A stretch of 64,000 nt of DNA from Paraburkholderia rhynchosiae (GTDB taxonomy: Bacteria; Pseudomonadota; Gammaproteobacteria; Burkholderiales; Burkholderiaceae), in NCBI RefSeq assembly GCF_002879865.1, contig NZ_PNXY01000004.1, forward strand, positions 124,001 through 188,000, read 5' to 3'. A model generated the notes under the pieces. The model worked only from the letters and a program-made list of their open reading frames with translations, had not been told where the DNA came from and did not search any database. The translations under genes were made by a program, and so were the position numbers. Positions 1-64,000 of the stretch are shown one piece after another (position 1 is the stretch's first letter; every line of letters starts with the position of its first letter).

Positions 1-531
1 TATCTGCTCGACCAGTTCCTGCAAGACGGCACCAACAAGCGTACCGACGCGTACGGTGGTTCGATTGAAAACCGCGCGCGGCTGCTGCTTGAAATCGCCG
101 ACGCATGCATCGACGTGTGGGGCGCAAATCGCGTGGGCGTACACCTTGCGCCGCGCCGCGACTCGCACGACATGGCCGACTCAAATCCCGCAGCGACTTT
201 CGGTTACGTGGCCCGCGAACTCGGCAAGCGCAAGATCGCGTTTATCGCCGCGCGTGAAGCGCTCGGTGAGGACCGTCTTGGCCCACAATTGAAGAAGGAA
301 TTCGGCGGTCCCTATATCGCGAACGAAAAGTTCACGAAGGAAACCGCGCAGCAGGTACTCGATGCAGGTGAAGCGGACGCTGTGGCATGGGGTCAGTTGT
401 TTATCGCGAATCCGGATCTCGTGCGCCGCTTCGCAACCAACGCGCCGTTGAACAAGCCGAATCCCGCGACCTACTACGCGCGCGGCGAAGCGGGTTATGT
501 CGATTACCCGGCGCTCGAAACGGTGGAATAA
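1..531 (+). CDS. Alkene reductase, Old Yellow Enzyme family (C-terminal part)
   Basis: The gene enters from the left edge in frame 1 and ends at TAA 529-531, so 176 C-terminal codons are seen. The first 36 residues hold the family signature NKRTDAYGGSIENRAR, typical of FMN-dependent Old Yellow Enzymes of the NemA/XenB group, and the end holds KPNPATYYARGEAGYVDYP, their usual C-terminus. These enzymes reduce activated C=C bonds, nitroesters or N-ethylmaleimide with NAD(P)H in the cytoplasm. 'GADAVAWGQLFIANPDLVRR' is represented here by the equivalent late phosphate-binding segment around residue 128. A terminator-like hairpin follows directly. The substrate cannot be told from this fragment. 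Confidence 0.93.
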   Translation, partial: YLLDQFLQDGTNKRTDAYGGSIENRARLLLEIADACIDVWGANRVGVHLAPRRDSHDMADSNPAATFGYVARELGKRKIAFIAAREALGEDRLGPQLKKEFGGPYIANEKFTKETAQQVLDAGEADAVAWGQLFIANPDLVRRFATNAPLNKPNPATYYARGEAGYVDYPALETVE

Positions 532-557
532 GCGCGGCAACGTGCTGCTGGAAAGTG

Positions 558-607
558 GCGGGCGCTATCGGTAGCGGAGCAGTCTCCGGCGGCGCCCGCT
601 TTCTTTT
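558..607 (+). terminator. Rho-independent terminator of the Old Yellow Enzyme gene
   Basis: Arms GCGGGCGC (558-565) and GCGCCCGC (592-599) are perfect complements and are followed by the T-rich stretch TTTCTTTT. The site begins 27 bases after the stop codon at 531. Confidence 0.7.
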
Positions 608-653
608 GCATTGTGCTATGGCCGGCCGGCTCGCGCCGCGCACAGAAATAGCA

Positions 654-1187
654 TCATGCAAGATCACGCTGCATGAATACGCGTTTCGATTCATCGAGCC
701 CTCGTGCGACATGCGCGTCGCGCCTTGCGATCAAAGCCGCATCGAGTTCGGCTTCTTCGATCTCGCGGAACCCCAGACGCCGGTAATACGGTGCATTCCA
801 CGGCACTTCACGATACGTCGACAGGATGAGTCGCATAAGCTTGCGCGAACGCGCGAGTTGTGCGACCTGCTCGATCAGTGCCGCGCCGATGCGCCGCCCT
901 GCGTGCAATGGGAGCACATCGAGTTCCTGAATATAGATGCGCGCGGGCTGCGGCTCGAACATCACAAATCCGGCGCACGTTCCGTCGACATCCACCGCAA
1001 CGATGATTTCCTGCGCCGCGATTTTGCGCTCGATCAGCGCGAGACACATGGGCGGCGCGTCCGCAATACCCGACATGCCCACGCTAACGAAGCGCAGACC
1101 CGCCTCGAACTCGATCGTGCGAACGGTTTCGGCATCGTGTGGGGCCGCAAAACGGAAAGTGACGTGGGCGGGTTGTTGCATGGTCAT
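654..1187 (-). CDS. GNAT family N-acetyltransferase
   Basis: A 177-residue acyl-CoA acyltransferase fold protein. The acetyl-CoA pyrophosphate-binding segment is seen as LPLHAGRRIGAALIEQ, preceded by the beta-strand IYIQELDV, and the fold ends with the usual YYRRLGFREIEEAELD strand-turn region, as in free-living GNAT enzymes that acetylate amino groups of small molecules or proteins. The frame is open back to 1268; the ATG at 1187 (MTMQQPAHVTFRFA) is chosen because the fold starts right after it, but no strong ribosome site supports it, and ATG 1238 or 1268 remain possible. It is convergent with the Old Yellow Enzyme gene. The substrate is unknown. Confidence 0.8.
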   Translation of the reverse strand: MTMQQPAHVTFRFAAPHDAETVRTIEFEAGLRFVSVGMSGIADAPPMCLALIERKIAAQEIIVAVDVDGTCAGFVMFEPQPARIYIQELDVLPLHAGRRIGAALIEQVAQLARSRKLMRLILSTYREVPWNAPYYRRLGFREIEEAELDAALIARRDAHVARGLDESKRVFMQRDLA

Positions 1188-1314
1188 TGGATAGTTGATG
1201 TTCGGCTCGATTGCCGGCACGCCACGCGATATTGACATTAGCCCGGCGAAATAGACAAGTATCCGCATCGGCAGAGGACTAAACTGCTGAACATCCGACT
1301 ATCGTGAGACCGGC

Positions 1315-1962
1315 ATGCACCTGATGCAAATGCTGCAGATCGCCCTGCACTTCGACCAGCACCTGAGCAGTCTGATCGTGCAATACGGCACGGCCGTTTA
1401 TGCGATGCTGTTTATCGTTGTGTTCGTCGAGATCGGCTTTCTGCCGCTATTCTTCCTGCCGGGCGATCCGCTGATTTTCATTTGCGGCGGGTTGGCCGCC
1501 ACGGGCGCGCTCAACGTCTGGCTCGTGATTCCGCTGCTATTCGCGGCAACGGTGGCGGGAAGCGTGGTCGACTACGCGATTGGCCGCGCCATTGGCGAAA
1601 AAGTGTATACGGCCGACTATCGCTGGCTCGACAAGAACGCGCTGCGCAAAGCGCATGCATTCTATGAGGCGCGCGGCGGGCTGACCTTTCTGCTGTCGCC
1701 TTTCATTGCGGTCGTGCGCACCTTCGCGCCGTTCGTCGCCGGCGTCTCGCGCATGACGTTCACGCGTTTTCTGTCGTTCGTCACGGCGGGCGCGGCGCTC
1801 TGGATCGTCTCGCTTGTCGCGGCCGGCTATCTGTTCGGCAACGTGCCACTCGTGCGCGATCACATGAGTTCTATCGTGCTGCTAGGGGTTTCGCTCGGTG
1901 TGGGATCGTTGCTCGTCAGCGCGCTTTGGCGTCTGGTCAACCGCCGCTCGCGGGTTCACTGA
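1315..1962 (+). CDS. DedA family inner-membrane protein
   Basis: A 215-residue integral membrane protein of the DedA/SNARE-associated (VTT) family. The signatures are FFLPGDPLIF near residue 47, a hydrophobic re-entrant region, and the later VRTFAPFVAGVSRM followed by FLSFVTAGAALW. DedA proteins act in lipid (undecaprenyl phosphate or phospholipid) flipping and envelope homeostasis. The ATG at 1315 follows a gap of 127 bases from the divergent GNAT gene. The next gene is on the other strand, so it is probably transcribed alone. The length is normal for the family. Confidence 0.9.
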   Translation: MHLMQMLQIALHFDQHLSSLIVQYGTAVYAMLFIVVFVEIGFLPLFFLPGDPLIFICGGLAATGALNVWLVIPLLFAATVAGSVVDYAIGRAIGEKVYTADYRWLDKNALRKAHAFYEARGGLTFLLSPFIAVVRTFAPFVAGVSRMTFTRFLSFVTAGAALWIVSLVAAGYLFGNVPLVRDHMSSIVLLGVSLGVGSLLVSALWRLVNRRSRVH

Positions 1963-2025
1963 GCCAATATGCGCGAGCACTGAACAACCGGCTTCTCGGT
2001 GCACTTTCGCGGCGCTTGGGTTGCG

Positions 2026-2487
2026 TTATACCCAGCCTTCTATTTTCAGGCCGCTCGCACGTTCCGCTTCTTCGCGCGATACCGCGCGCACGGTCTGCCC
2101 GAAACTCCAGATATGTCCTTCGGGATCGCGGGCCGCATAGACACGGTCGCCGTAAAACTGATCCGCCGGTTCGCGGGTAATGATGGCGCCGGCCGCGCGC
2201 GCCCGAGCGCAATGTTCGTCGAGGCCCTCACGTAGTTGTACGTGCACCGATTGCGTGTTCTTTCCGCCAATCGAAGCCGGACTCGCGGAGTCTTCCGACC
2301 ATTCACGGCTGATCATCACGTAGCTGTCGCCGAAACGCATTTCCGAATGGGCGAGCTGCCCAGCGTCGTCGGTGATCACCATTTGCCGCGTAAAGCCGAA
2401 AGCCCGTTCGAGCCACTCCAGCGCGGCGAACGGATCCTGGTAGTACACGGCCGCGCCCAATGAGGGGCGATGCAACGATTCGCTCAT
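2026..2487 (-). CDS. VOC family protein (glyoxalase/PhnB-like)
   Basis: A 153-residue single-domain vicinal-oxygen-chelate protein. It begins PSLGAAVYYQDPFAALEWLE, the typical first beta-alpha-beta module, and ends with YAARDPEGHIWSFGQTVRAV, where the DPEGHIWSF segment holds the usual metal-ligand position. Such proteins are dioxygenases, glyoxalases or antibiotic-binding proteins, and this branch has no firm assigned reaction. The start at 2487 is supported by AAAGGG eight bases upstream. It lies head to tail, 67 bases upstream, with the small lipoprotein gene at 2555-2851 on the same strand. Confidence 0.88.
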   Translation of the reverse strand: MSESLHRPSLGAAVYYQDPFAALEWLERAFGFTRQMVITDDAGQLAHSEMRFGDSYVMISREWSEDSASPASIGGKNTQSVHVQLREGLDEHCARARAAGAIITREPADQFYGDRVYAARDPEGHIWSFGQTVRAVSREEAERASGLKIEGWV

Positions 2488-2554
2488 AGCGGTCCCTTTC
2501 TAGTCGGGCGCCAAAGCGCTCGAATGCTCATGCATTCACTCGCACGTTGGCGCG

Positions 2555-2851
2555 TTATTGACTGCCCGAGGCGGCGCTTGCCGCACTGCCGGGCATGCCA
2601 GGCATACTCGCTGCCGCTGCCGCGCTGCTCGCTGTCCCGGGGCCTCCCATCGCCGCGAGACCGCTTGCGCGCTTGGCGGCGTCGCTTTGACCACTCGTTC
2701 CATTCGCGCCCGCGGAGTTGCTCATCACACCGCTGCTGCCGGAACTCATGGTGTCCTTGCTGGTGTCATCGACCTTCTTGCAACCGGACGCGCCGATTGC
2801 CAGTGCGGCAATCGATACGGCCAGCAACGCGCGTTTTAGATCCCAATGCAT
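2555..2851 (-). CDS. Small Ser/Ala-rich lipoprotein
   Basis: A 98-residue protein with a lipoprotein signal: MHWDLKRALL, a hydrophobic stretch, then the lipobox GASGC at residues 20-24. After the cysteine comes KKVDDTSKDT and a low-complexity tail rich in Ser, Ala, Gly and Met. It is expected to be lipid-anchored in the periplasm or outer membrane. Nothing catalytic is visible. Similar tiny lipoproteins are common and poorly conserved in Burkholderiaceae. It is divergent from the gene at 3034. Confidence 0.75.
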   Translation of the reverse strand: MHWDLKRALLAVSIAALAIGASGCKKVDDTSKDTMSSGSSGVMSNSAGANGTSGQSDAAKRASGLAAMGGPGTASSAAAAASMPGMPGSAASAASGSQ

Positions 2852-3033
2852 GGTAGCACCCGTTCGGTTCGTCGCGCGGGGCGCGGCATGTATTCTTCAA
2901 TGGTTCGTCGGTATCGCGGGCGCAGCATCGGGCGTGCCTGGCCACGCATCGGCGCTTCGCGCGCGACGCGGCAAGCCGCTTGCTTCGACGCTAATCTCAC
3001 GCAAACAAAACCGCACGCGAAAGGAGAGGAACC

Positions 3034-3477
3034 ATGCTGCTCAGCGACGGAGAACTTGCGCGTCTCGACGGAGTTGCGCCGTTTCTGGAGAGCGAGGCCA
3101 GGACCTCACTCACCTTTGCACCGGAGTACGAAGTGACGGCCGAGCTGCAAGCGCATCTGCAACCGGGCTTGCGTGTTCGTGCGCCGGCTGTGCACGCGGC
3201 GGCTCGCGCTCCGGATTCGGATTCCAATCCCGATCCCGATAAGCCGCCCTATCCGCTCAATCTGTTTGTCGGCCTACCGCTCGACGAATTGCGTAATCTC
3301 GCGCACGCCGACGACATGGCGCGCGAGGCGATGATCGCGCGCTTCGGTGCCACATTCGCGCCGCGTCTGCTGCGCGCGATCGAAACCGGAACGCCGGGCG
3401 CAATCAATCTTGACGCCGGCGTGCAAAACGAACCGGGCACCTTGTCAGTGATGCTTGAGGCGCTGTCCGAATTGTGA
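3034..3477 (+). CDS. Hypothetical protein, Pro/Asp-rich centre
   Basis: A 147-residue protein I do not recognise. The start is well supported by AAAGGAGAGG ending four bases before the ATG. The N-terminal half is acidic and amphipathic, then a hinge DSDSNPDPDKPPYP (near residues 63-76) leads to a helical C-terminal half with MAREAMIARFGATFAP. There is no signal peptide or membrane segment, so it is probably cytoplasmic. It stands alone between a divergent lipoprotein gene and the convergent DUF2795 gene. A weak copy of the promoter-like element seen at 22709 and 57645 (CGCTTGCTTCG, 2977-2987) lies 46 bases upstream. Confidence 0.6.
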   Translation: MLLSDGELARLDGVAPFLESEARTSLTFAPEYEVTAELQAHLQPGLRVRAPAVHAAARAPDSDSNPDPDKPPYPLNLFVGLPLDELRNLAHADDMAREAMIARFGATFAPRLLRAIETGTPGAINLDAGVQNEPGTLSVMLEALSEL

Positions 3478-3601
3478 CGTTCGCGCCGCTCCGGACCGGC
3501 ACAACGCGCGCAACTGCTGAACCCGCGCAGTCCTGACTGCCGGCACAGCTGGCCAGCACAAGCTTGTAGTTACTTCCGCGTGCTTGCAGATTTGACAGCG
3601 G

Positions 3602-3636
3602 ACGGCGGCGCGTCGCGTGCTCACGCGTGCGCCGTT
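3602..3636 (+). terminator. Terminator-like hairpin between convergent genes
   Basis: ACGGCG (3602-3607) pairs with CGCCGT (3630-3635), with a second inner pairing CGCGTG/CACGCG, followed by TTTCCT. It lies between convergent genes ending at 3477 and 3672 and could serve the first. There is no long T-run, so the call is tentative. Confidence 0.4.
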
Positions 3637-3671
3637 TCCTGATCGTCACTCCTGAGCGTCATTCCTCGCCG

Positions 3672-3893
3672 TCATTCATTACCCACGCCCTTCGATACCT
3701 CCGCGGGACTCCCATACTCCTGCTCCGGCAGGCGTTCCAGCGCGTCGAGTACTTCGTCGTCGGCGCCGTTGCCTTTCGCCGTATCGAGCAGACTCGCTTT
3801 GTCAGCGGGGTACGAGGCGCCCTTCAAAGCCTTCTGGACATCGATGAATTTGCGGATCGGACCGCCGTTCGAATTCGTCCTGGACGTTGGCAT
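3672..3893 (-). CDS. DUF2795 domain protein
   Basis: A 73-residue protein. The second half carries the compact helical motif of DUF2795: KALKGASYPADKASLL, then a loop NGADDEV and LDALERLPEQEYGSPAEV. Members are small cytoplasmic proteins of unknown function, often stress-induced. A start at 3908 (MKEMHMPTSR) is also open, but the ATG at 3893 has GAAGGAG seven bases upstream, so it is preferred. It is divergent from the hybrid kinase gene at 4098, and its body rules out the upstream start codons of that kinase. Confidence 0.85.
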   Translation of the reverse strand: MPTSRTNSNGGPIRKFIDVQKALKGASYPADKASLLDTAKGNGADDEVLDALERLPEQEYGSPAEVSKGVGNE

Positions 3894-4097
3894 GTGCATC
3901 TCCTTCACGTTCGCGATCTAAGTGGCAGACGATGCAGCATCGCGCGTTCCTTGCGACCCTGTGGAAGGTTTCGTGCCGCGACGAAGATGCGGCTCGGCAT
4001 CTGCCGCATCGGGAATGAATCTGGCTCGTCATACGCATTAGGCCGCCGCAACACGAGCGGCTCACTTTCGTCACCCAAGCAAGCAAGGGATCTTGCC

Positions 4098-6266
4098 GTG
4101 AGCACTGCGGACCGCGAAGCCATTCTTGTCAACCAGCAAGCGATTCTGGCGCGATTCGGCGAACTTGCGCTTCGCTCGGATGATCTTGATGAGATTCTCA
4201 GCGAAGCATGCCGGCTCGTCGCCGAAGCGCTGCAAACGGATATGGCGAAGGTCATGGAATTGCAGAAGGACCGCATCACCCTCATCGTGCGTGCGGGCGT
4301 CGGCTGGCCGCCCGGCGTAGTCGGCCAGGCGCGGGCGCGAGCGGAGCGCGGCTCATCCGAGGGCTATGCGCTGCAAACAGGCAAGCCTGCTATTTCCCCT
4401 GACATCGCCAATGAAAAGCGCTTCCGTTACTCGCAGTTCATCGTCGATGCGGGCGTGAAGGCGCTCATCAACGTCGTCATTCTTGGCGGAAAAGACCGGC
4501 CGGCGTACGGCGTGTTGCAAGTGGACAGCCGCAAGCCGCGCGACTTCAGCGACGCCGACACCGAATTTCTGCGCTCGTACGCGAACCTGCTCGCCGCGGC
4601 CGTCGAGCGGCTTCGAATCGCCGCCGAAACGCGCAAGCATGCCATTTCGCTGCGGGAGAGCGAGGAGCGCTATCGCATGCTGGCAACGCAGATTCCGCAA
4701 CTGGTTTTCACTTCCATGAGTACCGGCGAGCGTACATGGGGCAGTCCGCAGTGGATCGAATACAGCGGCATTTCAGAAGAAAACAGTCTCGGCCTTGGAT
4801 GGCTCGAAGGGATTCATCCAGACGATCGCGAGGCGACGATGGCGGCGTGGAGCACGTGCGAGGCGAAAGGAGAATATGCAGTCGAGCACCGCATCCGTCG
4901 CGCGTCCGACGGCGCCTACCGCTGGTTCCAGACGCGCGCAACGCCGGTCCGCGCCGAAGGCCGCACGGTGACGTGGCTCGGCACATCGACGGATATGGAA
5001 GAGCAGGCTCGCGCACGTGAAGCGCTCGAACGCAGCAGCGAGGAACTCGAAAGACGCGTCTCCGAGCGCACGGCGGAATTGCAGCGGGCGCTCGATACGC
5101 TTCATCGCGAAAGCCGCGAACGCTCGCGCGCCGAAGAACGTCTGCGCCACAGCGAAAAACTGAAGGCGATTGGCCAGCTCACCGGCGGCATCGCTCACGA
5201 CTTCAATAACATGCTGCAGGCCATCATGAGCTGCCTGAGCCTGATTCGCGTACGCATGCAGCAGGGCCGGCCAACCGACGTCGTCACGCTCGTCGAGCGG
5301 GCGGAGAAAGGCGCGGTCCGTGCGGCGACGCTGACCCACAGGCTGCTCGCGTTTGGCCGGCAGCAGACGCTCGAACCGCGCCTGGTAAGCCTCGATGCGG
5401 TCGCACACGACATGGAGGATATGATTCGCCGGGTTGTCGGCGCGGGCATCAATGTGGAACTGAAGCTCGGCGACGGAACCTGGCTCGTGCAATGCGACCC
5501 GAACCAGATGGAAAGCGCGCTGGTGAATCTATGTGTGAACGCTCGCGATGCGATGCCGGACGGCGGCTGGCTCACCATCAGCACGAGCGAAGTCGTCCTG
5601 AACGAAGCCGACGTCACCGGATTCGAAGAGGCGCAGCCGGGACGTTACTGCTGCATTGCGGTGTCCGACACCGGCACCGGCATGTCGCCAAAGGTCGTGG
5701 AGCATGCCTTTGAACCGTTCTTCACGACGAAGCCGTCGGGCCAGGGCGTCGGCCTTGGCCTCAGTCAGATTTATGGCTTCGTCAGGCAATCCGGCGGCAT
5801 CGTGCAGATGGAGACGGCCCTGGGCAAAGGCACGACCGTGCGCCTGTGCATGCCGGCTTCCGTGCAAAGAGAAGATGTGGAGGAAAACCGCAACGACCCC
5901 GCGAAAACCATCGTGCTTGTCGAGGACGAAGAGATCGTCCGCGAAGTCACCGCGGAACAATTGCGGGAACAGGGTTATCGCGTGCTCGAAGCGGATAGTG
6001 GCGCCGCTGCGTTGAGGCTCCTGCATGCGGGCGCCCGTTTCGACCTGCTCATCAGCGACGTGGCTCTGCCCGGCACGATGAACGGACGGCAAATCGCGGA
6101 ATCCGTCAGACAACGCTATCCGTGGATGCCGGTTATTCTCGTCACCGGTTATGCGCCGGGCGATGCGCTCTCGGATATGGAAGTGATCCGCAAACCCTTT
6201 CGTCCAGAAGTACTGGCCGACCGGGTGCGCGCCAAACTCGAGCAATTGCGAACGGACGTGGATTAA
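4098..6266 (+). CDS. Hybrid sensor histidine kinase (GAF-PAS-HisKA-HATPase-REC)
   Basis: A 722-residue soluble kinase. Order of domains: GAF (about 20-165), PAS (about 185-300, with RYRMLATQIPQLVF), a coiled-coil linker rich in Glu/Arg, HisKA with H-box GQLTGGIAHDFNN (phospho-acceptor His367), HATPase with N box NLCVNARDAMPDGG and G boxes DTGTGMSP and GVGLGLS, and a C-terminal receiver (about 603-722, Asp654 in LLISDVALPG). The frame is open to 3627, but the GTG at 4098, after AAGGGA, is chosen because the frame upstream lies antisense to the DUF2795 gene. There is no transmembrane segment and no response-regulator gene next to it, so it is an orphan of unknown cytoplasmic signal. The PAS-HisKA arrangement suggests transfer to a separate HPt protein or regulator. 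Confidence 0.93.
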   Translation: MSTADREAILVNQQAILARFGELALRSDDLDEILSEACRLVAEALQTDMAKVMELQKDRITLIVRAGVGWPPGVVGQARARAERGSSEGYALQTGKPAISPDIANEKRFRYSQFIVDAGVKALINVVILGGKDRPAYGVLQVDSRKPRDFSDADTEFLRSYANLLAAAVERLRIAAETRKHAISLRESEERYRMLATQIPQLVFTSMSTGERTWGSPQWIEYSGISEENSLGLGWLEGIHPDDREATMAAWSTCEAKGEYAVEHRIRRASDGAYRWFQTRATPVRAEGRTVTWLGTSTDMEEQARAREALERSSEELERRVSERTAELQRALDTLHRESRERSRAEERLRHSEKLKAIGQLTGGIAHDFNNMLQAIMSCLSLIRVRMQQGRPTDVVTLVERAEKGAVRAATLTHRLLAFGRQQTLEPRLVSLDAVAHDMEDMIRRVVGAGINVELKLGDGTWLVQCDPNQMESALVNLCVNARDAMPDGGWLTISTSEVVLNEADVTGFEEAQPGRYCCIAVSDTGTGMSPKVVEHAFEPFFTTKPSGQGVGLGLSQIYGFVRQSGGIVQMETALGKGTTVRLCMPASVQREDVEENRNDPAKTIVLVEDEEIVREVTAEQLREQGYRVLEADSGAAALRLLHAGARFDLLISDVALPGTMNGRQIAESVRQRYPWMPVILVTGYAPGDALSDMEVIRKPFRPEVLADRVRAKLEQLRTDVD

Positions 6267-6330
6267 ATTATTCAGCCTCCACACGCGGCGATTTGCCGTT
6301 ACTTTTTATTGATCACGCAGATCGAACTCC

Positions 6331-6546
6331 ATGCCAGTTTACGACTACGAGTGCACCGAATGCGGCGGCTTTGAAACCGTTCGCCGCATCGCCGAAAGAG
6401 ACGAACCCGCGCTCTGTCCGCAGTGTGGAGAGGCCGCAGCGCGTGTTGTCATCGGTGCGCCCTCGCTCGGCGGCGGTTCGCCGGACACCCGCGAGCAAAC
6501 GGGAAGTTATGGCATGCGCCACCGCGGCGGGTGTTCGTGTTGTTGA
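6331..6546 (+). CDS. FmdB-type zinc ribbon protein
   Basis: A 71-residue protein starting MPVYDYECTECGGFETVRRI, the classic N-terminus of the FmdB regulatory family. Two CxxC knuckles are present (CTEC at 8-11 and CPQC near 29-32) for one zinc ion. The tail is Gly-rich and ends GGCSCC, a second Cys cluster that may bind metal. Family members were linked to formamidase gene regulation, but most have no known role. It follows the hybrid kinase by 64 bases on the same strand and may share its transcript. Confidence 0.9.
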   Translation: MPVYDYECTECGGFETVRRIAERDEPALCPQCGEAAARVVIGAPSLGGGSPDTREQTGSYGMRHRGGCSCC

Positions 6547-6630
6547 AGCTGGAGCCGCTTTAGCGGGAATAGCAAAGCCCCGGCACACAGTGTGCTACGA
6601 ATGCAGAAAGGGCAATTCTCGGAGAAACAA

Positions 6631-7146
6631 ATGCGACAAGGAGAAGCGGGGTCCAGCGCGGACAGTATCGATACCGTTCCGCCGACGTCTAGCCCTGCCT
6701 ACGCGGCGAGCAATCCGGTCACGCGAGCGTTCGACGCTTTCGCGAGTTCCGTCACGCGACTTGCCGGTTCGCCAATTGCGTTCGGGCTCGCTATGATCAC
6801 CATCATCGTCTGGGCTGTGACAGGTCCGGTATTTCACTTCTCCGACGCGTGGCAACTAGTTATCAACACTGGCACCACGATCATCACTTTTCTGATGGTC
6901 TTTCTGATCCAGCAAAGTCAGAACAAGGACAGTGTCGCGATGCATCTGAAGCTCAACGAATTGCTGGCCTCTCATCGTGCGGCGAATAATCAGTTGATCG
7001 GTATTGAAGACGCGTCGGAAGACGACCTGCGCCGGCTCGCCGCCGCGTATCTGCGGCTGGCTAGCCGGGTCGGCGCGCATGGCAAGGAAACCGTCGACGT
7101 GGACGCGTGCGTTGAAAAGGGCACGCAGCATCCGCGGCCGAAATAA
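6631..7146 (+). CDS. Low-affinity iron permease-like membrane protein
   Basis: A 171-residue protein. After a disordered N-terminus, AFDAFASSVTRLAGSPIAF leads into two close membrane segments (ITIIVWAVTGPVF and TTIITFLMVFLIQ) ending in QQSQNKDS, then a soluble helix AMHLKLNELLASHRAANN. This is the pattern of the low-affinity iron permease family, a two-TM protein of uncertain transport role. The ATG at 6631 has GGAG six bases upstream and is preferred over ATG 6592. Convergent with the ParB-like gene, with only five bases between stop codons. Confidence 0.85.
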   Translation: MRQGEAGSSADSIDTVPPTSSPAYAASNPVTRAFDAFASSVTRLAGSPIAFGLAMITIIVWAVTGPVFHFSDAWQLVINTGTTIITFLMVFLIQQSQNKDSVAMHLKLNELLASHRAANNQLIGIEDASEDDLRRLAAAYLRLASRVGAHGKETVDVDACVEKGTQHPRPK

Positions 7147-7151
7147 GGTGC

Positions 7152-7784
7152 TTAATCCTGCGCGTGGCCGGCTTTGGATGCGGCGCCCTGCTCATCATCA
7201 GGACCGATATAGCCGGGCAGGCCGAGGGCTGTCCTGCTTTGAGCGAGTTCAACCGCTCGTTGTACGAGCGCGTTGTATTCGGCGTCGTTCGCGGGAAGCG
7301 GCAGCATGTGCCGGAACAGATCCGCCCAGCGAAACTCCGCCAACGGCACATTCGTCTTCCGATAACCGCCAGCATCGCGCACCGACGCGGCAAGACTGCG
7401 GAATTCATCGTCGATCATGTCCCACAGATGCGGCGGCATGTCGGCGAAAGAGACCCGCTGGCCGCGTTGATCGTACGGATAGGTCCAACGGTTGTCTTCG
7501 AGCGTAAGCCAGAATTCGGCCGGCGAGGATGTCGACAGATCCCTGACCAGCACGACGGGTGCCGACTTTATGTCGGCATGCCATAGCGCCGCAGCGACGT
7601 GATGATGATCGATAGCGAACGAATCACCGCCGGGCCCGAGAACGATCGGGACAGGCTTTTCCGCAATGGCCATCTCGAGATCGTGACCGGACAACGACTG
7701 ATAGGACCTCGTTTTCTCCTGTATCTCGCGCAATCCGCGAGTCACTTGCGTCGGGCGCAAACGCTCGATGTCCAGCGTCTTCAT
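7152..7784 (-). CDS. ParB/sulfiredoxin-fold protein (ParBc_2 type)
   Basis: A 210-residue protein resembling putative ParB-like nucleases. The N-terminal LRPTQVTRGLREIQEK and the conserved AIDHHHVAAALWH near residue 58 form the nucleotide-binding ParB/Srx core, where the His-His-His run replaces the GERR box of true partition ParB. No helix-turn-helix DNA-binding domain follows, and no parA is near, so it is not a chromosome-partition protein. The start has GGGAG upstream at good spacing. The role is unknown; nuclease or NTPase activity is only a family-level guess. Confidence 0.75.
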   Translation of the reverse strand: MKTLDIERLRPTQVTRGLREIQEKTRSYQSLSGHDLEMAIAEKPVPIVLGPGGDSFAIDHHHVAAALWHADIKSAPVVLVRDLSTSSPAEFWLTLEDNRWTYPYDQRGQRVSFADMPPHLWDMIDDEFRSLAASVRDAGGYRKTNVPLAEFRWADLFRHMLPLPANDAEYNALVQRAVELAQSRTALGLPGYIGPDDEQGAASKAGHAQD

Positions 7785-7861
7785 CGATGTCTCCCATCGT
7801 GGATGTCCCTGCTCGACGACTCGCGCCTTCGCTCATAGGGGGCTGCTCGCCCTGAGCGCGC

Positions 7862-8155
7862 TCACCGCTCGGGGTTCAGCAGATCCGCCGCAACGACGTC
7901 CGCGCCCTTGCGCGCCGCCGCCTCGCGTGCTTCGAGCGCGGTCTCGAACGGTCCGATCATGGGCGCGCCGTCGTACGGAAAGATCAGACGGTCGTCCGTG
8001 GTCCGCACGACTTTCAGGTCGCCGGTGAACGTGCCCGTCGCGGTGCGTCGATAGGTCGGGTAGATCCTGTAATCGCTTGCGGTGGCGGGTGTACCGTCGG
8101 GCGATGCAAGATCCCGCAGCGAACTATTATGAAAGTGCAACTTCCTTCTCACCAT
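7862..8155 (-). CDS. Small conserved Burkholderiaceae protein (DUF6723-like)
   Basis: A 97-residue protein. The core SDYRIYPTYRRTATGTFTGD, then VRTTDDRLIFPYDGAP and IGPFETALEAREAAARKGAD, resembles short conserved Burkholderia proteins that I recall as DUF6723; this family name is from memory. It looks like one beta-sheet domain with a final helix. The start at 8155 has AGGGA five bases upstream. The longer open frame from 8281 has no ribosome site and runs through an inverted repeat. Function unknown. Confidence 0.65.
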   Translation of the reverse strand: MVRRKLHFHNSSLRDLASPDGTPATASDYRIYPTYRRTATGTFTGDLKVVRTTDDRLIFPYDGAPMIGPFETALEAREAAARKGADVVAADLLNPER

Positions 8156-8233
8156 CTCAATCCCTGCAATTGCGATCGTCGGCTGTTTGTTGGCTTTGCA
8201 AAGGAACGCATAACGACGGCGCACACGCGGACA

Positions 8234-8256
8234 CGGCGCACATTGAATGTGCGCCG
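8234..8256. repeat. Perfect 10-bp inverted repeat
   Basis: CGGCGCACAT (8234-8243) and ATGTGCGCCG (8247-8256) are perfect complements with a 3-base loop. It lies between two minus-strand genes (stop at 8325, start at 8155). Without a T-run on either side it could be a terminator stem or an operator. Confidence 0.55.
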
Positions 8257-8324
8257 CGACCTCCCGCGTGATGCGGGGCATTCAGCGCCCAAGATGAGGC
8301 GCCGGCAAAACTTTCAGCAGCGAA

Positions 8325-8450
8325 TCAAGGCTGACGTTGGCCACCCTGATGCTGAGGCGTCTTCTGCTGATTCTGCTGTTGCTGCCCGTTCTGCTTGCCC
8401 GCGTTCTTCGGATTGCCCGGTTGCGTATTGGATTGCTTCGGATCGTTCAT
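8325..8450 (-). CDS. 41-residue Gln/Asn-rich small protein
   Basis: A very short gene that length filters would miss. It starts MNDPKQSNTQPGNPKNAGKQ and continues NGQQQQNQQKTPQHQGG, so it is almost wholly disordered and polar. AAAGGAG lies six bases before the ATG, an ideal ribosome site, which is the main support. Similar tiny Gln-rich proteins are frequent in Paraburkholderia, with no known role. It is the middle member of a same-strand run with the GFA-type gene upstream and the 97-residue gene downstream. Confidence 0.6.
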   Translation of the reverse strand: MNDPKQSNTQPGNPKNAGKQNGQQQQNQQKTPQHQGGQRQP

Positions 8451-8495
8451 CTCGGCTCCTTTACCTGAAAGTCACGGCCGCTCGTCGTTCCTCGA

Positions 8496-8924
8496 CTACT
8501 CGGGGCTGTCCTGCCGGTATTCGGTACGGACACCTTTGGGCAGCCATGGCTCTTTATGACAACACCATAGTTCGTAGGTCGGCTCGTAAAGGCCGGTGCG
8601 ATCGAATGCGCCGAGCGGTATGTCCAGCTCATCGCTTCCCACGTATTCCATGAACGCGACCGACCCGCACGTCGGGCAGAAATGTCTTCGCCCTTCCTGC
8701 GAGCTTTGCCACGCCTGAATCGGGCCGGAAAACTCCACTGCGTCGCGCGAAAACATCGCATACGCGCCAAATGCACTGCCATGTATGCGGCGGCACGTCA
8801 TGCAATGGCACAGCGATACTCGCCGAGGTTGCGCGCTCACATGGAAGCGCACGGCTCCGCACGCGCAGCCGCCGGTCTGTTCGACTTGCCCGCTCTGTGT
8901 GTTCTGTGCGCTTCCCGTGTCCAC
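8496..8924 (-). CDS. GFA/CENP-V family zinc protein
   Basis: A 142-residue protein of the glutathione-dependent formaldehyde-activating enzyme fold. Zinc-binding Cys groups are visible in order: GGCACGAVRF, LCHCMTCRRIHGS and FCPTCGSVAF. The middle SAFGAYAMF and the late LDIPLGAFD segments are typical. Family members bind zinc, and some bind glutathione, but most, including this branch, have no proven substrate. The GTG at 8924 has GGGAG six bases upstream and is preferred over TTG 8942. Upstream on the same strand is the 50-residue basic protein gene. Confidence 0.85.
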   Translation of the reverse strand: MDTGSAQNTQSGQVEQTGGCACGAVRFHVSAQPRRVSLCHCMTCRRIHGSAFGAYAMFSRDAVEFSGPIQAWQSSQEGRRHFCPTCGSVAFMEYVGSDELDIPLGAFDRTGLYEPTYELWCCHKEPWLPKGVRTEYRQDSPE

Positions 8925-8965
8925 GCGGTTCTCCCGACCCAAGGTTGCGATGTCCTTCGAGCGCG

Positions 8966-9118
8966 TTACTTGTCGCTCTTTTTCGGAATCTTCTTGCCCG
9001 ATTTGCGGGCCTGATTCAATGCAATGGCGACCGCCTGTTTCTGCGGCTTGCCATGCTTCGCTTCCGTCTTGATGTTGCGCGACACTGTTTCTCTGGATGT
9101 CCCTCTCTTTAGCGGCAT
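8966..9118 (-). CDS. 50-residue Lys-rich small protein
   Basis: A short gene starting MPLKRGTSRETVSRNIKTEA and ending KSGKKIPKKSDK, with the centre KHGKPQKQAVAIALNQARK. TAGGAGAGG lies four bases before the ATG. The KHGKPQKQAVAIAL segment is a recurrent motif of small basic proteins in proteobacteria, somewhat like the DUF6496 group; I cannot fix the family by eye. It is strongly basic with one amphipathic helix, so nucleic-acid binding is possible but not shown. Confidence 0.7.
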   Translation of the reverse strand: MPLKRGTSRETVSRNIKTEAKHGKPQKQAVAIALNQARKSGKKIPKKSDK

Positions 9119-9192
9119 GATCCTCTCCTATCAGTTGACGCGTTGATCAAAGGGCAGCCCTTGCGCAGTGCGGCTGCAATGAAAACACAGCA

Positions 9193-9211
9193 CGCCACGT
9201 GCCACGTGGCG
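9193..9211 (-). terminator. Hairpin after the DUF4142 gene
   Basis: CGCCACGT (9193-9200) and ACGTGGCG (9204-9211) pair perfectly around a 3-base loop, about 70 bases past the stop codon at 9281. No T-run follows, so this may instead be a protein-binding palindrome for the 50-residue gene downstream. Confidence 0.4.
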
Positions 9212-9280
9212 CGCCGCACGGTTGCCGGCCGCAATGCAACGACGGACGCCGCCTCGCGCGCTATCTGCGGCGCGGCACCG

Positions 9281-9826
9281 TTACTGTTGAGCGACGCCCT
9301 TCTTCGAGGCGAGCTGCTCTGCGCGCTGGTAATGCTCCTTGATGGTCGGGAGCGCCTTTTGGGCGGCCTTCTTCAGATCCGCGTTCTGCCCGTCGGCAAT
9401 TTCTTTCTCGAACGCGGCAATGGCCTGCTTATGCCCTTCGAGGCCGACCTTCTGGATATAAGCATGATCGAATTCCTTACCCTTGAGCGGCTTCAGCGCG
9501 TCGAGCACACTGGTGTCCGAATTGTCCTTCGGCACTTCCACGCCATGCGGCGCGGCCATCTTCAGTTGGACCGTCAGCTTCGTGTGGTCGAGCATCATGT
9601 GATGCGCGAACGATTTCACGTCCTTGTCGCTGGAGTTGCTCGTCGCGAGTTTCGCCGCGTCGATTTCAGTCGACGAAGACATCGAGGCGGCCTGAACAAA
9701 GTCTTTGTCCACCTGCGCCAGCGGATTGGCCGCGGTAGTTGAAGCGGCTTCTGTCTGGGCATTGGCAGCAACAGGAAGCAGGCTGAAACAACCGCACGCG
9801 ACTGCAATTAATGTCATGTTTTTCAT
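9281..9826 (-). CDS. DUF4142 family exported protein
   Basis: A 181-residue protein with a clear signal peptide (MKNMTLIAVACGCFSLLPVA then ANAQ, cleavage near residue 24). The mature part, starting QVDKDFVQAASMSSSTEIDA, is a four-helix ferritin-like bundle of the DUF4142 family, with FAHHMMLDHTKL in the second helix and FEKEIADGQNADLK later. The protein is periplasmic and its role is unknown, although genes of this family often go with oxidative or envelope stress. The ATG at 9826 has GAGG upstream and gives a clean signal sequence; the in-frame GTG at 9838 is rejected. Confidence 0.88.
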   Translation of the reverse strand: MKNMTLIAVACGCFSLLPVAANAQTEAASTTAANPLAQVDKDFVQAASMSSSTEIDAAKLATSNSSDKDVKSFAHHMMLDHTKLTVQLKMAAPHGVEVPKDNSDTSVLDALKPLKGKEFDHAYIQKVGLEGHKQAIAAFEKEIADGQNADLKKAAQKALPTIKEHYQRAEQLASKKGVAQQ

Positions 9827-10063
9827 GCGTATCCTCACTCATGTTCGAACGGGGTAGCCAGGGTGACGCAATATTCGTTGCGACATCCGGGGGCGCAGCA
9901 ACCGGCATGCCGCGGCGCGTCAACCGCCGGGATTTTTGTTCTCTCTGTCAAACGTGCATTTCCGCCTGAGCGATGGAATCTCTCCTGCACGAATTTCCGC
10001 GGGGACAGGCAGCCATTACAACCTCCTGCCCCGGACCCGAAGCGCGGTCTCACCACTCATTCT

Positions 10064-10090
10064 GCGGCAAGCGGGATCGCGCCTTGCTCG
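10064..10090 (+). promoter_or_regulatory. Diverged copy of a shared promoter-like element
   Basis: The stretch holds AGCGGGATCGCGC followed by CTTGCTCG and ends 35 bases before the ATG at 10126. It resembles the pair of near-identical elements at 22709-22733 and 57645-57669, with a one-base deletion and a one-base insertion. Confidence 0.35.
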
Positions 10091-10125
10091 TTGGCCGTTG
10101 CCAACCAAACCCGCGGGAGAACGCA

Positions 10126-10299
10126 ATGGCGACGAAACCGAAAGATCCAGACGACACCATGCAGAACGAAGCCGACGATGAGTCGAACGAAGGAACATTC
10201 GAAACCGACGTGTCCGAAACCGGCGAGGACGGCACCACCGTCCGGCAAGCGGAAGTCAAAGAGAGCGACTTGTCGGAAGTGAAAAAAGACCAGTCCTGA
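10126..10299 (+). CDS. Small acidic protein (57 residues)
   Basis: A 57-residue, highly charged protein: MATKPKDPDDTMQNEADDES at the start, then EGTFETDVSETGEDGTT and a mixed-charge tail ESDLSEVKKDQS. It is predicted to be disordered and cytoplasmic. GGGAGA lies five bases before the ATG. The size, composition and the upstream element recall the small protein at 57710, suggesting co-regulated stress proteins. A strong hairpin directly follows the stop. No function can be assigned. Confidence 0.6.
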   Translation: MATKPKDPDDTMQNEADDESNEGTFETDVSETGEDGTTVRQAEVKESDLSEVKKDQS

Positions 10300-10310
10300 A
10301 GCCATGCACG

Positions 10311-10347
10311 GCGATCGCCGTCCGCATTCATCGCGGACGGCGATCGC
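10311..10347. terminator. 15-bp perfect inverted repeat after the small acidic gene
   Basis: The arms at 10311-10325 and 10333-10347 (GCGATCGCCGTCCGC and its complement) pair fully around a 7-base loop. There is no T-run, so termination strength is uncertain. Its position shows that the following glycosyltransferase must start downstream of it. Confidence 0.6.
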
Positions 10348-10375
10348 AACTCAACCTCCATTGCACGATCGCCCA

Positions 10376-11455
10376 GTGAGAATCGCTCAAGTCGCCCCCC
10401 TCTATGAAAGCGTTCCGCCCAATGCCTACGGCGCCACCGAGCGCGTGGTCTCCTACCTGACTGAAGAACTCGTTCGACGAGGCCACGAGGTCACGCTGTT
10501 TGCCACCGCCGACTCGCGCACAGCGGCGCGGCTCGTGCCCATTTGCGAGCGCGGATTGTGGCGCGACACCGCCGTGTGGGACACACTCACGCATCACGTG
10601 AGGCAACTGGCTCGCGTCGCGCATCTCGCGAATGAGTTCGACGTCGTGCACTTTCATGGCGACCCGTTGCACTTTCCGCTCACCCAGTCGCTGCCGTGCA
10701 AATCGCTCACCACGCTGCACGGACAATTGCTGCCAATGGATCACGGGCCGCTCTTTCGTGAGTTCGCGTCGGCGCCGCTCGTGTCGATCTCCGACGATCA
10801 GCGCAAGCCCGTTCCGTCTGCGAATTGGCAAGCAACGATCCTTCACGGTCTGCCGCGCGACGAATTCGAATTTCAACCGGATCCCGCGCCTTATCTGCTG
10901 TTTCTCGGCCGCCTGATGCCTGGCAAGCGGCCCGATCTGGCCGTCGACATTGCGCGGCGTGCGGGACTGCCGTTAAAAATGGCCGGCAAGGTTCACCCTG
11001 GAGAGCGCGAGTACTTTGCGCAGCAGATAGAACCGCTGCTTCAGCGTTCGAGCGACTTCACCGACTTTCTCGGCGAAGTGGGCGGCACGCTGCGTAAGCA
11101 ACTGATCGCGAATGCGCGGGCGCTGCTGTTTCCAGTGGAATGGCCCGAGCCCTTCGGCATGGTCATGATCGAGGCAATGGCATGCGGCACGCCGGTCATT
11201 GCATTTCGGCGCGGCGCGGTGCCGGAAGTGCTGGAGCATGGAGTCAACGGCTTTATCGTCGATGACGTCGAAGAGGCCGTTAATGCGGTGGCGCGCATCG
11301 GCGACATAGATCGCGCGCGATGCCGCCGCTCGTTCGAGCAGCGCTTTACGGCCGCACGCATGGCCGACGATTACCTGCAAGTCTACGAACGCCTGCTGGC
11401 CGGAACGCGCGCGGCGGTGCCGACATCGAACGCCGATGCGCAGTTATACGGCTAG
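10376..11455 (+). CDS. Family 4 glycosyltransferase
   Basis: A 359-residue GT-B fold enzyme. The N-terminus VRIAQVAPLYESVPPNAYGA with TERVVSYLTEEL is the usual start of this group, which fixes the GTG at 10376 and rejects the ATG at 10304 (inside a hairpin region). The donor-binding signature is EPFGMVMIEAMACGTP, with the E-x7-E pair near residue 260; LLFLGRLMPGKRPD opens the C-terminal domain. It transfers a sugar from a nucleotide donor to an unknown acceptor in the cytoplasm. It stands alone, convergent with the hsp20 operon, far from the glycan cluster at 45218-54493. Confidence 0.88.
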   Translation: MRIAQVAPLYESVPPNAYGATERVVSYLTEELVRRGHEVTLFATADSRTAARLVPICERGLWRDTAVWDTLTHHVRQLARVAHLANEFDVVHFHGDPLHFPLTQSLPCKSLTTLHGQLLPMDHGPLFREFASAPLVSISDDQRKPVPSANWQATILHGLPRDEFEFQPDPAPYLLFLGRLMPGKRPDLAVDIARRAGLPLKMAGKVHPGEREYFAQQIEPLLQRSSDFTDFLGEVGGTLRKQLIANARALLFPVEWPEPFGMVMIEAMACGTPVIAFRRGAVPEVLEHGVNGFIVDDVEEAVNAVARIGDIDRARCRRSFEQRFTAARMADDYLQVYERLLAGTRAAVPTSNADAQLYG

Positions 11456-11460
11456 ACACA

Positions 11461-11493
11461 AGAAAAGCTACGGCCCCAGGCCGGGGCCGTAGC
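11461..11493 (-). terminator. Intrinsic terminator of the hsp20 operon
   Basis: GCTACGGCCCC (11467-11477) and GGGGCCGTAGC (11483-11493) form an 11-bp perfect stem with a 5-base loop. On the minus strand the stem is followed by TTTTCTTG. It lies nine bases after the hsp20 stop codon at 11502. Confidence 0.85.
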
Positions 11494-11501
11494 AAGCGGC
11501 A

Positions 11502-11909
11502 TTAGCCGACGTTGACTTCAATGCGGCGTGGCCGCGCTTCTTCCCGCCGCGGAATGGCGAGCTTCAACACGCCGTCCTGAAGATTCGCTTCGATCTTCGA
11601 CGTGTCGAATTCCGCGCCGAGCATGAATGAGCGCGAGAAATGCGGCGCGCGAATTTCCGCATGCTGCAGGCGCAATCCTGCGCGCGTCGGCACGCTCGCC
11701 TCCGCCTCGATATGCAGATTGCCGTCGTGCACGCGCACTTCCAGCTTCTCTTTCGACACACCCGGCAGATCCGCCCACAGCGTCACGCCATGCGCGTTCT
11801 CGATCACGTCGACGGGCGGCGTGAGCGTGGTGCGCGGCTCGGCCGGCTCGCGCTCGCCACGCGCCACAGGTTGCTGCTCCTGTTGAACAACTTCGGTCGT
11901 ATCGTTCAT
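11502..11909 (-). CDS. Hsp20/alpha-crystallin small heat shock protein (second of pair)
   Basis: A 135-residue ATP-independent chaperone that holds unfolding proteins. The alpha-crystallin domain runs from PPVDVIENAHGVTLWADLPG to LKLAIPRREEARPRRIEVN, with HIEAEAS and the A-x-DGVLKLAIP motif that closes the domain (NLQDGVLKLAIP). The N-terminus is Gln/Glu-rich and the usual C-terminal I-x-I anchor is seen only as IEVNV. The ATG at 11909 has GGAG nine bases upstream. It follows the first hsp20 by 23 bases, so both share a transcript. Confidence 0.93.
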   Translation of the reverse strand: MNDTTEVVQQEQQPVARGEREPAEPRTTLTPPVDVIENAHGVTLWADLPGVSKEKLEVRVHDGNLHIEAEASVPTRAGLRLQHAEIRAPHFSRSFMLGAEFDTSKIEANLQDGVLKLAIPRREEARPRRIEVNVG

Positions 11910-11932
11910 GATTCGCTCCATCGTCAATGAGA

Positions 11933-12373
11933 TCACTGAATGGTGACTGCGCGAGGCCTGGACGATTCGCGCTTGCCGACACTGATCGACAGGCAGCCGT
12001 TTGAATAGTGCGCCTCGACCTTGTCGGGATCGGCCTGTTGCGGTAGCTCGATCACGCGGCGAAAAGAGCCGGTAAAACGCTCCTGCGCGTAGTGGCGCGT
12101 GGACTCATCCGCTTCCGGCGTGATGCGCTTGCGCTCGCCGGCAATGGTCAGCAAACCTTTATCGATCGACACCTCCAGTTGCGACGCATCGATGCCCGGC
12201 GCAAATGCCACGATTTCGATTGAGTCGTCGGTGGTGCCGATATTGATTTGCGGAAAAGCCGACAGGCGGCCGGAGCGGATGCTCGAAGGGAAACCGCCGA
12301 ACAGCGCCGACATCTGCTGTTGCAGACGATCGAACTGGCTGAACAGGTCGGTCGCGAAGTAAAGGTCACTCAT
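11933..12373 (-). CDS. Hsp20/alpha-crystallin small heat shock protein (first of pair)
   Basis: A 146-residue small heat shock protein with the IbpA-like N-terminus LFSQFDRLQQQMSALFGG, then the alpha-crystallin domain (FPQINIGTTDDSIEIVAFAP through NGCLSISVGKRE). The C-terminus ends RAVTIQ. The ribosome site AGGAGG lies eight bases before the ATG and is the strand of a predicted hairpin (12382-12409) that would hide it at low temperature. A promoter-like pair lies about 140 bases upstream. The two Hsp20s probably form mixed oligomers, as IbpA/IbpB do. Confidence 0.93.
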   Translation of the reverse strand: MSDLYFATDLFSQFDRLQQQMSALFGGFPSSIRSGRLSAFPQINIGTTDDSIEIVAFAPGIDASQLEVSIDKGLLTIAGERKRITPEADESTRHYAQERFTGSFRRVIELPQQADPDKVEAHYSNGCLSISVGKRESSRPRAVTIQ

Positions 12374-12381
12374 GATCGTTT

Positions 12382-12409
12382 CCTCCTCGGTAGTGCCGGG
12401 GCAAGGAGA
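12382..12409 (-). promoter_or_regulatory. Putative RNA thermometer masking the hsp20 Shine-Dalgarno
   Basis: On the minus strand UCUCCU (12409-12404) can pair with the ribosome site AGGAGG (12387-12382), with an inner stem CGG/CCG around a CACUA loop and a one-sided internal loop UGCCC. This hides the Shine-Dalgarno of the hsp20 gene in an imperfect, heat-labile hairpin, as ROSE and fourU elements do in other small heat shock genes. Confidence 0.5.
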
Positions 12410-12512
12410 CGGATGAGCCTACGCGCTCCAGTCCGTCCGCCCGCACCCGCTGACAGACAAATCGAAACACGCAGCGCGCCGCCGGAACGGCGCGTCTGCC
12501 TGAGCGAAATCT

Positions 12513-12541
12513 AAAATAGATGCCGCCACATCGATTTCAAG
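12513..12541 (-). promoter_or_regulatory. Putative hsp20 promoter
   Basis: On the minus strand TTGAAA (12540-12535) and TATTTT (12518-12513) are separated by 16 bases, a fair sigma-70 pair. The -35 reads CTTGAAA, which is also the -35 of the heat shock sigma factor RpoH, but a CCCCAT-type -10 at proper distance is not clear. It would give a leader of about 130 bases. Confidence 0.4.
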
Positions 12542-13034
12542 ATCCTTCACGCAAATTTTTTGCCTTGAAAAGTAGATGCGAAACCATATAGTCGTGCGAG
12601 ATCAAAACGTGTCGGAGAATGAGGCATGGAATTCGATTCAGACCGGCTCACTCCTGGCACGGCATCGCGTACGTCTGCGCTCGCCAAGGGGCTTTCGCAC
12701 CGAAGGACTGCGAACCGCCGTGCACGTCACACGCATTGCGATCGGGAACAACAGGAGCGCACGAGCGCGGCCCATGGATGTTGCAGTGCGAGAGGAAAAA
12801 ACGTACGACTATCGGTAGGGACAACCTCTGCCGACGACCGGCCTTGCGCCCCGCAACTCGAAACGGCGATTGCCAGCGTGCCAGGCATGATGCCGTCGCA
12901 AGTCCGTATCTTCGTGACGGTCGTCACACAGGAGGAAGTGGATTTCCACTTCGGCGTTTATGAGCGGATGCTGGCCGGGAAGTTCAGCGGATTGCCGCCG
13001 ATCCCCGCGGCCGCAGCGAGTAGTTGCATGCCCA
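12542..13034. other. Gap upstream of hsp20 with no firm gene
   Basis: 493 bases between the hsp20 promoter and the hybrid kinase stop. Apart from the doubtful plus-strand frame starting at 12626, nothing was recognised: no RNA gene, repeat or terminator with a T-run. Confidence 0.5.
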
Positions 13035-13123
13035 CTATTGATCGAAGCCGCGCAGCATGGCGCTCAATTCATCCATGCTATAGGGCTTGCGAAGCGCTCC
13101 CCAATGAAACGGCAGTGTGTTGA
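12626..13123 (+). CDS. Doubtful ORF or gene remnant
   Basis: A 165-codon open frame in the gap upstream of the hsp20 pair, overlapping the 3' end of the hybrid kinase on the other strand. GGAG lies nine bases before the ATG. The first half has codon use unlike a Burkholderia gene, but from about 12855 (ETAIASVPGMMPSQVRIFVT, then EEVDFHFGVYERMLAGKF) it reads like real protein. I do not recognise it. It may be the decayed 3' part of a gene or chance. Confidence 0.2.
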   Translation: MEFDSDRLTPGTASRTSALAKGLSHRRTANRRARHTHCDREQQERTSAAHGCCSARGKNVRLSVGTTSADDRPCAPQLETAIASVPGMMPSQVRIFVTVVTQEEVDFHFGVYERMLAGKFSGLPPIPAAAASSCMPTIDRSRAAWRSIHPCYRACEALPNETAVC

Positions 13124-15380
13124 CCGGCGGCATTTCGTGACCCGATGCAAAAATGACGCGCAGCGCGGGCCGTAATTGCGCGGCCCGGCGCGCCAGTTCG
13201 AGGCCCGACATGGCCGGCATCGACAGATCGGTGATCAGCACATCGCATGGTTGCGCTTCGAGCATGCGCAGCGCTTCTTGCGGCGAATCCGTAAGCGCCG
13301 GCTCGTGGCCTAGCAACTTCAGCAATTCGCCGATCGCCTCGGACGTCTCCAGATCGTCGTCAACGAGAAGTATGCGCAGGCGCGTGACTGCCGCGGCATG
13401 CACTTCGGGTTGCGCGCCGTGACCGTTGCGGGTGAGTGGAGGAGCGCCGAGTATCTGGCGAATCTTGTACGCGAGCTGTTCGCGGCTGTACGGCTTGCTC
13501 AGCAATTCGACGCCCGGGTCCAGCCGGCCGCCGTGAACGATCGCATTCTGCGTGTAGCCCGATGTAAACAGCACCTTCATACGCGGCAATAACTGCACTG
13601 CCTGCGCAACCATGGCCGGGCTGCGCAGCGGGCCCGGCATTACCACGTCGGTAAACAGCAGATCGATATGCACGCCGCTGCGAATCACCGCGAGAGCCTG
13701 CTCCGCGTCGTTCGCCTTCAGCACGCTATAGCCTAGCCCCGTGAGCGTGTCGACCACGGTCGATTGCACTTCCTGATCGTCTTCCACCACCAGGATCGTT
13801 TCGGTGCCGCCGAGCAGCGTCACGGGAGGCGCGGCCGGCGTTTCGACCGCCTCTTCGGTCGAGCGCGGCAGATAGATCTTGACCGTCGTGCCGAGCCCGA
13901 CTTCGCTGTAAATCCGGATGTGGCCGCCGCTCTGCTTCACGAAGCCGTAGGCCATGCTGAGCCCGAGGCCCGTGCCCTGCCCTTCGGGTTTTGTCGTAAA
14001 GAATGGATCGAACGCGCGCTGCACGACTTCTGGCGGCATGCCCGTGCCCGTATCGGTCACGGCGAGCATCACGTATTGACCGGCGGGCACATCCGGAACG
14101 CCTGCAACGTACTGATCGTCGAGCATCGAGTTCGACACTTCCATGGTGAGCCTGCCGCCGTCCTTCATCGCGTCACGTGCATTGATCGCGAGATTCAGGA
14201 TCACGTTTTCCATCTGATGCACGTCGACGAGGGTATTCCACAGGCCGCCTGCCACCACCGTTTCGATCTCAACGGTTTCTCCAAGCGCGCGGCGCAGCAG
14301 GTCGTCCATGCCGCGAATCGCGGCGGCGAGATTGATGACGATGGGCCGCAACGGCTGCTGGCGTCCGAACGCGAGCAGTTGCGACGCGAGCTTCGCGCCG
14401 CGCTCGACGGCGTCGATCGCCTTGTCGAGGCGCTCGCGAGTCCATCCGTCGCGTTTATGCCGGCTTTCCAGCAGTTCCAGATTGCCGCGCAGAATCTGCA
14501 TGACGTTGTTGAAATCATGCGCGACGCCGCCGGTCAGCTTGCCGATGGCTTCCATCTTTTGCGATTGCACCAGCGCGACGCGGGTCTCTTCCAGCAGACG
14601 ATTGGCTTCCATGCGCTCGGTGATGTCGCGGGTGATCTTTGCAAATCCGACCAGCGCGCCCCCGTCGCGAATTGCGTCGATCACGACGTGCGCCCAGAAA
14701 CGCGAGCCGTCCTTGCGCACGCGCCAGCCTTCCGCCTCGAAGCGGCCATCGCGCGCGGCCGCGGCAAGGCCGCGCTGCGGCAGCCCGGTCCTGGCGTCCT
14801 CCGGTGTATAGAACCGCGAAAAATGCGAGCCGATGATTTCGCTCGCCGCGTAGCCCTTGATGCGGCGCGCGCCCGAATTCCAGTTAGTCACCATGCCTTC
14901 CGGCGACAGCATGAAAATCGCGTAGTCGGTCACGCCGTCGACCAGCAGGCGAAAGCGCCGTTCGCTTTCGAGCACCGCGTCGTGCACCGTCTTCTTGTCG
15001 GTCATATCGCGCACGATCTCGCCGAAGCCGAGCAGTGCGCCGTCGCCCGAACGCAGCGCTGTGAGAACCACGCTTGCCCAGAATGGGCTGCCGTCCTTGC
15101 GCAGGCGCCAGCCTTCGCTCTCGAAGCGCCCTTCGCGTCGCGCGGTAGCGAGCGCTGTTTGAGGAAGGCCCTTGGCGCGCTCGTCGGGGGTATAGAAGAT
15201 ATCTAGCGGCTGGCCGATGACTTCCTCTTCGCCAAAGCCGTGAATGGCCTCGCCGCCCTGATTCCACGATCGGATGCGGCCATCTTCGGACAGGCCGATC
15301 ACCGCATAGTCGCGCAAAGATTGAATCCAGATGTTGGCCCAATTCTGGATGATGTCATCGGGCTCGTATGCATGCGCCAT
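13035..15380 (-). CDS. Hybrid sensor histidine kinase (PAS-PAS-HisKA-HATPase-REC-REC)
   Basis: A 781-residue cytoplasmic kinase. Two PAS domains come first (about 14-125 and 140-250); both share the stretch FYTPEDARTGLPQ or FYTPDERAKGLPQ, a sign of internal duplication. Then HisKA with GKLTGGVAHDFNN (His288), HATPase with NLAINARDAMKDGG and GTGLGLSMAYGFVKQSGG, and two receivers: the first (about 526-640, LLFTDVVMPG) and a terminal one (about 668-781, Asp718 in LITDLSMPAMSG). The frame is open to 15503; ATG 15380 is chosen because the PAS module starts after it and GGAG precedes it. No partner regulator is adjacent. The PAS repeats suggest a redox or small-ligand signal. Confidence 0.93.
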   Translation of the reverse strand: MAHAYEPDDIIQNWANIWIQSLRDYAVIGLSEDGRIRSWNQGGEAIHGFGEEEVIGQPLDIFYTPDERAKGLPQTALATARREGRFESEGWRLRKDGSPFWASVVLTALRSGDGALLGFGEIVRDMTDKKTVHDAVLESERRFRLLVDGVTDYAIFMLSPEGMVTNWNSGARRIKGYAASEIIGSHFSRFYTPEDARTGLPQRGLAAAARDGRFEAEGWRVRKDGSRFWAHVVIDAIRDGGALVGFAKITRDITERMEANRLLEETRVALVQSQKMEAIGKLTGGVAHDFNNVMQILRGNLELLESRHKRDGWTRERLDKAIDAVERGAKLASQLLAFGRQQPLRPIVINLAAAIRGMDDLLRRALGETVEIETVVAGGLWNTLVDVHQMENVILNLAINARDAMKDGGRLTMEVSNSMLDDQYVAGVPDVPAGQYVMLAVTDTGTGMPPEVVQRAFDPFFTTKPEGQGTGLGLSMAYGFVKQSGGHIRIYSEVGLGTTVKIYLPRSTEEAVETPAAPPVTLLGGTETILVVEDDQEVQSTVVDTLTGLGYSVLKANDAEQALAVIRSGVHIDLLFTDVVMPGPLRSPAMVAQAVQLLPRMKVLFTSGYTQNAIVHGGRLDPGVELLSKPYSREQLAYKIRQILGAPPLTRNGHGAQPEVHAAAVTRLRILLVDDDLETSEAIGELLKLLGHEPALTDSPQEALRMLEAQPCDVLITDLSMPAMSGLELARRAAQLRPALRVIFASGHEMPPVNTLPFHWGALRKPYSMDELSAMLRGFDQ

Positions 15381-15672
15381 TAACCTGCTCCATGGAGAAT
15401 AGGCCGACGACCTAGTCTGCAATTTAATGCGCCGGGAACGGCGCACCGCGTATTTTCTTCTGTTGTTCCGTATTGTCTTGCACGCAAAGCCTTTAAATGT
15501 CACCGCCTTTGGGCTTTATGCGTATTGCGACATTTTATTAGCGAACGCGCGCGATATGAAGCGGTGTTTCCGTAAGGGCCGCTTCCGCTGGACGTAAGCG
15601 TTTGGGAACCCGTAGGTACGCCGATTGCTACCTTGTCGCAAACGCCCCATCCCGAACCCACCGCGCGGAAGT

Positions 15673-16758
15673 ATGCAAACAGGCCACGCACCTCGACGCC
15701 GCCTGCCAGGCGCTGCACACAAGCTGCTGCGCGGCCCGCTTCCGCTTTGGCTCGGCGGCGCCGGTTGCTGTGGCCTGACGTTTTGCGCCCATGCAGAGTC
15801 TGCCCATGATGCGCTCAGTCCGGCGGGCGTGCAGGCGTCGCACATCTTCGGGCTGTGGACTCTCACGCTGACAGTCTGCTCGCTGGTGTTCGCGGCCGTG
15901 CTGATCGCGCTGCTGCTCGCGATGACGCGCGCGCCGCGCGTGAACCGCGATGCCCGACCCGACCTGGGCTCCCTCGAACGTCCGGAAAGACGCGTGCGCC
16001 GCGTCGTGAGCGGCGCGTCGATCGTGTCCGTGCTCCTCCTGTTCGGCCTGCTGCTTGCCGACATCATGACCGACCGCGCGTTGTCGCGGCTGCCTGTTGC
16101 CGACGCGGTTCATCTGCAGATGACCGGGCATCAATGGTGGTGGGAAGCGCGCTACGCCGACGAGTCCCCCGGCGGCGGCTTCGCGGTCGCGAACGAACTG
16201 CACGTGCCGGTGGGACGGCCCATCGTGATCTCGCTCAAAGCCGACGATGTGATCCATACGTTCTGGGTGCCAAACCTGCACGGCAAGAAGGACATGATTC
16301 CCGGCCGCGAATCGACGATCGAGTTTCGTGCCGACCGCGCCGGCACTTATCGCGGACAATGCGCCGAATTCTGCGGCCTCGAACATGCATTGATGGCTTT
16401 CACGGTCGTCGCGGAGCCGCCCGCCGAATACGACGCGTGGGTCGCGCGTCAGCGCCTGCCCGCGCCGCAACCGGCCAACGCGCTCCAGGCGCAAGGCGAG
16501 CGCCTGTTCATGAGCGGCAACTGCGCCGGTTGCCACACAGTGCGAGGCACGTCTGCGCAAGGCGTGCTCGGCCCCGATCTCACGCATGTGATGAGCCGCC
16601 CGATGCTCGCCGCCAACACGTTCGAAAACACGCGCGCCAATCTCGAGTCCTGGATCAAGGCGCCCGGCAGCATGAAGCCCGGCACCACGATGCCGGCGAA
16701 CCAGTTTTCGCCGCAAGACCTCGATGCTGTCGTCGCATGGATCGGAAGCCTTCAATGA
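15673..16758 (+). CDS. ctaC: Cytochrome c oxidase subunit II with fused cytochrome c (caa3 type)
   Basis: A 361-residue subunit. A signal or lipoprotein-like N-terminus (WLGGAGC near residue 30) is followed by two membrane helices, the aromatic MTGHQWWWE region, and the CuA-binding motif CAEFCGLEHALM with HTFWVPN supplying the first His. The C-terminal 90 residues are a cytochrome c domain with heme site CAGCH and likely distal Met in TTMPANQF. It receives electrons from a soluble or attached cytochrome c and passes them to subunit I. ATG 15673 is preferred over TTG 15625. The stop overlaps the ctaD start (ATGA). Confidence 0.95.
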   Translation: MQTGHAPRRRLPGAAHKLLRGPLPLWLGGAGCCGLTFCAHAESAHDALSPAGVQASHIFGLWTLTLTVCSLVFAAVLIALLLAMTRAPRVNRDARPDLGSLERPERRVRRVVSGASIVSVLLLFGLLLADIMTDRALSRLPVADAVHLQMTGHQWWWEARYADESPGGGFAVANELHVPVGRPIVISLKADDVIHTFWVPNLHGKKDMIPGRESTIEFRADRAGTYRGQCAEFCGLEHALMAFTVVAEPPAEYDAWVARQRLPAPQPANALQAQGERLFMSGNCAGCHTVRGTSAQGVLGPDLTHVMSRPMLAANTFENTRANLESWIKAPGSMKPGTTMPANQFSPQDLDAVVAWIGSLQ

Positions 16759-18704
16759 GTGAACATCATGCCGCTTCGGGCCGCGCTATACGCCATCTGG
16801 TGGACGGCCCCGCCGCCGGGCCGCAGGTCGTCGACGCCCTTGCGCGCACGTGGAGCGACCCGCCCGGATGGCTCGGCCGGCTTTCCGCGATCAATCATAA
16901 GACCGTCGCGCGGCGCTTCGTGATCACGACGTTCGTGTTCTTTCTGCTGGGCGGCCTGCTCGCGCTCGCGATGCGCCTGCAACTCGCGCGGCCCGGCAAT
17001 CGTCTCATCGGACCGGAACTGTACAACCAGCTTTTCACGATTCACGGCACCACGATGATGTTTCTGTTCGCCGTGCCCATCATGCAGGCCGTCGCCACCT
17101 GGCTCGTGCCGCTGATGATCGGCGCGCGCAGCGTCGCCTTTCCGCGAATGAATGCATACGCGTACTGGGTATTCCTGTTCGGCGGCGCGACGCTGTACGT
17201 CGCGTTCTTTCTCGGCGCCGGTCCCGACGCAGGGTGGTTCAGTTATGTGCCGCTCGCCGGTCCCGATTATTCGACAGGCAAAGGCATCGACATCTGGGCG
17301 CAGATGATTACGTTCACCGAACTTTCGGCGCTGCTCGAAGCGGTCGTGTTGATCGCGACGATCTTCAAGATGCGCGCGCCGGGCATGTCGCTCAATCGCA
17401 TGCCGCTATTCGTGTGGGCTACGCTCATCACGCAATTCATGGTGCTATTCGCGATGCCCGCAGTGATGCTCGGCAGCACTGCGTTGATTCTCGACCGGCT
17501 CGTCGGCACGCATTTCTATAACGCGGCGCGCGGCGGCGACGTGCTGTTATGGCAGCACCTCTTCTGGTTCTTCGGCCATCCCGAGGTGTATCTGATCTTC
17601 ATTCCGCCGCTCGGATTCCTCTCGTCGATCATTCCCACTTTTGCGCGCCGCCCGATTTTCGGCTATCCGGTGATGGTGCTCGCGCTGATCATGACCGCGT
17701 TTCTCGCCTTCGGTCTGTGGGTGCATCACATGTTCGCGACGAGTATTCCGGCACTCGGCAAGAGCTTTTTTACCGCTGCCAGTCTGATGATCGCCATTCC
17801 ATCCGGCGTGCAGATCTTCTGCTGGATCGCAACATTGTGGACCGGCCGCCTTAATCTGAAGACACCGCTGTGGTTCGCACTCGGCTTCTTCTTTATTCTC
17901 GTGCTCGGCGGCATGACGGGCGTGATGCTCGGCTCGGTTTCGCTCGATCTGCAAGTACACGACACCTACTTCGTGGTCGCGCATCTGCATTACGTGCTGC
18001 TCGGCGGAGCGGTATTTCCGCTATTCGGCGCGTTCCACTACTGGTATCCGAAAGCGACCGGCCGTCTGATGAACGAGACGTTGGGGCGCCTGCAATTCTG
18101 GCTGTTCTTTATCGGCTTCAACGTTACCTTCTTTCCGATGCATCTACTCGGCCTGCACGGCATGCCGCGCCGCGTGTGGACTTATCCTGGCGGCATGGGC
18201 TGGGACGGCATGAATCTGACCGCCACGATCGGCGCTGCGACGATCGGCGTGAGCGTGCTGATTTTCATCGTCAATGCACTGCATAGTTACCGGCATGGCG
18301 AAGTGGCGGGCGCTGATCCGTGGGGCGCGGGCACGCTCGAGTGGAGCACCGCGAGTCCGCCGCCGCCGCACAATTTCGACGCACTGCCGGTGGTTCACGG
18401 ACGCGATCCACTATGGGAACCGGGCGCGCAGCCGGCAAATGTCAGTGGCCTCGCAGCCGAGTCGCGCGAAGTTCTGTCGACTACCGCGCTCGATGCGCTG
18501 CCCGACCTGCGTCTGCTGTTTCCGTCGCCATCCATCTGGCCGTTTGTCAGCGCGGTGGCGACCACCGTGCTGTTCATCGGCTCGATCTTTTCGCCGTGGG
18601 CCGTGGTGTGGGGCTCGGTGCCGGTCACCATCGCGTTGATCGGCTGGTTCTGGCCCAATCGCGGCCAGAATAAGCGGGCGCTTCAACTGGAGCAACGGCC
18701 ATGA
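16755..18704 (+). CDS. ctaD: Cytochrome c oxidase subunit I (caa3 type, atypical proton channels)
   Basis: A 649-residue heme-copper oxidase catalytic subunit that reduces O2 to water. Heme and CuB ligands are present: IHGTTMM, GHPEVY (Glu277 and the cross-linked Tyr279), WVHHMF and VAHLHYV. About 14 helices are predicted, two more than usual, the last two in WPFVSAVATTVLFIGSIFSP. Compared with Rhodobacter subunit I, the D-channel entrance Asp132 is Ser126 (GARSVAFPRMN) and the K-channel Lys362 is Gln353 (IPSGVQIFCWIAT). The ATG overlaps the ctaC stop, which rejects upstream starts in the same frame. Confidence 0.95.
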   Translation: MSEHHAASGRAIRHLVDGPAAGPQVVDALARTWSDPPGWLGRLSAINHKTVARRFVITTFVFFLLGGLLALAMRLQLARPGNRLIGPELYNQLFTIHGTTMMFLFAVPIMQAVATWLVPLMIGARSVAFPRMNAYAYWVFLFGGATLYVAFFLGAGPDAGWFSYVPLAGPDYSTGKGIDIWAQMITFTELSALLEAVVLIATIFKMRAPGMSLNRMPLFVWATLITQFMVLFAMPAVMLGSTALILDRLVGTHFYNAARGGDVLLWQHLFWFFGHPEVYLIFIPPLGFLSSIIPTFARRPIFGYPVMVLALIMTAFLAFGLWVHHMFATSIPALGKSFFTAASLMIAIPSGVQIFCWIATLWTGRLNLKTPLWFALGFFFILVLGGMTGVMLGSVSLDLQVHDTYFVVAHLHYVLLGGAVFPLFGAFHYWYPKATGRLMNETLGRLQFWLFFIGFNVTFFPMHLLGLHGMPRRVWTYPGGMGWDGMNLTATIGAATIGVSVLIFIVNALHSYRHGEVAGADPWGAGTLEWSTASPPPPHNFDALPVVHGRDPLWEPGAQPANVSGLAAESREVLSTTALDALPDLRLLFPSPSIWPFVSAVATTVLFIGSIFSPWAVVWGSVPVTIALIGWFWPNRGQNKRALQLEQRP

Positions 18705-19351
18705 CGGAGCTCCGGAAAGTGCCCTTGAACACGGCGTCGAATGACGACGGCGCCGCGCCTGCGTTGATGCTCGACGTGCGCTATCTGCCGAGCTTCGGCT
18801 TCGGACATCGGAGCCTCATGTGGTGGAGCACTGTGTGTCTGATGCTGATCGAGGGCACTGTGTTCGCCATCGCCGCGATGGCGTACTTCTATCTGCGCGG
18901 CCTCACCGCGAACTGGCCGCTCAACGCGGCGCCGCCTGCGCTGGTGTGGGGCACCGCCAACACCGTGATCCTGATGTTGAGCATGTGGCCGAATCAGCTC
19001 GCCAAGCGGGCCGCCGACCGCCAGGAACGCGCCCGCTCGCGTTTGTGGCTCTCGGTATGCCTGCTGTTCGCGTTGGTGTTTCTGGTCCTGCGCGGCTTCG
19101 AATTCGCGGCGCTGAACGTGAGCTGGTACACGAACGCCTATGGTTCTGTCGTATGGCTGCTGCTCGGCCTGCACACCACGCACCTCATTACCGACGCCGT
19201 GGATACCACAGTGCTCGCCGTGTTGTTGTTCACCGGCCCGTTCGAAGGAAAACGCTTTGTCGATGTCAGCGAGAACGCGCTGTACTGGTATTTCGTCGTA
19301 CTGAGCTGGTTGCCGATCTACGCGGTGATCTATCTCGCTCCACGGTTGTGA
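18701..19351 (+). CDS. ctaE: Cytochrome c oxidase subunit III
   Basis: A 216-residue membrane subunit with about five helices, including MLIEGTVFAIAAMAYFYLRG, which holds the conserved Glu of subunit III near the second helix. HTTHLITDAVDT late in the chain and the C-terminus ALYWYFVVLSWLPIYAVIYL match short subunit III versions. It supports stability and oxygen access. ATGA overlap with ctaD at 18701. Confidence 0.92.
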   Translation: MTELRKVPLNTASNDDGAAPALMLDVRYLPSFGFGHRSLMWWSTVCLMLIEGTVFAIAAMAYFYLRGLTANWPLNAAPPALVWGTANTVILMLSMWPNQLAKRAADRQERARSRLWLSVCLLFALVFLVLRGFEFAALNVSWYTNAYGSVVWLLLGLHTTHLITDAVDTTVLAVLLFTGPFEGKRFVDVSENALYWYFVVLSWLPIYAVIYLAPRL

Positions 19352-19362
19352 TGGAGGTTGCC

Positions 19363-19695
19363 ATGCGAACCTGGCTTGCGCTCCTTGGTGCGCCCTCCGC
19401 GGTACTCGCCGCGCTGAGCGCCGACTATGCACTCGTCACGCCCTCGTGCGCGTGGCGAACCCTCCTGCCTCTCGGCAGCGTGACGGGCACGGCGCTGCTG
19501 TTTTCGATGGTCGCGACGCTGCTCGCGTGGCACCGCTGGCGCGAAGCCGACGCGATTGCTCCCGCGAGCGCGCCCGCACTACCCGCGCGGCCCGCGATGC
19601 TCGCATGCGCGGCCACCTGGATCGGCATGATTTCGACGCTCGCGCTCGTCGCAATGTGGATACCGCAATGGCTCATTTCTCCCTGCGTGCAGTGA
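19363..19695 (+). CDS. Small membrane protein of the oxidase operon
   Basis: A 110-residue protein with three predicted membrane helices: WLALLGAPSAVLAALSA at the start, SVTGTALLFSMVATLLAWH in the middle, and WIGMISTLALVAMWIPQWL at the end. ATG 19363 has GGAGG six bases upstream and starts 12 bases past the ctaE stop. It sits between ctaE and the CtaG_caa3-like gene, a place where small unnamed subunits or assembly factors often occur. No known motif; possibly an accessory subunit. Confidence 0.75.
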   Translation: MRTWLALLGAPSAVLAALSADYALVTPSCAWRTLLPLGSVTGTALLFSMVATLLAWHRWREADAIAPASAPALPARPAMLACAATWIGMISTLALVAMWIPQWLISPCVQ

Positions 19696-19697
19696 AC

Positions 19698-20648
19698 ATG
19701 TCGACGACCCGTCTACCCGCTTTCGCCGCGGCGTTCGTCACGGCTTGCGCTCCTGTCTGCGCGCAAGCGCATGTGCTGACCGCTGCCGAGCGAAGCGCGC
19801 CACCTGCGCTGCGCTGGACATTCGAGCCATGGGTCGTCGCTTTGCTGATCCTGAGTCTCGCGCTATATGTGGCGGGCTATCGGCGCCTGTGCTCACGCAG
19901 CAGACGTGGCCGCGCTATTCGAGTTCGCCGACTGAGCGCCTTTGTACTCGGATGGCTCACGCTCGTGGCCGCGCTGGATTCGCCACTCGATGCATTGAGC
20001 GCCGCGCTCTTTTCCGCGCATATGGTCCAGCATGAATTGATGATGCTCGTCGCCGCTCCGCTTCTCGTGCTTGGCCGACCGCTCGCCGTCTGGCTATGGG
20101 CGTTCCGGCCTGCGTCGCGGCATGCGATAGCGGCCGCAGTGCGCACGCCGGCGTTGCGTGGTCTGTGGCGCTCGCTGTGCGCGCCGGCCGTCGCCTGGCT
20201 GCTGCATGCGGCCGCATTGTGGGCGTGGCATATGCCGCGCCTTTTCGAAGCGGCGCTTGCGTCTCCCGTCATTCATACGCTGCAGCACGCGAGTTTCCTG
20301 CTGAGCGCGCTGCTGTTCTGGTGGGTCGTCTTCGGGGAAGGCACGCGGCGCGATCAAAGCGGCTACGCGATGTTGTCGCTGTTCACGACGATGGTCCACA
20401 CCGGCGCGCTCGGCGCGTTACTGACGCTCGCGCCGGGGCTCTGGTATCCGGCGTATATCGAGCCCACGTCGGCGCTCGGCTTCGATCCGTTGCAGGACCA
20501 GCAGCTCGGCGGACTCGTGATGTGGGTGCCCGGCGGTCTCGCGTATCTGATCGCGGCGCTCGCAACGGGCGCTCGCTGGCTGATGCACCGCGCGCCCGTG
20601 ACGTTCATACCGAATGCGCTGGCCGCGCGCCGGGACAGTGGTTCATGA
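19698..20648 (+). CDS. CtaG_caa3-type cytochrome oxidase assembly protein
   Basis: A 316-residue membrane protein with a cleavable-looking N-terminus (FAAAFVTACAPVCAQAHVL) and about six or seven helices. Conserved His pairs are seen in AHMVQHELMMLVAAPLL and LWAWHMPRLFEAAL, plus HTLQHASFLLSALLFWW, all typical of the caa3-linked CtaG family, thought to help insert CuB or otherwise mature caa3 oxidases. This is not the Cox11-type CtaG. It starts two bases after the preceding gene and overlaps the cytochrome c gene by ATGA. Confidence 0.9.
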   Translation: MSTTRLPAFAAAFVTACAPVCAQAHVLTAAERSAPPALRWTFEPWVVALLILSLALYVAGYRRLCSRSRRGRAIRVRRLSAFVLGWLTLVAALDSPLDALSAALFSAHMVQHELMMLVAAPLLVLGRPLAVWLWAFRPASRHAIAAAVRTPALRGLWRSLCAPAVAWLLHAAALWAWHMPRLFEAALASPVIHTLQHASFLLSALLFWWVVFGEGTRRDQSGYAMLSLFTTMVHTGALGALLTLAPGLWYPAYIEPTSALGFDPLQDQQLGGLVMWVPGGLAYLIAALATGARWLMHRAPVTFIPNALAARRDSGS

Positions 20649-21940
20649 CGCGGCACTTCAAACATCTGGCGCTGTACGGTGCCGCGATACTCTGCGCAGT
20701 GCTTGCGCCGCGCGTCAGGAGCCAACCGTCGGGCGCGGTGGACGCCGCGCTCGTCGCGCGCGGCGAGTATCTCGCGAAAGCGTCGGATTGCGCGGGCTGC
20801 CACACTGCCGTCGGCGGGCAAGCCTATGCGGGCGGCCTCGGACTTACGTCGCCGTTCGGCACGATCACCAGCAGCAACATTACGCCGGACCGCCGCTACG
20901 GCATCGGCGCGTACAGCTACGAAGATTTCGAGCGGTCGGTACGCGAGGGTGTCTCGCCTGGCAACAAGCGGCTCTATCCGGCCATGCCGTATGCGTCGTT
21001 TTCGAAAATGTCCGCCGACGATATGCGTGCGCTCTACGTCTATTTCATGCACGCCGTAAAGCCTGTTTCCCAACCGGTGCCGCCGATCAAGGTTCCGTTC
21101 CCGTTCAATCAGCGCTGGACGCTCTATTTCTGGCAACTCGTGTTCGCACCGAAAGAGCCGTATCAGCCGAAGCCCGGACGCGACGCTCAATGGAATCGCG
21201 GCGCGTTTCTCGTGCAAGGCCCCGGCCATTGCGGCGCATGCCACACGCCTCGTGGCCCGGGTTATCAGGAACGCGGCTACGACGAATCGTCGTCCGCATA
21301 CCTGACGGGTGGCGTCAATGACAACTGGTTCGCACCGAATCTCACTGGCGATTCAGGCTCAGGCCTCGGACGCATCGGCGAAAAAGATCTCGCTGCCTTT
21401 CTGAAGACGGGCCACGGTGCGGGCGTTTCCGCGTTCGGTTCGATGGTCGAGCAAGTGGAAGACAGCACGCAATATCTGACCGACGAAGATGCGCTAGCAA
21501 TAGCGCATTATCTGAAGTCTCTGCCCGCGCAAAAGCCGTCGGGACATTACGACCCGCATGCGCAGCCCGATTTGCCGACGCGCAATGGGAATCGCATTGA
21601 CGCGCCCGAATCTGTGGGCGCGCGTGTCTATATCTCGTTCTGCGCGCAATGTCACGGTGTGGAAGGCGCGGGCGTGCCTCATGTGTTTCCTCGGCTCGCG
21701 GGCAATCCGGCAGTGATCACGGAAGACACGACATCGCTGATTCGCCTGATGGTGGAAGGCGGCAACAGCCCCGCGACTATCAGCGGACCGCCGCGCCAGG
21801 CCATGCCGGGCTTCGCTCAAACGCTCACAAATGCGCAAATGGCATCCGTGCTTTCGTGGATTCGCGCTTCATGGGGCAACGACGCCCGGCCCGTGACCGC
21901 GAACGACATTCAATCGTTGCGTCAAAAATTGCACAAGTAA
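20645..21940 (+). CDS. Tri-heme c-type cytochrome
   Basis: A 431-residue exported cytochrome. After an N-terminal anchor or signal (LALYGAAILCAVLAP) three heme sites occur: CAGCH at 49-53, CGACH at 196-200 and CAQCH at 333-337. This is the pattern of the cytochrome subunit of membrane alcohol, aldehyde or gluconate dehydrogenases, which feed electrons to ubiquinone or an oxidase. It is the last gene of the oxidase operon and probably delivers electrons from periplasmic dehydrogenases to the CuA centre. A dehydrogenase partner is not adjacent; PQQ glucose dehydrogenase at 31479 passes electrons to quinone instead. Confidence 0.9.
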   Translation: MTRHFKHLALYGAAILCAVLAPRVRSQPSGAVDAALVARGEYLAKASDCAGCHTAVGGQAYAGGLGLTSPFGTITSSNITPDRRYGIGAYSYEDFERSVREGVSPGNKRLYPAMPYASFSKMSADDMRALYVYFMHAVKPVSQPVPPIKVPFPFNQRWTLYFWQLVFAPKEPYQPKPGRDAQWNRGAFLVQGPGHCGACHTPRGPGYQERGYDESSSAYLTGGVNDNWFAPNLTGDSGSGLGRIGEKDLAAFLKTGHGAGVSAFGSMVEQVEDSTQYLTDEDALAIAHYLKSLPAQKPSGHYDPHAQPDLPTRNGNRIDAPESVGARVYISFCAQCHGVEGAGVPHVFPRLAGNPAVITEDTTSLIRLMVEGGNSPATISGPPRQAMPGFAQTLTNAQMASVLSWIRASWGNDARPVTANDIQSLRQKLHK

Positions 21941-21993
21941 CGCGGTAAATCGCGCACAACCGGCGAGGCGCTCTTTACGCAGGCGCCAATGCT

Positions 21994-22503
21994 TCAGGCA
22001 TCGCGCATTGTCGCCTTGCGCTGGTTATCGGGCGCCTGGCCATCGATACGCTTCTCGAAGCAGCACCATTGCGCCTTGCTCACATACGGCCCATACGGCG
22101 CAATGCGATGAAAGCCGTGCTTCTCGTAGAACTCGATAGCGCGGCGATTCTTCACGTGCGTCCCAAGCCACAAAGCCAGGTAGCCGAGCTGTCCGGCGTC
22201 TTTCTCGAGCCGCGCGAGAATCGCGCCGCCCACGCCCTCCGCGCCGGGACGCGCATATAGGCGCTTGATCTCGGCGATATGCTCGCCCAGTGGCCGGAAG
22301 GCGCCGCAGCCGAGGGGCGTTGCCGCACCGCTTCTCGCGACCAGAAAACGCGAGCGCTCCAGTGCGACGTCGCGAATGGAAAAGCGGCTCTGTCCGCCAT
22401 CGCCGGTGAACAGTGCAAGCGTGGCGCTCAATTCGTCGAGCAACGTCTGCGCGTCGGTGGAGGACGGGTCCTCACGATTGATAACAATTGTCGGGAACAT
22501 CAT
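21994..22503 (-). CDS. GNAT family N-acetyltransferase
   Basis: A 169-residue acetyltransferase. The acetyl-CoA loop is RPGAEGVGGAILARLEKDAG, followed by YLALWLGTHVKNRRAIEFYE and GFHRIAPYGPY, a very typical ending for small-molecule GNATs. AAGGAGG lies eight bases before the ATG at 22503 and fixes the start; upstream in-frame codons run through a terminator hairpin. Convergent with the oxidase operon (54 bases apart). Its mRNA leader holds a strong intrinsic terminator (22602-22630), so expression may be attenuated. The substrate is unknown. Confidence 0.87.
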   Translation of the reverse strand: MMFPTIVINREDPSSTDAQTLLDELSATLALFTGDGGQSRFSIRDVALERSRFLVARSGAATPLGCGAFRPLGEHIAEIKRLYARPGAEGVGGAILARLEKDAGQLGYLALWLGTHVKNRRAIEFYEKHGFHRIAPYGPYVSKAQWCCFEKRIDGQAPDNQRKATMRDA

Positions 22504-22601
22504 GGGCGTCGCCTCCTTTTCCATCGCGTGCGAAGCAGAAACAGCAAACGCTGTACCGATTGGAGCGGTATGGCACATGAATGCCAAGAGGCAGTTCACC
22601 C

Positions 22602-22630
22602 AAAAAAACGGCTCGCCGATTGGCGAGCCG
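22602..22630 (-). terminator. Strong intrinsic terminator with no gene upstream of it
   Basis: On the minus strand CGGCTCGCC and GGCGAGCCG (22622-22630 and 22609-22617) form a 9-bp perfect stem with a 4-base loop, directly followed by seven T (22608-22602). It lies 99 bases upstream of the GNAT start, so it is a leader attenuator or the end of a small RNA starting below about 22775. Confidence 0.75.
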
Positions 22631-22708
22631 AACGGAACAAACAACCATGGCGTCCCGATGAAGGGACCATCCTGCCGAGCAATTGCCGTGCCGCCAGATG
22701 CACGCCCC

Positions 22709-22733
22709 CCGCAACGGGTATCGCACTTGCTCG
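22709..22733 (+). promoter_or_regulatory. Shared promoter-like element upstream of the cinA-like gene
   Basis: A 25-base stretch with CCGCAACGGG, TATCGC and ACTTGCTCG matches 23 of 25 positions in a stretch at 57645-57669. It ends 41 bases before the start codon at 22775; the other copy ends 40 bases before its gene. Confidence 0.5.
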
Positions 22734-22774
22734 CATTGAAATGAGTGCTACACCTGAATAGACGAGGACGCAAA

Positions 22775-23283
22775 ATGAACATTCCCCGCAGCGTGGTTGG
22801 ATTTCTCTCGTCGCGCGGTCTCGTGATCGCCACCGCGGAATCGTGCACCGGCGGCCTGATCGCATCGCTCATCGCGGATGTACCGGGCAGCGGCGCATGC
22901 CTCGACATGGGATTCGTCGTGTACTCGCCATCCGGCAAATGCGGCGTGCTGAACGTGCAAGCGCAGACGATCGAAGAGCACGGCTTGACGAGCGAGGCCG
23001 TTGCCAGAGAGATGGCCACCGGCGTGTTTGGACTGGAAGCATGCTCGGCTCACATCGCGGTCGCGAACACGGGGCTCGCGGGTCCGCCACCGAAAGGCAC
23101 GAATCTCGCGCCGGGTACGCAATGCTTTGCGTGGCGCTATAAACGCCGCGACGGCGAATACATGTTCAGCGAAACGCGTGTGTTCGACGGCGACCGCACG
23201 ACCATCAGGCAACGCGCCGCGCTTTACGCGCTCTCGCGGGTCGAGTATTACTTCAACCAGTTGCCGAATGTGAGGCGCGCACC

Positions 23284-23287
<4 letters not shown>
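22775..23287 (+). CDS. CinA-family nicotinamide-nucleotide amidohydrolase
   Basis: A 170-residue protein matching the stand-alone CinA C-terminal domain (PncC type). The active-site region [20 protein letters not shown] near residue 22 and [13 protein letters not shown] are present, with [11 protein letters not shown] forming the nucleotide-binding loop. PncC hydrolyses nicotinamide mononucleotide to nicotinate mononucleotide, a step of the pyridine nucleotide salvage cycle. The next gene is NAD synthetase and the two overlap by ATGA, so the pair plausibly recycles NMN into NAD. GAGG precedes the ATG. Confidence 0.85.
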
Positions 23288-25332
<2,045 letters not shown>

Positions 25333-25456
25333 GCGGGACGTTGCAGGTACGCCGAATGCGGCATGTCGCGCATCCGCGAGCGCCCGCATGTTGATTTCGC
25401 GTGCCGACTATCCCCACCTACCGACGCCAGGCGCCGCGTCATTCTGGAGAACTGCC

Positions 25457-26044
25457 ATGCCCGAGACCAATTCGTCGATGTCGCCAAGCATCACCGCGAT
25501 GATCCGTCTGGATCATATGCATGTACTCACCGCATTCCATCGCTATCACGCTGACACCGCGTGGTGGCGCAAGCGCGCCATTGTCAATTCCGTTTGTGCC
25601 GCTCTGGAAATTCACGCGCAACTGGAGGAAGAAATCTTCTACCCGGCGCTGGGCGGCGTACTCAGCGCGGACCAAACGCTCGAAAAGAGCCGCCCGGAGC
25701 ATGACGAAATGCGCGCGACCATCGCCAAGCTGCGCGCGACAGGGCCTGAGGATGCAGCCTATGACGGCCTGTTTCAGCAACTGATGCGCGAGGTCATGCA
25801 TCATGTGGCCGATGAGGAAACCGTGCTGCTGCCCGCGGCCGAGCGCGCATTGAAGAGTGAGTTGCGTTCGCTTGGCGCCAGAATGACGCGTCGCAGACTT
25901 CAGCTTCTCGGCGAGCGTCCGCGTGAAATCGCCGTGAATACGGCCGGCACGTTCCCCATTGCCACGTTCCTGCTCGGGTCTCTGCTAGTAATCGGCGCGA
26001 CGCACTGCATACCGAAGTCTCGCAGAACGCGGTACGCCGATTAA
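25457..26044 (+). CDS. Hemerythrin HHE domain protein with C-terminal membrane helix
   Basis: A 195-residue protein. The four-helix hemerythrin core holds the metal ligands in LDHMHVLTAFHRYH, IHAQLEEEIFYPAL, RPEHDEMRATIAKL and MHHVADEETVLLPAAE, expected to bind a diiron site. After residue 150 comes a basic stretch (RMTRRRLQLLGERPRE) and one likely membrane helix FPIATFLLGSLLVIGATHCI. Such proteins sense or handle O2 or nitric oxide. TGGAGA precedes the ATG. It starts 125 bases after nadE, and a bidirectional terminator separates it from the convergent oxidoreductase gene. Confidence 0.88.
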   Translation: MPETNSSMSPSITAMIRLDHMHVLTAFHRYHADTAWWRKRAIVNSVCAALEIHAQLEEEIFYPALGGVLSADQTLEKSRPEHDEMRATIAKLRATGPEDAAYDGLFQQLMREVMHHVADEETVLLPAAERALKSELRSLGARMTRRRLQLLGERPREIAVNTAGTFPIATFLLGSLLVIGATHCIPKSRRTRYAD

Positions 26045-26081
26045 TAGCACAGAGAGAGCGGCGAGAAAGCGTAAAGACAGT

Positions 26082-26109
26082 TTCGCCGGGTAAATTCGCG
26101 CCCGGCGAA
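26082..26109. terminator. Bidirectional terminator between convergent genes
   Basis: TTCGCCGGG (26082-26090) and CCCGGCGAA (26101-26109) form a perfect 9-bp stem. The site lies between the stops at 26044 and 26114, with TCTCTC on the plus side and CTGTCTTTACGCTTTC on the minus side. Confidence 0.6.
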
Positions 26110-26113
26110 TCTC

Positions 26114-28420
26114 TCACGCAGAAGGCCGGGCGCCTGGCTTGTCGACGATCCTCACAGGAATGGACTTGGCACCGGGCACTTTGCTCTCCTCCGCGTAATG
26201 CCAAAGCGGCAGTAGCGGATTGCACTCCGGATAATAGCCGGCAATGCATCCGCGAGGGATGTCGTACGCCTTGATGGTGAGGCCGCTTACGCGCCGCTCG
26301 AAGCCGTCGTCGGCAATGGTCTGCAAGCCGACCCTGTCGCCCTCCGAAAGACCGCTCGCGGCTATGTCGTCCTTATTCATCAGTATGATCATGCGGCTGC
26401 CTTTTACGCCGCGAAAACGGTCGTCCAGACCGTAAATCGTCGTATTGAACTGACTGTCCGAGCGCAGGGTCATCAGCCGCAGCGCGTCGGTTTCTCGCTC
26501 GGGCATGTCGGGGTCTTCTCCGAGAGCTTTGGGCACCAGGAATTCGGCCTTGCCGCTCTTCGTCTCCCATTTCCGCTCGCGTGCCGGCAGGGGCTTGTGA
26601 AATCCGCCCGGGGTCCACATGCGCTCATTGAAGTCGTGAAAAATCTTCGGATAGGTCTTCGCAATTTCCTCGCGTACCACCGAGTAGTCGTCTCGCCACG
26701 CGTCCCAGTCGACCGTGGAGCGCGCACCTAGCGTCGCCTTCGCAATGCCCGCGATGATGTACGGCTCCGAGCGAATGTTCTGACTAGCGGGCTCGGCCAC
26801 GCCACGCGATCCGTGCATGCAGGCCGTACTGTCTTCCATGGAGACAGCCTGATCGCCGCTCGCCTGCCGATCGATCTCTATTCGGCTCAGGCAAGGCAGA
26901 ATGTAGGAGATCTGGCCGTGCACCAGATGGCTGCGGTTCAGTTTCGTCGCCACGTTCACATTTAGCCGCAGACCTCGCCATGCAGGTTCCGTCCGCAAGC
27001 GGTCGGGCACGGAACGCACGAGATTGCCGCCCAGATTGAAAACGCCCTTGATCTCTCCTCTCAGCATGGCCTCAAATGCCTCGACCGTATTGAGGCCTTT
27101 TTTGCGGGGCGGTTCGAACGAGAACTGACTGGCCAGTTCGTCGAGCGGCGCCAATTCGGGCTTCTCGGTGATGCCGACGGTGCGCTGTCCCTGCACATTC
27201 GAATGGCCGCGCACAGGAGAAGGTCCGGCGCCTGGCTTGCCGATATTGCCGCGCAGAAAGAGCAGGTTGCACACCATGCGGACGTTTTGCACACCGAGTC
27301 TGTGCTGCGTCAGTCCCATTCCGTAATGGATCATCACGGCATTGGCCTTTATGTATTCGCCGGCTGCGGCCTCTATCGCTTCGCGGGTCAGACCGCTGAC
27401 TTTTTCGATGTCCGCCCACGACGCCTCGCGTGCATAGTTCGCGAATGCTTCATAACCGGTCGTGTGATCGCGGAGGAAATCCACATCCACGACACGCGGC
27501 CGGCCTTGCTCGACGGCCAGGTCGTCAGCGGCAATCACAGCCTTGCACATGCCGAGAATTGCAGCGGTATCGCCGCCTGTCTTGACCTGATGATATTGCG
27601 TGCTGATTTGCGTGTTGTCGGGCGTGAGCATCTGCACCGGCGACTGCGGATTCGCGAACCGTATAAGTCCCGGCTCGCGAAGCGGATTGAACGTGATAAT
27701 CGGCACGCCGCGGTTGCGTGCGTCCTGCAACTGATGAAGCATGCGTGGACTGTTCGTGCCGACGTTCTGGCCGAAAAAGAACATCAGGTCGGTCTTCTCG
27801 AAGTCGTCGAGCGTAATGGTGCCCACGCCTACTCCGATCGCTTCCTTCAGCCCGACACTGGTGCTCTCGTGGCACATGTTCGAACTGTCGGGAAGATTGT
27901 TCGTGCCGTACATGCGCGCCAGAAGCTGGTACATGTATGAGGTTTCGAGCGAGGCACGGCCCGACGTATAGAACACCACGCTGTCCGGCGCGAGGCTGTT
28001 CAGCTCGCGGCCGATTTCATCGAAGGCCTGCTGCCACTCCACTTGCACGTATTTGTCGGTGGCGGGATCGTAGCGCAAAGGCGCCGTAAGCCGCCCTGCT
28101 TCTTCCAGATCGTGGTCGTGCCAGGACAACAGTTCGGTCACCGTGTGCAGTTGAAAGAACTCCGGCGTCATTCGCTTCGATGTGAGATCCCACGCCGTTG
28201 CCTTCGCACCGCTTTCGCAAAACTCGAACACGTGGGGGTCGGCCGGCTTGGCCCACGAGCAGCTCACGCACATGAAGCCGTCCGGTTTATTCTGCTTTGC
28301 AAGCACCGCACTGTCTTTCACACTGACATGCTCTTGCGTGAGGATTGTCGTTACTGCCTTGAGCGATCCCCATCCTCCGGATGCGTAGGGGTAGTCTCGA
28401 GTCGTGTCCTTGTCTTTCAT
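26114..28420 (-). CDS. FdhF/YdeP-type molybdopterin oxidoreductase
   Basis: A 768-residue member of the DMSO reductase superfamily closest in layout to E. coli YdeP (759 residues). The N-terminal motif CVSCSWAKPADPHVFEFCES has the Cys pattern of this branch. NMCHESTSVGLKEAIGVGVG and FFGQNVGTNSPRMLHQL form the cofactor core, and NQDDLAAR-type ending is seen as ILMNKDDIAASGLSEGDRVG in the C-terminal domain. True formate dehydrogenases keep a Cys or SeCys near residue 140-190; here that region reads NMCHES, so the substrate is not certain. GGAG precedes ATG 28420. YdeP relatives are linked to acid resistance. It is divergent from cioA. Confidence 0.9.
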   Translation of the reverse strand: MKDKDTTRDYPYASGGWGSLKAVTTILTQEHVSVKDSAVLAKQNKPDGFMCVSCSWAKPADPHVFEFCESGAKATAWDLTSKRMTPEFFQLHTVTELLSWHDHDLEEAGRLTAPLRYDPATDKYVQVEWQQAFDEIGRELNSLAPDSVVFYTSGRASLETSYMYQLLARMYGTNNLPDSSNMCHESTSVGLKEAIGVGVGTITLDDFEKTDLMFFFGQNVGTNSPRMLHQLQDARNRGVPIITFNPLREPGLIRFANPQSPVQMLTPDNTQISTQYHQVKTGGDTAAILGMCKAVIAADDLAVEQGRPRVVDVDFLRDHTTGYEAFANYAREASWADIEKVSGLTREAIEAAAGEYIKANAVMIHYGMGLTQHRLGVQNVRMVCNLLFLRGNIGKPGAGPSPVRGHSNVQGQRTVGITEKPELAPLDELASQFSFEPPRKKGLNTVEAFEAMLRGEIKGVFNLGGNLVRSVPDRLRTEPAWRGLRLNVNVATKLNRSHLVHGQISYILPCLSRIEIDRQASGDQAVSMEDSTACMHGSRGVAEPASQNIRSEPYIIAGIAKATLGARSTVDWDAWRDDYSVVREEIAKTYPKIFHDFNERMWTPGGFHKPLPARERKWETKSGKAEFLVPKALGEDPDMPERETDALRLMTLRSDSQFNTTIYGLDDRFRGVKGSRMIILMNKDDIAASGLSEGDRVGLQTIADDGFERRVSGLTIKAYDIPRGCIAGYYPECNPLLPLWHYAEESKVPGAKSIPVRIVDKPGARPSA

Positions 28421-28727
28421 CGCCGTCTCCGCCTGAACGTCAAAATCTGAATACGTCAATACGAACGGAGAGCAAAGGCTATACCTGTGCGCTGAAAGAG
28501 CGCATGCTCCTGACAATCGTATTACCGCTGCTTTTCATTGCGCTTGACGTCTCATAGGGCGTTCGCGATCGGGCCGCAGGTTTGCTCCCTGTGCAAACGC
28601 GCCTTGCAGTGCAAAATGAGGTGCGGATGCCGGCCAATGCGAGCGTGGGCGACCTTGCTGCCCACTGTCATGGAGGCGCTGAAAAACTCACGCACACTAA
28701 TTTCCGCCCATTACTCGAGGTACCGCG
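28421..28727. other. Divergent promoter region between the oxidoreductase and cioA
   Basis: 307 bases that must hold promoters for both flanking genes. I see no FNR-type palindrome, no T-run terminator and no convincing small gene in it. Confidence 0.5.
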
Positions 28728-30164
28728 ATGTCACCCTCGGTTGACGCTCTCTTTCTGGCCCGGACGCAATTTGGCTTCACCATCGCCTTCCACATCATTT
28801 TCCCGGCGATGTCGATAGGAATGGCCAGCTACCTCGCAGTGCTGGAAGGCGCGTGGCTCGTCACCCGCAAGCCGGTCTATCTGGCCGTCTTTCGCTACTG
28901 GTTGACCATTTTTGCCGTGGTGTTTGGCGTGGGCGTGGTGTCGGGTCTCGTCATGTCGTATGAGTTCGGCACCAACTGGGCGGGCTTTGCCTATCGCGCC
29001 GGACCGATTGTGGGTCCGCTGATGGGCTATGAAGTGCTGACCGCTTTTTTTCTGGAATCCGGCTTTCTCGGCGTGACGCTGTTCGGCATGAACCGCGTCG
29101 GTCCGAAGCTGCATTTTCTCGCCACCGTACTCGTTGCAATCGGCACGTTGATGAGCGCCTTCTGGATTCTCGCCGTGAATTCATGGATGCAGACGCCGCA
29201 GGGGTTCACACTGGTCGGCGGTCGCTTCTTCCCCGCCGACTGGCTGAGCATCATTTTCAATCCGTCGTTTCCCTATCGGCTCGTGCATATGGTGCTCGCG
29301 GCATATCTGAGCGTGGCGTTCATCGTGGGCGCGGTCGGCGCATGGCATCTGTTGCGCGACTCCAGCAATGAACCCGCGCGCCTGATGGCCTCCATGGCGC
29401 TATGGATGGCGTGCATCGTCGCGCCGATCCAGATTCTGGCCGGCGACGCGCACGGTGTGAACACGCTCAAGCATCAACCCGCGAAGATCGCCGCCCTCGA
29501 AGGCGATTGGGAATCGAAGCCGGGCCAGCCGCTCATATTGTTCGGGATGCCAAACATGCAAAAGGAGAGGACCGACTTCGCCGTCGAGATTCCGCACCTC
29601 GGCGCGCTGATTCTCACGCATACATGGAACGGCTCGATTAAAGGGCTAAAGGAATTCCCACCAGCCGACCGTCCGTTTTCGCCGGTGGTTTTCTGGGCGT
29701 TTCGCATCATGGTCGCCCTTGGCGTGCTGATGGCACTGACCGGTTTCGCGAGTCTCGCGCTTCGGGCGCGCCACTCGCTTTACCAGGCGCGCTGGCTGCA
29801 TCGGCTCATGGTTGCAATGGGGCCTTCTGGCCTGATCGCGTTGCTGTGCGGTTGGACTGTCACTGAAGTGGGCCGCCAGCCGTACACCGTATATGGCCAT
29901 TTGCGCACGGCCGACAGCGTGTCGCCCATCGCCGCGCCCGGTGTCGCGACATCGCTCGCAGCCTTCGGCGTGGTGTACCTGATCGTGTTCGGTGCCGCGA
30001 TGGTGTTTGTATTGCGGCTGATGGCGAGGCCGCCATCGTTCGCCACGCAGGGGCCCGCGAAGGACAAACCGCATCGCAGCGCGGGCATTACACCGGGACC
30101 CGCGCAACGGCATTCCGCATCGACCACTGCTGAGGACAATCGCCATGACATCCGCCACGATTGA
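28728..30164 (+). CDS. cioA: Cyanide-insensitive cytochrome bd-type quinol oxidase subunit I
   Basis: A 478-residue CydA-family subunit. The start LFLARTQFGFTIAFHIIFPA holds the heme ligand His19-equivalent; GPIVGPLMGYEVLTAFFLES, the SAFWILAVNSWMQTPQG signature and HMVLAAYLSVAFIVGAVGAW are characteristic. The periplasmic Q loop after NTLKHQPAKIAALEGDWES is short, which marks the CIO-type rather than the long-loop enzyme. It oxidises quinol and reduces O2 without pumping protons, with high tolerance to cyanide. AGGTACC precedes the ATG. First of a three-gene unit. Confidence 0.95.
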   Translation: MSPSVDALFLARTQFGFTIAFHIIFPAMSIGMASYLAVLEGAWLVTRKPVYLAVFRYWLTIFAVVFGVGVVSGLVMSYEFGTNWAGFAYRAGPIVGPLMGYEVLTAFFLESGFLGVTLFGMNRVGPKLHFLATVLVAIGTLMSAFWILAVNSWMQTPQGFTLVGGRFFPADWLSIIFNPSFPYRLVHMVLAAYLSVAFIVGAVGAWHLLRDSSNEPARLMASMALWMACIVAPIQILAGDAHGVNTLKHQPAKIAALEGDWESKPGQPLILFGMPNMQKERTDFAVEIPHLGALILTHTWNGSIKGLKEFPPADRPFSPVVFWAFRIMVALGVLMALTGFASLALRARHSLYQARWLHRLMVAMGPSGLIALLCGWTVTEVGRQPYTVYGHLRTADSVSPIAAPGVATSLAAFGVVYLIVFGAAMVFVLRLMARPPSFATQGPAKDKPHRSAGITPGPAQRHSASTTAEDNRHDIRHD

Positions 30165-31161
30165 TCTGCCGCTCGTGTGGGCGGCTATCCTCGCGTTCGC
30201 CGTGCTTGCCTATGTGCTGCTCGACGGTTTCGATCTGGGCGTGGGCATCCTGTTCGCCGTCGAGCGCCATCGCGAGGATCGCGACCTGATGGTGAACTCC
30301 ATTGCGCCTGTATGGGACGGCAATGAAACCTGGCTGGTGCTCGGCGGCGGCGGGCTCTTCGCGGTCTTTCCGCTCGCGTATTCGATCATCCTGCCCGCGC
30401 TCTATCCGCCGATCATCGCGATGCTGCTCGCACTGGTGTTTCGCGGGGTGGCCTTCGAATTTCGTTTTCGCGCGACAGGTGTGGGCCGCGCATGGTGGGA
30501 TGTCGCTTTCTTCTCGGGCTCGGCCATGGCCGCGTTATGTCAGGGCCTCGTGCTGGGGGGCCTGCTTCAGGGCATACACGTCGAAGGCGTTTCGTATTCC
30601 GGCGGCTGGTGGGACTGGCTCACCGGTTTCACCGTACTGTGCGGCCTTGCAGTTATCGTCGGCTACACGCTGCTTGGATCGTGCTGGCTCATCTGGCGCA
30701 CGGAAGGCGCACTGCACAAGCGCTGCCGACGTTACGCACGCGCCACGGCCGTTGCGGTTCTCGCGTTGATCGTCGTGGTTACGCTATGGACGCCCATGCT
30801 GCAAGGCTCACTAACAGAGCGCTGGTTCCGTTGGCCGGCCATTGCATTGACCGCGCCCGTGCCCGTGTTGCTGATTCTTTTCGCGGCTGGCTTCTGGCGC
30901 AGCCTGTCCTCGCGGCGCCACGTGCTGCCTTTGCTTTTCGCCTATGGCATCTTCATTCTTTGCTATGCGGGGCTTCTTATTAGTCTCTATCCGTATCTCG
31001 TGCCGCCCGCCATTTCTTTCCGCGATGCGGCTGCGCCGCACGCGAGCCTGCTATTCCTTCTCGTAGGCGCCGCGATTACCATTCCGATGATTCTGGGCTA
31101 CACGGTCTACGCGTATTCCGTCTTCAAAGGCAAAATGCGTCCCGGCGAGGGATACCACTGA
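30145..31161 (+). CDS. cioB: Cyanide-insensitive cytochrome bd-type quinol oxidase subunit II
   Basis: A 338-residue CydB-family protein with about eight or nine helices. The N-terminus PLVWAAILAFAVLAYVLLDG and FDLGVGILF followed by APVWDGNETWLVLGGGGLFA is the family signature. It pairs with subunit I to form the oxidase. GAGG precedes the ATG, which overlaps the end of cioA by 20 bases, so translation is coupled. The C-terminus VYSVFKGKMRPGEGYH type ending is seen as YSVFKGKMRPGEGYH. Confidence 0.95.
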   Translation: MTSATIDLPLVWAAILAFAVLAYVLLDGFDLGVGILFAVERHREDRDLMVNSIAPVWDGNETWLVLGGGGLFAVFPLAYSIILPALYPPIIAMLLALVFRGVAFEFRFRATGVGRAWWDVAFFSGSAMAALCQGLVLGGLLQGIHVEGVSYSGGWWDWLTGFTVLCGLAVIVGYTLLGSCWLIWRTEGALHKRCRRYARATAVAVLALIVVVTLWTPMLQGSLTERWFRWPAIALTAPVPVLLILFAAGFWRSLSSRRHVLPLLFAYGIFILCYAGLLISLYPYLVPPAISFRDAAAPHASLLFLLVGAAITIPMILGYTVYAYSVFKGKMRPGEGYH

Positions 31162-31162
31162 C

Positions 31163-31270
31163 ATGTGGCGACGACTTGCATGGTTTGTCGGCTTGTGGCT
31201 GCTCGGCGTCGCGACAGTCGGTCTTGTCGCAGGCGTATTGAAAGCTGTATTACACGCGGCGCCGCGTTGA
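31163..31270 (+). CDS. DUF2474-type tiny subunit of the quinol oxidase
   Basis: A 35-residue single-helix membrane peptide: MWRRLAWFVGLWLLGVATVG followed by LVAGVLKAVLHAAPR. It starts two bases after the cioB stop. Genes of this kind (DUF2474, resembling CydX in role) are a regular third member of cioAB operons and stabilise the enzyme. The match is by position, the MW start and a single hydrophobic helix. Confidence 0.8.
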   Translation: MWRRLAWFVGLWLLGVATVGLVAGVLKAVLHAAPR

Positions 31271-31478
31271 GCGATTCACAAAAAGTCCGGGCGCGAGCCG
31301 CAGCGGCTGCAATGTTTTCTCGTTGACGCGTAACGTTTTCAACCCTATGTGCTGGCACATGGCTGGACGCAGTCAGGGCGGATGCCAGCGCACCCACTGC
31401 GAGCACGCGGCGCACGGCGAATCGAGAGATTCTTCTTTCTGACATCCGCCGGCGCGCAATCCTCTAATCGGAAGTTCT

Positions 31479-34115
31479 TCAAGGCAGCGTGTACGCAATC
31501 ACATAGTCGCCCTGTTTCGTGCCAAGCGAGCCATGACCGCCCGCCGTGACGAGTACATACTGCTTGCCGTTGCTATCGGCATACGTCATGGGGGTCGCCT
31601 GGCCGCCTGCGGGCAACCGGGCCTGCCACAAGCGGTCGCCGGTGCGCACATCATAGGCGCGCAAATAATAGTCGAGCGTACCCGAGAGAAACGCCACGCC
31701 GCCAGCGGTCGTGATCATGCCGCCGAGGCTCGGCACACCGAGCGGCATCGGAATCGGCAAAGGCGCGCTATCGCGGATCGTGCCGTTCTTGTGTTCCCAC
31801 ACAATACGATTCGTGCGCAGATCGACCCCCGCCACATAGCCCCACGGCGGCGCCTGGCACGGAATGCCGAGAGGCGAAAGAAACGCGTTCAATTCAAAGC
31901 CGTACGGCGTGCCGCGAGCGAGCTTGATGCCGCTCGTCTCACTGCCTTTCTTGTCGCCGTTATCGGATGGAATCTGTGAGCGCGGTATCAGCTTCGACGT
32001 AAAAGCCATGTAGCTCGGATTCGCAATGAGCACCTGGCGAACCGGGTCGACCGCAATGCCGCCCCAGTCGAATACGCCGAAATTGCCGGGAAATACGAGC
32101 GATCCCTGTTCCGACGGCGGCGTGAACATGCCGTCATAGCGCAACGATTTAAACTTCACGCGGCACCACAACTGATCGAAAGGATTGGTGCCCCACATGT
32201 CGCGCTCGCGCGCTTTCGGCGGCTTGAAGTTAAGTGCGGAGAACGGTTGCGTGGGCGATGTGTGATCGCCGGTGCCGGCGCCCTGAGGCACCGGCTCTTC
32301 GGTGATCGGCACGATCGGCTTGCCGGTCTCGCGGTTCAGCACATAGATACTGCCTTGTTTCGTCGATGCAATCAGCGCCGGCTGTACACCGCCGGGTGTC
32401 TGCAAATCGATCAGCGAAGGTTGACCGCCCACGTCCATATCCCATAGATCGTGGTGAGTGAACTGATAATTCCAGCGCATTTTGCCAGTCGCGAGATCGA
32501 GTGCGACCACGCCGGCCGCGACCTTTTCGGAAGCAGGAGTGCGCAGCCCGCCCCACTGATCGGGCGTCTGGTTGCCGAGCGGCAAATAGACCATGCCGAG
32601 TTTTTCGTCGACGCTGAACACCGACCACATATTCGGCGAATTGCGCACGTAGGTCTGATTGGCGCCAATTGGCTGTGTCGCATCGGGATTGCCTGCATCC
32701 CAATTCCACACCAGATGGCCGTCGTGCACGTCAAACGCGCGAGTGACACCTGAAGGTTCATTGGTCGATTCGTTATCGGTGACGTGGCCGCTAATAATGA
32801 CGAGGTCACGCGTGACCGCAGGCGGCGACGTCGAGTAATAACCACCCGGCGTGAATGGACCGATATTCGCACGCAGGTCGATTTGACCGTTATTGCCGAA
32901 GTGCGTGCAAGGCTGGCCCGTGTCCGCATTGAGCGCGATCAGGCGGGCATCGGCGGTCGGCAGGAAGATGCGGCGCGGGCATTCGGCGCTCGCGGCCGCA
33001 TTGGCGGTCTGCTGCGCGGCCGCCAAGGGCTCGCTAGCCGCAGTGACTCCCGATGCCGCTTCCGCAGTGACTGTCGCGGCGGAAGCGGCAGTGCCTGCTT
33101 CCGTACTTGCCGACGCCGCGTCCGCAACCGGTGCAGAAGCAGAAGCCGAGGCCTCGGCATTCGGTGCGGCCGTGGCGGATGCCGAGGCGGTATCCGCATT
33201 CGCACTGGAACCCGACGCTGCGGCAGCATTAGCCGCTGACGCCACGGTGGCATTCGCGGGATACATCGCGTCGTCATGGTAAGACACGCCGCGGCAAGTC
33301 ATATGTTCCCAGTGCTTGAAGCCGACGGGGCTCTGAATATGCGGGTCGTAACGCCAGATTTCTTTGCCCGAGGCCGGATCGAGTGCAATCACCATACTGT
33401 GTGGCGTGCATAGAAAGAGTTTGTTGCCGACCTTGATCGGTGTGTTCTCATCGGTCGTTTCAGTCGGATCTCCTGGCCCCGGCTTGTCGCCTGTTTCGAA
33501 CTGCCACGCCACTTTCAACTGGCGTGCATTTTCCGGCGTGATTTGCGTAAGCGGCGAATAGCGCTGACCGAGCGGCGAGCCGCCGTAATCGGTCCAGTCC
33601 GCAGCCTGCCGGTTTGCATCGCCGGGAAGCGGTGCGGCGGGAACCGCAGCGGTTGACGCCAGCGTGCCCGCATGATCGTACGGATGGTTGAACGCAGTGA
33701 CGATGCCGAGCAGCACCGTCAAGAGGACGGCGGCGGCTAATGGCACCACGCCTTCGCGATGCGCGGCAGGCGGCCCGAATACGAGCTTGCGCGTGACTGG
33801 CGGCAATAGCAGCCACAACGCCAGCACCAGCCACACCCATAGGCGCGGCAGCAACTGCCAGAAGTCGAAGCGCGCCTCCACCACCGCCCATATCGTCGAG
33901 CCGAACAGAATGACCGCGAACAGCCACAGAGCCGAACGCCGGCGAATGGCCAGCAGCACGCCGGTTAACGCGATTGCGCCACCCGTCACCACGTAATAGG
34001 GTGAGCCGCCGAGCGCGACAAGCGGGACTCCGCCCGCGGCGAGCGCCAGGCCGATAATGATAAATACGACAGCGGGAACCGCGAGCGCGGGGGGAAACCG
34101 ATGTGGCTTCGACAT
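31479..34115 (-). CDS. gcd: Membrane-bound PQQ-dependent glucose dehydrogenase with Ala/Ser-rich insert
   Basis: An 878-residue inner-membrane quinoprotein that oxidises glucose to gluconolactone in the periplasm and passes electrons to ubiquinone. The first 150 residues hold five membrane helices. The beta-propeller starts DWTDYGGSPLGQRYSPLTQI and includes WRYDPHIQSPVGFKHWEHM, MTCRGVSYHD and THHDLWDMDVGGQPSLIDL; the end reads GMITTAGGVAFLSGTLDYYL and TAGGHGSLGT. Between residues about 288 and 378 there is a stretch of Ala, Ser, Thr and Glu that E. coli Gcd lacks except for about a dozen residues. ATG 34115 has AGGTGG six bases upstream. It may underlie mineral phosphate solubilisation through gluconate. 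Confidence 0.95.
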   Translation of the reverse strand: MSKPHRFPPALAVPAVVFIIIGLALAAGGVPLVALGGSPYYVVTGGAIALTGVLLAIRRRSALWLFAVILFGSTIWAVVEARFDFWQLLPRLWVWLVLALWLLLPPVTRKLVFGPPAAHREGVVPLAAAVLLTVLLGIVTAFNHPYDHAGTLASTAAVPAAPLPGDANRQAADWTDYGGSPLGQRYSPLTQITPENARQLKVAWQFETGDKPGPGDPTETTDENTPIKVGNKLFLCTPHSMVIALDPASGKEIWRYDPHIQSPVGFKHWEHMTCRGVSYHDDAMYPANATVASAANAAAASGSSANADTASASATAAPNAEASASASAPVADAASASTEAGTAASAATVTAEAASGVTAASEPLAAAQQTANAAASAECPRRIFLPTADARLIALNADTGQPCTHFGNNGQIDLRANIGPFTPGGYYSTSPPAVTRDLVIISGHVTDNESTNEPSGVTRAFDVHDGHLVWNWDAGNPDATQPIGANQTYVRNSPNMWSVFSVDEKLGMVYLPLGNQTPDQWGGLRTPASEKVAAGVVALDLATGKMRWNYQFTHHDLWDMDVGGQPSLIDLQTPGGVQPALIASTKQGSIYVLNRETGKPIVPITEEPVPQGAGTGDHTSPTQPFSALNFKPPKARERDMWGTNPFDQLWCRVKFKSLRYDGMFTPPSEQGSLVFPGNFGVFDWGGIAVDPVRQVLIANPSYMAFTSKLIPRSQIPSDNGDKKGSETSGIKLARGTPYGFELNAFLSPLGIPCQAPPWGYVAGVDLRTNRIVWEHKNGTIRDSAPLPIPMPLGVPSLGGMITTAGGVAFLSGTLDYYLRAYDVRTGDRLWQARLPAGGQATPMTYADSNGKQYVLVTAGGHGSLGTKQGDYVIAYTLP

Positions 34116-34275
34116 ATTCACCACCTCTACAGACAATGATTCGAATTGAATTGCATAAATGGCCCCAGGCAGGCCCTACGCACCGCCTTGCCAGTAGCAT
34201 TTGCGGTTCCCGGACGTCCTTGGCATCGAGGCACGGTGGATGCTTTGTAACCACGCCTTTTTTGCATGAGATGTC

Positions 34276-34683
34276 ATGAAGCACCGAGCTACCGTACTCT
34301 GCCTGCGCGCCAATCGCATCCTGCTCGTCGCAAGGTCCAACGGAAGATGGGCGCTGCCCGGCGGCCGGTGCAAAGCCGGTGAACCTGTGTCGGACGCCGC
34401 CGTGCGCGAGCTTCTCGAGGAGACGCGATTGAGCGACATTACGCTTCACTACATTTTCGAATTCTGGGGCGTACGTACTCGCCACTATGTATTCGCGGCG
34501 CGCATTCCCGAAGGCGTCGAGCCGATACCTGACCACGAAATCAGCCGATGCCGCTGGGTTCGCGTGCAAGACATCCATGCGGCATGGGTCAGCGTGTCGA
34601 CACGCGGCATCGTTCAGATACTGCTTGAAGAAAGCAGCCCGATGGGGCCGGCACGCAGGTCGAGTCCGTTGCGCGTCTTCTGA
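34276..34683 (+). CDS. NUDIX hydrolase
   Basis: A 135-residue single NUDIX domain. The Nudix box is complete: GGRCKAGEPVSDAAVRELLE then ET, giving G-x5-E-x7-R-E-L-L-E-E. The family splits nucleoside diphosphates linked to other groups; the subfamily, with a short LCLRANRILLVARS start and HYIFEFWGVRTRHYVFAARI strand, cannot be named. It stands alone, divergent from gcd. The ribosome site is weak. Confidence 0.9.
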   Translation: MKHRATVLCLRANRILLVARSNGRWALPGGRCKAGEPVSDAAVRELLEETRLSDITLHYIFEFWGVRTRHYVFAARIPEGVEPIPDHEISRCRWVRVQDIHAAWVSVSTRGIVQILLEESSPMGPARRSSPLRVF

Positions 34684-34822
34684 CCGCCGCCTCGCATGGC
34701 ACAGGCGATGCGTGAATAGCAACGTGCTTGGAGGAAGAGCATTTTCCGCCGATGCACTGTGGCAAAGATGCACACTTCGAGCTTAAATGTGCGGCCACCC
34801 ATGCGGCGAGGAGAGGAAAACA

Positions 34823-35341
34823 GTGGCCAAGACTTCTGCTAGCCCGTTCAACCTGGCTGAGCGCGCAATCATCAGCCTGTACGACGGCGGCGTATTGTCG
34901 CCCGCCGTCCTTGAACGGCTTCTCGCCGCATTCTCGCAAGCGAATCCCGACTGGGAAACTGAGCCCACCGAGCGCTCCGTGGACGGACGTTCCCTGCACG
35001 AAGTTGTTGCCCTGACGATGCTGCCCGGCGAGTCGCCACGCGCGGCACGCAAGTCGTTCACGTCCGTGATCGAGCACATTGCGGGCACCGCGAAAGCGAA
35101 AAAGTCCGCACGCAAACCGACGAAAGAAGAAGACGAAGAACCGTCAGCGGAAGACGACGATAGTGCCGAACTCGCTGAACAATTATCCGGTCGCACGGGC
35201 AGCATGAGCACCACGCGCGGTGCAAGCGGTGGCGGCAAGTCAAAGACCAAAGCTGACGAAACGTCCACCAAACCGCCGGCGAAAACGGCCGCATTCAATC
35301 CGCTTATGAATGCTGCGGCGCCGCGTAAAGGCAGAAGCTGA
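34823..35341 (+). CDS. Hypothetical protein with Lys/Ala-rich tail
   Basis: A 172-residue protein I do not recognise. The N-terminal 85 residues look folded and helical (SPFNLAERAIISLYDGGVLS, then VLERLLAAFSQANPDW), while the rest is disordered, alternating basic and acidic (KKSARKPTKEEDEEPSAEDD) with a Gly/Lys/Thr tail that ends AAPRKGRS. GGAGAGG precedes the GTG at 34823, which is preferred over ATG 34787. The charged tail suggests a nucleic-acid or nucleoid-associated role, but this is only inference. Confidence 0.6.
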   Translation: MAKTSASPFNLAERAIISLYDGGVLSPAVLERLLAAFSQANPDWETEPTERSVDGRSLHEVVALTMLPGESPRAARKSFTSVIEHIAGTAKAKKSARKPTKEEDEEPSAEDDDSAELAEQLSGRTGSMSTTRGASGGGKSKTKADETSTKPPAKTAAFNPLMNAAAPRKGRS

Positions 35342-35419
35342 GCCGCTTTCCGATGGGCACAGTGCTTGCGGTACTCGCCTCAAACGTGCCGACAGGCGGC
35401 GTTCACCATGGAGAGCGAC

Positions 35420-35932
35420 ATGCCCGAAAAATCATCGAATCCCAACACCGACGATGCACTCGAATTGCTCATGGCGGATCATCGAGCGGTTGAACGGCTT
35501 TTCACCGCGTTCAAGCAGGCAAAAGACAATGATCAGGAAGCGAAGGCAACCTTGGCGCAACGGGCCTGTGAGGAACTGACCGTTCACACCATCATTGAAG
35601 AAGAACTGCTTTATCCGGCCGCGAGCGAAGCCCTGCCGTCAAGCGACGTAGTCGACGTCGAAGAAGCGTACGTCGAGCATTTTCTCGTCAAGACGTTGAT
35701 CGGCAAATTCGAAACGCTGAAGGCAGGCGACAAAGGCTTCGATGCGACGTTCAAAGTGATGAGCGAAATGGTGCAGCATCACGTCGAGGAAGAAGAGAAC
35801 GAACTGTTTCCCGAATTGCGCAAAGCGAATTTCGATGTGAAGGCACTCAGCCAAAAGATCGCGAAACGAAAGACGGAACTGCAGAGCAAACTCGATGCGG
35901 TCGGAAGCCGCGCTGTCGGCGACAAAACCTGA
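35420..35932 (+). CDS. Hemerythrin HHE domain protein
   Basis: A 170-residue protein. The hemerythrin core holds LLMADHRAVERLFTAFKQA, LTVHTIIEEELLYPAASEAL, EEAYVEHFLVKTLIGKFETL and MVQHHVEEEENELFPEL, giving the five-His/two-carboxylate pattern of a diiron site. Soluble, without membrane helix, unlike the paralogue at 25457. GGAGAG precedes the ATG at 35420; ATG 35408 is also open. It starts the oxidative-stress block 35420-37612 and is expected to bind O2 or NO or buffer iron. Confidence 0.9.
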   Translation: MPEKSSNPNTDDALELLMADHRAVERLFTAFKQAKDNDQEAKATLAQRACEELTVHTIIEEELLYPAASEALPSSDVVDVEEAYVEHFLVKTLIGKFETLKAGDKGFDATFKVMSEMVQHHVEEEENELFPELRKANFDVKALSQKIAKRKTELQSKLDAVGSRAVGDKT

Positions 35933-35980
35933 CGCGTGCGTAGCGGGCGAGGACGCACCCGCGCGTGCGCCGCACATACA

Positions 35981-36004
35981 AAAACCCGCCCTGAAATGGG
36001 CGGG
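35981..36004 (-). terminator. Intrinsic terminator of the YciE-type gene
   Basis: CCCGCCC (35985-35991) and GGGCGGG (35998-36004) form a 7-bp stem with a 6-base loop. On the minus strand it is followed by TTTTTG. It lies 62 bases beyond the stop codon at 36067. Confidence 0.75.
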
Positions 36005-36066
36005 ATATCAACATCAACACACCTGTACCGCGCTAGCTGCGTTCTTCACTGCGCAAGACACCACGC

Positions 36067-36567
36067 TTACCGTTGCTGCTTCGCCTTCTCGTTGCCGGCT
36101 CGCTCGGCGAATTCGGTGAGCTTCAGGTCCGTGGCCTTTTCTTCTTCCAGCGTTGCTTTCAGCAGATTCACGGCTTCGGTAAAGCCCAACTGCTTGCCGA
36201 TTGCGCAAAGGCTGCCATATGTGGCGATCTCGTAGTGCTCTACCTTCTGCGCGGCGGCGACAAGACCTGCATCGAGTACCGCGCCTCTTTCCATTTCGTC
36301 GATAAGCTCCTGCCCTTCCTCGATCAGACCTTCCATCGCGACGCACTTCATTCTCTTTAACTTCACGCCGCTCGTTTCTACAACCTGATCGATTCTTTCT
36401 ACCTGTCCTTGCGTTTCCTCCAGGTGAATCTTGAACGCCTCGCTGAGTTGCGGATCGGACGCCGCCCGCGAGAGTTTCGCTAATGCTTTGGTCAATTGCT
36501 TTTCGGCGCTATAGATATCCGAAAGCATGTGAACGAACAGATCGTCTATGGTCTTTCGCTGTGTCAT
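36067..36567 (-). CDS. YciE/YciF-type ferritin-like protein (DUF892)
   Basis: A 166-residue four-helix bundle starting MTQRKTIDDLFVHMLSDIYS and AEKQLTKALAKLSRAASDPQ, the unmistakable start of the YciE/YciF group. Later helices hold KVEHYEIATYGSLCAIGKQL, with the metal-binding EHYE. These proteins are stress-induced and can bind iron or manganese in a di-metal site. GGAG precedes the ATG at 36567, which is preferred over the ATG 12 bases upstream. It is divergent from the manganese catalase gene. Confidence 0.93.
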   Translation of the reverse strand: MTQRKTIDDLFVHMLSDIYSAEKQLTKALAKLSRAASDPQLSEAFKIHLEETQGQVERIDQVVETSGVKLKRMKCVAMEGLIEEGQELIDEMERGAVLDAGLVAAAQKVEHYEIATYGSLCAIGKQLGFTEAVNLLKATLEEEKATDLKLTEFAERAGNEKAKQQR

Positions 36568-36736
36568 GTGCGACTCCAAGTCATGTTCAGGAGTCCATCA
36601 TCGCGCAACAGATGTGCCCGGCGAGCGCAACGCGCGTTCAATCCACTCGCGCGCACCGCATTCGTTCCGGGTATGCCGCATGCGCGGGCTGCCATGCAGT
36701 CCGCAGTTTCCCCAACCATGCTCAACGGAGAAGCCA

Positions 36737-37612
36737 ATGTTCGTTCACAACAAGCGACTTCAATATACAGTGCGTGTCGCCACCCCTAATCCGGGCCTTG
36801 CCAATCTGATGCTCGAGCAGTTCGGCGGGCCTCAGGGAGAGCTTGCGGCCGCATGCCGGTACTTCACCCAGGCCGTCGCAGAAGACGACCCGGGCCGCAA
36901 AGATTTGCTGTTCGACATCGCAACGGAAGAACTGAGTCACCTCGAAGTGATCGGCTCCATCGTCGCGATGTTGAACAAGGGCGCGAAGGGTCAGCTCGCC
37001 GAGGGTGTCGAGCAGGAGGCGGATTTGTATCGCTCGCTGACGGGCGGCGGCAATGACTCGCACACGACCGCGCTGCTGTACGGCGGCGGGCCTGCGCTGA
37101 CGAACTCCGCGGGGGTTCCGTGGACGGCCGCCTATATCGACACGATCGGCGAGCCGACCGCCGACCTGCGCTCGAACATCGCGGCCGAGGCGCGCGCAAA
37201 GATCGTCTACGAGCGGCTTCTGAACATCACGGACGATCCCGGCATCAAGGAAGCACTCGGCTTTCTGATGACACGCGAAATCGCACACCAGAAGTCATTC
37301 GAGAAAGCGCTGCACTCTATCCAGCCGAACTTCCCACAAGGTAAATTGCCGGGCGTTCCCGAATTTACAAATGTGTACTACAACATGTCGGCGGGCGAAG
37401 GCGACGCACGCGGTCCATGGAACGAAGGGCCGGAATGGGAATTCGTCGAATCGCCACAACCCGCAGTGGATGGCGGCGACGGTCTGCCGACCGTCAACGT
37501 GACGCAAGCGGATGTCGAAGTGCTCGGCGCGCTGGCTTCGCGCACCGCTTCCAATACGACGACAGATCCGGTGACGGGTGCGGACCTGGGATCAGGGCAG
37601 CAACCGGGCTAA
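36737..37612 (+). CDS. Manganese catalase family protein
   Basis: A 291-residue non-heme catalase that disproportionates H2O2. Metal ligands are seen in QGELAAACRYFTQAVAEDDP, ATEELSHLEVIGSIVAMLNK, NIAAEARAKIVYERLLNITD and FLMTREIAHQKSFEKAL. The start MFVHNKRLQYTVRVATPNPG is the family norm. The C-terminus is a flexible extension after NMSAGEGDARGPWNEGPEW. CGGAG precedes ATG 36737. The location beside hemerythrin and YciE-type genes supports an antioxidant block. Confidence 0.92.
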   Translation: MFVHNKRLQYTVRVATPNPGLANLMLEQFGGPQGELAAACRYFTQAVAEDDPGRKDLLFDIATEELSHLEVIGSIVAMLNKGAKGQLAEGVEQEADLYRSLTGGGNDSHTTALLYGGGPALTNSAGVPWTAAYIDTIGEPTADLRSNIAAEARAKIVYERLLNITDDPGIKEALGFLMTREIAHQKSFEKALHSIQPNFPQGKLPGVPEFTNVYYNMSAGEGDARGPWNEGPEWEFVESPQPAVDGGDGLPTVNVTQADVEVLGALASRTASNTTTDPVTGADLGSGQQPG

Positions 37613-37644
37613 TCGGCGCGTACCGCGATGGGACGCCTCGTAAG

Positions 37645-37681
37645 AAAAATGCCGCGGAGCGCCTGGCGTTTCGCGGCATTT
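37645..37681. terminator. Bidirectional terminator
   Basis: AAATGCCGCG (37647-37656) pairs with CGCGGCATTT (37672-37681). On the minus strand TTTTTC follows. It separates the convergent genes ending at 37612 and 37708. Confidence 0.7.
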
Positions 37682-37707
37682 CGAACAGCCGGATTGCCTC
37701 GCTCCCA

Positions 37708-38952
37708 CTATCTCGCCGTCGCAACGTGCGTATTCACCTTGACTGCGGACGCATGCTCAAACGGAGGTTGAGGAACAAAACTGCTAATCACGCCCGGTTC
37801 GAACACGAGGCAGCACGTCGAGCCGCCGTACTGGAAGAAGCCGATTTCGTCGCCCTTCGCGACGCGTTGTCCAGGCAGCGCCTCGATCATGCACGACGAC
37901 ACATCGGCCATGCCGACGAACACGCAGCCGACCTGGCCAATGGCGGGATCGTCGCTTTCGATCACGATCACCGCGCGCGCCGCAACCGCCGTGATATAGC
38001 CCTGCGAGTCGTTCAGACCGCCGGGGTCACGGCCTTCCGCATCGGCGTTCGAGTAATACGTGCCGTCGAGCGCATACGCCTTTCTGATGACTCCGCTTAC
38101 CGGCGCATGCCACCGGTGGTAGTTGAACGCGCTCAGAAAGCACTGGTGAATGGACCCGCCGACGAAGCGCTGGGCGAGTTCCCGCTGGCTCGCGGTGAAC
38201 ATATCCACCAGCGAATAAGGCTGCGCCTTGATCCAGAAAGTGTCGCTCAGTTTGGCGTCCGTCTGGATGTTATAGGGCGCCGCCTCGCACGCACTAACAA
38301 TGATCTTGTCGTTATCCGGCTGATCGACCGGTCTCGCGCCCTCGCGGAACCGGCGCGTGAAAAAGTCGTTCCACGAAGCAAAGCCCCAATACGGCTTGTC
38401 CCGATCACAAACGAATTGCGACAGGCCGATCTTCTTCTCGGCCGCCGGAGAGAACCATCCATTCGGTGCAGAAGTATTCAAATGCTCTCGCGAGTGCGGC
38501 CCACTCAGAAACCCGCACCAGCAATTGAGCACGCGCTTGAGTTGCGCGTTCAGCGCGGGATCGCGAAAGAGCGCGTAGCCCGAAGGCATGCACATCGGCC
38601 AATCGAGCACCGCATTCAATGGGCAGTGAATCAGACTGGTTTCGCTGAACGGCGGCGCATAGGTCATCACGTAGTCGATGATTGTCATCAACTCTTCGAT
38701 CGACGAATAGCCGAGTACATAGCCTTCCTCGAGCGCCTGATTGATCGCGCGCGTCATGTCCATCCGGAGAACCGGATCTCCGTTTACCAGCGCGGCGAGG
38801 TTTTCCACAGCAGCCATTCGCGGCGCGTGGGCCGCGCGAGCGCGGGCTCTTTCGGCGAGGTCCGTGCGGTATTGCGCAAGATGCGCCTCATTGGTCGGCA
38901 GCCAGCCACCGAGCCGCCGTCGTTCAGTCGCTGCATCCCGCTTGTCTGTCAT
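37708..38952 (-). CDS. PsiD-like phosphatidylserine decarboxylase family enzyme
   Basis: A 414-residue protein. The C-terminal half is a phosphatidylserine decarboxylase domain with self-cleavage site GGST (in FFQYGGSTCCLVF) that would make a pyruvoyl group. The segments FVCDRDKPYWGFASWNDFF, TRRFREGARPVD and FNYHRWHAPVSGVI follow the order and wording of fungal tryptophan decarboxylase PsiD (439 residues), as does the N-terminal helical domain. True phosphatidylserine decarboxylases lack this N-terminal domain and are membrane-bound, while this protein has no membrane segment, so an amino acid substrate is more likely than a phospholipid. The ATG at 38952 has AAGGGA upstream. The same-strand flavodoxin-like gene ends 92 bases upstream. 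Confidence 0.82.
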   Translation of the reverse strand: MTDKRDAATERRRLGGWLPTNEAHLAQYRTDLAERARARAAHAPRMAAVENLAALVNGDPVLRMDMTRAINQALEEGYVLGYSSIEELMTIIDYVMTYAPPFSETSLIHCPLNAVLDWPMCMPSGYALFRDPALNAQLKRVLNCWCGFLSGPHSREHLNTSAPNGWFSPAAEKKIGLSQFVCDRDKPYWGFASWNDFFTRRFREGARPVDQPDNDKIIVSACEAAPYNIQTDAKLSDTFWIKAQPYSLVDMFTASQRELAQRFVGGSIHQCFLSAFNYHRWHAPVSGVIRKAYALDGTYYSNADAEGRDPGGLNDSQGYITAVAARAVIVIESDDPAIGQVGCVFVGMADVSSCMIEALPGQRVAKGDEIGFFQYGGSTCCLVFEPGVISSFVPQPPFEHASAVKVNTHVATAR

Positions 38953-39044
38953 GCTCGTCCCTTCCTGGTTGCGTTCACAATCGAAATACCGCTGCGGTCC
39001 GTTATTAATGCGCAGCCACCGTCTCAGCCGCAGCGCGGTAACTG

Positions 39045-40148
39045 TCACTTCGCACGCGGCGTTTCCAGCGCGTCATCGGGCTGTCTGCGTCCGTTGCGGA
39101 TCTGCTCGACGCATTCGGCCACCGCCTCGGCCACGTTCACGACCTCTTTCTGTAGATCGACGTCGCGGTCCAACGCCGCGTGGCTCGTCGCATATGGCTC
39201 GTAGTAGCCGATAAAGCGATCGAGTTGCGACTTCTGACCGGATTCGATCAGACCCATCCAGCCGAGCCAATCGCTCAAGGCACGACGTGATCCCTCGATA
39301 CCCGCGACGTCGCCATGCACGACGATGCCGTACGCCCTGCCCGCCAGGTGCTTTGGATAATCCCAGCCGGCAAGCTCGATTCTTTTTGCTTCGTCGGCCT
39401 TCTTGCCATGGGTCGACGTCGGGTCAGGATTGCCGCCGTCCGCACAAACGAGGCGATCCATCAGTAATTTCAGCGGACTGCTCACCTGATACCAATAGAC
39501 GGGAGTGACAAATATCACGCCGTGAGCCGCTGAAAAGCGTTCGTAGATCTCGTTCATCCAGTCGTTGACGAGACCGAGCGAATGATTGGGATAGCAACTG
39601 CACGGCCAGTGACAAAGCGCCATTGCCGTGGACACGCAGCCTTTGCACGGATGGATATGCAGATCGCGATCGGAATTCAGGCGCGACAGATCGAGAAAAT
39701 CCACGTCGAAAGCCCGACGCTCGACAGCGCCTTGCGCGATCTTCGCGAGACGGAAGCTCTTCGACATTTCGCCGGGACACGTATAGTCGTTTCGCGATGA
39801 GGCATTCACGATCAGCACACGCGAACGGGTGGCCGGGTCGCGTTGCCGGGCTTGCGCGGCCTTGATCCGTTCACTCGCGGCGCGCCATTCGACGGACAGA
39901 TCGTAGTCAGGATCGGCATAGCCAACGCCGGCCTTAACTGTGACCGGCGATTTGCGCGCGTTCGAATAAGCGTCCCACGCGATAGCCTCCAGTCGCGCAA
40001 TCGATTCATCTTCCGCGCGAAAAGCCGGATCGTAGAACCGCGCCATGAAGCGTTCGCGGAAGACCTCGCGAGAAAGTTGCTCCGTGACCTGCCCTTTACG
40101 GACTTCGACGGGTATGGCCGCCGCCGACGGGTTCTTCGATTCGCTCAC
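39045..40148 (-). CDS. Flavodoxin-like NAD(P)H-dependent FMN reductase with Cys-rich segment
   Basis: A 367-residue protein. An N-terminal helical region of about 100 residues (REVFRERFMARFYDPAFRAE) precedes a flavodoxin fold that starts RVLIVNASSRNDYTCPGEMS. The Cys-rich motif IHPCKGCVSTAMALCHWPC then SCYP sits where the iron-sulfur flavoproteins have theirs, and VTPVYWYQVSSPLKLLMDR is the FMN-binding loop. It probably transfers electrons via FMN. The start is uncertain: a TTG at 40166 is open; GTG 40148 is chosen. Same strand as the PsiD-like gene and likely co-transcribed with it. Confidence 0.82.
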   Translation of the reverse strand: MSESKNPSAAAIPVEVRKGQVTEQLSREVFRERFMARFYDPAFRAEDESIARLEAIAWDAYSNARKSPVTVKAGVGYADPDYDLSVEWRAASERIKAAQARQRDPATRSRVLIVNASSRNDYTCPGEMSKSFRLAKIAQGAVERRAFDVDFLDLSRLNSDRDLHIHPCKGCVSTAMALCHWPCSCYPNHSLGLVNDWMNEIYERFSAAHGVIFVTPVYWYQVSSPLKLLMDRLVCADGGNPDPTSTHGKKADEAKRIELAGWDYPKHLAGRAYGIVVHGDVAGIEGSRRALSDWLGWMGLIESGQKSQLDRFIGYYEPYATSHAALDRDVDLQKEVVNVAEAVAECVEQIRNGRRQPDDALETPRAK

Positions 40149-40292
40149 GACGCCCCATGTAGTCAAACAGTACAGTCAACGCATAGCAAAGTGCGTTCCT
40201 CTTGTCCCCGGCTTGCAGTTCCTCCGGGGACGAGGTCCGCGATTTGCTGATGAACCATTTGTGTTCGCGCTTCAGAAGCACTTCCATCACCT

Positions 40293-41021
40293 ATGACGCA
40301 ATCGCGCTACCGTCTACTCGTCGTTTCTCCACATCTCGACGACGCCGTATTGAGTTGCGGCATGTTGCTCGCCGCAAACCCGTCCGCCGTCGTCTGCACG
40401 GTTTTCACGGCGCCGCCCCGCGAGAACATGTTGACCGACTGGGACCGCCAATCGGGCTTCGACGACGCGTTGCAGGCCATGCAAGCCCGTAAGAAAGAGG
40501 ACATTCACGCGCTGCAGATCTTAGGCGCGCAGCCTGCCCATCTGCCCTTCTGCGATGCGCAATATCGGCTCACTCCGTCGCACGAGAGTTTGGTCGACGC
40601 ACTCGAACAAACGTTAGATGAGCACAAGCCGGAAACAGTGATGATCCCGTTGGGCCTGTTCCACTCCGATCACACGCTGGTGTCCGACGCGTGCCTCGCG
40701 GTAATGCCGGGCATGCGTCGCGTCCGGTTCCTCGCCTATGAAGATGTGCCCTATCGGCACATGGAGGACCTGGTGCCGAGGCGCATTGCAGAACTGACGA
40801 AACGCGGCTATATGCTGGGCGTCCCAGACGATCTCGACACCGCCGCCACTTGCGGCACCGCGCAAGAAGAGCGGCTGAAGCGCGAAGCAATCGCCGCCTA
40901 TGCGAGCCAGTTGCGCGCATTCGGTCCAGAAGGCGAAGCCGCGCTCTACTCACCGGAAAAATATTGGCTGCTGCAAAGATTTGAAAACAAACTGAAACCC
41001 GGAGGCACATCGTTTGCTTGA
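40293..41021 (+). CDS. PIG-L family deacetylase
   Basis: A 242-residue zinc hydrolase. The metal motif VSPHLDDAVLS stands at residues 11-21 and a second His-containing motif is FHSDHTLVSDACL. PIG-L enzymes remove acetyl groups from N-acetylglucosamine-type substrates such as GlcNAc-PI, mycothiol and bacillithiol precursors, or lipid-linked sugars. It overlaps the following GT2 gene by eight bases, so the two likely act on the same glycan. It is divergent from the flavodoxin-like gene. Confidence 0.9.
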   Translation: MTQSRYRLLVVSPHLDDAVLSCGMLLAANPSAVVCTVFTAPPRENMLTDWDRQSGFDDALQAMQARKKEDIHALQILGAQPAHLPFCDAQYRLTPSHESLVDALEQTLDEHKPETVMIPLGLFHSDHTLVSDACLAVMPGMRRVRFLAYEDVPYRHMEDLVPRRIAELTKRGYMLGVPDDLDTAATCGTAQEERLKREAIAAYASQLRAFGPEGEAALYSPEKYWLLQRFENKLKPGGTSFA

Positions 41022-42000
41022 AGCGGGCATTGCCTCGTTAAGAAAAAAGAACAGCATGGAAAAGACATCGCTTTCCCGGCGCATTTCGGTAGTCGTTCTG
41101 ACACACAACCGCGCCGACGAACTTGTCGCTACTCTCAAGCGCTTAGTCGCCCTTCCAGAAAGCCCGCCCATCTTCGTGGCGGATAACGGTTCGAACGACA
41201 ATACAGTCGCGCTCGTGAAGACGCTGTTTCCGACCGTATGCATCGTCGAATGCAGAGGCAATCTCGGCGCGGCCGGGCGCAATCGCGCCGCTGCCTACGT
41301 CGGCACGGACTATGTTGCGTTTTGCGACGACGACACCTGGTGGGAACCAGGCTCTCTCCAACGCGCGGTGCAACTCCTCGATGCGTGGCCGAATGTCGGT
41401 GTATTGAGCGCGCGCGTCGTGGTAGGAGAAGACAAGATCACCGACCCGACCTGCTCGGTGATGCGCGCCAGTCCACTCGGCAGCGAGGGCTTGCCTGGCC
41501 CCGCGTTGATCGGCTACATGGCGGGCGCGTGCGTGTTTCGCACATCGCTGTTTCGCCAGTTAGGGGGCTATGAGCCGCGCCTTTTTATCGGCGGCGAAGA
41601 AGAACTCGTCGCGCTCGATGTGCTCGCATCGGAGCACGCCATTGTCTATTGCGATCAATTGACCGTGCATCATCACCCGTCGCCGGCGCGCGATAGCGGC
41701 TTGCGGCGGCGCACGCTCGCGCGCAACGCCGCCTGGATTGCGTGGCTGCGCCTGCCTTGGCCCGAAGCCTGCCGCGCGACCATGCAGGCGCTCACCACAT
41801 TCGCACGGGAAGGCACGCTCGCGCGCGACGGCCTTCCCATGCTGCGCGGTCTCGCATGGGCGTTGAGACGGCGCAACATGGTGCCGCATCATGTGCTGAA
41901 TCTCCGTGAGCGCGTGCGCGCAGGCGAGCGGCAGATAGCAGCGCCGGCACCGAACACTCGCGCGAAGCCTACGGTAAGCAAAGCGAACGCGCGCACCTGA
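41014..42000 (+). CDS. Family 2 glycosyltransferase
   Basis: A 328-residue inverting GT-A enzyme. The core reads ISVVVLTHNRADELVATLKR, ADNGSNDNT, NLGAAGRNRAA and FCDDDTWWEPGS, the last holding the DxD-type metal site. A second acidic motif is GGEEELVALDVL. It may add a sugar in polysaccharide assembly. The TTG at 41014 has GGAGG about eight bases upstream; the ATG at 41056 is an alternative start. A C-terminal basic, Ala-rich tail follows residue 290. Confidence 0.87.
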   Translation: MLEAGIASLRKKNSMEKTSLSRRISVVVLTHNRADELVATLKRLVALPESPPIFVADNGSNDNTVALVKTLFPTVCIVECRGNLGAAGRNRAAAYVGTDYVAFCDDDTWWEPGSLQRAVQLLDAWPNVGVLSARVVVGEDKITDPTCSVMRASPLGSEGLPGPALIGYMAGACVFRTSLFRQLGGYEPRLFIGGEEELVALDVLASEHAIVYCDQLTVHHHPSPARDSGLRRRTLARNAAWIAWLRLPWPEACRATMQALTTFAREGTLARDGLPMLRGLAWALRRRNMVPHHVLNLRERVRAGERQIAAPAPNTRAKPTVSKANART

Positions 42001-42043
42001 ACTGCTCAACGGCTACCTTCAGCCACTACGCCGTGCGATCGTT

Positions 42044-44725
42044 CTACGCGCCGGTACGCGCGGACGCCATCGCGAGGTTACGAATCTCGCCGATCAGCTT
42101 CTCCGGCGAAACCGGCTTTGTCAGATGCGCCTGAAAACCCGCCATCTTCGCGCGCATGCGGTCTTCGCTCTGCGCATAGCCGGTCAACGCGATGGCCGGC
42201 ACGCGGTCCTGTAGCGGCAGTTGCCGCTCGGCTTCGAGCCGCCGCAAACGGCGCAGTACGTCGTAGCCGTCTTCATCCGTGAGCACGATGTCGCATAGCA
42301 ATGCATGCGGCCATTGCGTCGTGGCCGTATGCGCGAGCCAGTCCAATGCTTCCTTGCCCGACGACGCGGTTCGCACACGTGCGCCGCTCGATGCGAGCAC
42401 CGCTTCGAGCGCGTCGAGTGCATCTTCCTGGTCGTCGATAGCCATGACGAAGAGGCCTTCGAGTGGCGATGCGCCGTCGATCACCAACGGCCACGGCGCC
42501 GCCGGCGACCTCGAATCCGCGTCGGCCAGCGGACGCAGCGGCAACATCGCCACATACGCAAGCCGGCCATTCAACGGCATCAGCGTGAAGCTGCCGCCCG
42601 CGGCGGACAGCGCCTCTTCCATATAGCGCGCCGCCGCTTGCGACAATTCGGCGGGCTCCTCGCCCATGCCCAGCACGCTGACCCACGCGTGATTGTTGTG
42701 CCGCTCGACGCGCAATTCGATGCGCTGCCCCGGCTTCGCCTGCACGATCTCATTGCGGCACAGTTCGGCGATCAGCGGTTGAAGAACACTCGGATCGCCG
42801 GTCACGCGCAGATCGTTGTCGCTGATGTCCGGGTACAAGGTCACGCGCCGCGCAGCGATTTCGTCGTGCAATGCATCGATCACGCCGGCCATCAATGCCG
42901 CGAGACTCACCGACTGCGCGGTGAGCTTGCGCTGCGCGTGCTCCAGTTCTCCCTGCTGCCATTGCAGAGACCACATCTTCGCGTAGACGCCATCGCGCGC
43001 AAGCAGTTCGCGGTGCGTGCCCTGCTCGACCACGCGGCCATGCTCCATCACGAGAATCCAGTCGGCGTCGACCACCGTTGAGAGCCTGTGCGCAATCACA
43101 ATCGACGTGCGACCCTGCGCGAGCCGCGTCAATTCGGTTTGTATCGCCCGTTCGGAGCGCGTATCGAGCGCGGACGTGGCCTCGTCGAAAACAATGATGC
43201 GCGGGTCCTTGAGGATCGCGCGCGCAATCGCGATGCGCTGCCGCTCGCCGCCCGAAAGCCGCACGCCGCGTTCGCCGACGCGCGTGTCGTAATGATCCGG
43301 CAAACGTTCGATGAATTCGTCGAGCTGCGCCGCGCGCGCCGCACGCACAACGTCCGCGCGCGTTGCGGAAGGCCGGCCGTATGCGATGTTGTAGGCGATG
43401 GTTTCGTTGAACAGCACCGTATCTTGCGGCACGATGCCGATGGCTTCGCGCAGGCTCTTCTGCGTAACCTGCCCGATGTCCTGGCCGTCTATGCGGATCT
43501 TGCCGCCATTCGGCTGATAAAGACGAAACAGCAGTTTCACGAGTGTCGACTTGCCCGAGCCGCTTCCGCCGACTATCGCCAGCGTCTTGCCCGGATACGC
43601 GTGGAAATCGACGTCGCGCAGTATCTGCCGCGCTGGGTCATAGCCGAAATCCACGTGCTCGAATGAGATTTGCCCGGCGCTCACCATTAGCGGCTTCGCG
43701 GCGGGCTCGTCGATATCTTCGCCCACGCGGCCGCGGGCCATCAGTATTTCAAACATACGCTCGACGTTGACCATCGCGTCGTTGGTCTCGCGAAATACGA
43801 AGCCGAGCGTGTTCAACGGCATGCAGATCTGGATGACGTACGCGTTCACCAGAATCAGATCGCCGACGCTCATACTTCCGGCCACCACATGCTGCGCCGC
43901 GAGGAGCATGATCGCGCCGATGCCGAACGCGATCACCGCGCTTTGCCCCACATGCAGCGCCGTCAGCGCGCGCTGGTTCGCGGTTCTCGCATGCACCCAT
44001 TTCTCGAGTACGGCGCCGAGGCGCCGCGTTTCGGTGTCTTCGGTCGCGAAGTATTTGACGGTGTCGTAGTTGAGCAGACTATCCACGAGCCGGCCATCCG
44101 ACTGCGCCTCCAGACCATTGACTGCACGCTGGAATGCGACCCGCCGCCGCGTGAAAATGAATGTATAAGCCGCATAGCAGACGAAAGTCGCGGCAATCGC
44201 GATCATGAACCCGCGCGCGTAGTTGTGAATCATGATCGCGACGATGGTGGCGATCTCGAAGGCTGTCGGCACGATTGTGAACAACGCGACGCCGAGCAGA
44301 AAGCCGATGCCGTCAGCGCCTTTCTGCACGTCGCGCACGATTGCGCCGGTCTCGCGCCTGGTATGAAAGCGCGCACTCATCCGATGCAGGTGAGCGAAAG
44401 TCCGCTCGGTAAACGCGGCCACCGTGCGCTGCGTGACGATGCTGAATACCACGTCGCGCGCTTCGTTCAGCGCGTCGCCGAGAAAGCGCAGCAACGCATA
44501 CGCTAGTACGAGGAATACGGGAAACAGCGCTTGCGCAACAGGATGCCCCAATTCGTCGACAACATGCTTCAGCGCGAGCGGCATCAGCACGGTGGAGAGC
44601 TTGGCCGCGATCATCAGCAGCAACGCGGCTACGGTCTGATTGCGATAACGCCAGACCGCGCGCATGAGGTCCGCGGCAATGCGGCGGGTCAACTGGGAAC
44701 GGGGCAGCGTGGCGGGGTTCGGCAT
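42044..44725 (-). CDS. ABC exporter fused to a kinase-like ATPase domain and a receiver domain
   Basis: An 893-residue protein that joins two signalling worlds. Residues about 30-315 are a six-helix exporter transmembrane domain like Atm1/HMT (RETGAIVRDVQKGADGIGFL). The ATPase follows with Walker A GGSGSGKST (near 385), signature LSGGERQRIAIARAIL (near 487), Walker B IIVFDEATSALD and His-loop AHRLS. From about 585 to 720 comes a degenerate histidine-kinase CA-like segment (DPSVLQPLIAELCRNEIVQA then LRVERHNNHAWVSVLG) with no H-box. Residues about 757-890 are a receiver with phospho-acceptor Asp812 (LLCDIVLTDEDGYD) and switch Lys in HLTKPV. ATG 44725 has AGGGA upstream and is preferred over ATG 44755. 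It stands alone on the minus strand. Confidence 0.9.
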   Translation of the reverse strand: MPNPATLPRSQLTRRIAADLMRAVWRYRNQTVAALLLMIAAKLSTVLMPLALKHVVDELGHPVAQALFPVFLVLAYALLRFLGDALNEARDVVFSIVTQRTVAAFTERTFAHLHRMSARFHTRRETGAIVRDVQKGADGIGFLLGVALFTIVPTAFEIATIVAIMIHNYARGFMIAIAATFVCYAAYTFIFTRRRVAFQRAVNGLEAQSDGRLVDSLLNYDTVKYFATEDTETRRLGAVLEKWVHARTANQRALTALHVGQSAVIAFGIGAIMLLAAQHVVAGSMSVGDLILVNAYVIQICMPLNTLGFVFRETNDAMVNVERMFEILMARGRVGEDIDEPAAKPLMVSAGQISFEHVDFGYDPARQILRDVDFHAYPGKTLAIVGGSGSGKSTLVKLLFRLYQPNGGKIRIDGQDIGQVTQKSLREAIGIVPQDTVLFNETIAYNIAYGRPSATRADVVRAARAAQLDEFIERLPDHYDTRVGERGVRLSGGERQRIAIARAILKDPRIIVFDEATSALDTRSERAIQTELTRLAQGRTSIVIAHRLSTVVDADWILVMEHGRVVEQGTHRELLARDGVYAKMWSLQWQQGELEHAQRKLTAQSVSLAALMAGVIDALHDEIAARRVTLYPDISDNDLRVTGDPSVLQPLIAELCRNEIVQAKPGQRIELRVERHNNHAWVSVLGMGEEPAELSQAAARYMEEALSAAGGSFTLMPLNGRLAYVAMLPLRPLADADSRSPAAPWPLVIDGASPLEGLFVMAIDDQEDALDALEAVLASSGARVRTASSGKEALDWLAHTATTQWPHALLCDIVLTDEDGYDVLRRLRRLEAERQLPLQDRVPAIALTGYAQSEDRMRAKMAGFQAHLTKPVSPEKLIGEIRNLAMASARTGA

Positions 44726-44755
44726 GGTGTCCCTGTGAGGGTCGGCGCGGCGCAA

Positions 44756-45217
44756 TGGGCCGCCGCCGAAAAGTGAACTTGAGCAGGTTCGCAGGCGGGT
44801 TCATAAAGCGGCGCAACGAAAAACGCGGAACAGGTTTGCCGCGCCGAGGCCCATAACGAGCAAGCGTTGAGCCCGCCATCGGACAAAACTTAGCACAGCG
44901 AGAACGTGAACGACAGCCACTATTAAGGGCGCATCGCCGTGCAAAAACTTCGCGCTTCTCCCTCGCCCGCTGCTCGAATTTACATGACCGCTTGTAGAAA
45001 AAGGGAACGCCACACCGCTTGTTTCCTTTGAAAAAGGGAACGCTACAGCGCTTCTCCGTACCCCGCGCCATATTGCGCTTCGCGGTCTGCCGCGAGCTTA
45101 TAGGCACACGACATGCTGTGGCCGGGTAACAGCGTCGTATTGCGCGAAATTGCATAAGAGTGCTCAGCAAAGCGCGCCATTGATGCCCCGCTAATGCCAT
45201 CTCGCGAAGGATTGTCA
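44756..45217. other. Gap between the ABC fusion and the glycan cluster
   Basis: 462 bases with promoters for two divergent genes. It holds two 24-bp direct repeats (44997-45053) and no gene that I can support. Confidence 0.6.
44997..45053. repeat. Two 24-bp direct repeats, 33 bp apart
   Basis: Copies at 44997-45020 and 45030-45053 begin GAAAAAGGGAACGC and end CGCTT; they differ at two positions. The start-to-start spacing of 33 bp is close to three helical turns, as in tandem operators. The second copy ends 164 bases before the glycosyltransferase ATG. Confidence 0.75.
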
Positions 45218-46513
45218 ATGAAGATCGCCCTCATCAGTGAACACGCCTCGCCCCTCGCCGTTGCCGGAGGCGTCGACAGCGGAGGACAGAACATTTACGT
45301 CGCGAATGTCGCGCGTCAACTGAAGGAGATGGGTCATCAAGTGGATGTGTTCACGCGGCGCGACCGCGCGTTGCTGCCGCTCGTGTCCGACATGGAGGGC
45401 GTCCGCGTCATTCATGTTCCAGCCGGGCCGCCGATGCAGTTGCCCAAGGAATTGCTGCTGCCTTTCATGGATGAATTCGCCGCATTTCTCATCGAGTTCT
45501 TTCGCCGCGAGAAGACGCCCTATGACGTGATGCACGCGAACTTCTTCATGTCGGGTCTCGCCGCGTTGACAGTGAAAGCGGCGCTCGGCGTGCCGCTCGT
45601 TATGACGTTTCATGCGCTTGGCCGGGTGCGCCGGATCCATCAGGGAGCAAACGACGGCTTCCCTGACGAACGTTTCGCGATCGAGGACGACCTGGTTGCG
45701 CAGTCCGACGTGGTAGTTGCCGAATGCCCGCAGGACGAAGCGGACCTGATCGAACACTACCAGGCCGACCCCGCGCGCATCGAGATCGTGCCGTGCGGTT
45801 TCGACGCCGACGAGTTTCATCCGATGGATCGCGCCACCGCCCGTGACGCGCTCGGCTGGCAGCAGGACCAGTTCACCGTGCTGCAACTGGGGCGCCTTGT
45901 GCAGCGCAAGGGCATCGACAACGTGGTGCGCGGCGTCGGCCTTCTGAAGAAAGCGTTCAGGACGTCCGCGCAACTCTATGTGGTGGGCGGCAACTCCGAC
46001 GCACCGAACGAGAAGGCCACGCCGGAAATCGCGCGCTTGCGCGGCATCGCACGCGAATGCGGCGTGGCCGATCAGACCAACTTCGTCGGACGGCGCGGGC
46101 GCGCGCAATTGCGCTACTTCTATAGCGCCGCGGACGTATTCGTGACGACACCATGGTACGAGCCGTTCGGCATCACGCCCGTCGAAGCAATGGCCTGCGG
46201 CACGCCGGTAGTCGGCGCCGATGTGGGCGGAATCCGCTATTCGGTAGCCGACGGCATCACCGGCTTCCTCGTGCCGCCGCGCGATCCAGCCGCGCTGGCC
46301 GCGCGTCTGAACCTGTTGCGGCGCGACCCCGCGCTCGCGCGCCGCATGGGCGAAGCGGGTCTCGAACGCGCGCGCAAGGAGTTCACCTGGCGCGGCGTGG
46401 GCGAATCGCTCGCGCAAATCTATATGCGCACCGCGCGGCTCGTGCCGGCGAAAACCGCGGAGGAACGCGTGGCGGTTCCGTTGCGAGCCGCGGCCGGCGC
46501 GTCGTTCCGCTAG
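45218..46513 (+). CDS. Family 4 glycosyltransferase (sucrose-synthase/MshA-like)
   Basis: A 431-residue GT-B retaining enzyme. The N-terminal ISEHASPLAVAGGVDSGGQN and YVANVARQLKEMGH resembles the start of sucrose-phosphate synthase and MshA. The donor site is YEPFGITPVEAMACGTPVVG, with LQLGRLVQRKGIDNVVRG opening the C-terminal domain. The donor is a nucleotide sugar, and the acceptor may be sugar, inositol or a lipid-linked glycan. ATG 45218 has AAGGATT about six bases upstream. First gene of the glycan cluster, which ends with a UDP-xylose synthase-like gene. Confidence 0.9.
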   Translation: MKIALISEHASPLAVAGGVDSGGQNIYVANVARQLKEMGHQVDVFTRRDRALLPLVSDMEGVRVIHVPAGPPMQLPKELLLPFMDEFAAFLIEFFRREKTPYDVMHANFFMSGLAALTVKAALGVPLVMTFHALGRVRRIHQGANDGFPDERFAIEDDLVAQSDVVVAECPQDEADLIEHYQADPARIEIVPCGFDADEFHPMDRATARDALGWQQDQFTVLQLGRLVQRKGIDNVVRGVGLLKKAFRTSAQLYVVGGNSDAPNEKATPEIARLRGIARECGVADQTNFVGRRGRAQLRYFYSAADVFVTTPWYEPFGITPVEAMACGTPVVGADVGGIRYSVADGITGFLVPPRDPAALAARLNLLRRDPALARRMGEAGLERARKEFTWRGVGESLAQIYMRTARLVPAKTAEERVAVPLRAAAGASFR

Positions 46514-46621
46514 GAGGCCACATACCGACGCTAGCTGCGACACAGCCTGGTTTTGCCGAGCCGAGGCGGACGCGTTGTCCGCTTCCGGCGATTCGCTCAC
46601 GTTTTCCGCACCGCCTTCATC

Positions 46622-47227
46622 ATGTTGCAACCCGCTGTGTTTTTCGACAAAGACGGTACGTTGCTCGACGACGTGCCCTACAACATCGATCCCTCGCTGA
46701 TGCGCCTCGCGCCCGGCGCGCGCGACGCGTTGACACTGCTCGCGAGCCAGCCGTTCGCGCTCTTCGTGATCAGCAATCAGTCGGGCGTCGCGCTCGGCAA
46801 GTTCCAGCGCGCGGCGTTAAAGGGAGTGGAAGCCGAACTCGCGCGCATGTTCGTCGAATGCGGCGCAACGCTCTGCGGCGCGTACTGGTGCCCGCATCAT
46901 CCCGACGGCACGGTGGCGCCCTACGCGACCGGCTGCGATTGCCGCAAGCCAGCGCCCGGATTGCTGCTGCGCGCGGCTCGCGAGCACAAGCTCGATCTCG
47001 CGCGAAGCTGGTTCATTGGAGACATTCTCGACGATGTCGAAGCGGGCAACCGCGCGCGATGCCGCACGATTCTGCTCGACAACGGCCATGAAACCGAGTG
47101 GATAGAAGGACCACAGCGAGTGCCGACCGCGCGCGCCGCGGATCTGCACGAAGCGGCGCAAATCGTCGCGCGCAGTGCCGAAGCCGCGTCGCGCCCCGCG
47201 CCCGCCGGCGAGGAAACCGCTCAATGA
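46622..47227 (+). CDS. gmhB: D-glycero-heptose-1,7-bisphosphate 7-phosphatase-like HAD hydrolase
   Basis: A 201-residue HAD phosphatase. The catalytic motif is VFFDKDGTLLDDVPYN (Asp9 and Asp11 region), the phosphate-binding Ser/Thr motif is VISNQSGVALGKF, and the zinc loop Cys residues are in YWCPHHPDGTV and CDCRKPAPG. That Cys-His zinc loop is specific to the GmhB/HisB-N class, so a heptose phosphate substrate is likely. It ends with an ATGA overlap with the GT9 gene. GmhB makes the heptose precursor used by heptosyltransferases. Confidence 0.88.
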   Translation: MLQPAVFFDKDGTLLDDVPYNIDPSLMRLAPGARDALTLLASQPFALFVISNQSGVALGKFQRAALKGVEAELARMFVECGATLCGAYWCPHHPDGTVAPYATGCDCRKPAPGLLLRAAREHKLDLARSWFIGDILDDVEAGNRARCRTILLDNGHETEWIEGPQRVPTARAADLHEAAQIVARSAEAASRPAPAGEETAQ

Positions 47228-48531
47228 ATGCGCCGCTTCTGATCGTTCAACCGACGTTCGCTCACGCTCGCGTGCCCGACACGCCGCAACTCGCGCATTG
47301 GGGCGAGGACATCAAGCGCATTCTGTGCGTGCGGCTCGACAATCTCGGCGACGTGCTGATGACCACGCCCGCGCTGCACGCATTGCGCGAGTCGGCGCCC
47401 GGCCGTCATATCACGCTCCTCGCGTCGCGCAGCGGCGTGGCGCTGGCGCCGTTTCTGGATGATGTCGACGACGTCATCGAATATGAAGCGCCGTGGGTCG
47501 CGAATCCGCTCGCGAGTTCACGCTCGCTCGCCGACGATCGACGCATGCAGGAACGCTTGCGGCGCGGCGGCTTCGACGCCGCCGTGATCTTTACCGTCTA
47601 TAGCCAGAGCCCGTTGCCCGCGGCGATGCTGTGCTATCTGGCGGGCGTCCCACGGCGGCTCGCGCATTGCCGCGAAAACCCGTATGCGCTGCTCACGGAC
47701 TGGCTGCGCGAGCCGGAGCCCCAACAGCGCACGCGTCATGAAGTCGAGCGGCAGCTCGACCTCGTGCGTCAGGTTGGCGCGCAAGCGCCCGACACGCGCA
47801 TGCGTTTCGCAGTGCAGCAGTCCGATCGCGAGACGCTGCACGCGCAGTTAACCGCGAGAGGCATTGACGATAAATCGCACGGCAAGGCGCAAGGCAACGC
47901 ACTGGAAAAAGCGCAATGGATCGTGCTGCATCCAGGTGCCACCGCCGCATCGCGCCGATATCCGCCCGAGCGCTTCGGCCAGGTGGCGACGCGCCTCGCG
48001 CGCGAGACCGGCGCGCCGCTGCTGATCTCCGGCAGTGCGAGCGAGCGCTCTCTCGCCGATGCAGTGATCGACGCGGCCGCGCCTGCCGTTCGCGGGCAAC
48101 TGCACGATTTGAGCGGCGCGCTCACGCTCGGCGAACTTGCGGCGCTGATCGAACGCGCAAGCGTACTCGTTTCGAATAACAGCGGGCCGGTGCATCTCGC
48201 ATCGGCGCTGGGCACACCGGTCGTCGATCTGTATGCGTTGACCAATCCTCAGCACACGCCGTGGCAAACGCCGAATCGCGTGCTGTTTCGCGATGTCGAA
48301 TGCCGCTGGTGCTATCGCAGCGTATGTCCGCAACATCATCACGCATGCCTGCTTGGCGTGGCGCCTGGGGAGGTCGTGAACGCGGCGCTCGAATTGCGCG
48401 CGCAAGTGCAGTCGCGCACCGCGGCGGCCGCGTCCAGCTCTTCCGGCACATCCGGTTCGTCCGAAAACCAATCCAACGCCCACCACAGCGACGCGGCGCC
48501 GCCGCTCGCCGATGAACCCGTGGCTCCCTGA
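47224..48531 (+). CDS. Family 9 glycosyltransferase (heptosyltransferase-like)
   Basis: A 435-residue GT-B enzyme of the ADP-heptose transferase group. ILCVRLDNLGDVLMTTPALH is the N-terminal acceptor-binding motif, and WIVLHPGATAASRRYPPERF plus VSNNSGPVHLASALGTPVVD are the nucleotide-binding C-terminal motifs. It joins the heptose phosphatase by an ATGA overlap, which supports use of an activated heptose. The C-terminus is a low-complexity Ala/Ser/Gln tail of about 40 residues. Confidence 0.92.
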   Translation: MNAPLLIVQPTFAHARVPDTPQLAHWGEDIKRILCVRLDNLGDVLMTTPALHALRESAPGRHITLLASRSGVALAPFLDDVDDVIEYEAPWVANPLASSRSLADDRRMQERLRRGGFDAAVIFTVYSQSPLPAAMLCYLAGVPRRLAHCRENPYALLTDWLREPEPQQRTRHEVERQLDLVRQVGAQAPDTRMRFAVQQSDRETLHAQLTARGIDDKSHGKAQGNALEKAQWIVLHPGATAASRRYPPERFGQVATRLARETGAPLLISGSASERSLADAVIDAAAPAVRGQLHDLSGALTLGELAALIERASVLVSNNSGPVHLASALGTPVVDLYALTNPQHTPWQTPNRVLFRDVECRWCYRSVCPQHHHACLLGVAPGEVVNAALELRAQVQSRTAAAASSSSGTSGSSENQSNAHHSDAAPPLADEPVAP

Positions 48532-48555
48532 AACCCACTCTTACTGCGAACGCCC

Positions 48556-50301
48556 ATGTACACACTCGGAATCAATGCCGTCTATCACGACAGCGCCGCA
48601 GCCTTGCTGCGCGACGGTGTGGTGCTCGCCGCAGCGGAAGACGAACGCTTCACGCACGTCAAGCATGCGAAGCGCCCCGTGCCCTTCTCGACCTGGCAAC
48701 TGCCGTTCGATGCGATCGACTACTGCCTGAAAGCCGCCGGCATCACGCTGGGAGACGTCGACCATGTGGCGTACTCCTACGATCCGAGCCTCTTCAGCGG
48801 CATGCCCAAGCGTCCCGGCGCGACCATCGAGTTGCCGTTCGATCCGGCCAACACGCGCCTCTCCGACCCGTCGGCGTCGCCGTGGGACCCGCTGTTTCTG
48901 AGCTACATCGCGAACGCCAAAGGGCAATTGCTCGACGGTGCGCCGCATCATCTGCGCAAACGCTTTCAGGGCGTGGACCGCGACAACGGCTTCAAGTGGC
49001 ACTTCGTCGAGCATCACCTCGCGCATGAGGCGAGCGCGTTTCTCGCCGCGCCGTACGACGACACCGCCGTGCTCACCATGGACGGCCGTGGCGAAGGCGT
49101 GACGACCAGCATGGGGCAATTTGTCGACGGCGAATACACGCGGCTCAAACAGGTAGAACTGCCGCACTCGCTGGGTCTGCTCTATGAAGCCGTGACGGAC
49201 TGGCTAGGCTTTCTGCATTCGTCGGACGAGTACAAGGTGATGGCCCTCGCCTCGTACGGCAAGCCGGAATACGTCGACGTGTTCCGCGACATCGTCCACT
49301 ATCGTGGCGACGGCAGCTATACCGTCGACGCCCCGCGCCTCGTCAAACGTTTCGGCCCGGCGCGCGAACGCGGTGGTCCGCTCGAACAGCGCCATTTCGA
49401 CATCGCGCATTCGTTGCAGCGCGTGCTGGAGGAAACCGTGCTGCAACTCGCGGGCTGGTTGCATGAAAAGACGGGTCTGAGCAAGCTCACCATGGCGGGC
49501 GGCGTCGCGCTGAACTGTGTGATGAATTCGAAGCTGCGCGACGCGGGCCCCTTCGAGGACGTATGGGTGCAGCCCGCCGCAGGCGACGCCGGCACTGCGC
49601 TCGGCGCGGCGCTGTGGATCGATTACCGCACCCGCGCCGAGAACGGCGACCGCAAGCGTCATTGGACAATGGATCACGCGTACCTCGGCCCCGAGTATCC
49701 GGAAGAGGAAATCGAACAGTTCCTGCAATGGTCGAAGGTGCCTTATCGGCGGCTTGGCGACATTGCCGGTGAAACGGCCGACCTGCTCGCCAACGGCCAG
49801 GTGATCGGCTGGTATCAGGGCCGCACGGAGTTTGGTCCGCGAGCGCTCGGCGCGCGCTCGATTCTCGCGTCGCCGGTCGATCCGCACATGCAGGCCAGGC
49901 TCAACGAGATCAAGGACCGCGAGGACTTCCGTCCGGTCGCGCCGGTCGTGATGGAAGAACTCGCGAGCGAATGGTTCGTGAACGGCAACGTCGCGCCGTT
50001 CATGCTGTTCGTGTTCGACGTGCGCGCCGAGAAGGCCGCGCGCATTCCGGCCGTGCGGCATGTGGACGGCACCGCACGCGTGCAGACCGTGAACCGCTCG
50101 CAGCATCCGCTTTACTACGACTTGCTGGCTGCGTTCAACGAGCGCACCGGCGTGCCGATTCTCGTCAACACGTCGTTCAATACGCGCGGTGAACCGATGG
50201 TGAATTCGCCGCGCGATGCAGTCGAGTCGTTCTGGACTTCGCCGCTCGACGCGCTCGTGATCGGTCCGTTCCTCGTCGAGAAAGCGCGGAGCGGCGCATG
50301 A
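48556..50301 (+). CDS. NodU/CmcH-family carbamoyltransferase
   Basis: A 581-residue enzyme that moves a carbamoyl group from carbamoyl phosphate to a hydroxyl of a sugar or antibiotic. The N-terminal half (LGINAVYHDSAAALLRDGVV) has an actin-like ATPase fold; the shared motif is FVEHHLAHEASAFLAAPYDD. The C-terminal YrdC-like half includes KLTMAGGVALNCVMNSKL and GRTEFGPRALGARSILASP. Its place inside a glycosyltransferase cluster argues for carbamoylation of a sugar, as NodU does for Nod factors. It overlaps the following GT2 gene by ATGA. Confidence 0.94.
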   Translation: MYTLGINAVYHDSAAALLRDGVVLAAAEDERFTHVKHAKRPVPFSTWQLPFDAIDYCLKAAGITLGDVDHVAYSYDPSLFSGMPKRPGATIELPFDPANTRLSDPSASPWDPLFLSYIANAKGQLLDGAPHHLRKRFQGVDRDNGFKWHFVEHHLAHEASAFLAAPYDDTAVLTMDGRGEGVTTSMGQFVDGEYTRLKQVELPHSLGLLYEAVTDWLGFLHSSDEYKVMALASYGKPEYVDVFRDIVHYRGDGSYTVDAPRLVKRFGPARERGGPLEQRHFDIAHSLQRVLEETVLQLAGWLHEKTGLSKLTMAGGVALNCVMNSKLRDAGPFEDVWVQPAAGDAGTALGAALWIDYRTRAENGDRKRHWTMDHAYLGPEYPEEEIEQFLQWSKVPYRRLGDIAGETADLLANGQVIGWYQGRTEFGPRALGARSILASPVDPHMQARLNEIKDREDFRPVAPVVMEELASEWFVNGNVAPFMLFVFDVRAEKAARIPAVRHVDGTARVQTVNRSQHPLYYDLLAAFNERTGVPILVNTSFNTRGEPMVNSPRDAVESFWTSPLDALVIGPFLVEKARSGA

Positions 50302-51377
50302 GTCCGTCCGCTACGGGACCGCTCGACGTAGGAACCAGATTCGGCAATCCGCAGAGCGCGGCCGAGCCGATTGCCGCCGGCTATCCGGGTGTGCTGCTGG
50401 CGCACATGGATGTGTCGGTGGTCGTGCCGACTTATCGCCGGCCCGATCTGCTCGCCGCTTGCCTGCGCGCACTGACTGCTCAGGACTTTCCCGCTGGCCG
50501 CTACGAAATCGTGGTCTGCGACGACGGTCCCGACGACGCCACGCGCGCGTGCGTCGCACGGATCGCGGCCGAGCAGGCCAAGCGCGGCCTCGCGGTGCGC
50601 TATGTACCCGTGACCCGCACCCAGGGCCCGGCGGGCGCGCGCAATGCCGGCTGGCAGCAAGCGCGCTCGCCAGTGATCGCCTTCACCGACGACGACACCT
50701 TGCCCGATCCGCAGTGGCTGCAAGAGGGTCTCGCAGCGATTCGCCAGGGCGCGGCTGCCGCCGCGGGCAGAATCGTCGTGCCGCTGCCGGCCTCGCCGAC
50801 CGACTATGAAGCGGACGCCAGCGGGCTGGAGAGCGCCGAGTTCGCGACCGCCAATGTATTCGTCGCCCGCAGCTTTCTGACGATGACAGGCGGCTTCGAC
50901 GAACGCTTCACGTCGGCCTGGCGCGAAGACTCCGATCTGCAATTCACGTTGTTGCAAGCGGGCGGCAAGATTGTGCGCGCGAACGAGGCGGTGGTCGTGC
51001 ATCCCGTGCGCCCCGCGCGTTGGGGCGTGAGCATCTCGCAACAAAGGAAGAGCCAGTTCGACGCGCTGCTCTACAAGAAGCACCCCGAACTCTTCAAGGC
51101 GCGCATTCGCTCGACGCCTCCGCTGCTCTACTACCTGATCCTGTGCGCCGTATTGGCCGCGCTGATCGGCGCACTCATCGGCGATGCGGCCACATGGACG
51201 ATCGCACTGCTGGCGTGGTTCGTGCTGACCACCTATTTCTGCGTGATGCGTTTGCGCGGACGGGATCGCGGTTTGCGACACATCGCTGAAATGGCGTGGA
51301 CGTCCATTCCCATTCCGTTTCTTTCGATCTTCTGGCGGCTCTACGGCGCCGTCCGTTACAAGGTGCTCTTTCTATGA
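50298..51377 (+). CDS. Family 2 glycosyltransferase with C-terminal membrane helices
   Basis: A 359-residue GT-A enzyme. DVSVVVPTYRRPDLLAACLR opens the domain; the metal site is in AFTDDDTLPDPQWL and the acceptor region in GGFDERFTSAWREDSDLQFT. Two membrane helices near the C-terminus (LLYYLILCAVLAALIGALIG and WTIALLAWFVLTTYFCVMRL) anchor it in the inner membrane, as in GT2 enzymes that use lipid-linked acceptors. ATGA overlaps on both sides couple it with the carbamoyltransferase and the second GT9. Confidence 0.92.
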   Translation: MSPSATGPLDVGTRFGNPQSAAEPIAAGYPGVLLAHMDVSVVVPTYRRPDLLAACLRALTAQDFPAGRYEIVVCDDGPDDATRACVARIAAEQAKRGLAVRYVPVTRTQGPAGARNAGWQQARSPVIAFTDDDTLPDPQWLQEGLAAIRQGAAAAAGRIVVPLPASPTDYEADASGLESAEFATANVFVARSFLTMTGGFDERFTSAWREDSDLQFTLLQAGGKIVRANEAVVVHPVRPARWGVSISQQRKSQFDALLYKKHPELFKARIRSTPPLLYYLILCAVLAALIGALIGDAATWTIALLAWFVLTTYFCVMRLRGRDRGLRHIAEMAWTSIPIPFLSIFWRLYGAVRYKVLFL

Positions 51378-52513
51378 ATGCAGCCTCGTTCCTCGCGACA
51401 CTCGCGCCGCGCCGCATCGTGATTTTCCGTGCACTGCAACTCGGCGACATGCTGTGCGCGGTGCCCGCGTTGCGCGCGCTACGCGCGGCCGTGCCACAAG
51501 CGCATATCGCGTTGATCGGCTTGCCGTGGGCGCAGTCGTTCGTCGAACGTTACACGGATCTTGTCGATGAACTGATCGTGTTTCCAGGCGCGGAGGGCTT
51601 TCCCGAGCAGCCCGAATCGAACGAGGGACTGCCCGCGTTTTATGAGCAGATGCGCGCGCAAGCTTTCGATCTGGCGATCCAGTTGCATGGCAGCGGCGGG
51701 ATCGCGAACGATCTGCTGCTTCAATTCGGCGCGCGCGCTTACGCGGGCTTCGTGCAGCCTGACGAGCCGCAACGCGATGGTGTATTCATCGGCTGGCCCG
51801 ATGACTTGCCCGAGTCCGAACGCTACCTTGCATTGATGAGCGCGCTGGGCGTTCACACTTCCAATCGGCAGCTGTCGTTTCCGCTCAGCGAACGCGACGG
51901 CGACGAATATGCTTCGCTGATGGCCGCGCACGGCCTCGAAGCTCAACGTCTCGTGCTGGTTCATCCTGGCGCGCAATTGCCGTCGCGCCGTTGGCCCGCA
52001 GAGCGTTTCGCGGAAGTCGCCGATCGTCTCGCCGCCGACGGCTGGCAGATCGCCATCACCGGGACCGCTGCAGAAGCGCCGCTCACCGGCGCGGTGCTCG
52101 GCGCGATGACCGCGCCCGCGTTGCATCTGGCCGGCACGACGTCGCTCGGCGGACTTGCCGCGCTGGTCGCTCACGCACGGCTCGTGGTCTGCAACGACAC
52201 CGGCATTTCGCACATTGCCGCGGCCATGGCCACTGAATCCGTTGTGATCGCTTCGGGCAGCGACACGCAGCGCTGGGCGCCGCTCGACCACGCGCGGCAT
52301 CGCGTGCTCGCCGACTATCCGCCGTGCCGCCCCTGCATGTTCCGCGAGTGCCCTTACGGCCATCCCTGCGCGCTCAATATCAGCGTCGATCGCGTCGTCG
52401 AGACGGCGCGCGCGCAACTGACTCAGGTCCACGGCGCTCATCCTGCCGCTCCGTACGCATTGCATACACAGCCCGAAGGCGGGCCGTTCGAGGAGTTGCA
52501 TCATGTTGCGTGA
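51374..52513 (+). CDS. Family 9 glycosyltransferase (heptosyltransferase-like), second copy
   Basis: A 379-residue GT9 enzyme with RRIVIFRALQLGDMLCAVPA, LVLVHPGAQLPSRRWPAERF and VVCNDTGISHIAAAMATESV. It differs from the GT9 at 47224 in length and in the C-terminal Cys-rich segment DYPPCRPCMFRECPYGHPC, which is common in the LPS-type GT9s and may bind a metal. Two GT9 enzymes point to two heptose residues in one product. Confidence 0.92.
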   Translation: MNAASFLATLAPRRIVIFRALQLGDMLCAVPALRALRAAVPQAHIALIGLPWAQSFVERYTDLVDELIVFPGAEGFPEQPESNEGLPAFYEQMRAQAFDLAIQLHGSGGIANDLLLQFGARAYAGFVQPDEPQRDGVFIGWPDDLPESERYLALMSALGVHTSNRQLSFPLSERDGDEYASLMAAHGLEAQRLVLVHPGAQLPSRRWPAERFAEVADRLAADGWQIAITGTAAEAPLTGAVLGAMTAPALHLAGTTSLGGLAALVAHARLVVCNDTGISHIAAAMATESVVIASGSDTQRWAPLDHARHRVLADYPPCRPCMFRECPYGHPCALNISVDRVVETARAQLTQVHGAHPAAPYALHTQPEGGPFEELHHVA

Positions 52514-53459
52514 CTGCCGCCGTCTCCGTGTGCTGACATGGCACGTGCACGGCAACTATCTGTATTACCTGACCCAGGCGCCGCACGATTTTTATCTCGT
52601 CACGAAGCCCGGCAATCCGCCCGGGTACGCGGGCAAAGTGGGCGTGCTGCCGTGGGGCGAAAATGTGCACGAAATCAATGCGGACGATGTGCCCGATCAG
52701 GAATTCGACGTGATCCTGTATCAGCATAAAACGCATTGGGAATACGACCGCGAGCATGTGCTGAGCGAAGCGCAGCGCCGGCTTCCGCGCGTGTATGTCG
52801 AGCACGATCCGCCGCAGGAAAATCCGTTTCAGCAATGGCATTGGGTCGACGATCCGGACACGCTGCTAGTCCACGTCACGCACTTCAATCAGTTGATGTG
52901 GGATTGCGGCGTCACGCCGACGCGCGTGATCGAACACGGCGTGGTGGTGCCCGAAGGCGTGCGCTATAGCGGCGAACTCGAACGCGGCATTGTCGTCGTG
53001 AATCATCTCGCGCAGCGCGGGCGGCGGCTTGGTGCGGACGTATTCGCCGAAACACGCACCCGTGTGCCGCTCGATCTCGTCGGCATGGATGCGCAGCGGC
53101 TCGACGGCATCGGCGAAATCGGCAATCTCGAACTGGCCGCGTTCAGCGCGCGCTATCGCTTCTTCTTCAATCCGATTCGCTGGACCAGTCTCGGGCTCGC
53201 CATCGTCGAAGCCATGACGATCGGCATGCCGATTGTCGGTCTCGCGACCACCGAACTCGCGACCGTTATCCGCAACGGCGAAAACGGCTTCGTGCATACG
53301 GACGTGAATGCGCTCGTCGACGCAATGCATGAACTGCTGCGCAATCCCGACGAGGCGCGGCGTCTGAGCGAAGGCGCGCGGCGCACCGCGCTGGAGCGGT
53401 TTCACATCGACCGTTTTGCGCAGGACTGGCACGACGTATTGCTGCAAGTCACCGCGTAA
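52503..53459 (+). CDS. Glycosyltransferase family 1/4-like protein
   Basis: A 318-residue GT-B protein. The C-terminal donor half is plain: [20 protein letters not shown] then [16 protein letters not shown], with the E-x7-E-like pair around residue 236. The N-terminal domain is short ([20 protein letters not shown]), and [18 protein letters not shown] is a distinctive acceptor-side loop. It overlaps the second GT9 by 11 bases, so it belongs to the same operon. The donor is unknown; the next gene could supply UDP-xylose. Confidence 0.85.
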
Positions 53460-53497
53460 GGCCGCGTTTCGCCGAACTATCGCAAGGACGACGCATC

Positions 53498-54493
53498 ATG
53501 AAAGAACTTACCCGCAAGCGGATTCTGGTCACGGGCGGCGCCGGCTTTCTCGGCTCGCACCTGTGCGAGCGGCTCGTGACGCAAGGTCACGACGTGCTGT
53601 GCGTCGACAACTTCTATACGGGCACGAAGGACAACATCGCGCATCTGCTCGACTGCGCGAACTTCGAGTTGATGCGTCACGACGTGACCTTTCCGCTTTA
53701 CGTCGAGGTGGATCAGATTTATAACCTCGCGTGCCCCGCTTCGCCGATTCACTATCAGCACGATCCGGTGCAAACCACCAAGACGAGCGTGCACGGCGCG
53801 ATCAATATGCTCGGCCTCGCCAAGCGCCTACAAGCCAGAATCTTCCAGGCGTCGACAAGCGAAGTGTATGGCGATGCACTCGTGCATCCGCAGAAAGAAG
53901 ATTACTGGGGCCACGTGAATCCAATCGGCCCACGCTCGTGTTACGACGAGGGCAAGCGTTGTGCGGAAACGCTCTTCATGGATTACCGCCGTCAGCATGG
54001 GCTGTCCATTCGCATCGCGCGTATCTTCAATACGTATGGGCCGCGCATGCATCCCGCCGATGGCCGCGTCGTATCGAACTTCATGATGCAGGCGTTACGC
54101 GGCGAGCCGCTCACGCTGTATGGCGACGGCTCGCAAACGCGTTCGTTCTGCTACGTGGACGACATGATCGACGCGTTTATCCGCTTGATGAATACGGCCG
54201 ACGATCCCGGCGGCCCGGTCAATCTCGGCAATCCGTATGAGGTCAGTATGCGCGAGATCGCGCAACGGATCGTCGCGATTACGGGCTCCAATTCGCCGCT
54301 CGAATTGCATCCGTTGCCAACGGATGACCCGTGGCATCGTCAGCCGGATATTTCGCGCGCTCGCGAATTGCTCGGCTGGCAGCCGAAAACCTCGCTTGAC
54401 GACGGCCTTGAAGAGACTGTGCGTTACTTCCGCGCGCGGATCGAAGCAACCTCCGCACGCGAGTCCGCGGCTCAGCGTCCGGCTCTGACATAA
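53498..54493 (+). CDS. UDP-glucuronate decarboxylase (UDP-xylose synthase)-like SDR
   Basis: A 331-residue extended short-chain dehydrogenase. The NAD-binding motif [19 protein letters not shown], catalytic [14 protein letters not shown] and the Y-x3-K pair in [12 protein letters not shown] are all present, as are [16 protein letters not shown] and the late [15 protein letters not shown]. This set of motifs is that of UXS rather than of GalE or RmlB. It would convert UDP-glucuronate to UDP-xylose for the neighbouring transferases. AAGGACG precedes the ATG. It overlaps the convergent recQ gene by 22 bases. Confidence 0.88.
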
Positions 54494-56235
54494 CTCGCCA
54501 GAAACGTGCGCGTGCTGCCGTCGGGGAACTGCACAGCCACCTGTTCCCCGCTCGCGAGCGCAACCTCGCCCGCACCATAGCGCGGCACGCGCACAGCGTC
54601 GCCAGGCGCCCAGATATGCGGCTTTTGCGGCTCCTTTTTTTGCGGCTCCTTTTTCTCGTGCGGCCCGACCTGATTCGCCGAGGCTTCGGCCGCAACGAGC
54701 GCGTCCGGCGCGACGTCGATTTGCGGCGGGTTCACGCAGTTGTCGCAGACGCCGCAACGCTCGATAGCGGGAGTGTCGCCGTAGTAGTCGAGAATCGCGC
54801 GCCAGCGGCATTGGCCAGTTTGTGCATAGTCGATCATCTGTTGCAGCGTTTCCCTGTCGTGCGCGCTCATCTGTTCGAATTGCGCGGCGGCTCGGGCAAC
54901 CGTATCGCGTGCGGACTCCTGCGCGTCTTCACGTGCTCGCAGCCGATAGCGTCGCTGCCGGTCGCGGCCGGCCACACGCGCGTCGACCAGCATGTTCAGC
55001 GCAACTTCCAGTTTGCCCGCGCCCACATCCGCTAATGCGTCTTTGAGCGCGGCCAGTGTGACGCCCCTGGGTTCTTCGGCAATACGCGCCGCCAGCGTGT
55101 CGTAAACCCGTTGCGCGAGTTCGACGCTCGGATAGCGTCCCGCCAGAAAGAACTGCTGGATGCGCCGGTCGTTCAGATCGAAGAGCAGCACACAATCGGC
55201 CGGTTCGCCGTCGCGGCCCGCGCGGCCCGTTTCCTGATAGTAAGCGTCGAGGCTGCCGGGAATCTGGTAATGAATCACGAAGCGTATGTCCGCTTTGTCA
55301 ATGCCCATGCCGAACGCGTTGGTCGCGATCATCAAGCGCGTGGCGCCCGACATGAACTGCTCCTGCGCTTCTTCGCGCGCGGCGGTCCGCATTTGTCCGT
55401 GATAGCGCGAGACCGATTCGCCGGCCTCCGTCATCCAGCCGTATATGCGATCGACGTCGCGAACGGTGGCCGCATAGACGATGCCCGTTCCCTTCAGCGA
55501 CGCAATCAGCTTCGACAGTTGCTCGCGTTTGGTGGCCATTGCGCGCGCCGCGCCGTCCTTGCCGCCCGCCGCGCTAACTTGCACCACGCGATAGCGCAGA
55601 TTCTCGCGATAGGTGCCCGTCCGAACCACACGCGGATCGCGCAACGCGAGCGAATGCACGATGTCGTCGATCACGCGCGGCGTGGCCGTTGCGGTTAACG
55701 CGAGCACAGGCGGTTGCCCAAGCGCCTTCACCGCGGCCGCGATCTCGAGAAACGCAGGACGAAAATCATGTCCCCATTGCGACACGCAGTGCGCCTCGTC
55801 GACCACCACGAGGCCCACGCGATTTTCGGGGCGCGCACGCAACGTCTCGATGAAAGCCGGCTGCGCAAGACGCTCCGGCGTCACGAACACAATGCCGCTA
55901 TCGCCCGCCGCGATGCGTTGCAGCGCCTCGCGTTCGGCACGGCTACGCAGCGTGCTGTTGACGAGCGTGCAGTCGATGCCGGCCGCGAGCAGCTTGTCGG
56001 CCTGGTCCTTCATCAACGCGATCAATGGCGACACGACGAGCGTCGTGCCGTCCAGATGCAGCGCGGGCAATTGGTAGCACAGCGACTTGCCCGCGCCGGT
56101 TGGCATCGTGGCAAGCGTGTCCCGATGTTGCAAGACGCTGCGGATAATGTCCTCCTGGCCGGCGCGCAAACGCGCGATGCCGAACATATCGCGCATGGTC
56201 TTGCGCATGCTGCGAAGCCGCTGGTCGACTGTCAT
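54472..56235 (-). CDS. recQ: RecQ-family DNA helicase with C-terminal beta domain
   Basis: A 587-residue ATP-dependent helicase. Motif I is [17 protein letters not shown], motif [20 protein letters not shown] and motif [21 protein letters not shown]; the zinc domain Cys residues are in [12 protein letters not shown] and CGVCDNC. There is no HRDC domain; instead a linker with the repeat KKEPQ twice leads to a small beta-rich segment ([20 protein letters not shown], then [18 protein letters not shown]) that looks like the SH3-type tail of some RecQ and CarD-like proteins. It unwinds DNA during repair. It may be a second RecQ paralogue. Confidence 0.93.
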
Positions 56236-56325
56236 GGTTGGAAACAGGAGTCCTTGCGGGCATTGACGCCCGCCGTGATATGAAAGCGAAAGGAAGTCCC
56301 CGCAGGTAACGTCGTGACGCTTCCC

Positions 56326-57534
56326 TCACGGTTGCAGCTTCACCTTGATCCAGCCCGGCTCGCGATTGTCGAAGGCACGGTAAGCCTCGATCGCGTCTGT
56401 GATCGGCTCTCGCTGCGTCAACACGGCAAGCGGATCGAACGACCCGTTGCGCACTATTTCGACGAGATGCGGTGTAATCGCGCGATGGTTGCAGTTGCCC
56501 ATGCGCACGACGAGATTACGGTTCATCGCTTCGCCAATCGGAAAAACGCGATCGTTCTGCGGATACACGCCGATAATCGACACGGTGCCCGCTTTCGCAA
56601 CCGCCCTCACCGACCACGTCAACACTTGCGACGGTCCGCTGCCAGGCCGCCAGTTATCGCCGTCCGGCTTCGCATCCGGCGCGATGTCCTTCACTTCCTT
56701 GTCGAACGCCTGTTGCCGATCGCGCTCTTTTTGTGCGGCGGGACCGCGCTCGGCACGCGCGGCGTCGACGCCTACCGCGTCGATCACCCGATCCACGCCG
56801 ATGCCGCCGGTCAGTTGCAGGATGATGTCGACGGGATCTTCCTCGTCGAAATTGATGACTTCGGCGCCTTGCGTGCACGCCATGTCGAGGCGCGACGCAA
56901 TGCGGTCCACCGCAATGACGCGGCCCGCGCCCATCAGTTTCGCGCTCGCGATAGCGAACTGGCCGACCGGTCCCGCGCCGAATATCGCCACCGTGTCGCC
57001 GGTACGAATGCCCGCGAGCTGCGCGCCGAAATAGCCAGTGGGAAAAATATCGGAGAGCAGGATCGCGCGGTCGTCGTCGATTTCATCCGGTAAGCGGATC
57101 AGGCTCGCGTGCGCCATTGGTGTGCGCGCGTATTGTGCCTGGAGGCCCTGGAATGGGCCGGTTGTTTTGGGGCCCCCGAAGAATGCCGTGCCGGCGCTCG
57201 CGCCATTCGGGTTCGCGTTGTCGCATTGCGCGGTGTAGCCCGAGCGGCAGTATGCACAGTAGCCACAGGAGATCGTCGACGGAATCAGCACGCGATCGCC
57301 CTTGCGCAGATTGCGCACACTGCGGCCCACTTCCTCGATCATGCCGATTCCTTCATGGCCGAGAATCGTGCCCGGCACCATGCCGCCCATCGTGCCCCGC
57401 ACCATATGCAGATCCGTGCCGCAAATCGCGCTCGACGTGAGACGCACGAGCGCGTCGGTGGGCTGCTCCAGTTTCGGTTCGGGAACGTTGTCGAGACGAA
57501 TGTCCCCTATGCCGTGAAATACCACTGCTTTCAT
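56326..57534 (-). CDS. Zinc-dependent alcohol/formaldehyde dehydrogenase-like MDR
   Basis: A 402-residue medium-chain dehydrogenase. The structure is complete: SSAICGTDLHMVRGTMGG (catalytic zinc Cys), GHEGIGMIEEVG, the structural zinc set in STISCGYCAYCRSGYTAQC, and TVAIFGAGPVGQFAIASAKL for the nucleotide. A charged insertion near residue 260-300 (RDRQQAFDKEVKDIAPDAKP) marks the formaldehyde-dehydrogenase-like subgroup also found at 58770. It probably detoxifies an aldehyde. AAGGAG precedes ATG 57534. Confidence 0.9.
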   Translation of the reverse strand: MKAVVFHGIGDIRLDNVPEPKLEQPTDALVRLTSSAICGTDLHMVRGTMGGMVPGTILGHEGIGMIEEVGRSVRNLRKGDRVLIPSTISCGYCAYCRSGYTAQCDNANPNGASAGTAFFGGPKTTGPFQGLQAQYARTPMAHASLIRLPDEIDDDRAILLSDIFPTGYFGAQLAGIRTGDTVAIFGAGPVGQFAIASAKLMGAGRVIAVDRIASRLDMACTQGAEVINFDEEDPVDIILQLTGGIGVDRVIDAVGVDAARAERGPAAQKERDRQQAFDKEVKDIAPDAKPDGDNWRPGSGPSQVLTWSVRAVAKAGTVSIIGVYPQNDRVFPIGEAMNRNLVVRMGNCNHRAITPHLVEIVRNGSFDPLAVLTQREPITDAIEAYRAFDNREPGWIKVKLQP

Positions 57535-57644
57535 GTGCATTCTCCTTCTCTTTCGGTCAGGACAGTGTCGCGGCCCGCGCGTGCTTGCGCGCATCGAAAC
57601 CGCGGGCCTCTTCAGCGACGCAGCAAAACAGAGACCCACACGCG

Positions 57645-57669
57645 CCGCAGCGGGTATCGCGCTTGCTCG
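57645..57669 (+). promoter_or_regulatory. Shared promoter-like element upstream of the small protein gene
   Basis: The 25-base stretch holds CCGCAGCGGG, TATCGC and GCTTGCTCG. It matches 23 of 25 positions of 22709-22733 and ends 40 bases before the ATG at 57710, the same relative position as the other copy. Confidence 0.5.
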
Positions 57670-57709
57670 ACCCCTTGCGAGCGTGAATCAATCCTGAAAG
57701 GAGAAAGCC

Positions 57710-57967
57710 ATGAGTCAAGAACCGTCCGATCCCGTCGAACGCGCGGACAAGCGGCGCGAAACACTTCGCGACGGCGACGTGAAGGTCAAACCCGATGGCA
57801 CAGTCGAGCAACGCCCACATGGAAACATGGATGCAACGCTCGTTCCGAAAGGAAAAGAGCATCCGTCCGAGGGGCCGTATGCGCCTGAGCATGATCACGT
57901 CGATCCGGATCTCGAGCCGGGTGGCGCTAAGGGGCATCCCACCAGTAAGCGGGACTTGTCCGCTTGA
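57710..57967 (+). CDS. Small charged stress-type protein (85 residues)
   Basis: An 85-residue hydrophilic protein: MSQEPSDPVERADKRRETLR at the start, with VEQRPHGNMDATLVPKGKEH and an acidic, Pro/His-rich end YAPEHDHVDPDLEPGG. AAAGGAG lies seven bases before the ATG. It has no hydrophobic core, so it is likely disordered in solution. Comparable small proteins in Burkholderiaceae are often stress-linked, but no function is known. A shared promoter-like element precedes it. Confidence 0.7.
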   Translation: MSQEPSDPVERADKRRETLRDGDVKVKPDGTVEQRPHGNMDATLVPKGKEHPSEGPYAPEHDHVDPDLEPGGAKGHPTSKRDLSA

Positions 57968-58049
57968 CATTTGTCCGCTCGAATTGCAGCGCGTGACGGC
58001 GCGGCACCGAAACAGCTAGCAAAAAAGTCCACGGACATAGCCAACGCAA

Positions 58050-58083
58050 GAAAGCGTGCCCGCCACGCGGCAGGCACACTTTC
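58050..58083. terminator. Hairpin between convergent genes
   Basis: GAAAGCGTGCC (58050-58060) and GGCACACTTTC (58073-58083) pair along 11 positions with one mismatch. It lies between genes ending at 57967 and 58088. No T-run follows directly. Confidence 0.45.
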
Positions 58084-58087
58084 GTGT

Positions 58088-58699
58088 TTACGCTTCGCCT
58101 GTGACGCTGCCCGCTCGCCGGCGTTCGACCTTGGCCGCGGGTTGCTGTTCGCGCGTGTATGGCGCGAGCGCATCGGGCGTGCGCATATCGCGAGGTGTTT
58201 CAAAGTCCGACAGCGCGGCGCCGCGCATCTCGGCGGGCGAGTTCGCGAAGCCTGTGCGATCGCGATAGTCGACCGAAGGCAAACGCCGCGCACTGGCCGC
58301 GCAATTGGCGGCATAGACGTCGAGCGCTGTGACGCATGCAACGTTCACGGCCGCCACCGTCGCACGTTGCCGGTCGCGCGCGCTGAGTTTGTTCGACGAC
58401 AACGCGAGCGTGCCGAGATCGAGTGCATCGCCGCCCACACGTGCCCATAAAAATGGCCGCGGATTGCGCGATGCGAGTATGCCGACACCGCACGCCACTT
58501 CACGCAATCCATAGAACCGCATCGCGCCCGCGCCGGTCTCCACGCCCGCGACCCGCGCCATCATGCGCGGTGCAACGAGTTCCGCGAGGCCGAGCGCGAT
58601 GCTGAACCACCCAAGGCCACGCGCGACCGAATCCGGCTGCGGCAATCTTTCCTTCAGAGCGCGACCGCTCTCCTGCTTCGCTTCAGAACGAGAATCCAT
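58088..58699 (-). CDS. Membrane protein found upstream of SRPBCC/cyclase-type genes
   Basis: A 203-residue protein with a region of helices in the first 130 residues: VARGLGWFSIALGLAELVAP, then MARVAGVETGAGAMRFYGLR and VACGVGILAS, ending in VAAVNVACVTALDVYAANCA. The repeated G-x-LAE-x-x-AP pattern resembles DUF4267-like membrane proteins that often precede polyketide cyclase/dehydrase genes; none is next door here. The C-terminal 70 residues are disordered and charged. GAAGGTG precedes the ATG at 58699. Function unknown. Confidence 0.65.
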   Translation of the reverse strand: MDSRSEAKQESGRALKERLPQPDSVARGLGWFSIALGLAELVAPRMMARVAGVETGAGAMRFYGLREVACGVGILASRNPRPFLWARVGGDALDLGTLALSSNKLSARDRQRATVAAVNVACVTALDVYAANCAASARRLPSVDYRDRTGFANSPAEMRGAALSDFETPRDMRTPDALAPYTREQQPAAKVERRRAGSVTGEA

Positions 58700-58769
58700 T
58701 TGCATCACCTTCATTCATCATAGAGGCCGGCCAGCACGCCGGATTAATGGACCAGAGACGTGCAGCCGT

Positions 58770-59939
58770 TTATGGTTTGAGCACGACCTTGATGCAACCG
58801 TCTTCCTTGTCGCGGAACGTCTTGTACATGCGCGGACCTTCATCGAGCGCGACCGTGTGCGTGATGACAAACGACGGATCGATCTGACCTTCCTGGATTC
58901 GCCGCAACAGGTCGTCGGTCCAGCGGTTCACGTGCGTTTGTCCCATGCGCCACGTCAGGCCCTTGTTCATCGACGCACCGAACGGCACCTTGTCGATCAA
59001 TCCGCCATATACGCCCGGCACCGACAACGTTCCGGCGGGACGGCATACGTAGATCATTTCGCGCAGCACATGCGGCCGGTCGGTTTCGAGCATCACGGCC
59101 TGCTTCGCGCGGTCGTATATCGCATCCACGGAGCGCGTGGCGTGCGATTCCATGCCGACGGCGTCGATACATTTTTCGGGGCCTTTACCGCCGGTGAGTT
59201 CCTTCAGGCGCTCCAGCACGCTCTCTTCCTTGAAGTCGATCGTGATCGCGCCGCCCGCGCGTGCCATAGAAAGACGTTCGGGCACGCAATCGATTACGAT
59301 CACCTGCTTCGCGCCGAGCAGCACGGCGCTGCGAATCGCCATTTGACCGACCGGCCCCGCGCCCCAGATAGCGACCGTATCGGTCGGTTCGATATCGCAC
59401 TGCACCGCGGCTTGCCAACCGGTCGGGAAAATGTCGCCGAGGAAAAGCACCTGCTCGTCGGTGAGGCCGTCTGGAATCTTCACGTGCGTTTTGTCCGCAA
59501 AGGGCACGCGAACGAATTCCGCCTGCCCGCCTGGATAACCGCCCGTCAGATGCGTGTAGCCGAAAAGTCCGGCCGTAGTGTGGCCAAACAGTTTATCGGC
59601 GAGGTCCTTATTGCGGTTACTGCGCTCGCACACCGAGAAATTGCCGCGCCTGCACTGATCGCATTCGCCACAGATGATCGTAAAGGGCACGACGACGCGG
59701 TCGCCAACCTTCAGCGCCGTGTTCTCGTTGCCGACTTCCATCACTTCGCCCATGAATTCGTGGCCCATGATGTCGCCGGATTCCATGCCGGGCATGAAGC
59801 CGTCATAGAGGTGCAGGTCCGAGCCGCATATCGCGCAACTCGAAACCTTGATGATCGCGTCGCGTGGATGTTCGATCTTCGGATCAGGTACGCTGTCGCA
59901 TCGAATGTCTTTCTTGCCATGCCATCTGAGCGCCTTCAT
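58770..59939 (-). CDS. Zinc-dependent alcohol/formaldehyde dehydrogenase-like MDR, second copy
   Basis: A 389-residue medium-chain dehydrogenase. The N-terminal [20 protein letters not shown] and [12 protein letters not shown] hold the catalytic zinc site, [20 protein letters not shown] the structural zinc, and [20 protein letters not shown] the NAD fold. It shares the formaldehyde-dehydrogenase-like insert with the gene at 56326, though only moderately similar overall. GGAGGG precedes ATG 59939. The two similar enzymes close together suggest duplication or parallel recruitment for aldehyde stress. Confidence 0.9.
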
Positions 59940-60249
59940 ATATCCCTCCGCACTGAACGGTTCATTTGTTCGCTGGTGTCCGGGGACGAAGACAGGCGCG
60001 CCCCACAGGTTTCCAAGGGTGAGCAATGGCCATTCCGCGAACCCGGCAATAACAGCGGGACGCGCACATGTGGGCGAGAATGCGTTGAGCAAGTGGATGA
60101 TCGTTACGAAGGTCGCGCGTCACCGCGCTAGCAGCGAAAACACGCGCATATTGGCGCGCATCGCAACGCGCCGCGATGGAGAACCCGCGATAGTTGCTAC
60201 ATCGCGCATGTAAATCCGTTGCACCGTCATGCGCGCGCCGCGGGCCACG
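59940..60249. other. Gap between the second dehydrogenase and the YqjK-like gene
   Basis: 310 bases in which the minus-strand promoter of the dehydrogenase should lie. I see no gene, repeat or terminator with a T-run here. Confidence 0.45.
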
Positions 60250-60552
60250 TTAGCGCTGAAACACGTTTCTCGCGGACTTCGTGAGCCACGCCATCACGCC
60301 GGAGCGTGCCAGCGTGCCGATCGCCTTGCGGGGTCCGAGAAGGACAGCGGCAAGACCGGCCGCCAGAACGAGTGCCACGTAAGGCGTGTCGGCGAGCGAA
60401 GTGATCACGTTGACGGCCGGCACACCCGCCCTCGTGGTTCGTCGCGGCGCATACAGCGCCAGGTTTGCAGACAGCAATTGCGCGCGCGAAGTGGCCATCC
60501 GCTGAAGAATGGCCGCGCGGCGTTCCTGATGCCACGCTGGATCATGTTTCAT
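60250..60552 (-). CDS. YqjK-like small membrane-associated protein
   Basis: A 100-residue protein: a basic N-terminal helix (MKHDPAWHQERRAAILQRMA) followed by LSANLALYAPRRTT and one membrane helix ALVLAAGLAAVLLGPRKAIG. Its place at the end of the YqjD/YqjE-like set, with a 4-base overlap, matches YqjK of E. coli, though identity is only suggestive. The set may tether ribosomes or shape the membrane in stationary phase, which is inference. Confidence 0.65.
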   Translation of the reverse strand: MKHDPAWHQERRAAILQRMATSRAQLLSANLALYAPRRTTRAGVPAVNVITSLADTPYVALVLAAGLAAVLLGPRKAIGTLARSGVMAWLTKSARNVFQR

Positions 60553-60923
60553 TTGAGAGCATCCTTCAGGGCTTCGAGGTCGGCGGACATTTCGTCGCGC
60601 AACACATGCAACGGCTCGGCGGGTTTCTGCGTCCTCATCATCGCGAAGGTGGCAATCGATATGAGCAGCCACGCGGCGGCGACGCCCCACGCTACGCCCA
60701 CAACGTATGGCGTATTCCATGCCGTGACGATGATGGCCACGCAAAGAAAAGAGAGCGTGAACATTGCGGCGACCGCGAGCACCACCATTGCGATGACTTC
60801 GCGAACCAGGCGCGCTTTTGCCTCGTCCAGTTCGAGCGCCAGGAGTTCGGCGTAGTCGACGGCGCGATTGGTACAGAAGCGCGCCACGTTGCGCCACTGG
60901 CTCACTTTGGAATGTATCGACAT
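60549..60923 (-). CDS. YqjE-like phage-holin-type membrane protein
   Basis: A 124-residue inner-membrane protein. The N-terminal SKVSQWRNVARFCTNRAVDY and ELLALELDEAKARLVREVIA form an amphipathic segment, followed by two helices (MVVLAVAAMFTLSFLCVAII and WGVAAAWLLISIATFAMM). This is the YqjE-type phage holin superfamily III layout. It is the middle gene of a three-gene minus-strand set. The end overlaps the next ATG. Confidence 0.75.
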   Translation of the reverse strand: MSIHSKVSQWRNVARFCTNRAVDYAELLALELDEAKARLVREVIAMVVLAVAAMFTLSFLCVAIIVTAWNTPYVVGVAWGVAAAWLLISIATFAMMRTQKPAEPLHVLRDEMSADLEALKDALK

Positions 60924-61034
60924 CCTGTATCTCCCGCCAGCAATTGCGCCGTCGCAGGAGATTCGCCGCCGGATGCCTCAACCGGCGACGAACCCTCCAT
61001 CGAGACGATGCAATCGACTCTGTGCCAACCGTAT

Positions 61035-61319
61035 CTAACGGTAATCCCTGTCGCTACGAACATCGCGCGCGGTGGCCGAGCGCAGCGCACCGAGAATGAA
61101 GCCCGCGGCCGCCGCAATCGCGAGCGCGGTGAACGGCCGCTCGAGGGTCGACTCGCGCACGACATCGGTGAAATCGGCCCACACCTGCTGCGCTTTTCCG
61201 CTGAATTCGCGGGCCGTGCCGGCCATTTGCGTCCCGGTGTCGCCGAGCATTTCGCCCGCCGTCTGCTGCACCTTGCCGCCCATTTCGTTCACTACCCCTT
61301 CCACCTTTCCTGTTTCCAT
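61035..61319 (-). CDS. YqjD/ElaB-like DUF883 protein with CsbD-like start
   Basis: A 94-residue protein. The first half (METGKVEGVVNEMGGKVQQT, then AGEMLGDTGTQMAGTAREFS) resembles CsbD stress proteins with repeated helical heptads. The second half (RESTLERPFTALAIAAAAGF) carries the single membrane helix and R-P-F-T motif of the YqjD/ElaB family, which in E. coli anchors ribosomes at the membrane in stationary phase. GGAGAG precedes ATG 61319. It leads the YqjE/YqjK-like genes. Confidence 0.75.
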   Translation of the reverse strand: METGKVEGVVNEMGGKVQQTAGEMLGDTGTQMAGTAREFSGKAQQVWADFTDVVRESTLERPFTALAIAAAAGFILGALRSATARDVRSDRDYR

Positions 61320-61756
61320 GTCCGCTCTCCGTGGTTTGCGCGCACGAGGGTGCACTGCGCTGGCCGCGCTGCCGGAGTTCCGGCATGCGTTGCCGTCACG
61401 ACGCAAGAAGCGCGCCGCGTTAGGCATGTCGAGAACGTAGGTTAGCGATGCGAGGTGCCGCCACGGGCAGGCGTCGACGAATGAAGATTAAACGGGGGAG
61501 AGAACCGAACAGCGAGCGGGAGAGAACCACTGATCAGTAAAGGAGAGCGGCTGATGGAAGCGATAACAAGCGATAGCAAGCGACGCCTTCAGTGAGCGCC
61601 GACACGTCAACGACGCCCCCACACTGACACATGCATTCGCGCAACCAGGACAACTCACCACGCGTTGCTGCGTCTTCAAGGCACTCACGAGACATTGCGG
61701 AGACACCCGCGCAGTAACGCGCAACGTGACCCGCGGTGCGGCTCGTGACAAGCGGG
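61320..61756. other. Gap upstream of the YqjD-like gene
   Basis: 437 bases. A pair of short direct repeats with GGGAGAGAACC (near 61496 and 61520) is visible. A weak plus-strand frame with AAAGGAG and 13 codons near 61540 is not convincing. No other feature was recognised. Confidence 0.4.
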
Positions 61757-62005
61757 TTAACCCGGTGGCACCGCGCCGCTCAGTATCCGCTGCAACGTGT
61801 CGATCTTCCGCAGATGCACGCCCCACAGTTGCCCGCCGTCCTTGATGCGGCGCAGGCGCTCGTGCCAGTAGTCAAGCGGGAAAGCGGAATTGTCGCGGGC
61901 ACTGGCGCGCGCGCGCAGAAGCACGTGTTCGAGATGAGCAAGATCGCGTTCGATCATCGCCTGTCGCATGGCGTCCAATGCTCCGGAGGAGGAAGTTGCT
62001 TGCAT
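61757..62005 (-). CDS. Hypothetical protein (82 residues)
   Basis: An 82-residue helical protein: MQATSSSGALDAMRQAMIER, then LAHLEHVLLRARASARDNSA and FPLDYWHERLRRIKDGG. It has no hydrophobic segment and looks like two or three amphipathic helices. The start is uncertain: GTG 62014 is also open, and no clear ribosome site is present. I do not recognise a family. It is convergent with nothing close by and may be a short stress or regulatory protein. Confidence 0.5.
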   Translation of the reverse strand: MQATSSSGALDAMRQAMIERDLAHLEHVLLRARASARDNSAFPLDYWHERLRRIKDGGQLWGVHLRKIDTLQRILSGAVPPG

Positions 62006-62353
62006 AACGGTCACAAAAATAACGGGAAAGAAGCAGGGCGTGTAGCAAGCCACGTGCCGCGATACGGCCGCCGCCCACGCCAGTCCCGCCGAAATCCATG
62101 CTTCATGCGCTAAAGTCGGGTATCTAGCAAAGGCGCGACCAGCGCTTCGCCTCACTTTCTGGCGCCAATGCACGGCGCAAAAACCATCTGCACCGATGCC
62201 CTTTTTACAATTGCGCCACCCGCTGGAGGCAACACCTGAGTCCCCATGAACAGAGGATCGCAAGCTCGCCGTAATTCAAGCTTCCCTTCTCGCAGCCGAT
62301 AACTGACAGATGACGATCCATTTCAAGGAGCGTTCCCAGACCAACCGGCTGTC
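62006..62353. other. Region upstream of the TonB-dependent receptor
   Basis: 348 bases that must hold promoters for the receptor and the 82-residue gene. I looked for a Fur palindrome and a cobalamin-riboswitch box and saw neither. Confidence 0.4.
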
Positions 62354-64000
62354 ATGGCTCTCACTACGCGCGCTTCATTTTCCATTTCGCACCGCCTCGT
62401 CGTTTATTCGGTCGCCGCACTGGCAACGCTAAGTTCGCCGGCCGTTTTCGCCGCTAGCGAACCTCGCGCGAGCGAGGCGCCCGGTTCGGATTCAACCGAA
62501 CTGGCCGCGATGCCACTGGAGGCGCTGATGCAGGTCACCGTCAATACCGCGTCCCGTTTCGACCAGTCTGTCACCGACGCACCGGCCGCCGTGGTCGTGC
62601 TTACCGCCGAGGACATCCGTCAGTTCGGCTGGCGCACGCTCGCCGAGGCGCTCGCGTCGCTGCCCGGCCTGTACGTCACCAATGACCGTTCGTACGAGTA
62701 CCTCGGCGCGCGCGGCTTCCAGCGCCCCGGCGACTACAACAGCCGGTTTCTGCTGTTGATCGACGGCATGCGCACGAACGACGGCGTGTTCGGTCAGGCG
62801 CCGATCGGCACGGACTTTCCGCTCGACATGGATCTCGTCAAGCGCATCGAATATGTGCCGGGCCCCGGTTCCTCCGTGTATGGCGCGAACGCGCTCTTCG
62901 GCGTAATCAACGTAATCACGAAGAACGGCAGCGATCTGGCAGGCGCGGAGGCGGCAGTCGCGGTAGGCAGCTACGGCGAAAAGAAAGCGCGCGCGTCATA
63001 CGGCTGGCATGGCGCGCAAGGCGCGGACATCCTGCTTTCGGCGACCTCGTATGGGCGAAGCGGTCAGGATCTCCACTACGCGGCGTTCGACACGCCCGAT
63101 CAGAACCACGGCGTGGCCAACCGGCTCGACTACGACCGCGCGCAGGACTTTCTCGCCAAGGCCGCATACGGCGACTTCCGGCTCAGCTTCATCTACGGAA
63201 ATCGCACCAAAGGGATTCCCGACGCGCCGTACGGCGTGGTCTTCAATGCACCGTTCAGCGTGACCGATACGCATAGCTATGTCGACCTCACCTATCAGCA
63301 TGCGCTGTCGGAAGGCGTCATGCTGGCATCCCAGTTGTACTGGGGCCGCTATGACTACCGGATGCCGTCCGTGTATGGTCCCGAACCGGATGTAGCCAAC
63401 GTGGACGGCAGCCACGCGCTGTGGTACGGCGCCGACGTGCATGCGACGATATCGTCGATCGCGAAGCATCGCATTGTGATCGGCACTGACTTCGCGAGAG
63501 ACGCGCGCCTCGACCAGTACAACAACAACGTCGACCCGTATTCACAAATACTGGACGATCATCACAGCGGCAACCGCGCCGGTGTCTATATCGAGGATGA
63601 AATCACGCTGCCCGCCAGTTTCATGCTGAACGCTGGCTTGCGCTATGACCAGCAGACGGCCTCTGGCGGCAACCTGAGTCCACGCATCGGGCTCGTCTAC
63701 AAGCTGACGCCGCGTGATACGTTCAAGCTCCTGTATGGCCAGGCGTATCGCGCGCCGAACGCGTATGAGATGTACTACGCGGTGAGTGGCACAGACGGTC
63801 AGTTGAAGAATCCATCGCTGAAGGCCGAGCATATCGCGACCACCGAACTGGTCTACGAAAGAGCCGTGTCCGATACAGGGCGCGCCACGCTCTCGTTGTT
63901 CCATTACAACGCGCGCGATCTGATCAGCGCGACGCAGGATGTGTCCGGCCTCTATATTTTCCGCAACGTCAGCCGCGCAACGGCGAGAGGCGCTGAGCTG
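62354..64000 (+). CDS. TonB-dependent outer-membrane receptor (N-terminal part)
   Basis: The gene runs off the right edge, giving 549 residues. A signal-like N-terminus (VVYSVAALATLSSPAVFAAS) is followed by a TonB-box region and a plug domain: LMQVTVNTASRFDQSVTDAP, VVVLTAEDIRQFGWRTLAEA, then FLLLIDGMRTNDGV and GPGSSVYGANALFGVINVI. Beta-barrel strands follow from about 180 on (ADILLSATSYGRSGQDLHY; GVYIEDEITLPASFMLNAGL). The receptor would import a siderophore, vitamin or another scarce compound with energy from TonB. The ligand is unknown. The start ATG 62354 lacks a clear ribosome site. Confidence 0.9.
   Translation, partial: MALTTRASFSISHRLVVYSVAALATLSSPAVFAASEPRASEAPGSDSTELAAMPLEALMQVTVNTASRFDQSVTDAPAAVVVLTAEDIRQFGWRTLAEALASLPGLYVTNDRSYEYLGARGFQRPGDYNSRFLLLIDGMRTNDGVFGQAPIGTDFPLDMDLVKRIEYVPGPGSSVYGANALFGVINVITKNGSDLAGAEAAVAVGSYGEKKARASYGWHGAQGADILLSATSYGRSGQDLHYAAFDTPDQNHGVANRLDYDRAQDFLAKAAYGDFRLSFIYGNRTKGIPDAPYGVVFNAPFSVTDTHSYVDLTYQHALSEGVMLASQLYWGRYDYRMPSVYGPEPDVANVDGSHALWYGADVHATISSIAKHRIVIGTDFARDARLDQYNNNVDPYSQILDDHHSGNRAGVYIEDEITLPASFMLNAGLRYDQQTASGGNLSPRIGLVYKLTPRDTFKLLYGQAYRAPNAYEMYYAVSGTDGQLKNPSLKAEHIATTELVYERAVSDTGRATLSLFHYNARDLISATQDVSGLYIFRNVSRATARGAEL

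What the first reader, a model, noticed from the sequence alone, without database searches (positions are those of the whole stretch)
42044..44725. ABC exporter fused to a kinase-like ATPase domain and a receiver domain
One 893-residue chain joins an Atm1/HMT-type exporter with complete ATPase motifs, a degenerate histidine-kinase CA-like segment without an H-box, and a receiver with a phospho-acceptor Asp and the switch Lys. The sequence directly shows these motifs in order. Transporters fused to receivers are not a standard class I know of. It suggests an exporter whose activity is set by phosphotransfer, or a transporter-linked sensor. The orphan hybrid kinases at 4098 and 13035 are possible phosphodonors only by proximity.
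Basis: partly seen in the sequence, partly recalled or inferred. Interest (0 to 1): 0.78.

Follow-up and report, generated by a model that had tools for sequence, protein, structure and literature searches.

The report
Membrane exporter with signal-receiver tail
A bacterial membrane pump is joined in one protein to the tail end of a signalling kinase, a joint kept across many Burkholderia relatives and mostly found next to the same sugar-building genes, and the signal-receiver domain at its end is predicted to switch the pump on or off.

Summary
Confirmed. One minus-strand frame (44725-42044, 893 aa) joins an Atm1-type ABC exporter (intact ATPase motifs), a histidine-kinase CA fold without H-box or catalytic motifs, and a receiver with an intact phospho-site (Asp812, Lys870). 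Not an assembly error: 64 of 66 homologues found through the middle segment, and 115 of the 120 listed through an exporter half, carry the receiver. Each half forms one clade, so one fusion event fits. The receiver quintet is intact in 56 of 62 aligned members. The exporter belongs to a conserved glycan locus: all 67 genomes with the tail in a 249-genome family sample have its carbamoyltransferase, 64 within 12 kb. Two glutathione-pocket residues are replaced (Arg to Gln 62/62; Asn to His 59/62), suggesting a new substrate. Some relatives inside the clade lack the receiver, so it is an add-on. Best reading (inferred): phosphorylation of Asp812 sets export of this locus's product. The hybrid kinase at 13035-15503 is a plausible donor: a homologue lies within 40 kb in 8 of 13 fusion-bearing relatives. 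Substrate, donor and effect are untested. My searches found no paper on an ABC exporter fused to a receiver.

The parts
42044..44725 (-). whole fusion gene, 893 aa (ATG at 44725)
43814..44629 (-). ABC exporter transmembrane domain (residues 33-304)
43172..43621 (-). ABC ATPase core (residues 369-518); Walker A, Walker B and signature residues 62/62, Q-loop 61 of 62 plus one gap, H-switch (residue 546, just outside) 62/62
44129..44131 (-). Gln199, at the position of NaAtm1 Arg210 / AtAtm3 Arg328 in the glutathione pocket
   Evidence: Gln 62/62 in fusions, Arg 16/17 in unfused Atm1
43952..43954 (-). His258, at the position of NaAtm1 Asn269 / AtAtm3 Asn387 in the glutathione pocket
   Evidence: His 59/62 in fusions (Asn in P0072, P0074, P0075), Asn 17/17 in unfused Atm1
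42920..42988 (-). predicted continuous helix 580-602 joining the ATPase domain to the CA-like segment
   Evidence: model
42536..42916 (-). CA-like (pseudo-HATPase) segment, residues 604-730; no H-box before it, no G1 box, shortened lid region
42467..42520 (-). variable linker, residues 736-753 (dN/dS 0.452)
42083..42448 (-). receiver domain, residues 760-881
   Evidence: Pfam Response_reg 1.1e-18
42290..42292 (-). Asp812, predicted phospho-acceptor
   Evidence: 62/62
42116..42118 (-). Lys870, receiver switch lysine
   Evidence: 59/62, Arg in 3
40293..41021 (+). PIG-L type deacetylase
41014..42000 (+). GT2 glycosyltransferase, tail to tail with the fusion (43 bases between)
45194..46513 (+). 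GT4 glycosyltransferase, divergent from the fusion
46553..47227 (+). HAD phosphatase, GmhB-like
47098..48531 (+). GT9 (heptosyltransferase-like); start uncertain
48556..50301 (+). NodU-type carbamoyltransferase, used as marker of the locus
50298..51377 (+). GT2 glycosyltransferase (d1)
51296..52513 (+). GT9 glycosyltransferase (d2)
52503..53459 (+). GT4-like glycosyltransferase, Glycos_transf_1 (d3)
53498..54493 (+). NAD-dependent sugar epimerase/dehydratase (d4)
13035..15503 (-). PAS hybrid histidine kinase, candidate phosphodonor
   Evidence: Pfam PAS, HisKA, HATPase_c, two receiver stretches; linked to the exporter in 8 of 13 relatives

Best explanation
The protein is an Atm1-type ABC exporter that carries, on the same chain, a kinase CA fold without its catalytic motifs and a receiver domain with an intact phosphorylation site, and phosphorylation of Asp812 by a separate kinase is predicted to switch export of a product that is likely made by the neighbouring glycan genes. 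Shown: the architecture, its conservation, one clade for each half, absence of the H-box and CA motifs, retention of the receiver site, linkage to the glycan locus, and two nearly fixed changes in the glutathione pocket; the CA fold rests on a confident predicted model. Inferred: the chain dimerises like other half-exporters; the CA-like domain acts as a rigid adaptor held by helix 580-602, which runs on from the end of the ATPase domain; phosphorylated receivers change how the two tails pair or touch the ATPase domains, and so raise or lower ATP turnover. A hybrid kinase such as the one at 13035-15503 is the likely donor in this genus. The direction of the effect is not predicted with confidence; activation is slightly favoured.
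For: Receiver quintet intact in 56 of 62 while the catalytic CA motifs are gone: the receiver, not the kinase part, is kept functional. Purifying selection on CA-like segment and receiver, dN/dS 0.072 and 0.094, against 0.452 in the linker between them (10 sequences). Fusions form one clade in the tail tree (43 fusions vs 31 kinases, SH-aLRT 100) and in the exporter tree (33 vs 19 unfused, 99). Genus and order sample: exporter of this clade in 14 of 59 genomes (one copy broken), carbamoyltransferase in the same 14. Family sample: 67 of 67 genomes with the tail have the carbamoyltransferase (89 of 249 overall), 64 within 12 kb. In Achromobacter loci L071, L074, L079 the exporter lies in one co-directional run with the glycan genes. 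Pocket: Arg to Gln 62/62, Asn to His 59/62 and the same pair in 24 of 24 further clade members looked at. The C-terminal helix of another half-exporter, BmrA, is reported as needed for ATPase activity (PMC11774805, abstract). A free receiver, EpsW, is reported to stimulate a polysaccharide enzyme post-translationally (PMC12802240, abstract).
Against: The receiver is missing from some working-looking relatives: CA-like only in G434, G466, G442, G426 and G492, neither in G533; CA-like only in P0177, neither in P0152; these lie inside the fusion clade (which used four of the five CA-like-only genomes), so export does not always need it. Six of 62 have a changed receiver residue. No kinase is linked in every genome: 5 of 13 relatives show none of this type within 40 kb. 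No gene of the glycan set lies within the fetched flanks in 8 of 47 fusion loci (L061-L064, L066, L068, L069, L073), and two of 11 genomes checked (G341 Methyloversatilis, G343) have no carbamoyltransferase at E<=1e-60. Of 89 carbamoyltransferase genomes, 8 show only an unfused Atm1-like match or none. The full model has pTM 0.62, so the placing of the tail under the ATPase domains is unknown. I found no functional data.
Confidence: 0.55

Rival explanations
1. The tail is a scaffold: it stabilises the dimer or docks the exporter on the glycan enzymes, and phosphorylation has little role.
For: The CA-like fold is kept without its catalytic motifs; the receiver is missing in some lineages while the CA-like part stays.
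Against: A pure scaffold would not need the phospho-site, which is intact in 56 of 62.
Confidence: 0.17
2. The transporter is the sensor: its transport cycle changes access to the receiver, which then takes phosphate from, or returns it to, a phosphorelay as a reporter or sink.
For: Hybrid-kinase type receiver; hybrid kinases lie near the fusion in L069 and L073; an NtrC-type regulator lies near the locus in L065, L072, L073 and L145-L148.
Against: No phosphotransfer partner was found linked in all loci; the chain shows no H-box (0 of 62) and so is not expected to start a signal itself.
Confidence: 0.15
3. It exports a thiol or metal conjugate like other Atm1 proteins, and its place beside glycan genes is incidental. 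(This concerns the substrate and can hold together with receiver control.)
Against: Two other pocket residues listed as conserved from NaAtm1 to human ABCB7 (passages of PMC9000953) are changed in nearly all members; a separate unfused Atm1 with the usual pocket letters is in the same genome; co-occurrence with the glycan locus is 67 of 67 in the family sample.
Confidence: 0.25
4. Assembly error or chance read-through joining two genes.
For: None found.
Against: 64 of 66 and 115 of 120 listed homologues carry the receiver; both halves form one clade.
Confidence: 0.01

Closest known systems
NaAtm1 and the Atm1/ABCB7/ABCB6 half-exporters
   Different: Has CA-like and receiver domains after the ATPase; the position of pocket Arg210 is Gln and that of Asn269 is His; sits in a glycan locus
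Hybrid histidine kinases (HisKA-HATPase_c-receiver)
   Same: The tail is homologous to their contiguous CA-receiver part: 29 kinase frames match the tail profile with E down to 2e-65; 17 of 29 show the H-box pattern and 28 of 29 a G1-type motif
   Different: No phospho-accepting His found, no working CA motifs; the input part is replaced by an exporter
Transporter-kinase fusions (CbrA/CrbS type symporter-kinases, Ks-Amt5 ammonium transporter-kinase); recalled, no call
   Same: A transporter and two-component parts on one chain
   Different: Those carry a kinase and are taken as sensors; here the kinase function is gone and only a receiver remains
EpsW/EpsZ of Myxococcus xanthus (PMC12802240, abstract read)
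   Same: A receiver reported to control a polysaccharide pathway after translation, with direct contact proposed
   Different: EpsW is a separate protein acting on a phosphoglycosyl transferase, not an exporter
BceAB-BceRS transporter-kinase complexes; recalled, no call
   Same: ABC transporter coupled to a two-component system
   Different: Separate proteins; the transporter controls the kinase

Membership tests
Atm1/ABCB7-type ABC half-exporter | Same fold and sequence family | tested here: met
Atm1/ABCB7-type ABC half-exporter | Complete ATPase motifs | tested here: met
   Walker A, Walker B, signature and H-switch residues 62/62; Q-loop 61 of 62 plus one gap
Atm1/ABCB7-type ABC half-exporter | Glutathione-pocket residues conserved in AtAtm3, NaAtm1, ScAtm1, ABCB7, ABCB6 (T317, R324, R328, N387, Q390, L433, G437, R441 of AtAtm3) | tested here: not met
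   R328 position is Gln 62/62 and N387 position is His 59/62; T317, R324, Q390 positions kept 62/62, G437 and R441 61/62, L433 position (L304) invariant. So Atm1-like by descent and fold, not shown to be a glutathione exporter
Atm1/ABCB7-type ABC half-exporter | Transport or ATPase stimulation by GSSG | not testable with these tools
   needs protein
Histidine kinase | DHp domain with H-box histidine | tested here: not met
   0 of 62 match H[ED]xR at 575-645; most frequent His columns there 26 and 24 of 62
Histidine kinase | CA fold | tested here: met
Histidine kinase | N, G1 and G2 nucleotide motifs | tested here: not met
   N-box Asn column Asn in 36 of 62; DxGxG in 2 of 62, both away from the G1 place (one in the linker, one near residue 719); no HATPase_c hit in the window protein, though one relative passes the Pfam cut-off. 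G2 was not scored by itself
Receiver (response regulator) domain | Asp pair, phospho-Asp, Thr/Ser, Lys | tested here: met
   window protein D764 D765 D812 T848 K870; 56 of 62 intact
Receiver (response regulator) domain | Takes phosphate from a cognate kinase | not testable with these tools
   only linkage of a candidate kinase, 8 of 13
Any NCBIfam exporter family | Score above the curated cut-off | tested here: not met
   best MsbA_lipidA 399.7 vs 602; the 25 families shown of 239 are all below cut-off

The most novel reading that the evidence does not exclude
This is a class of response regulator whose output is membrane transport itself: an ABC exporter gated by aspartyl phosphorylation of a built-in receiver, with a dead kinase domain turned into the coupling adaptor, and with a substrate pocket moved from glutathione to a carbamoylated glycan or glycolipid.
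Probability: 0.35. Interest if true: 0.85.

Novelty: new variant of a known kind. Interest (0 to 1): 0.68.

Why it matters
It would tie two-component signalling directly to an ABC motor, without transcription, and give a natural series (kinase, fusion with a near-intact CA, fusion with a decayed CA, CA only, no tail) in which to see how such control is built and lost. It also links a glycan locus that is widespread in Burkholderiales, and for which my two searches found no description, to its likely exporter, and makes that link testable by single gene removals.

Tried and rejected
Assembly error: rejected. Chance receiver match: rejected (Pfam 1.1e-18). The tail as a working kinase: rejected. 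His596 as a replacement phospho-acceptor: His in only 26 of 62. The 3627-6266 kinase as donor: close homologue in only 4 of 13 exporter-bearing relatives. A kinase orthologous in all loci: not found; the kinases near the locus or fusion in L151, L073 and L069 are only 30-34% alike to each other over the shared part, and the region around the NtrC-type regulator's best relative in the own genome matches none of the five kinases compared beyond a receiver-like stretch; its other genes were listed but not annotated. The 300-genome order sample at E<=1e-40 mixed 3 fusions with hybrid kinases (best kinase 1.4e-60), so the family count used E<=1e-64, which misses divergent fusions (G002, G023, G445); I did not read the exporter half of each of the 67 genomes, and nine rows are flagged with a stop inside the match, not looked into. 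NCBIfam names no family. VIA on the whole model covers mainly 9-596, so the CA-like part was folded alone. Full-text searches for an ABC exporter with a receiver or a like fusion and for the glycan locus listed no paper that describes one; I judged by titles and starts of abstracts, and the library holds only open-licence PMC papers. Passages of PMC9329353 and PMC6424863 were seen and not used for a claim.

The co-occurrence test (Fisher p 7.5e-42) is not corrected for shared ancestry. Trees are quick IQ-TREE runs with SH-aLRT only; the exporter tree used 33 fusions, a hand-picked part of those held. L128 (unfused, G175) sits at the base and is unresolved, so a first state without a tail is not excluded, and repeated loss is the simplest but not the only reading.

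Full report

WHICH PARTS WORK. In an alignment of 62 long members chosen from those held, the Walker A, Walker B, signature and H-switch residues are 62/62, the Q-loop 61 plus one gap. In the receiver, Asp812 is 62/62 and all five key residues are intact in 56 of 62; the exceptions are three with Gly at 765 and three with Arg at 870. In the CA-like part no member shows the H-box pattern (0 of 62), the N-box Asn column is Asn in 36 of 62, and DxGxG occurs in 2 of 62, neither at the G1 place. The Burkholderia-side members also have a shorter lid region: 145 residues against 150-179 in the others over the same span (L078 measured from a later start). Over ten close sequences (window and nine loci) dN/dS is 0.061 for the membrane domain, 0.026 for the ATPase, 0.072 for the CA-like part, 0.452 for the linker and 0.094 for the receiver. 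So the receiver is kept fit for phosphorylation while the kinase function is gone.

NOT AN ARTEFACT, AND ONE ORIGIN FITS. A search with only the middle segment found 66 proteins, 64 of them with the receiver Pfam domain. A search with the exporter half of P0057 lists the best 120 of 6290 hits, 115 with it; the five without are P0112, P0152, P0173, P0176 and P0177, of which P0173 is 916 aa long with a diverged end and P0112 comes from a 2.3-kb contig. Named hosts include Paraburkholderia, Caballeronia, Burkholderia glumae, Bordetella, Achromobacter, Pollutimonas, Azoarcus and the gammaproteobacterium Solimonas soli. The tail tree puts 43 fusions on one side and 31 kinases on the other (SH-aLRT 100); the exporter tree puts 33 fusions on one side and 19 unfused exporters on the other (99). 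The next relatives of the tail are hybrid kinases: of 29 matching kinase frames 17 show the H-box pattern and 28 a G1-type motif. The simplest reading is a duplicated Atm1-type exporter that captured the CA-receiver end of a hybrid kinase once.

RELATIVES WITHOUT THE RECEIVER. Of the 22 genomes with the carbamoyltransferase but no strong tail hit, three have divergent full fusions (G002, G023, G445), two have broken copies (G008, G530), five keep the CA-like part without the receiver (G434, G466, G442, G426, G492), one has neither (G533), two have a frame that stops matching inside the CA-like part (G432, G489), one is cut by the end of the contig (G392), and eight show only an unfused Atm1-like match or none (G373, G405, G414, G424, G435, G519, G532, G554). 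P0152 (neither part) and P0177 (CA-like only) are a second such pair. Both groups lie inside the fusion clade. The receiver therefore looks like an add-on that has been lost at least twice; the unfused L128 at the base is unresolved.

THE SURROUNDINGS. The gene sits between GT2 and GT4 glycosyltransferase genes, followed by a GmhB-like phosphatase, a GT9, a NodU-type carbamoyltransferase, GT2, GT9, a GT4-like gene and a sugar epimerase, with a PIG-L deacetylase on the other side. Of the 54 loci (L034-L080) hold the fusion or its remains; 39 of these 47 show at least one gene of the set in the fetched flanks, in Paraburkholderia, Caballeronia, Bordetella, Achromobacter, Parapusillimonas and Eoetvoesiella among others; in L071, L074 and L079 all run in one direction with the fusion. 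The eight without are L061-L064, L066, L068, L069 and L073. Eleven genomes were searched for the carbamoyltransferase: the eight of these loci and, for comparison, L067, L071 and G132; 9 of 11 match at E<=1e-60, 8 of them at E<=1e-220; G341 (L073) and G343 (L062) have none. In the sample of 59 relatives, the 14 with the exporter clade (G008 broken) are the same 14 with the carbamoyltransferase. In the family sample of 249 genomes, all 67 with a strong tail hit also have it, against 89 in all; 64 of the 67 have the two within 12 kb.

THE POCKET. Of eight glutathione-pocket residues that PMC9000953 (passages; first part of its Discussion) calls conserved from NaAtm1 to human ABCB7 and ABCB6, two are changed: the AtAtm3 Arg328 position is Gln in 62/62 fusions (Arg in 16/17 unfused) and the Asn387 position is His in 59/62 (Asn in 17/17). 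The same pair holds in 24 of 24 further clade members looked at, with or without the tail. The mapping of numbers rests on the alignments, checked. The own genome also has an unfused Atm1-like exporter (48% identical) with the usual letters. This points to a changed substrate, with the glycan locus as the best guide to what it is; the chemistry of that product is not known.

WHO PHOSPHORYLATES IT. The 13035-15503 kinase has PAS, HisKA, HATPase_c and two receiver stretches. Its homologues lie within 40 kb of the exporter in G025, G006, G012, G008, G028, G026, G023 and G002, that is 8 of 13, and not in G005, G021, G030, G014 and G024. Four of the eight share one arrangement (about 25-27 kb, about 90% identity); in the other four (60-69% identity) the spacing is about 6, 14, 16 and 37 kb and the side changes. 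All 13 are of one genus, so these are not independent. The kinase at 3627-6266 is found in only 4 of 13. In the receiver-less genus, both extended regions fetched hold a histidine kinase within the locus, and all four regions searched hold an NtrC-type regulator. These are leads, not proof.

MECHANISM. Inferred: two chains form one exporter; helix 580-602 of the model leads straight from the ATPase domain into the CA-like domain. The C-terminal helix is reported as needed for ATPase activity in BmrA (abstract). Phosphorylation of Asp812 would change receiver pairing or contacts and so the ATPase cycle. A free receiver acting on a polysaccharide enzyme after translation is reported for EpsW (abstract), so such control has a precedent.

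NOVELTY. Both parts are known kinds; their joint, with a dead kinase domain between, is not described in the papers I could search (open-licence PMC only). I file it as a new variant of a known kind, with a bolder reading given separately.

Noticed in passing
L151:4024-5790, L145-L148, L152: In the genus whose exporter lacks the receiver, the glycan locus itself holds a histidine kinase (two of two extended regions; hybrid by its sequence in L151) and an NtrC-type regulator next to a divergent relative of its sigma-54 part (four of four regions, by similarity); signalling may have moved to separate genes.
   Followed up: partly
L069:11037-13673; L073:2487-5720: Hybrid kinases lie close to the fusion in a gammaproteobacterial MAG and in Methyloversatilis; the L069 kinase shares its PAS part with the window kinase at 13035 (49.6% over 246 aa).
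   Followed up: partly
window 45194-46513 and 40293-41021: The GT4 scores best against mycothiol MshA (293.7 bits, below its cut-off 462.5) and stands with a PIG-L deacetylase, a pair recalled from mycothiol and bacillithiol pathways; no cysteine ligase was seen among the genes annotated here.
   Followed up: no
L064:7301-8188, L073:5717-6586: A BrkB/YihY-type membrane protein lies upstream of the fusion in Pollutimonas (Pfam) and, by eye from its sequence, in Methyloversatilis, where the glycan set is not adjacent.
   Followed up: no
window 15855-37612: The same region holds a COX1-type oxidase, cytochrome bd genes, a hemerythrin-like protein and a manganese catalase, hinting at an oxygen or redox stress island near the PAS kinase.
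   Followed up: no
L059, L080: Copies of the fusion split over several frames occur in a Caballeronia sp. contig and in the leaf symbiont Candidatus Burkholderia pumila; decay or sequence error was not told apart.
   Followed up: no
window 3627-6266: This hybrid kinase has HATPase_c and a receiver but no HisKA match at E<=1e-5.
   Followed up: no
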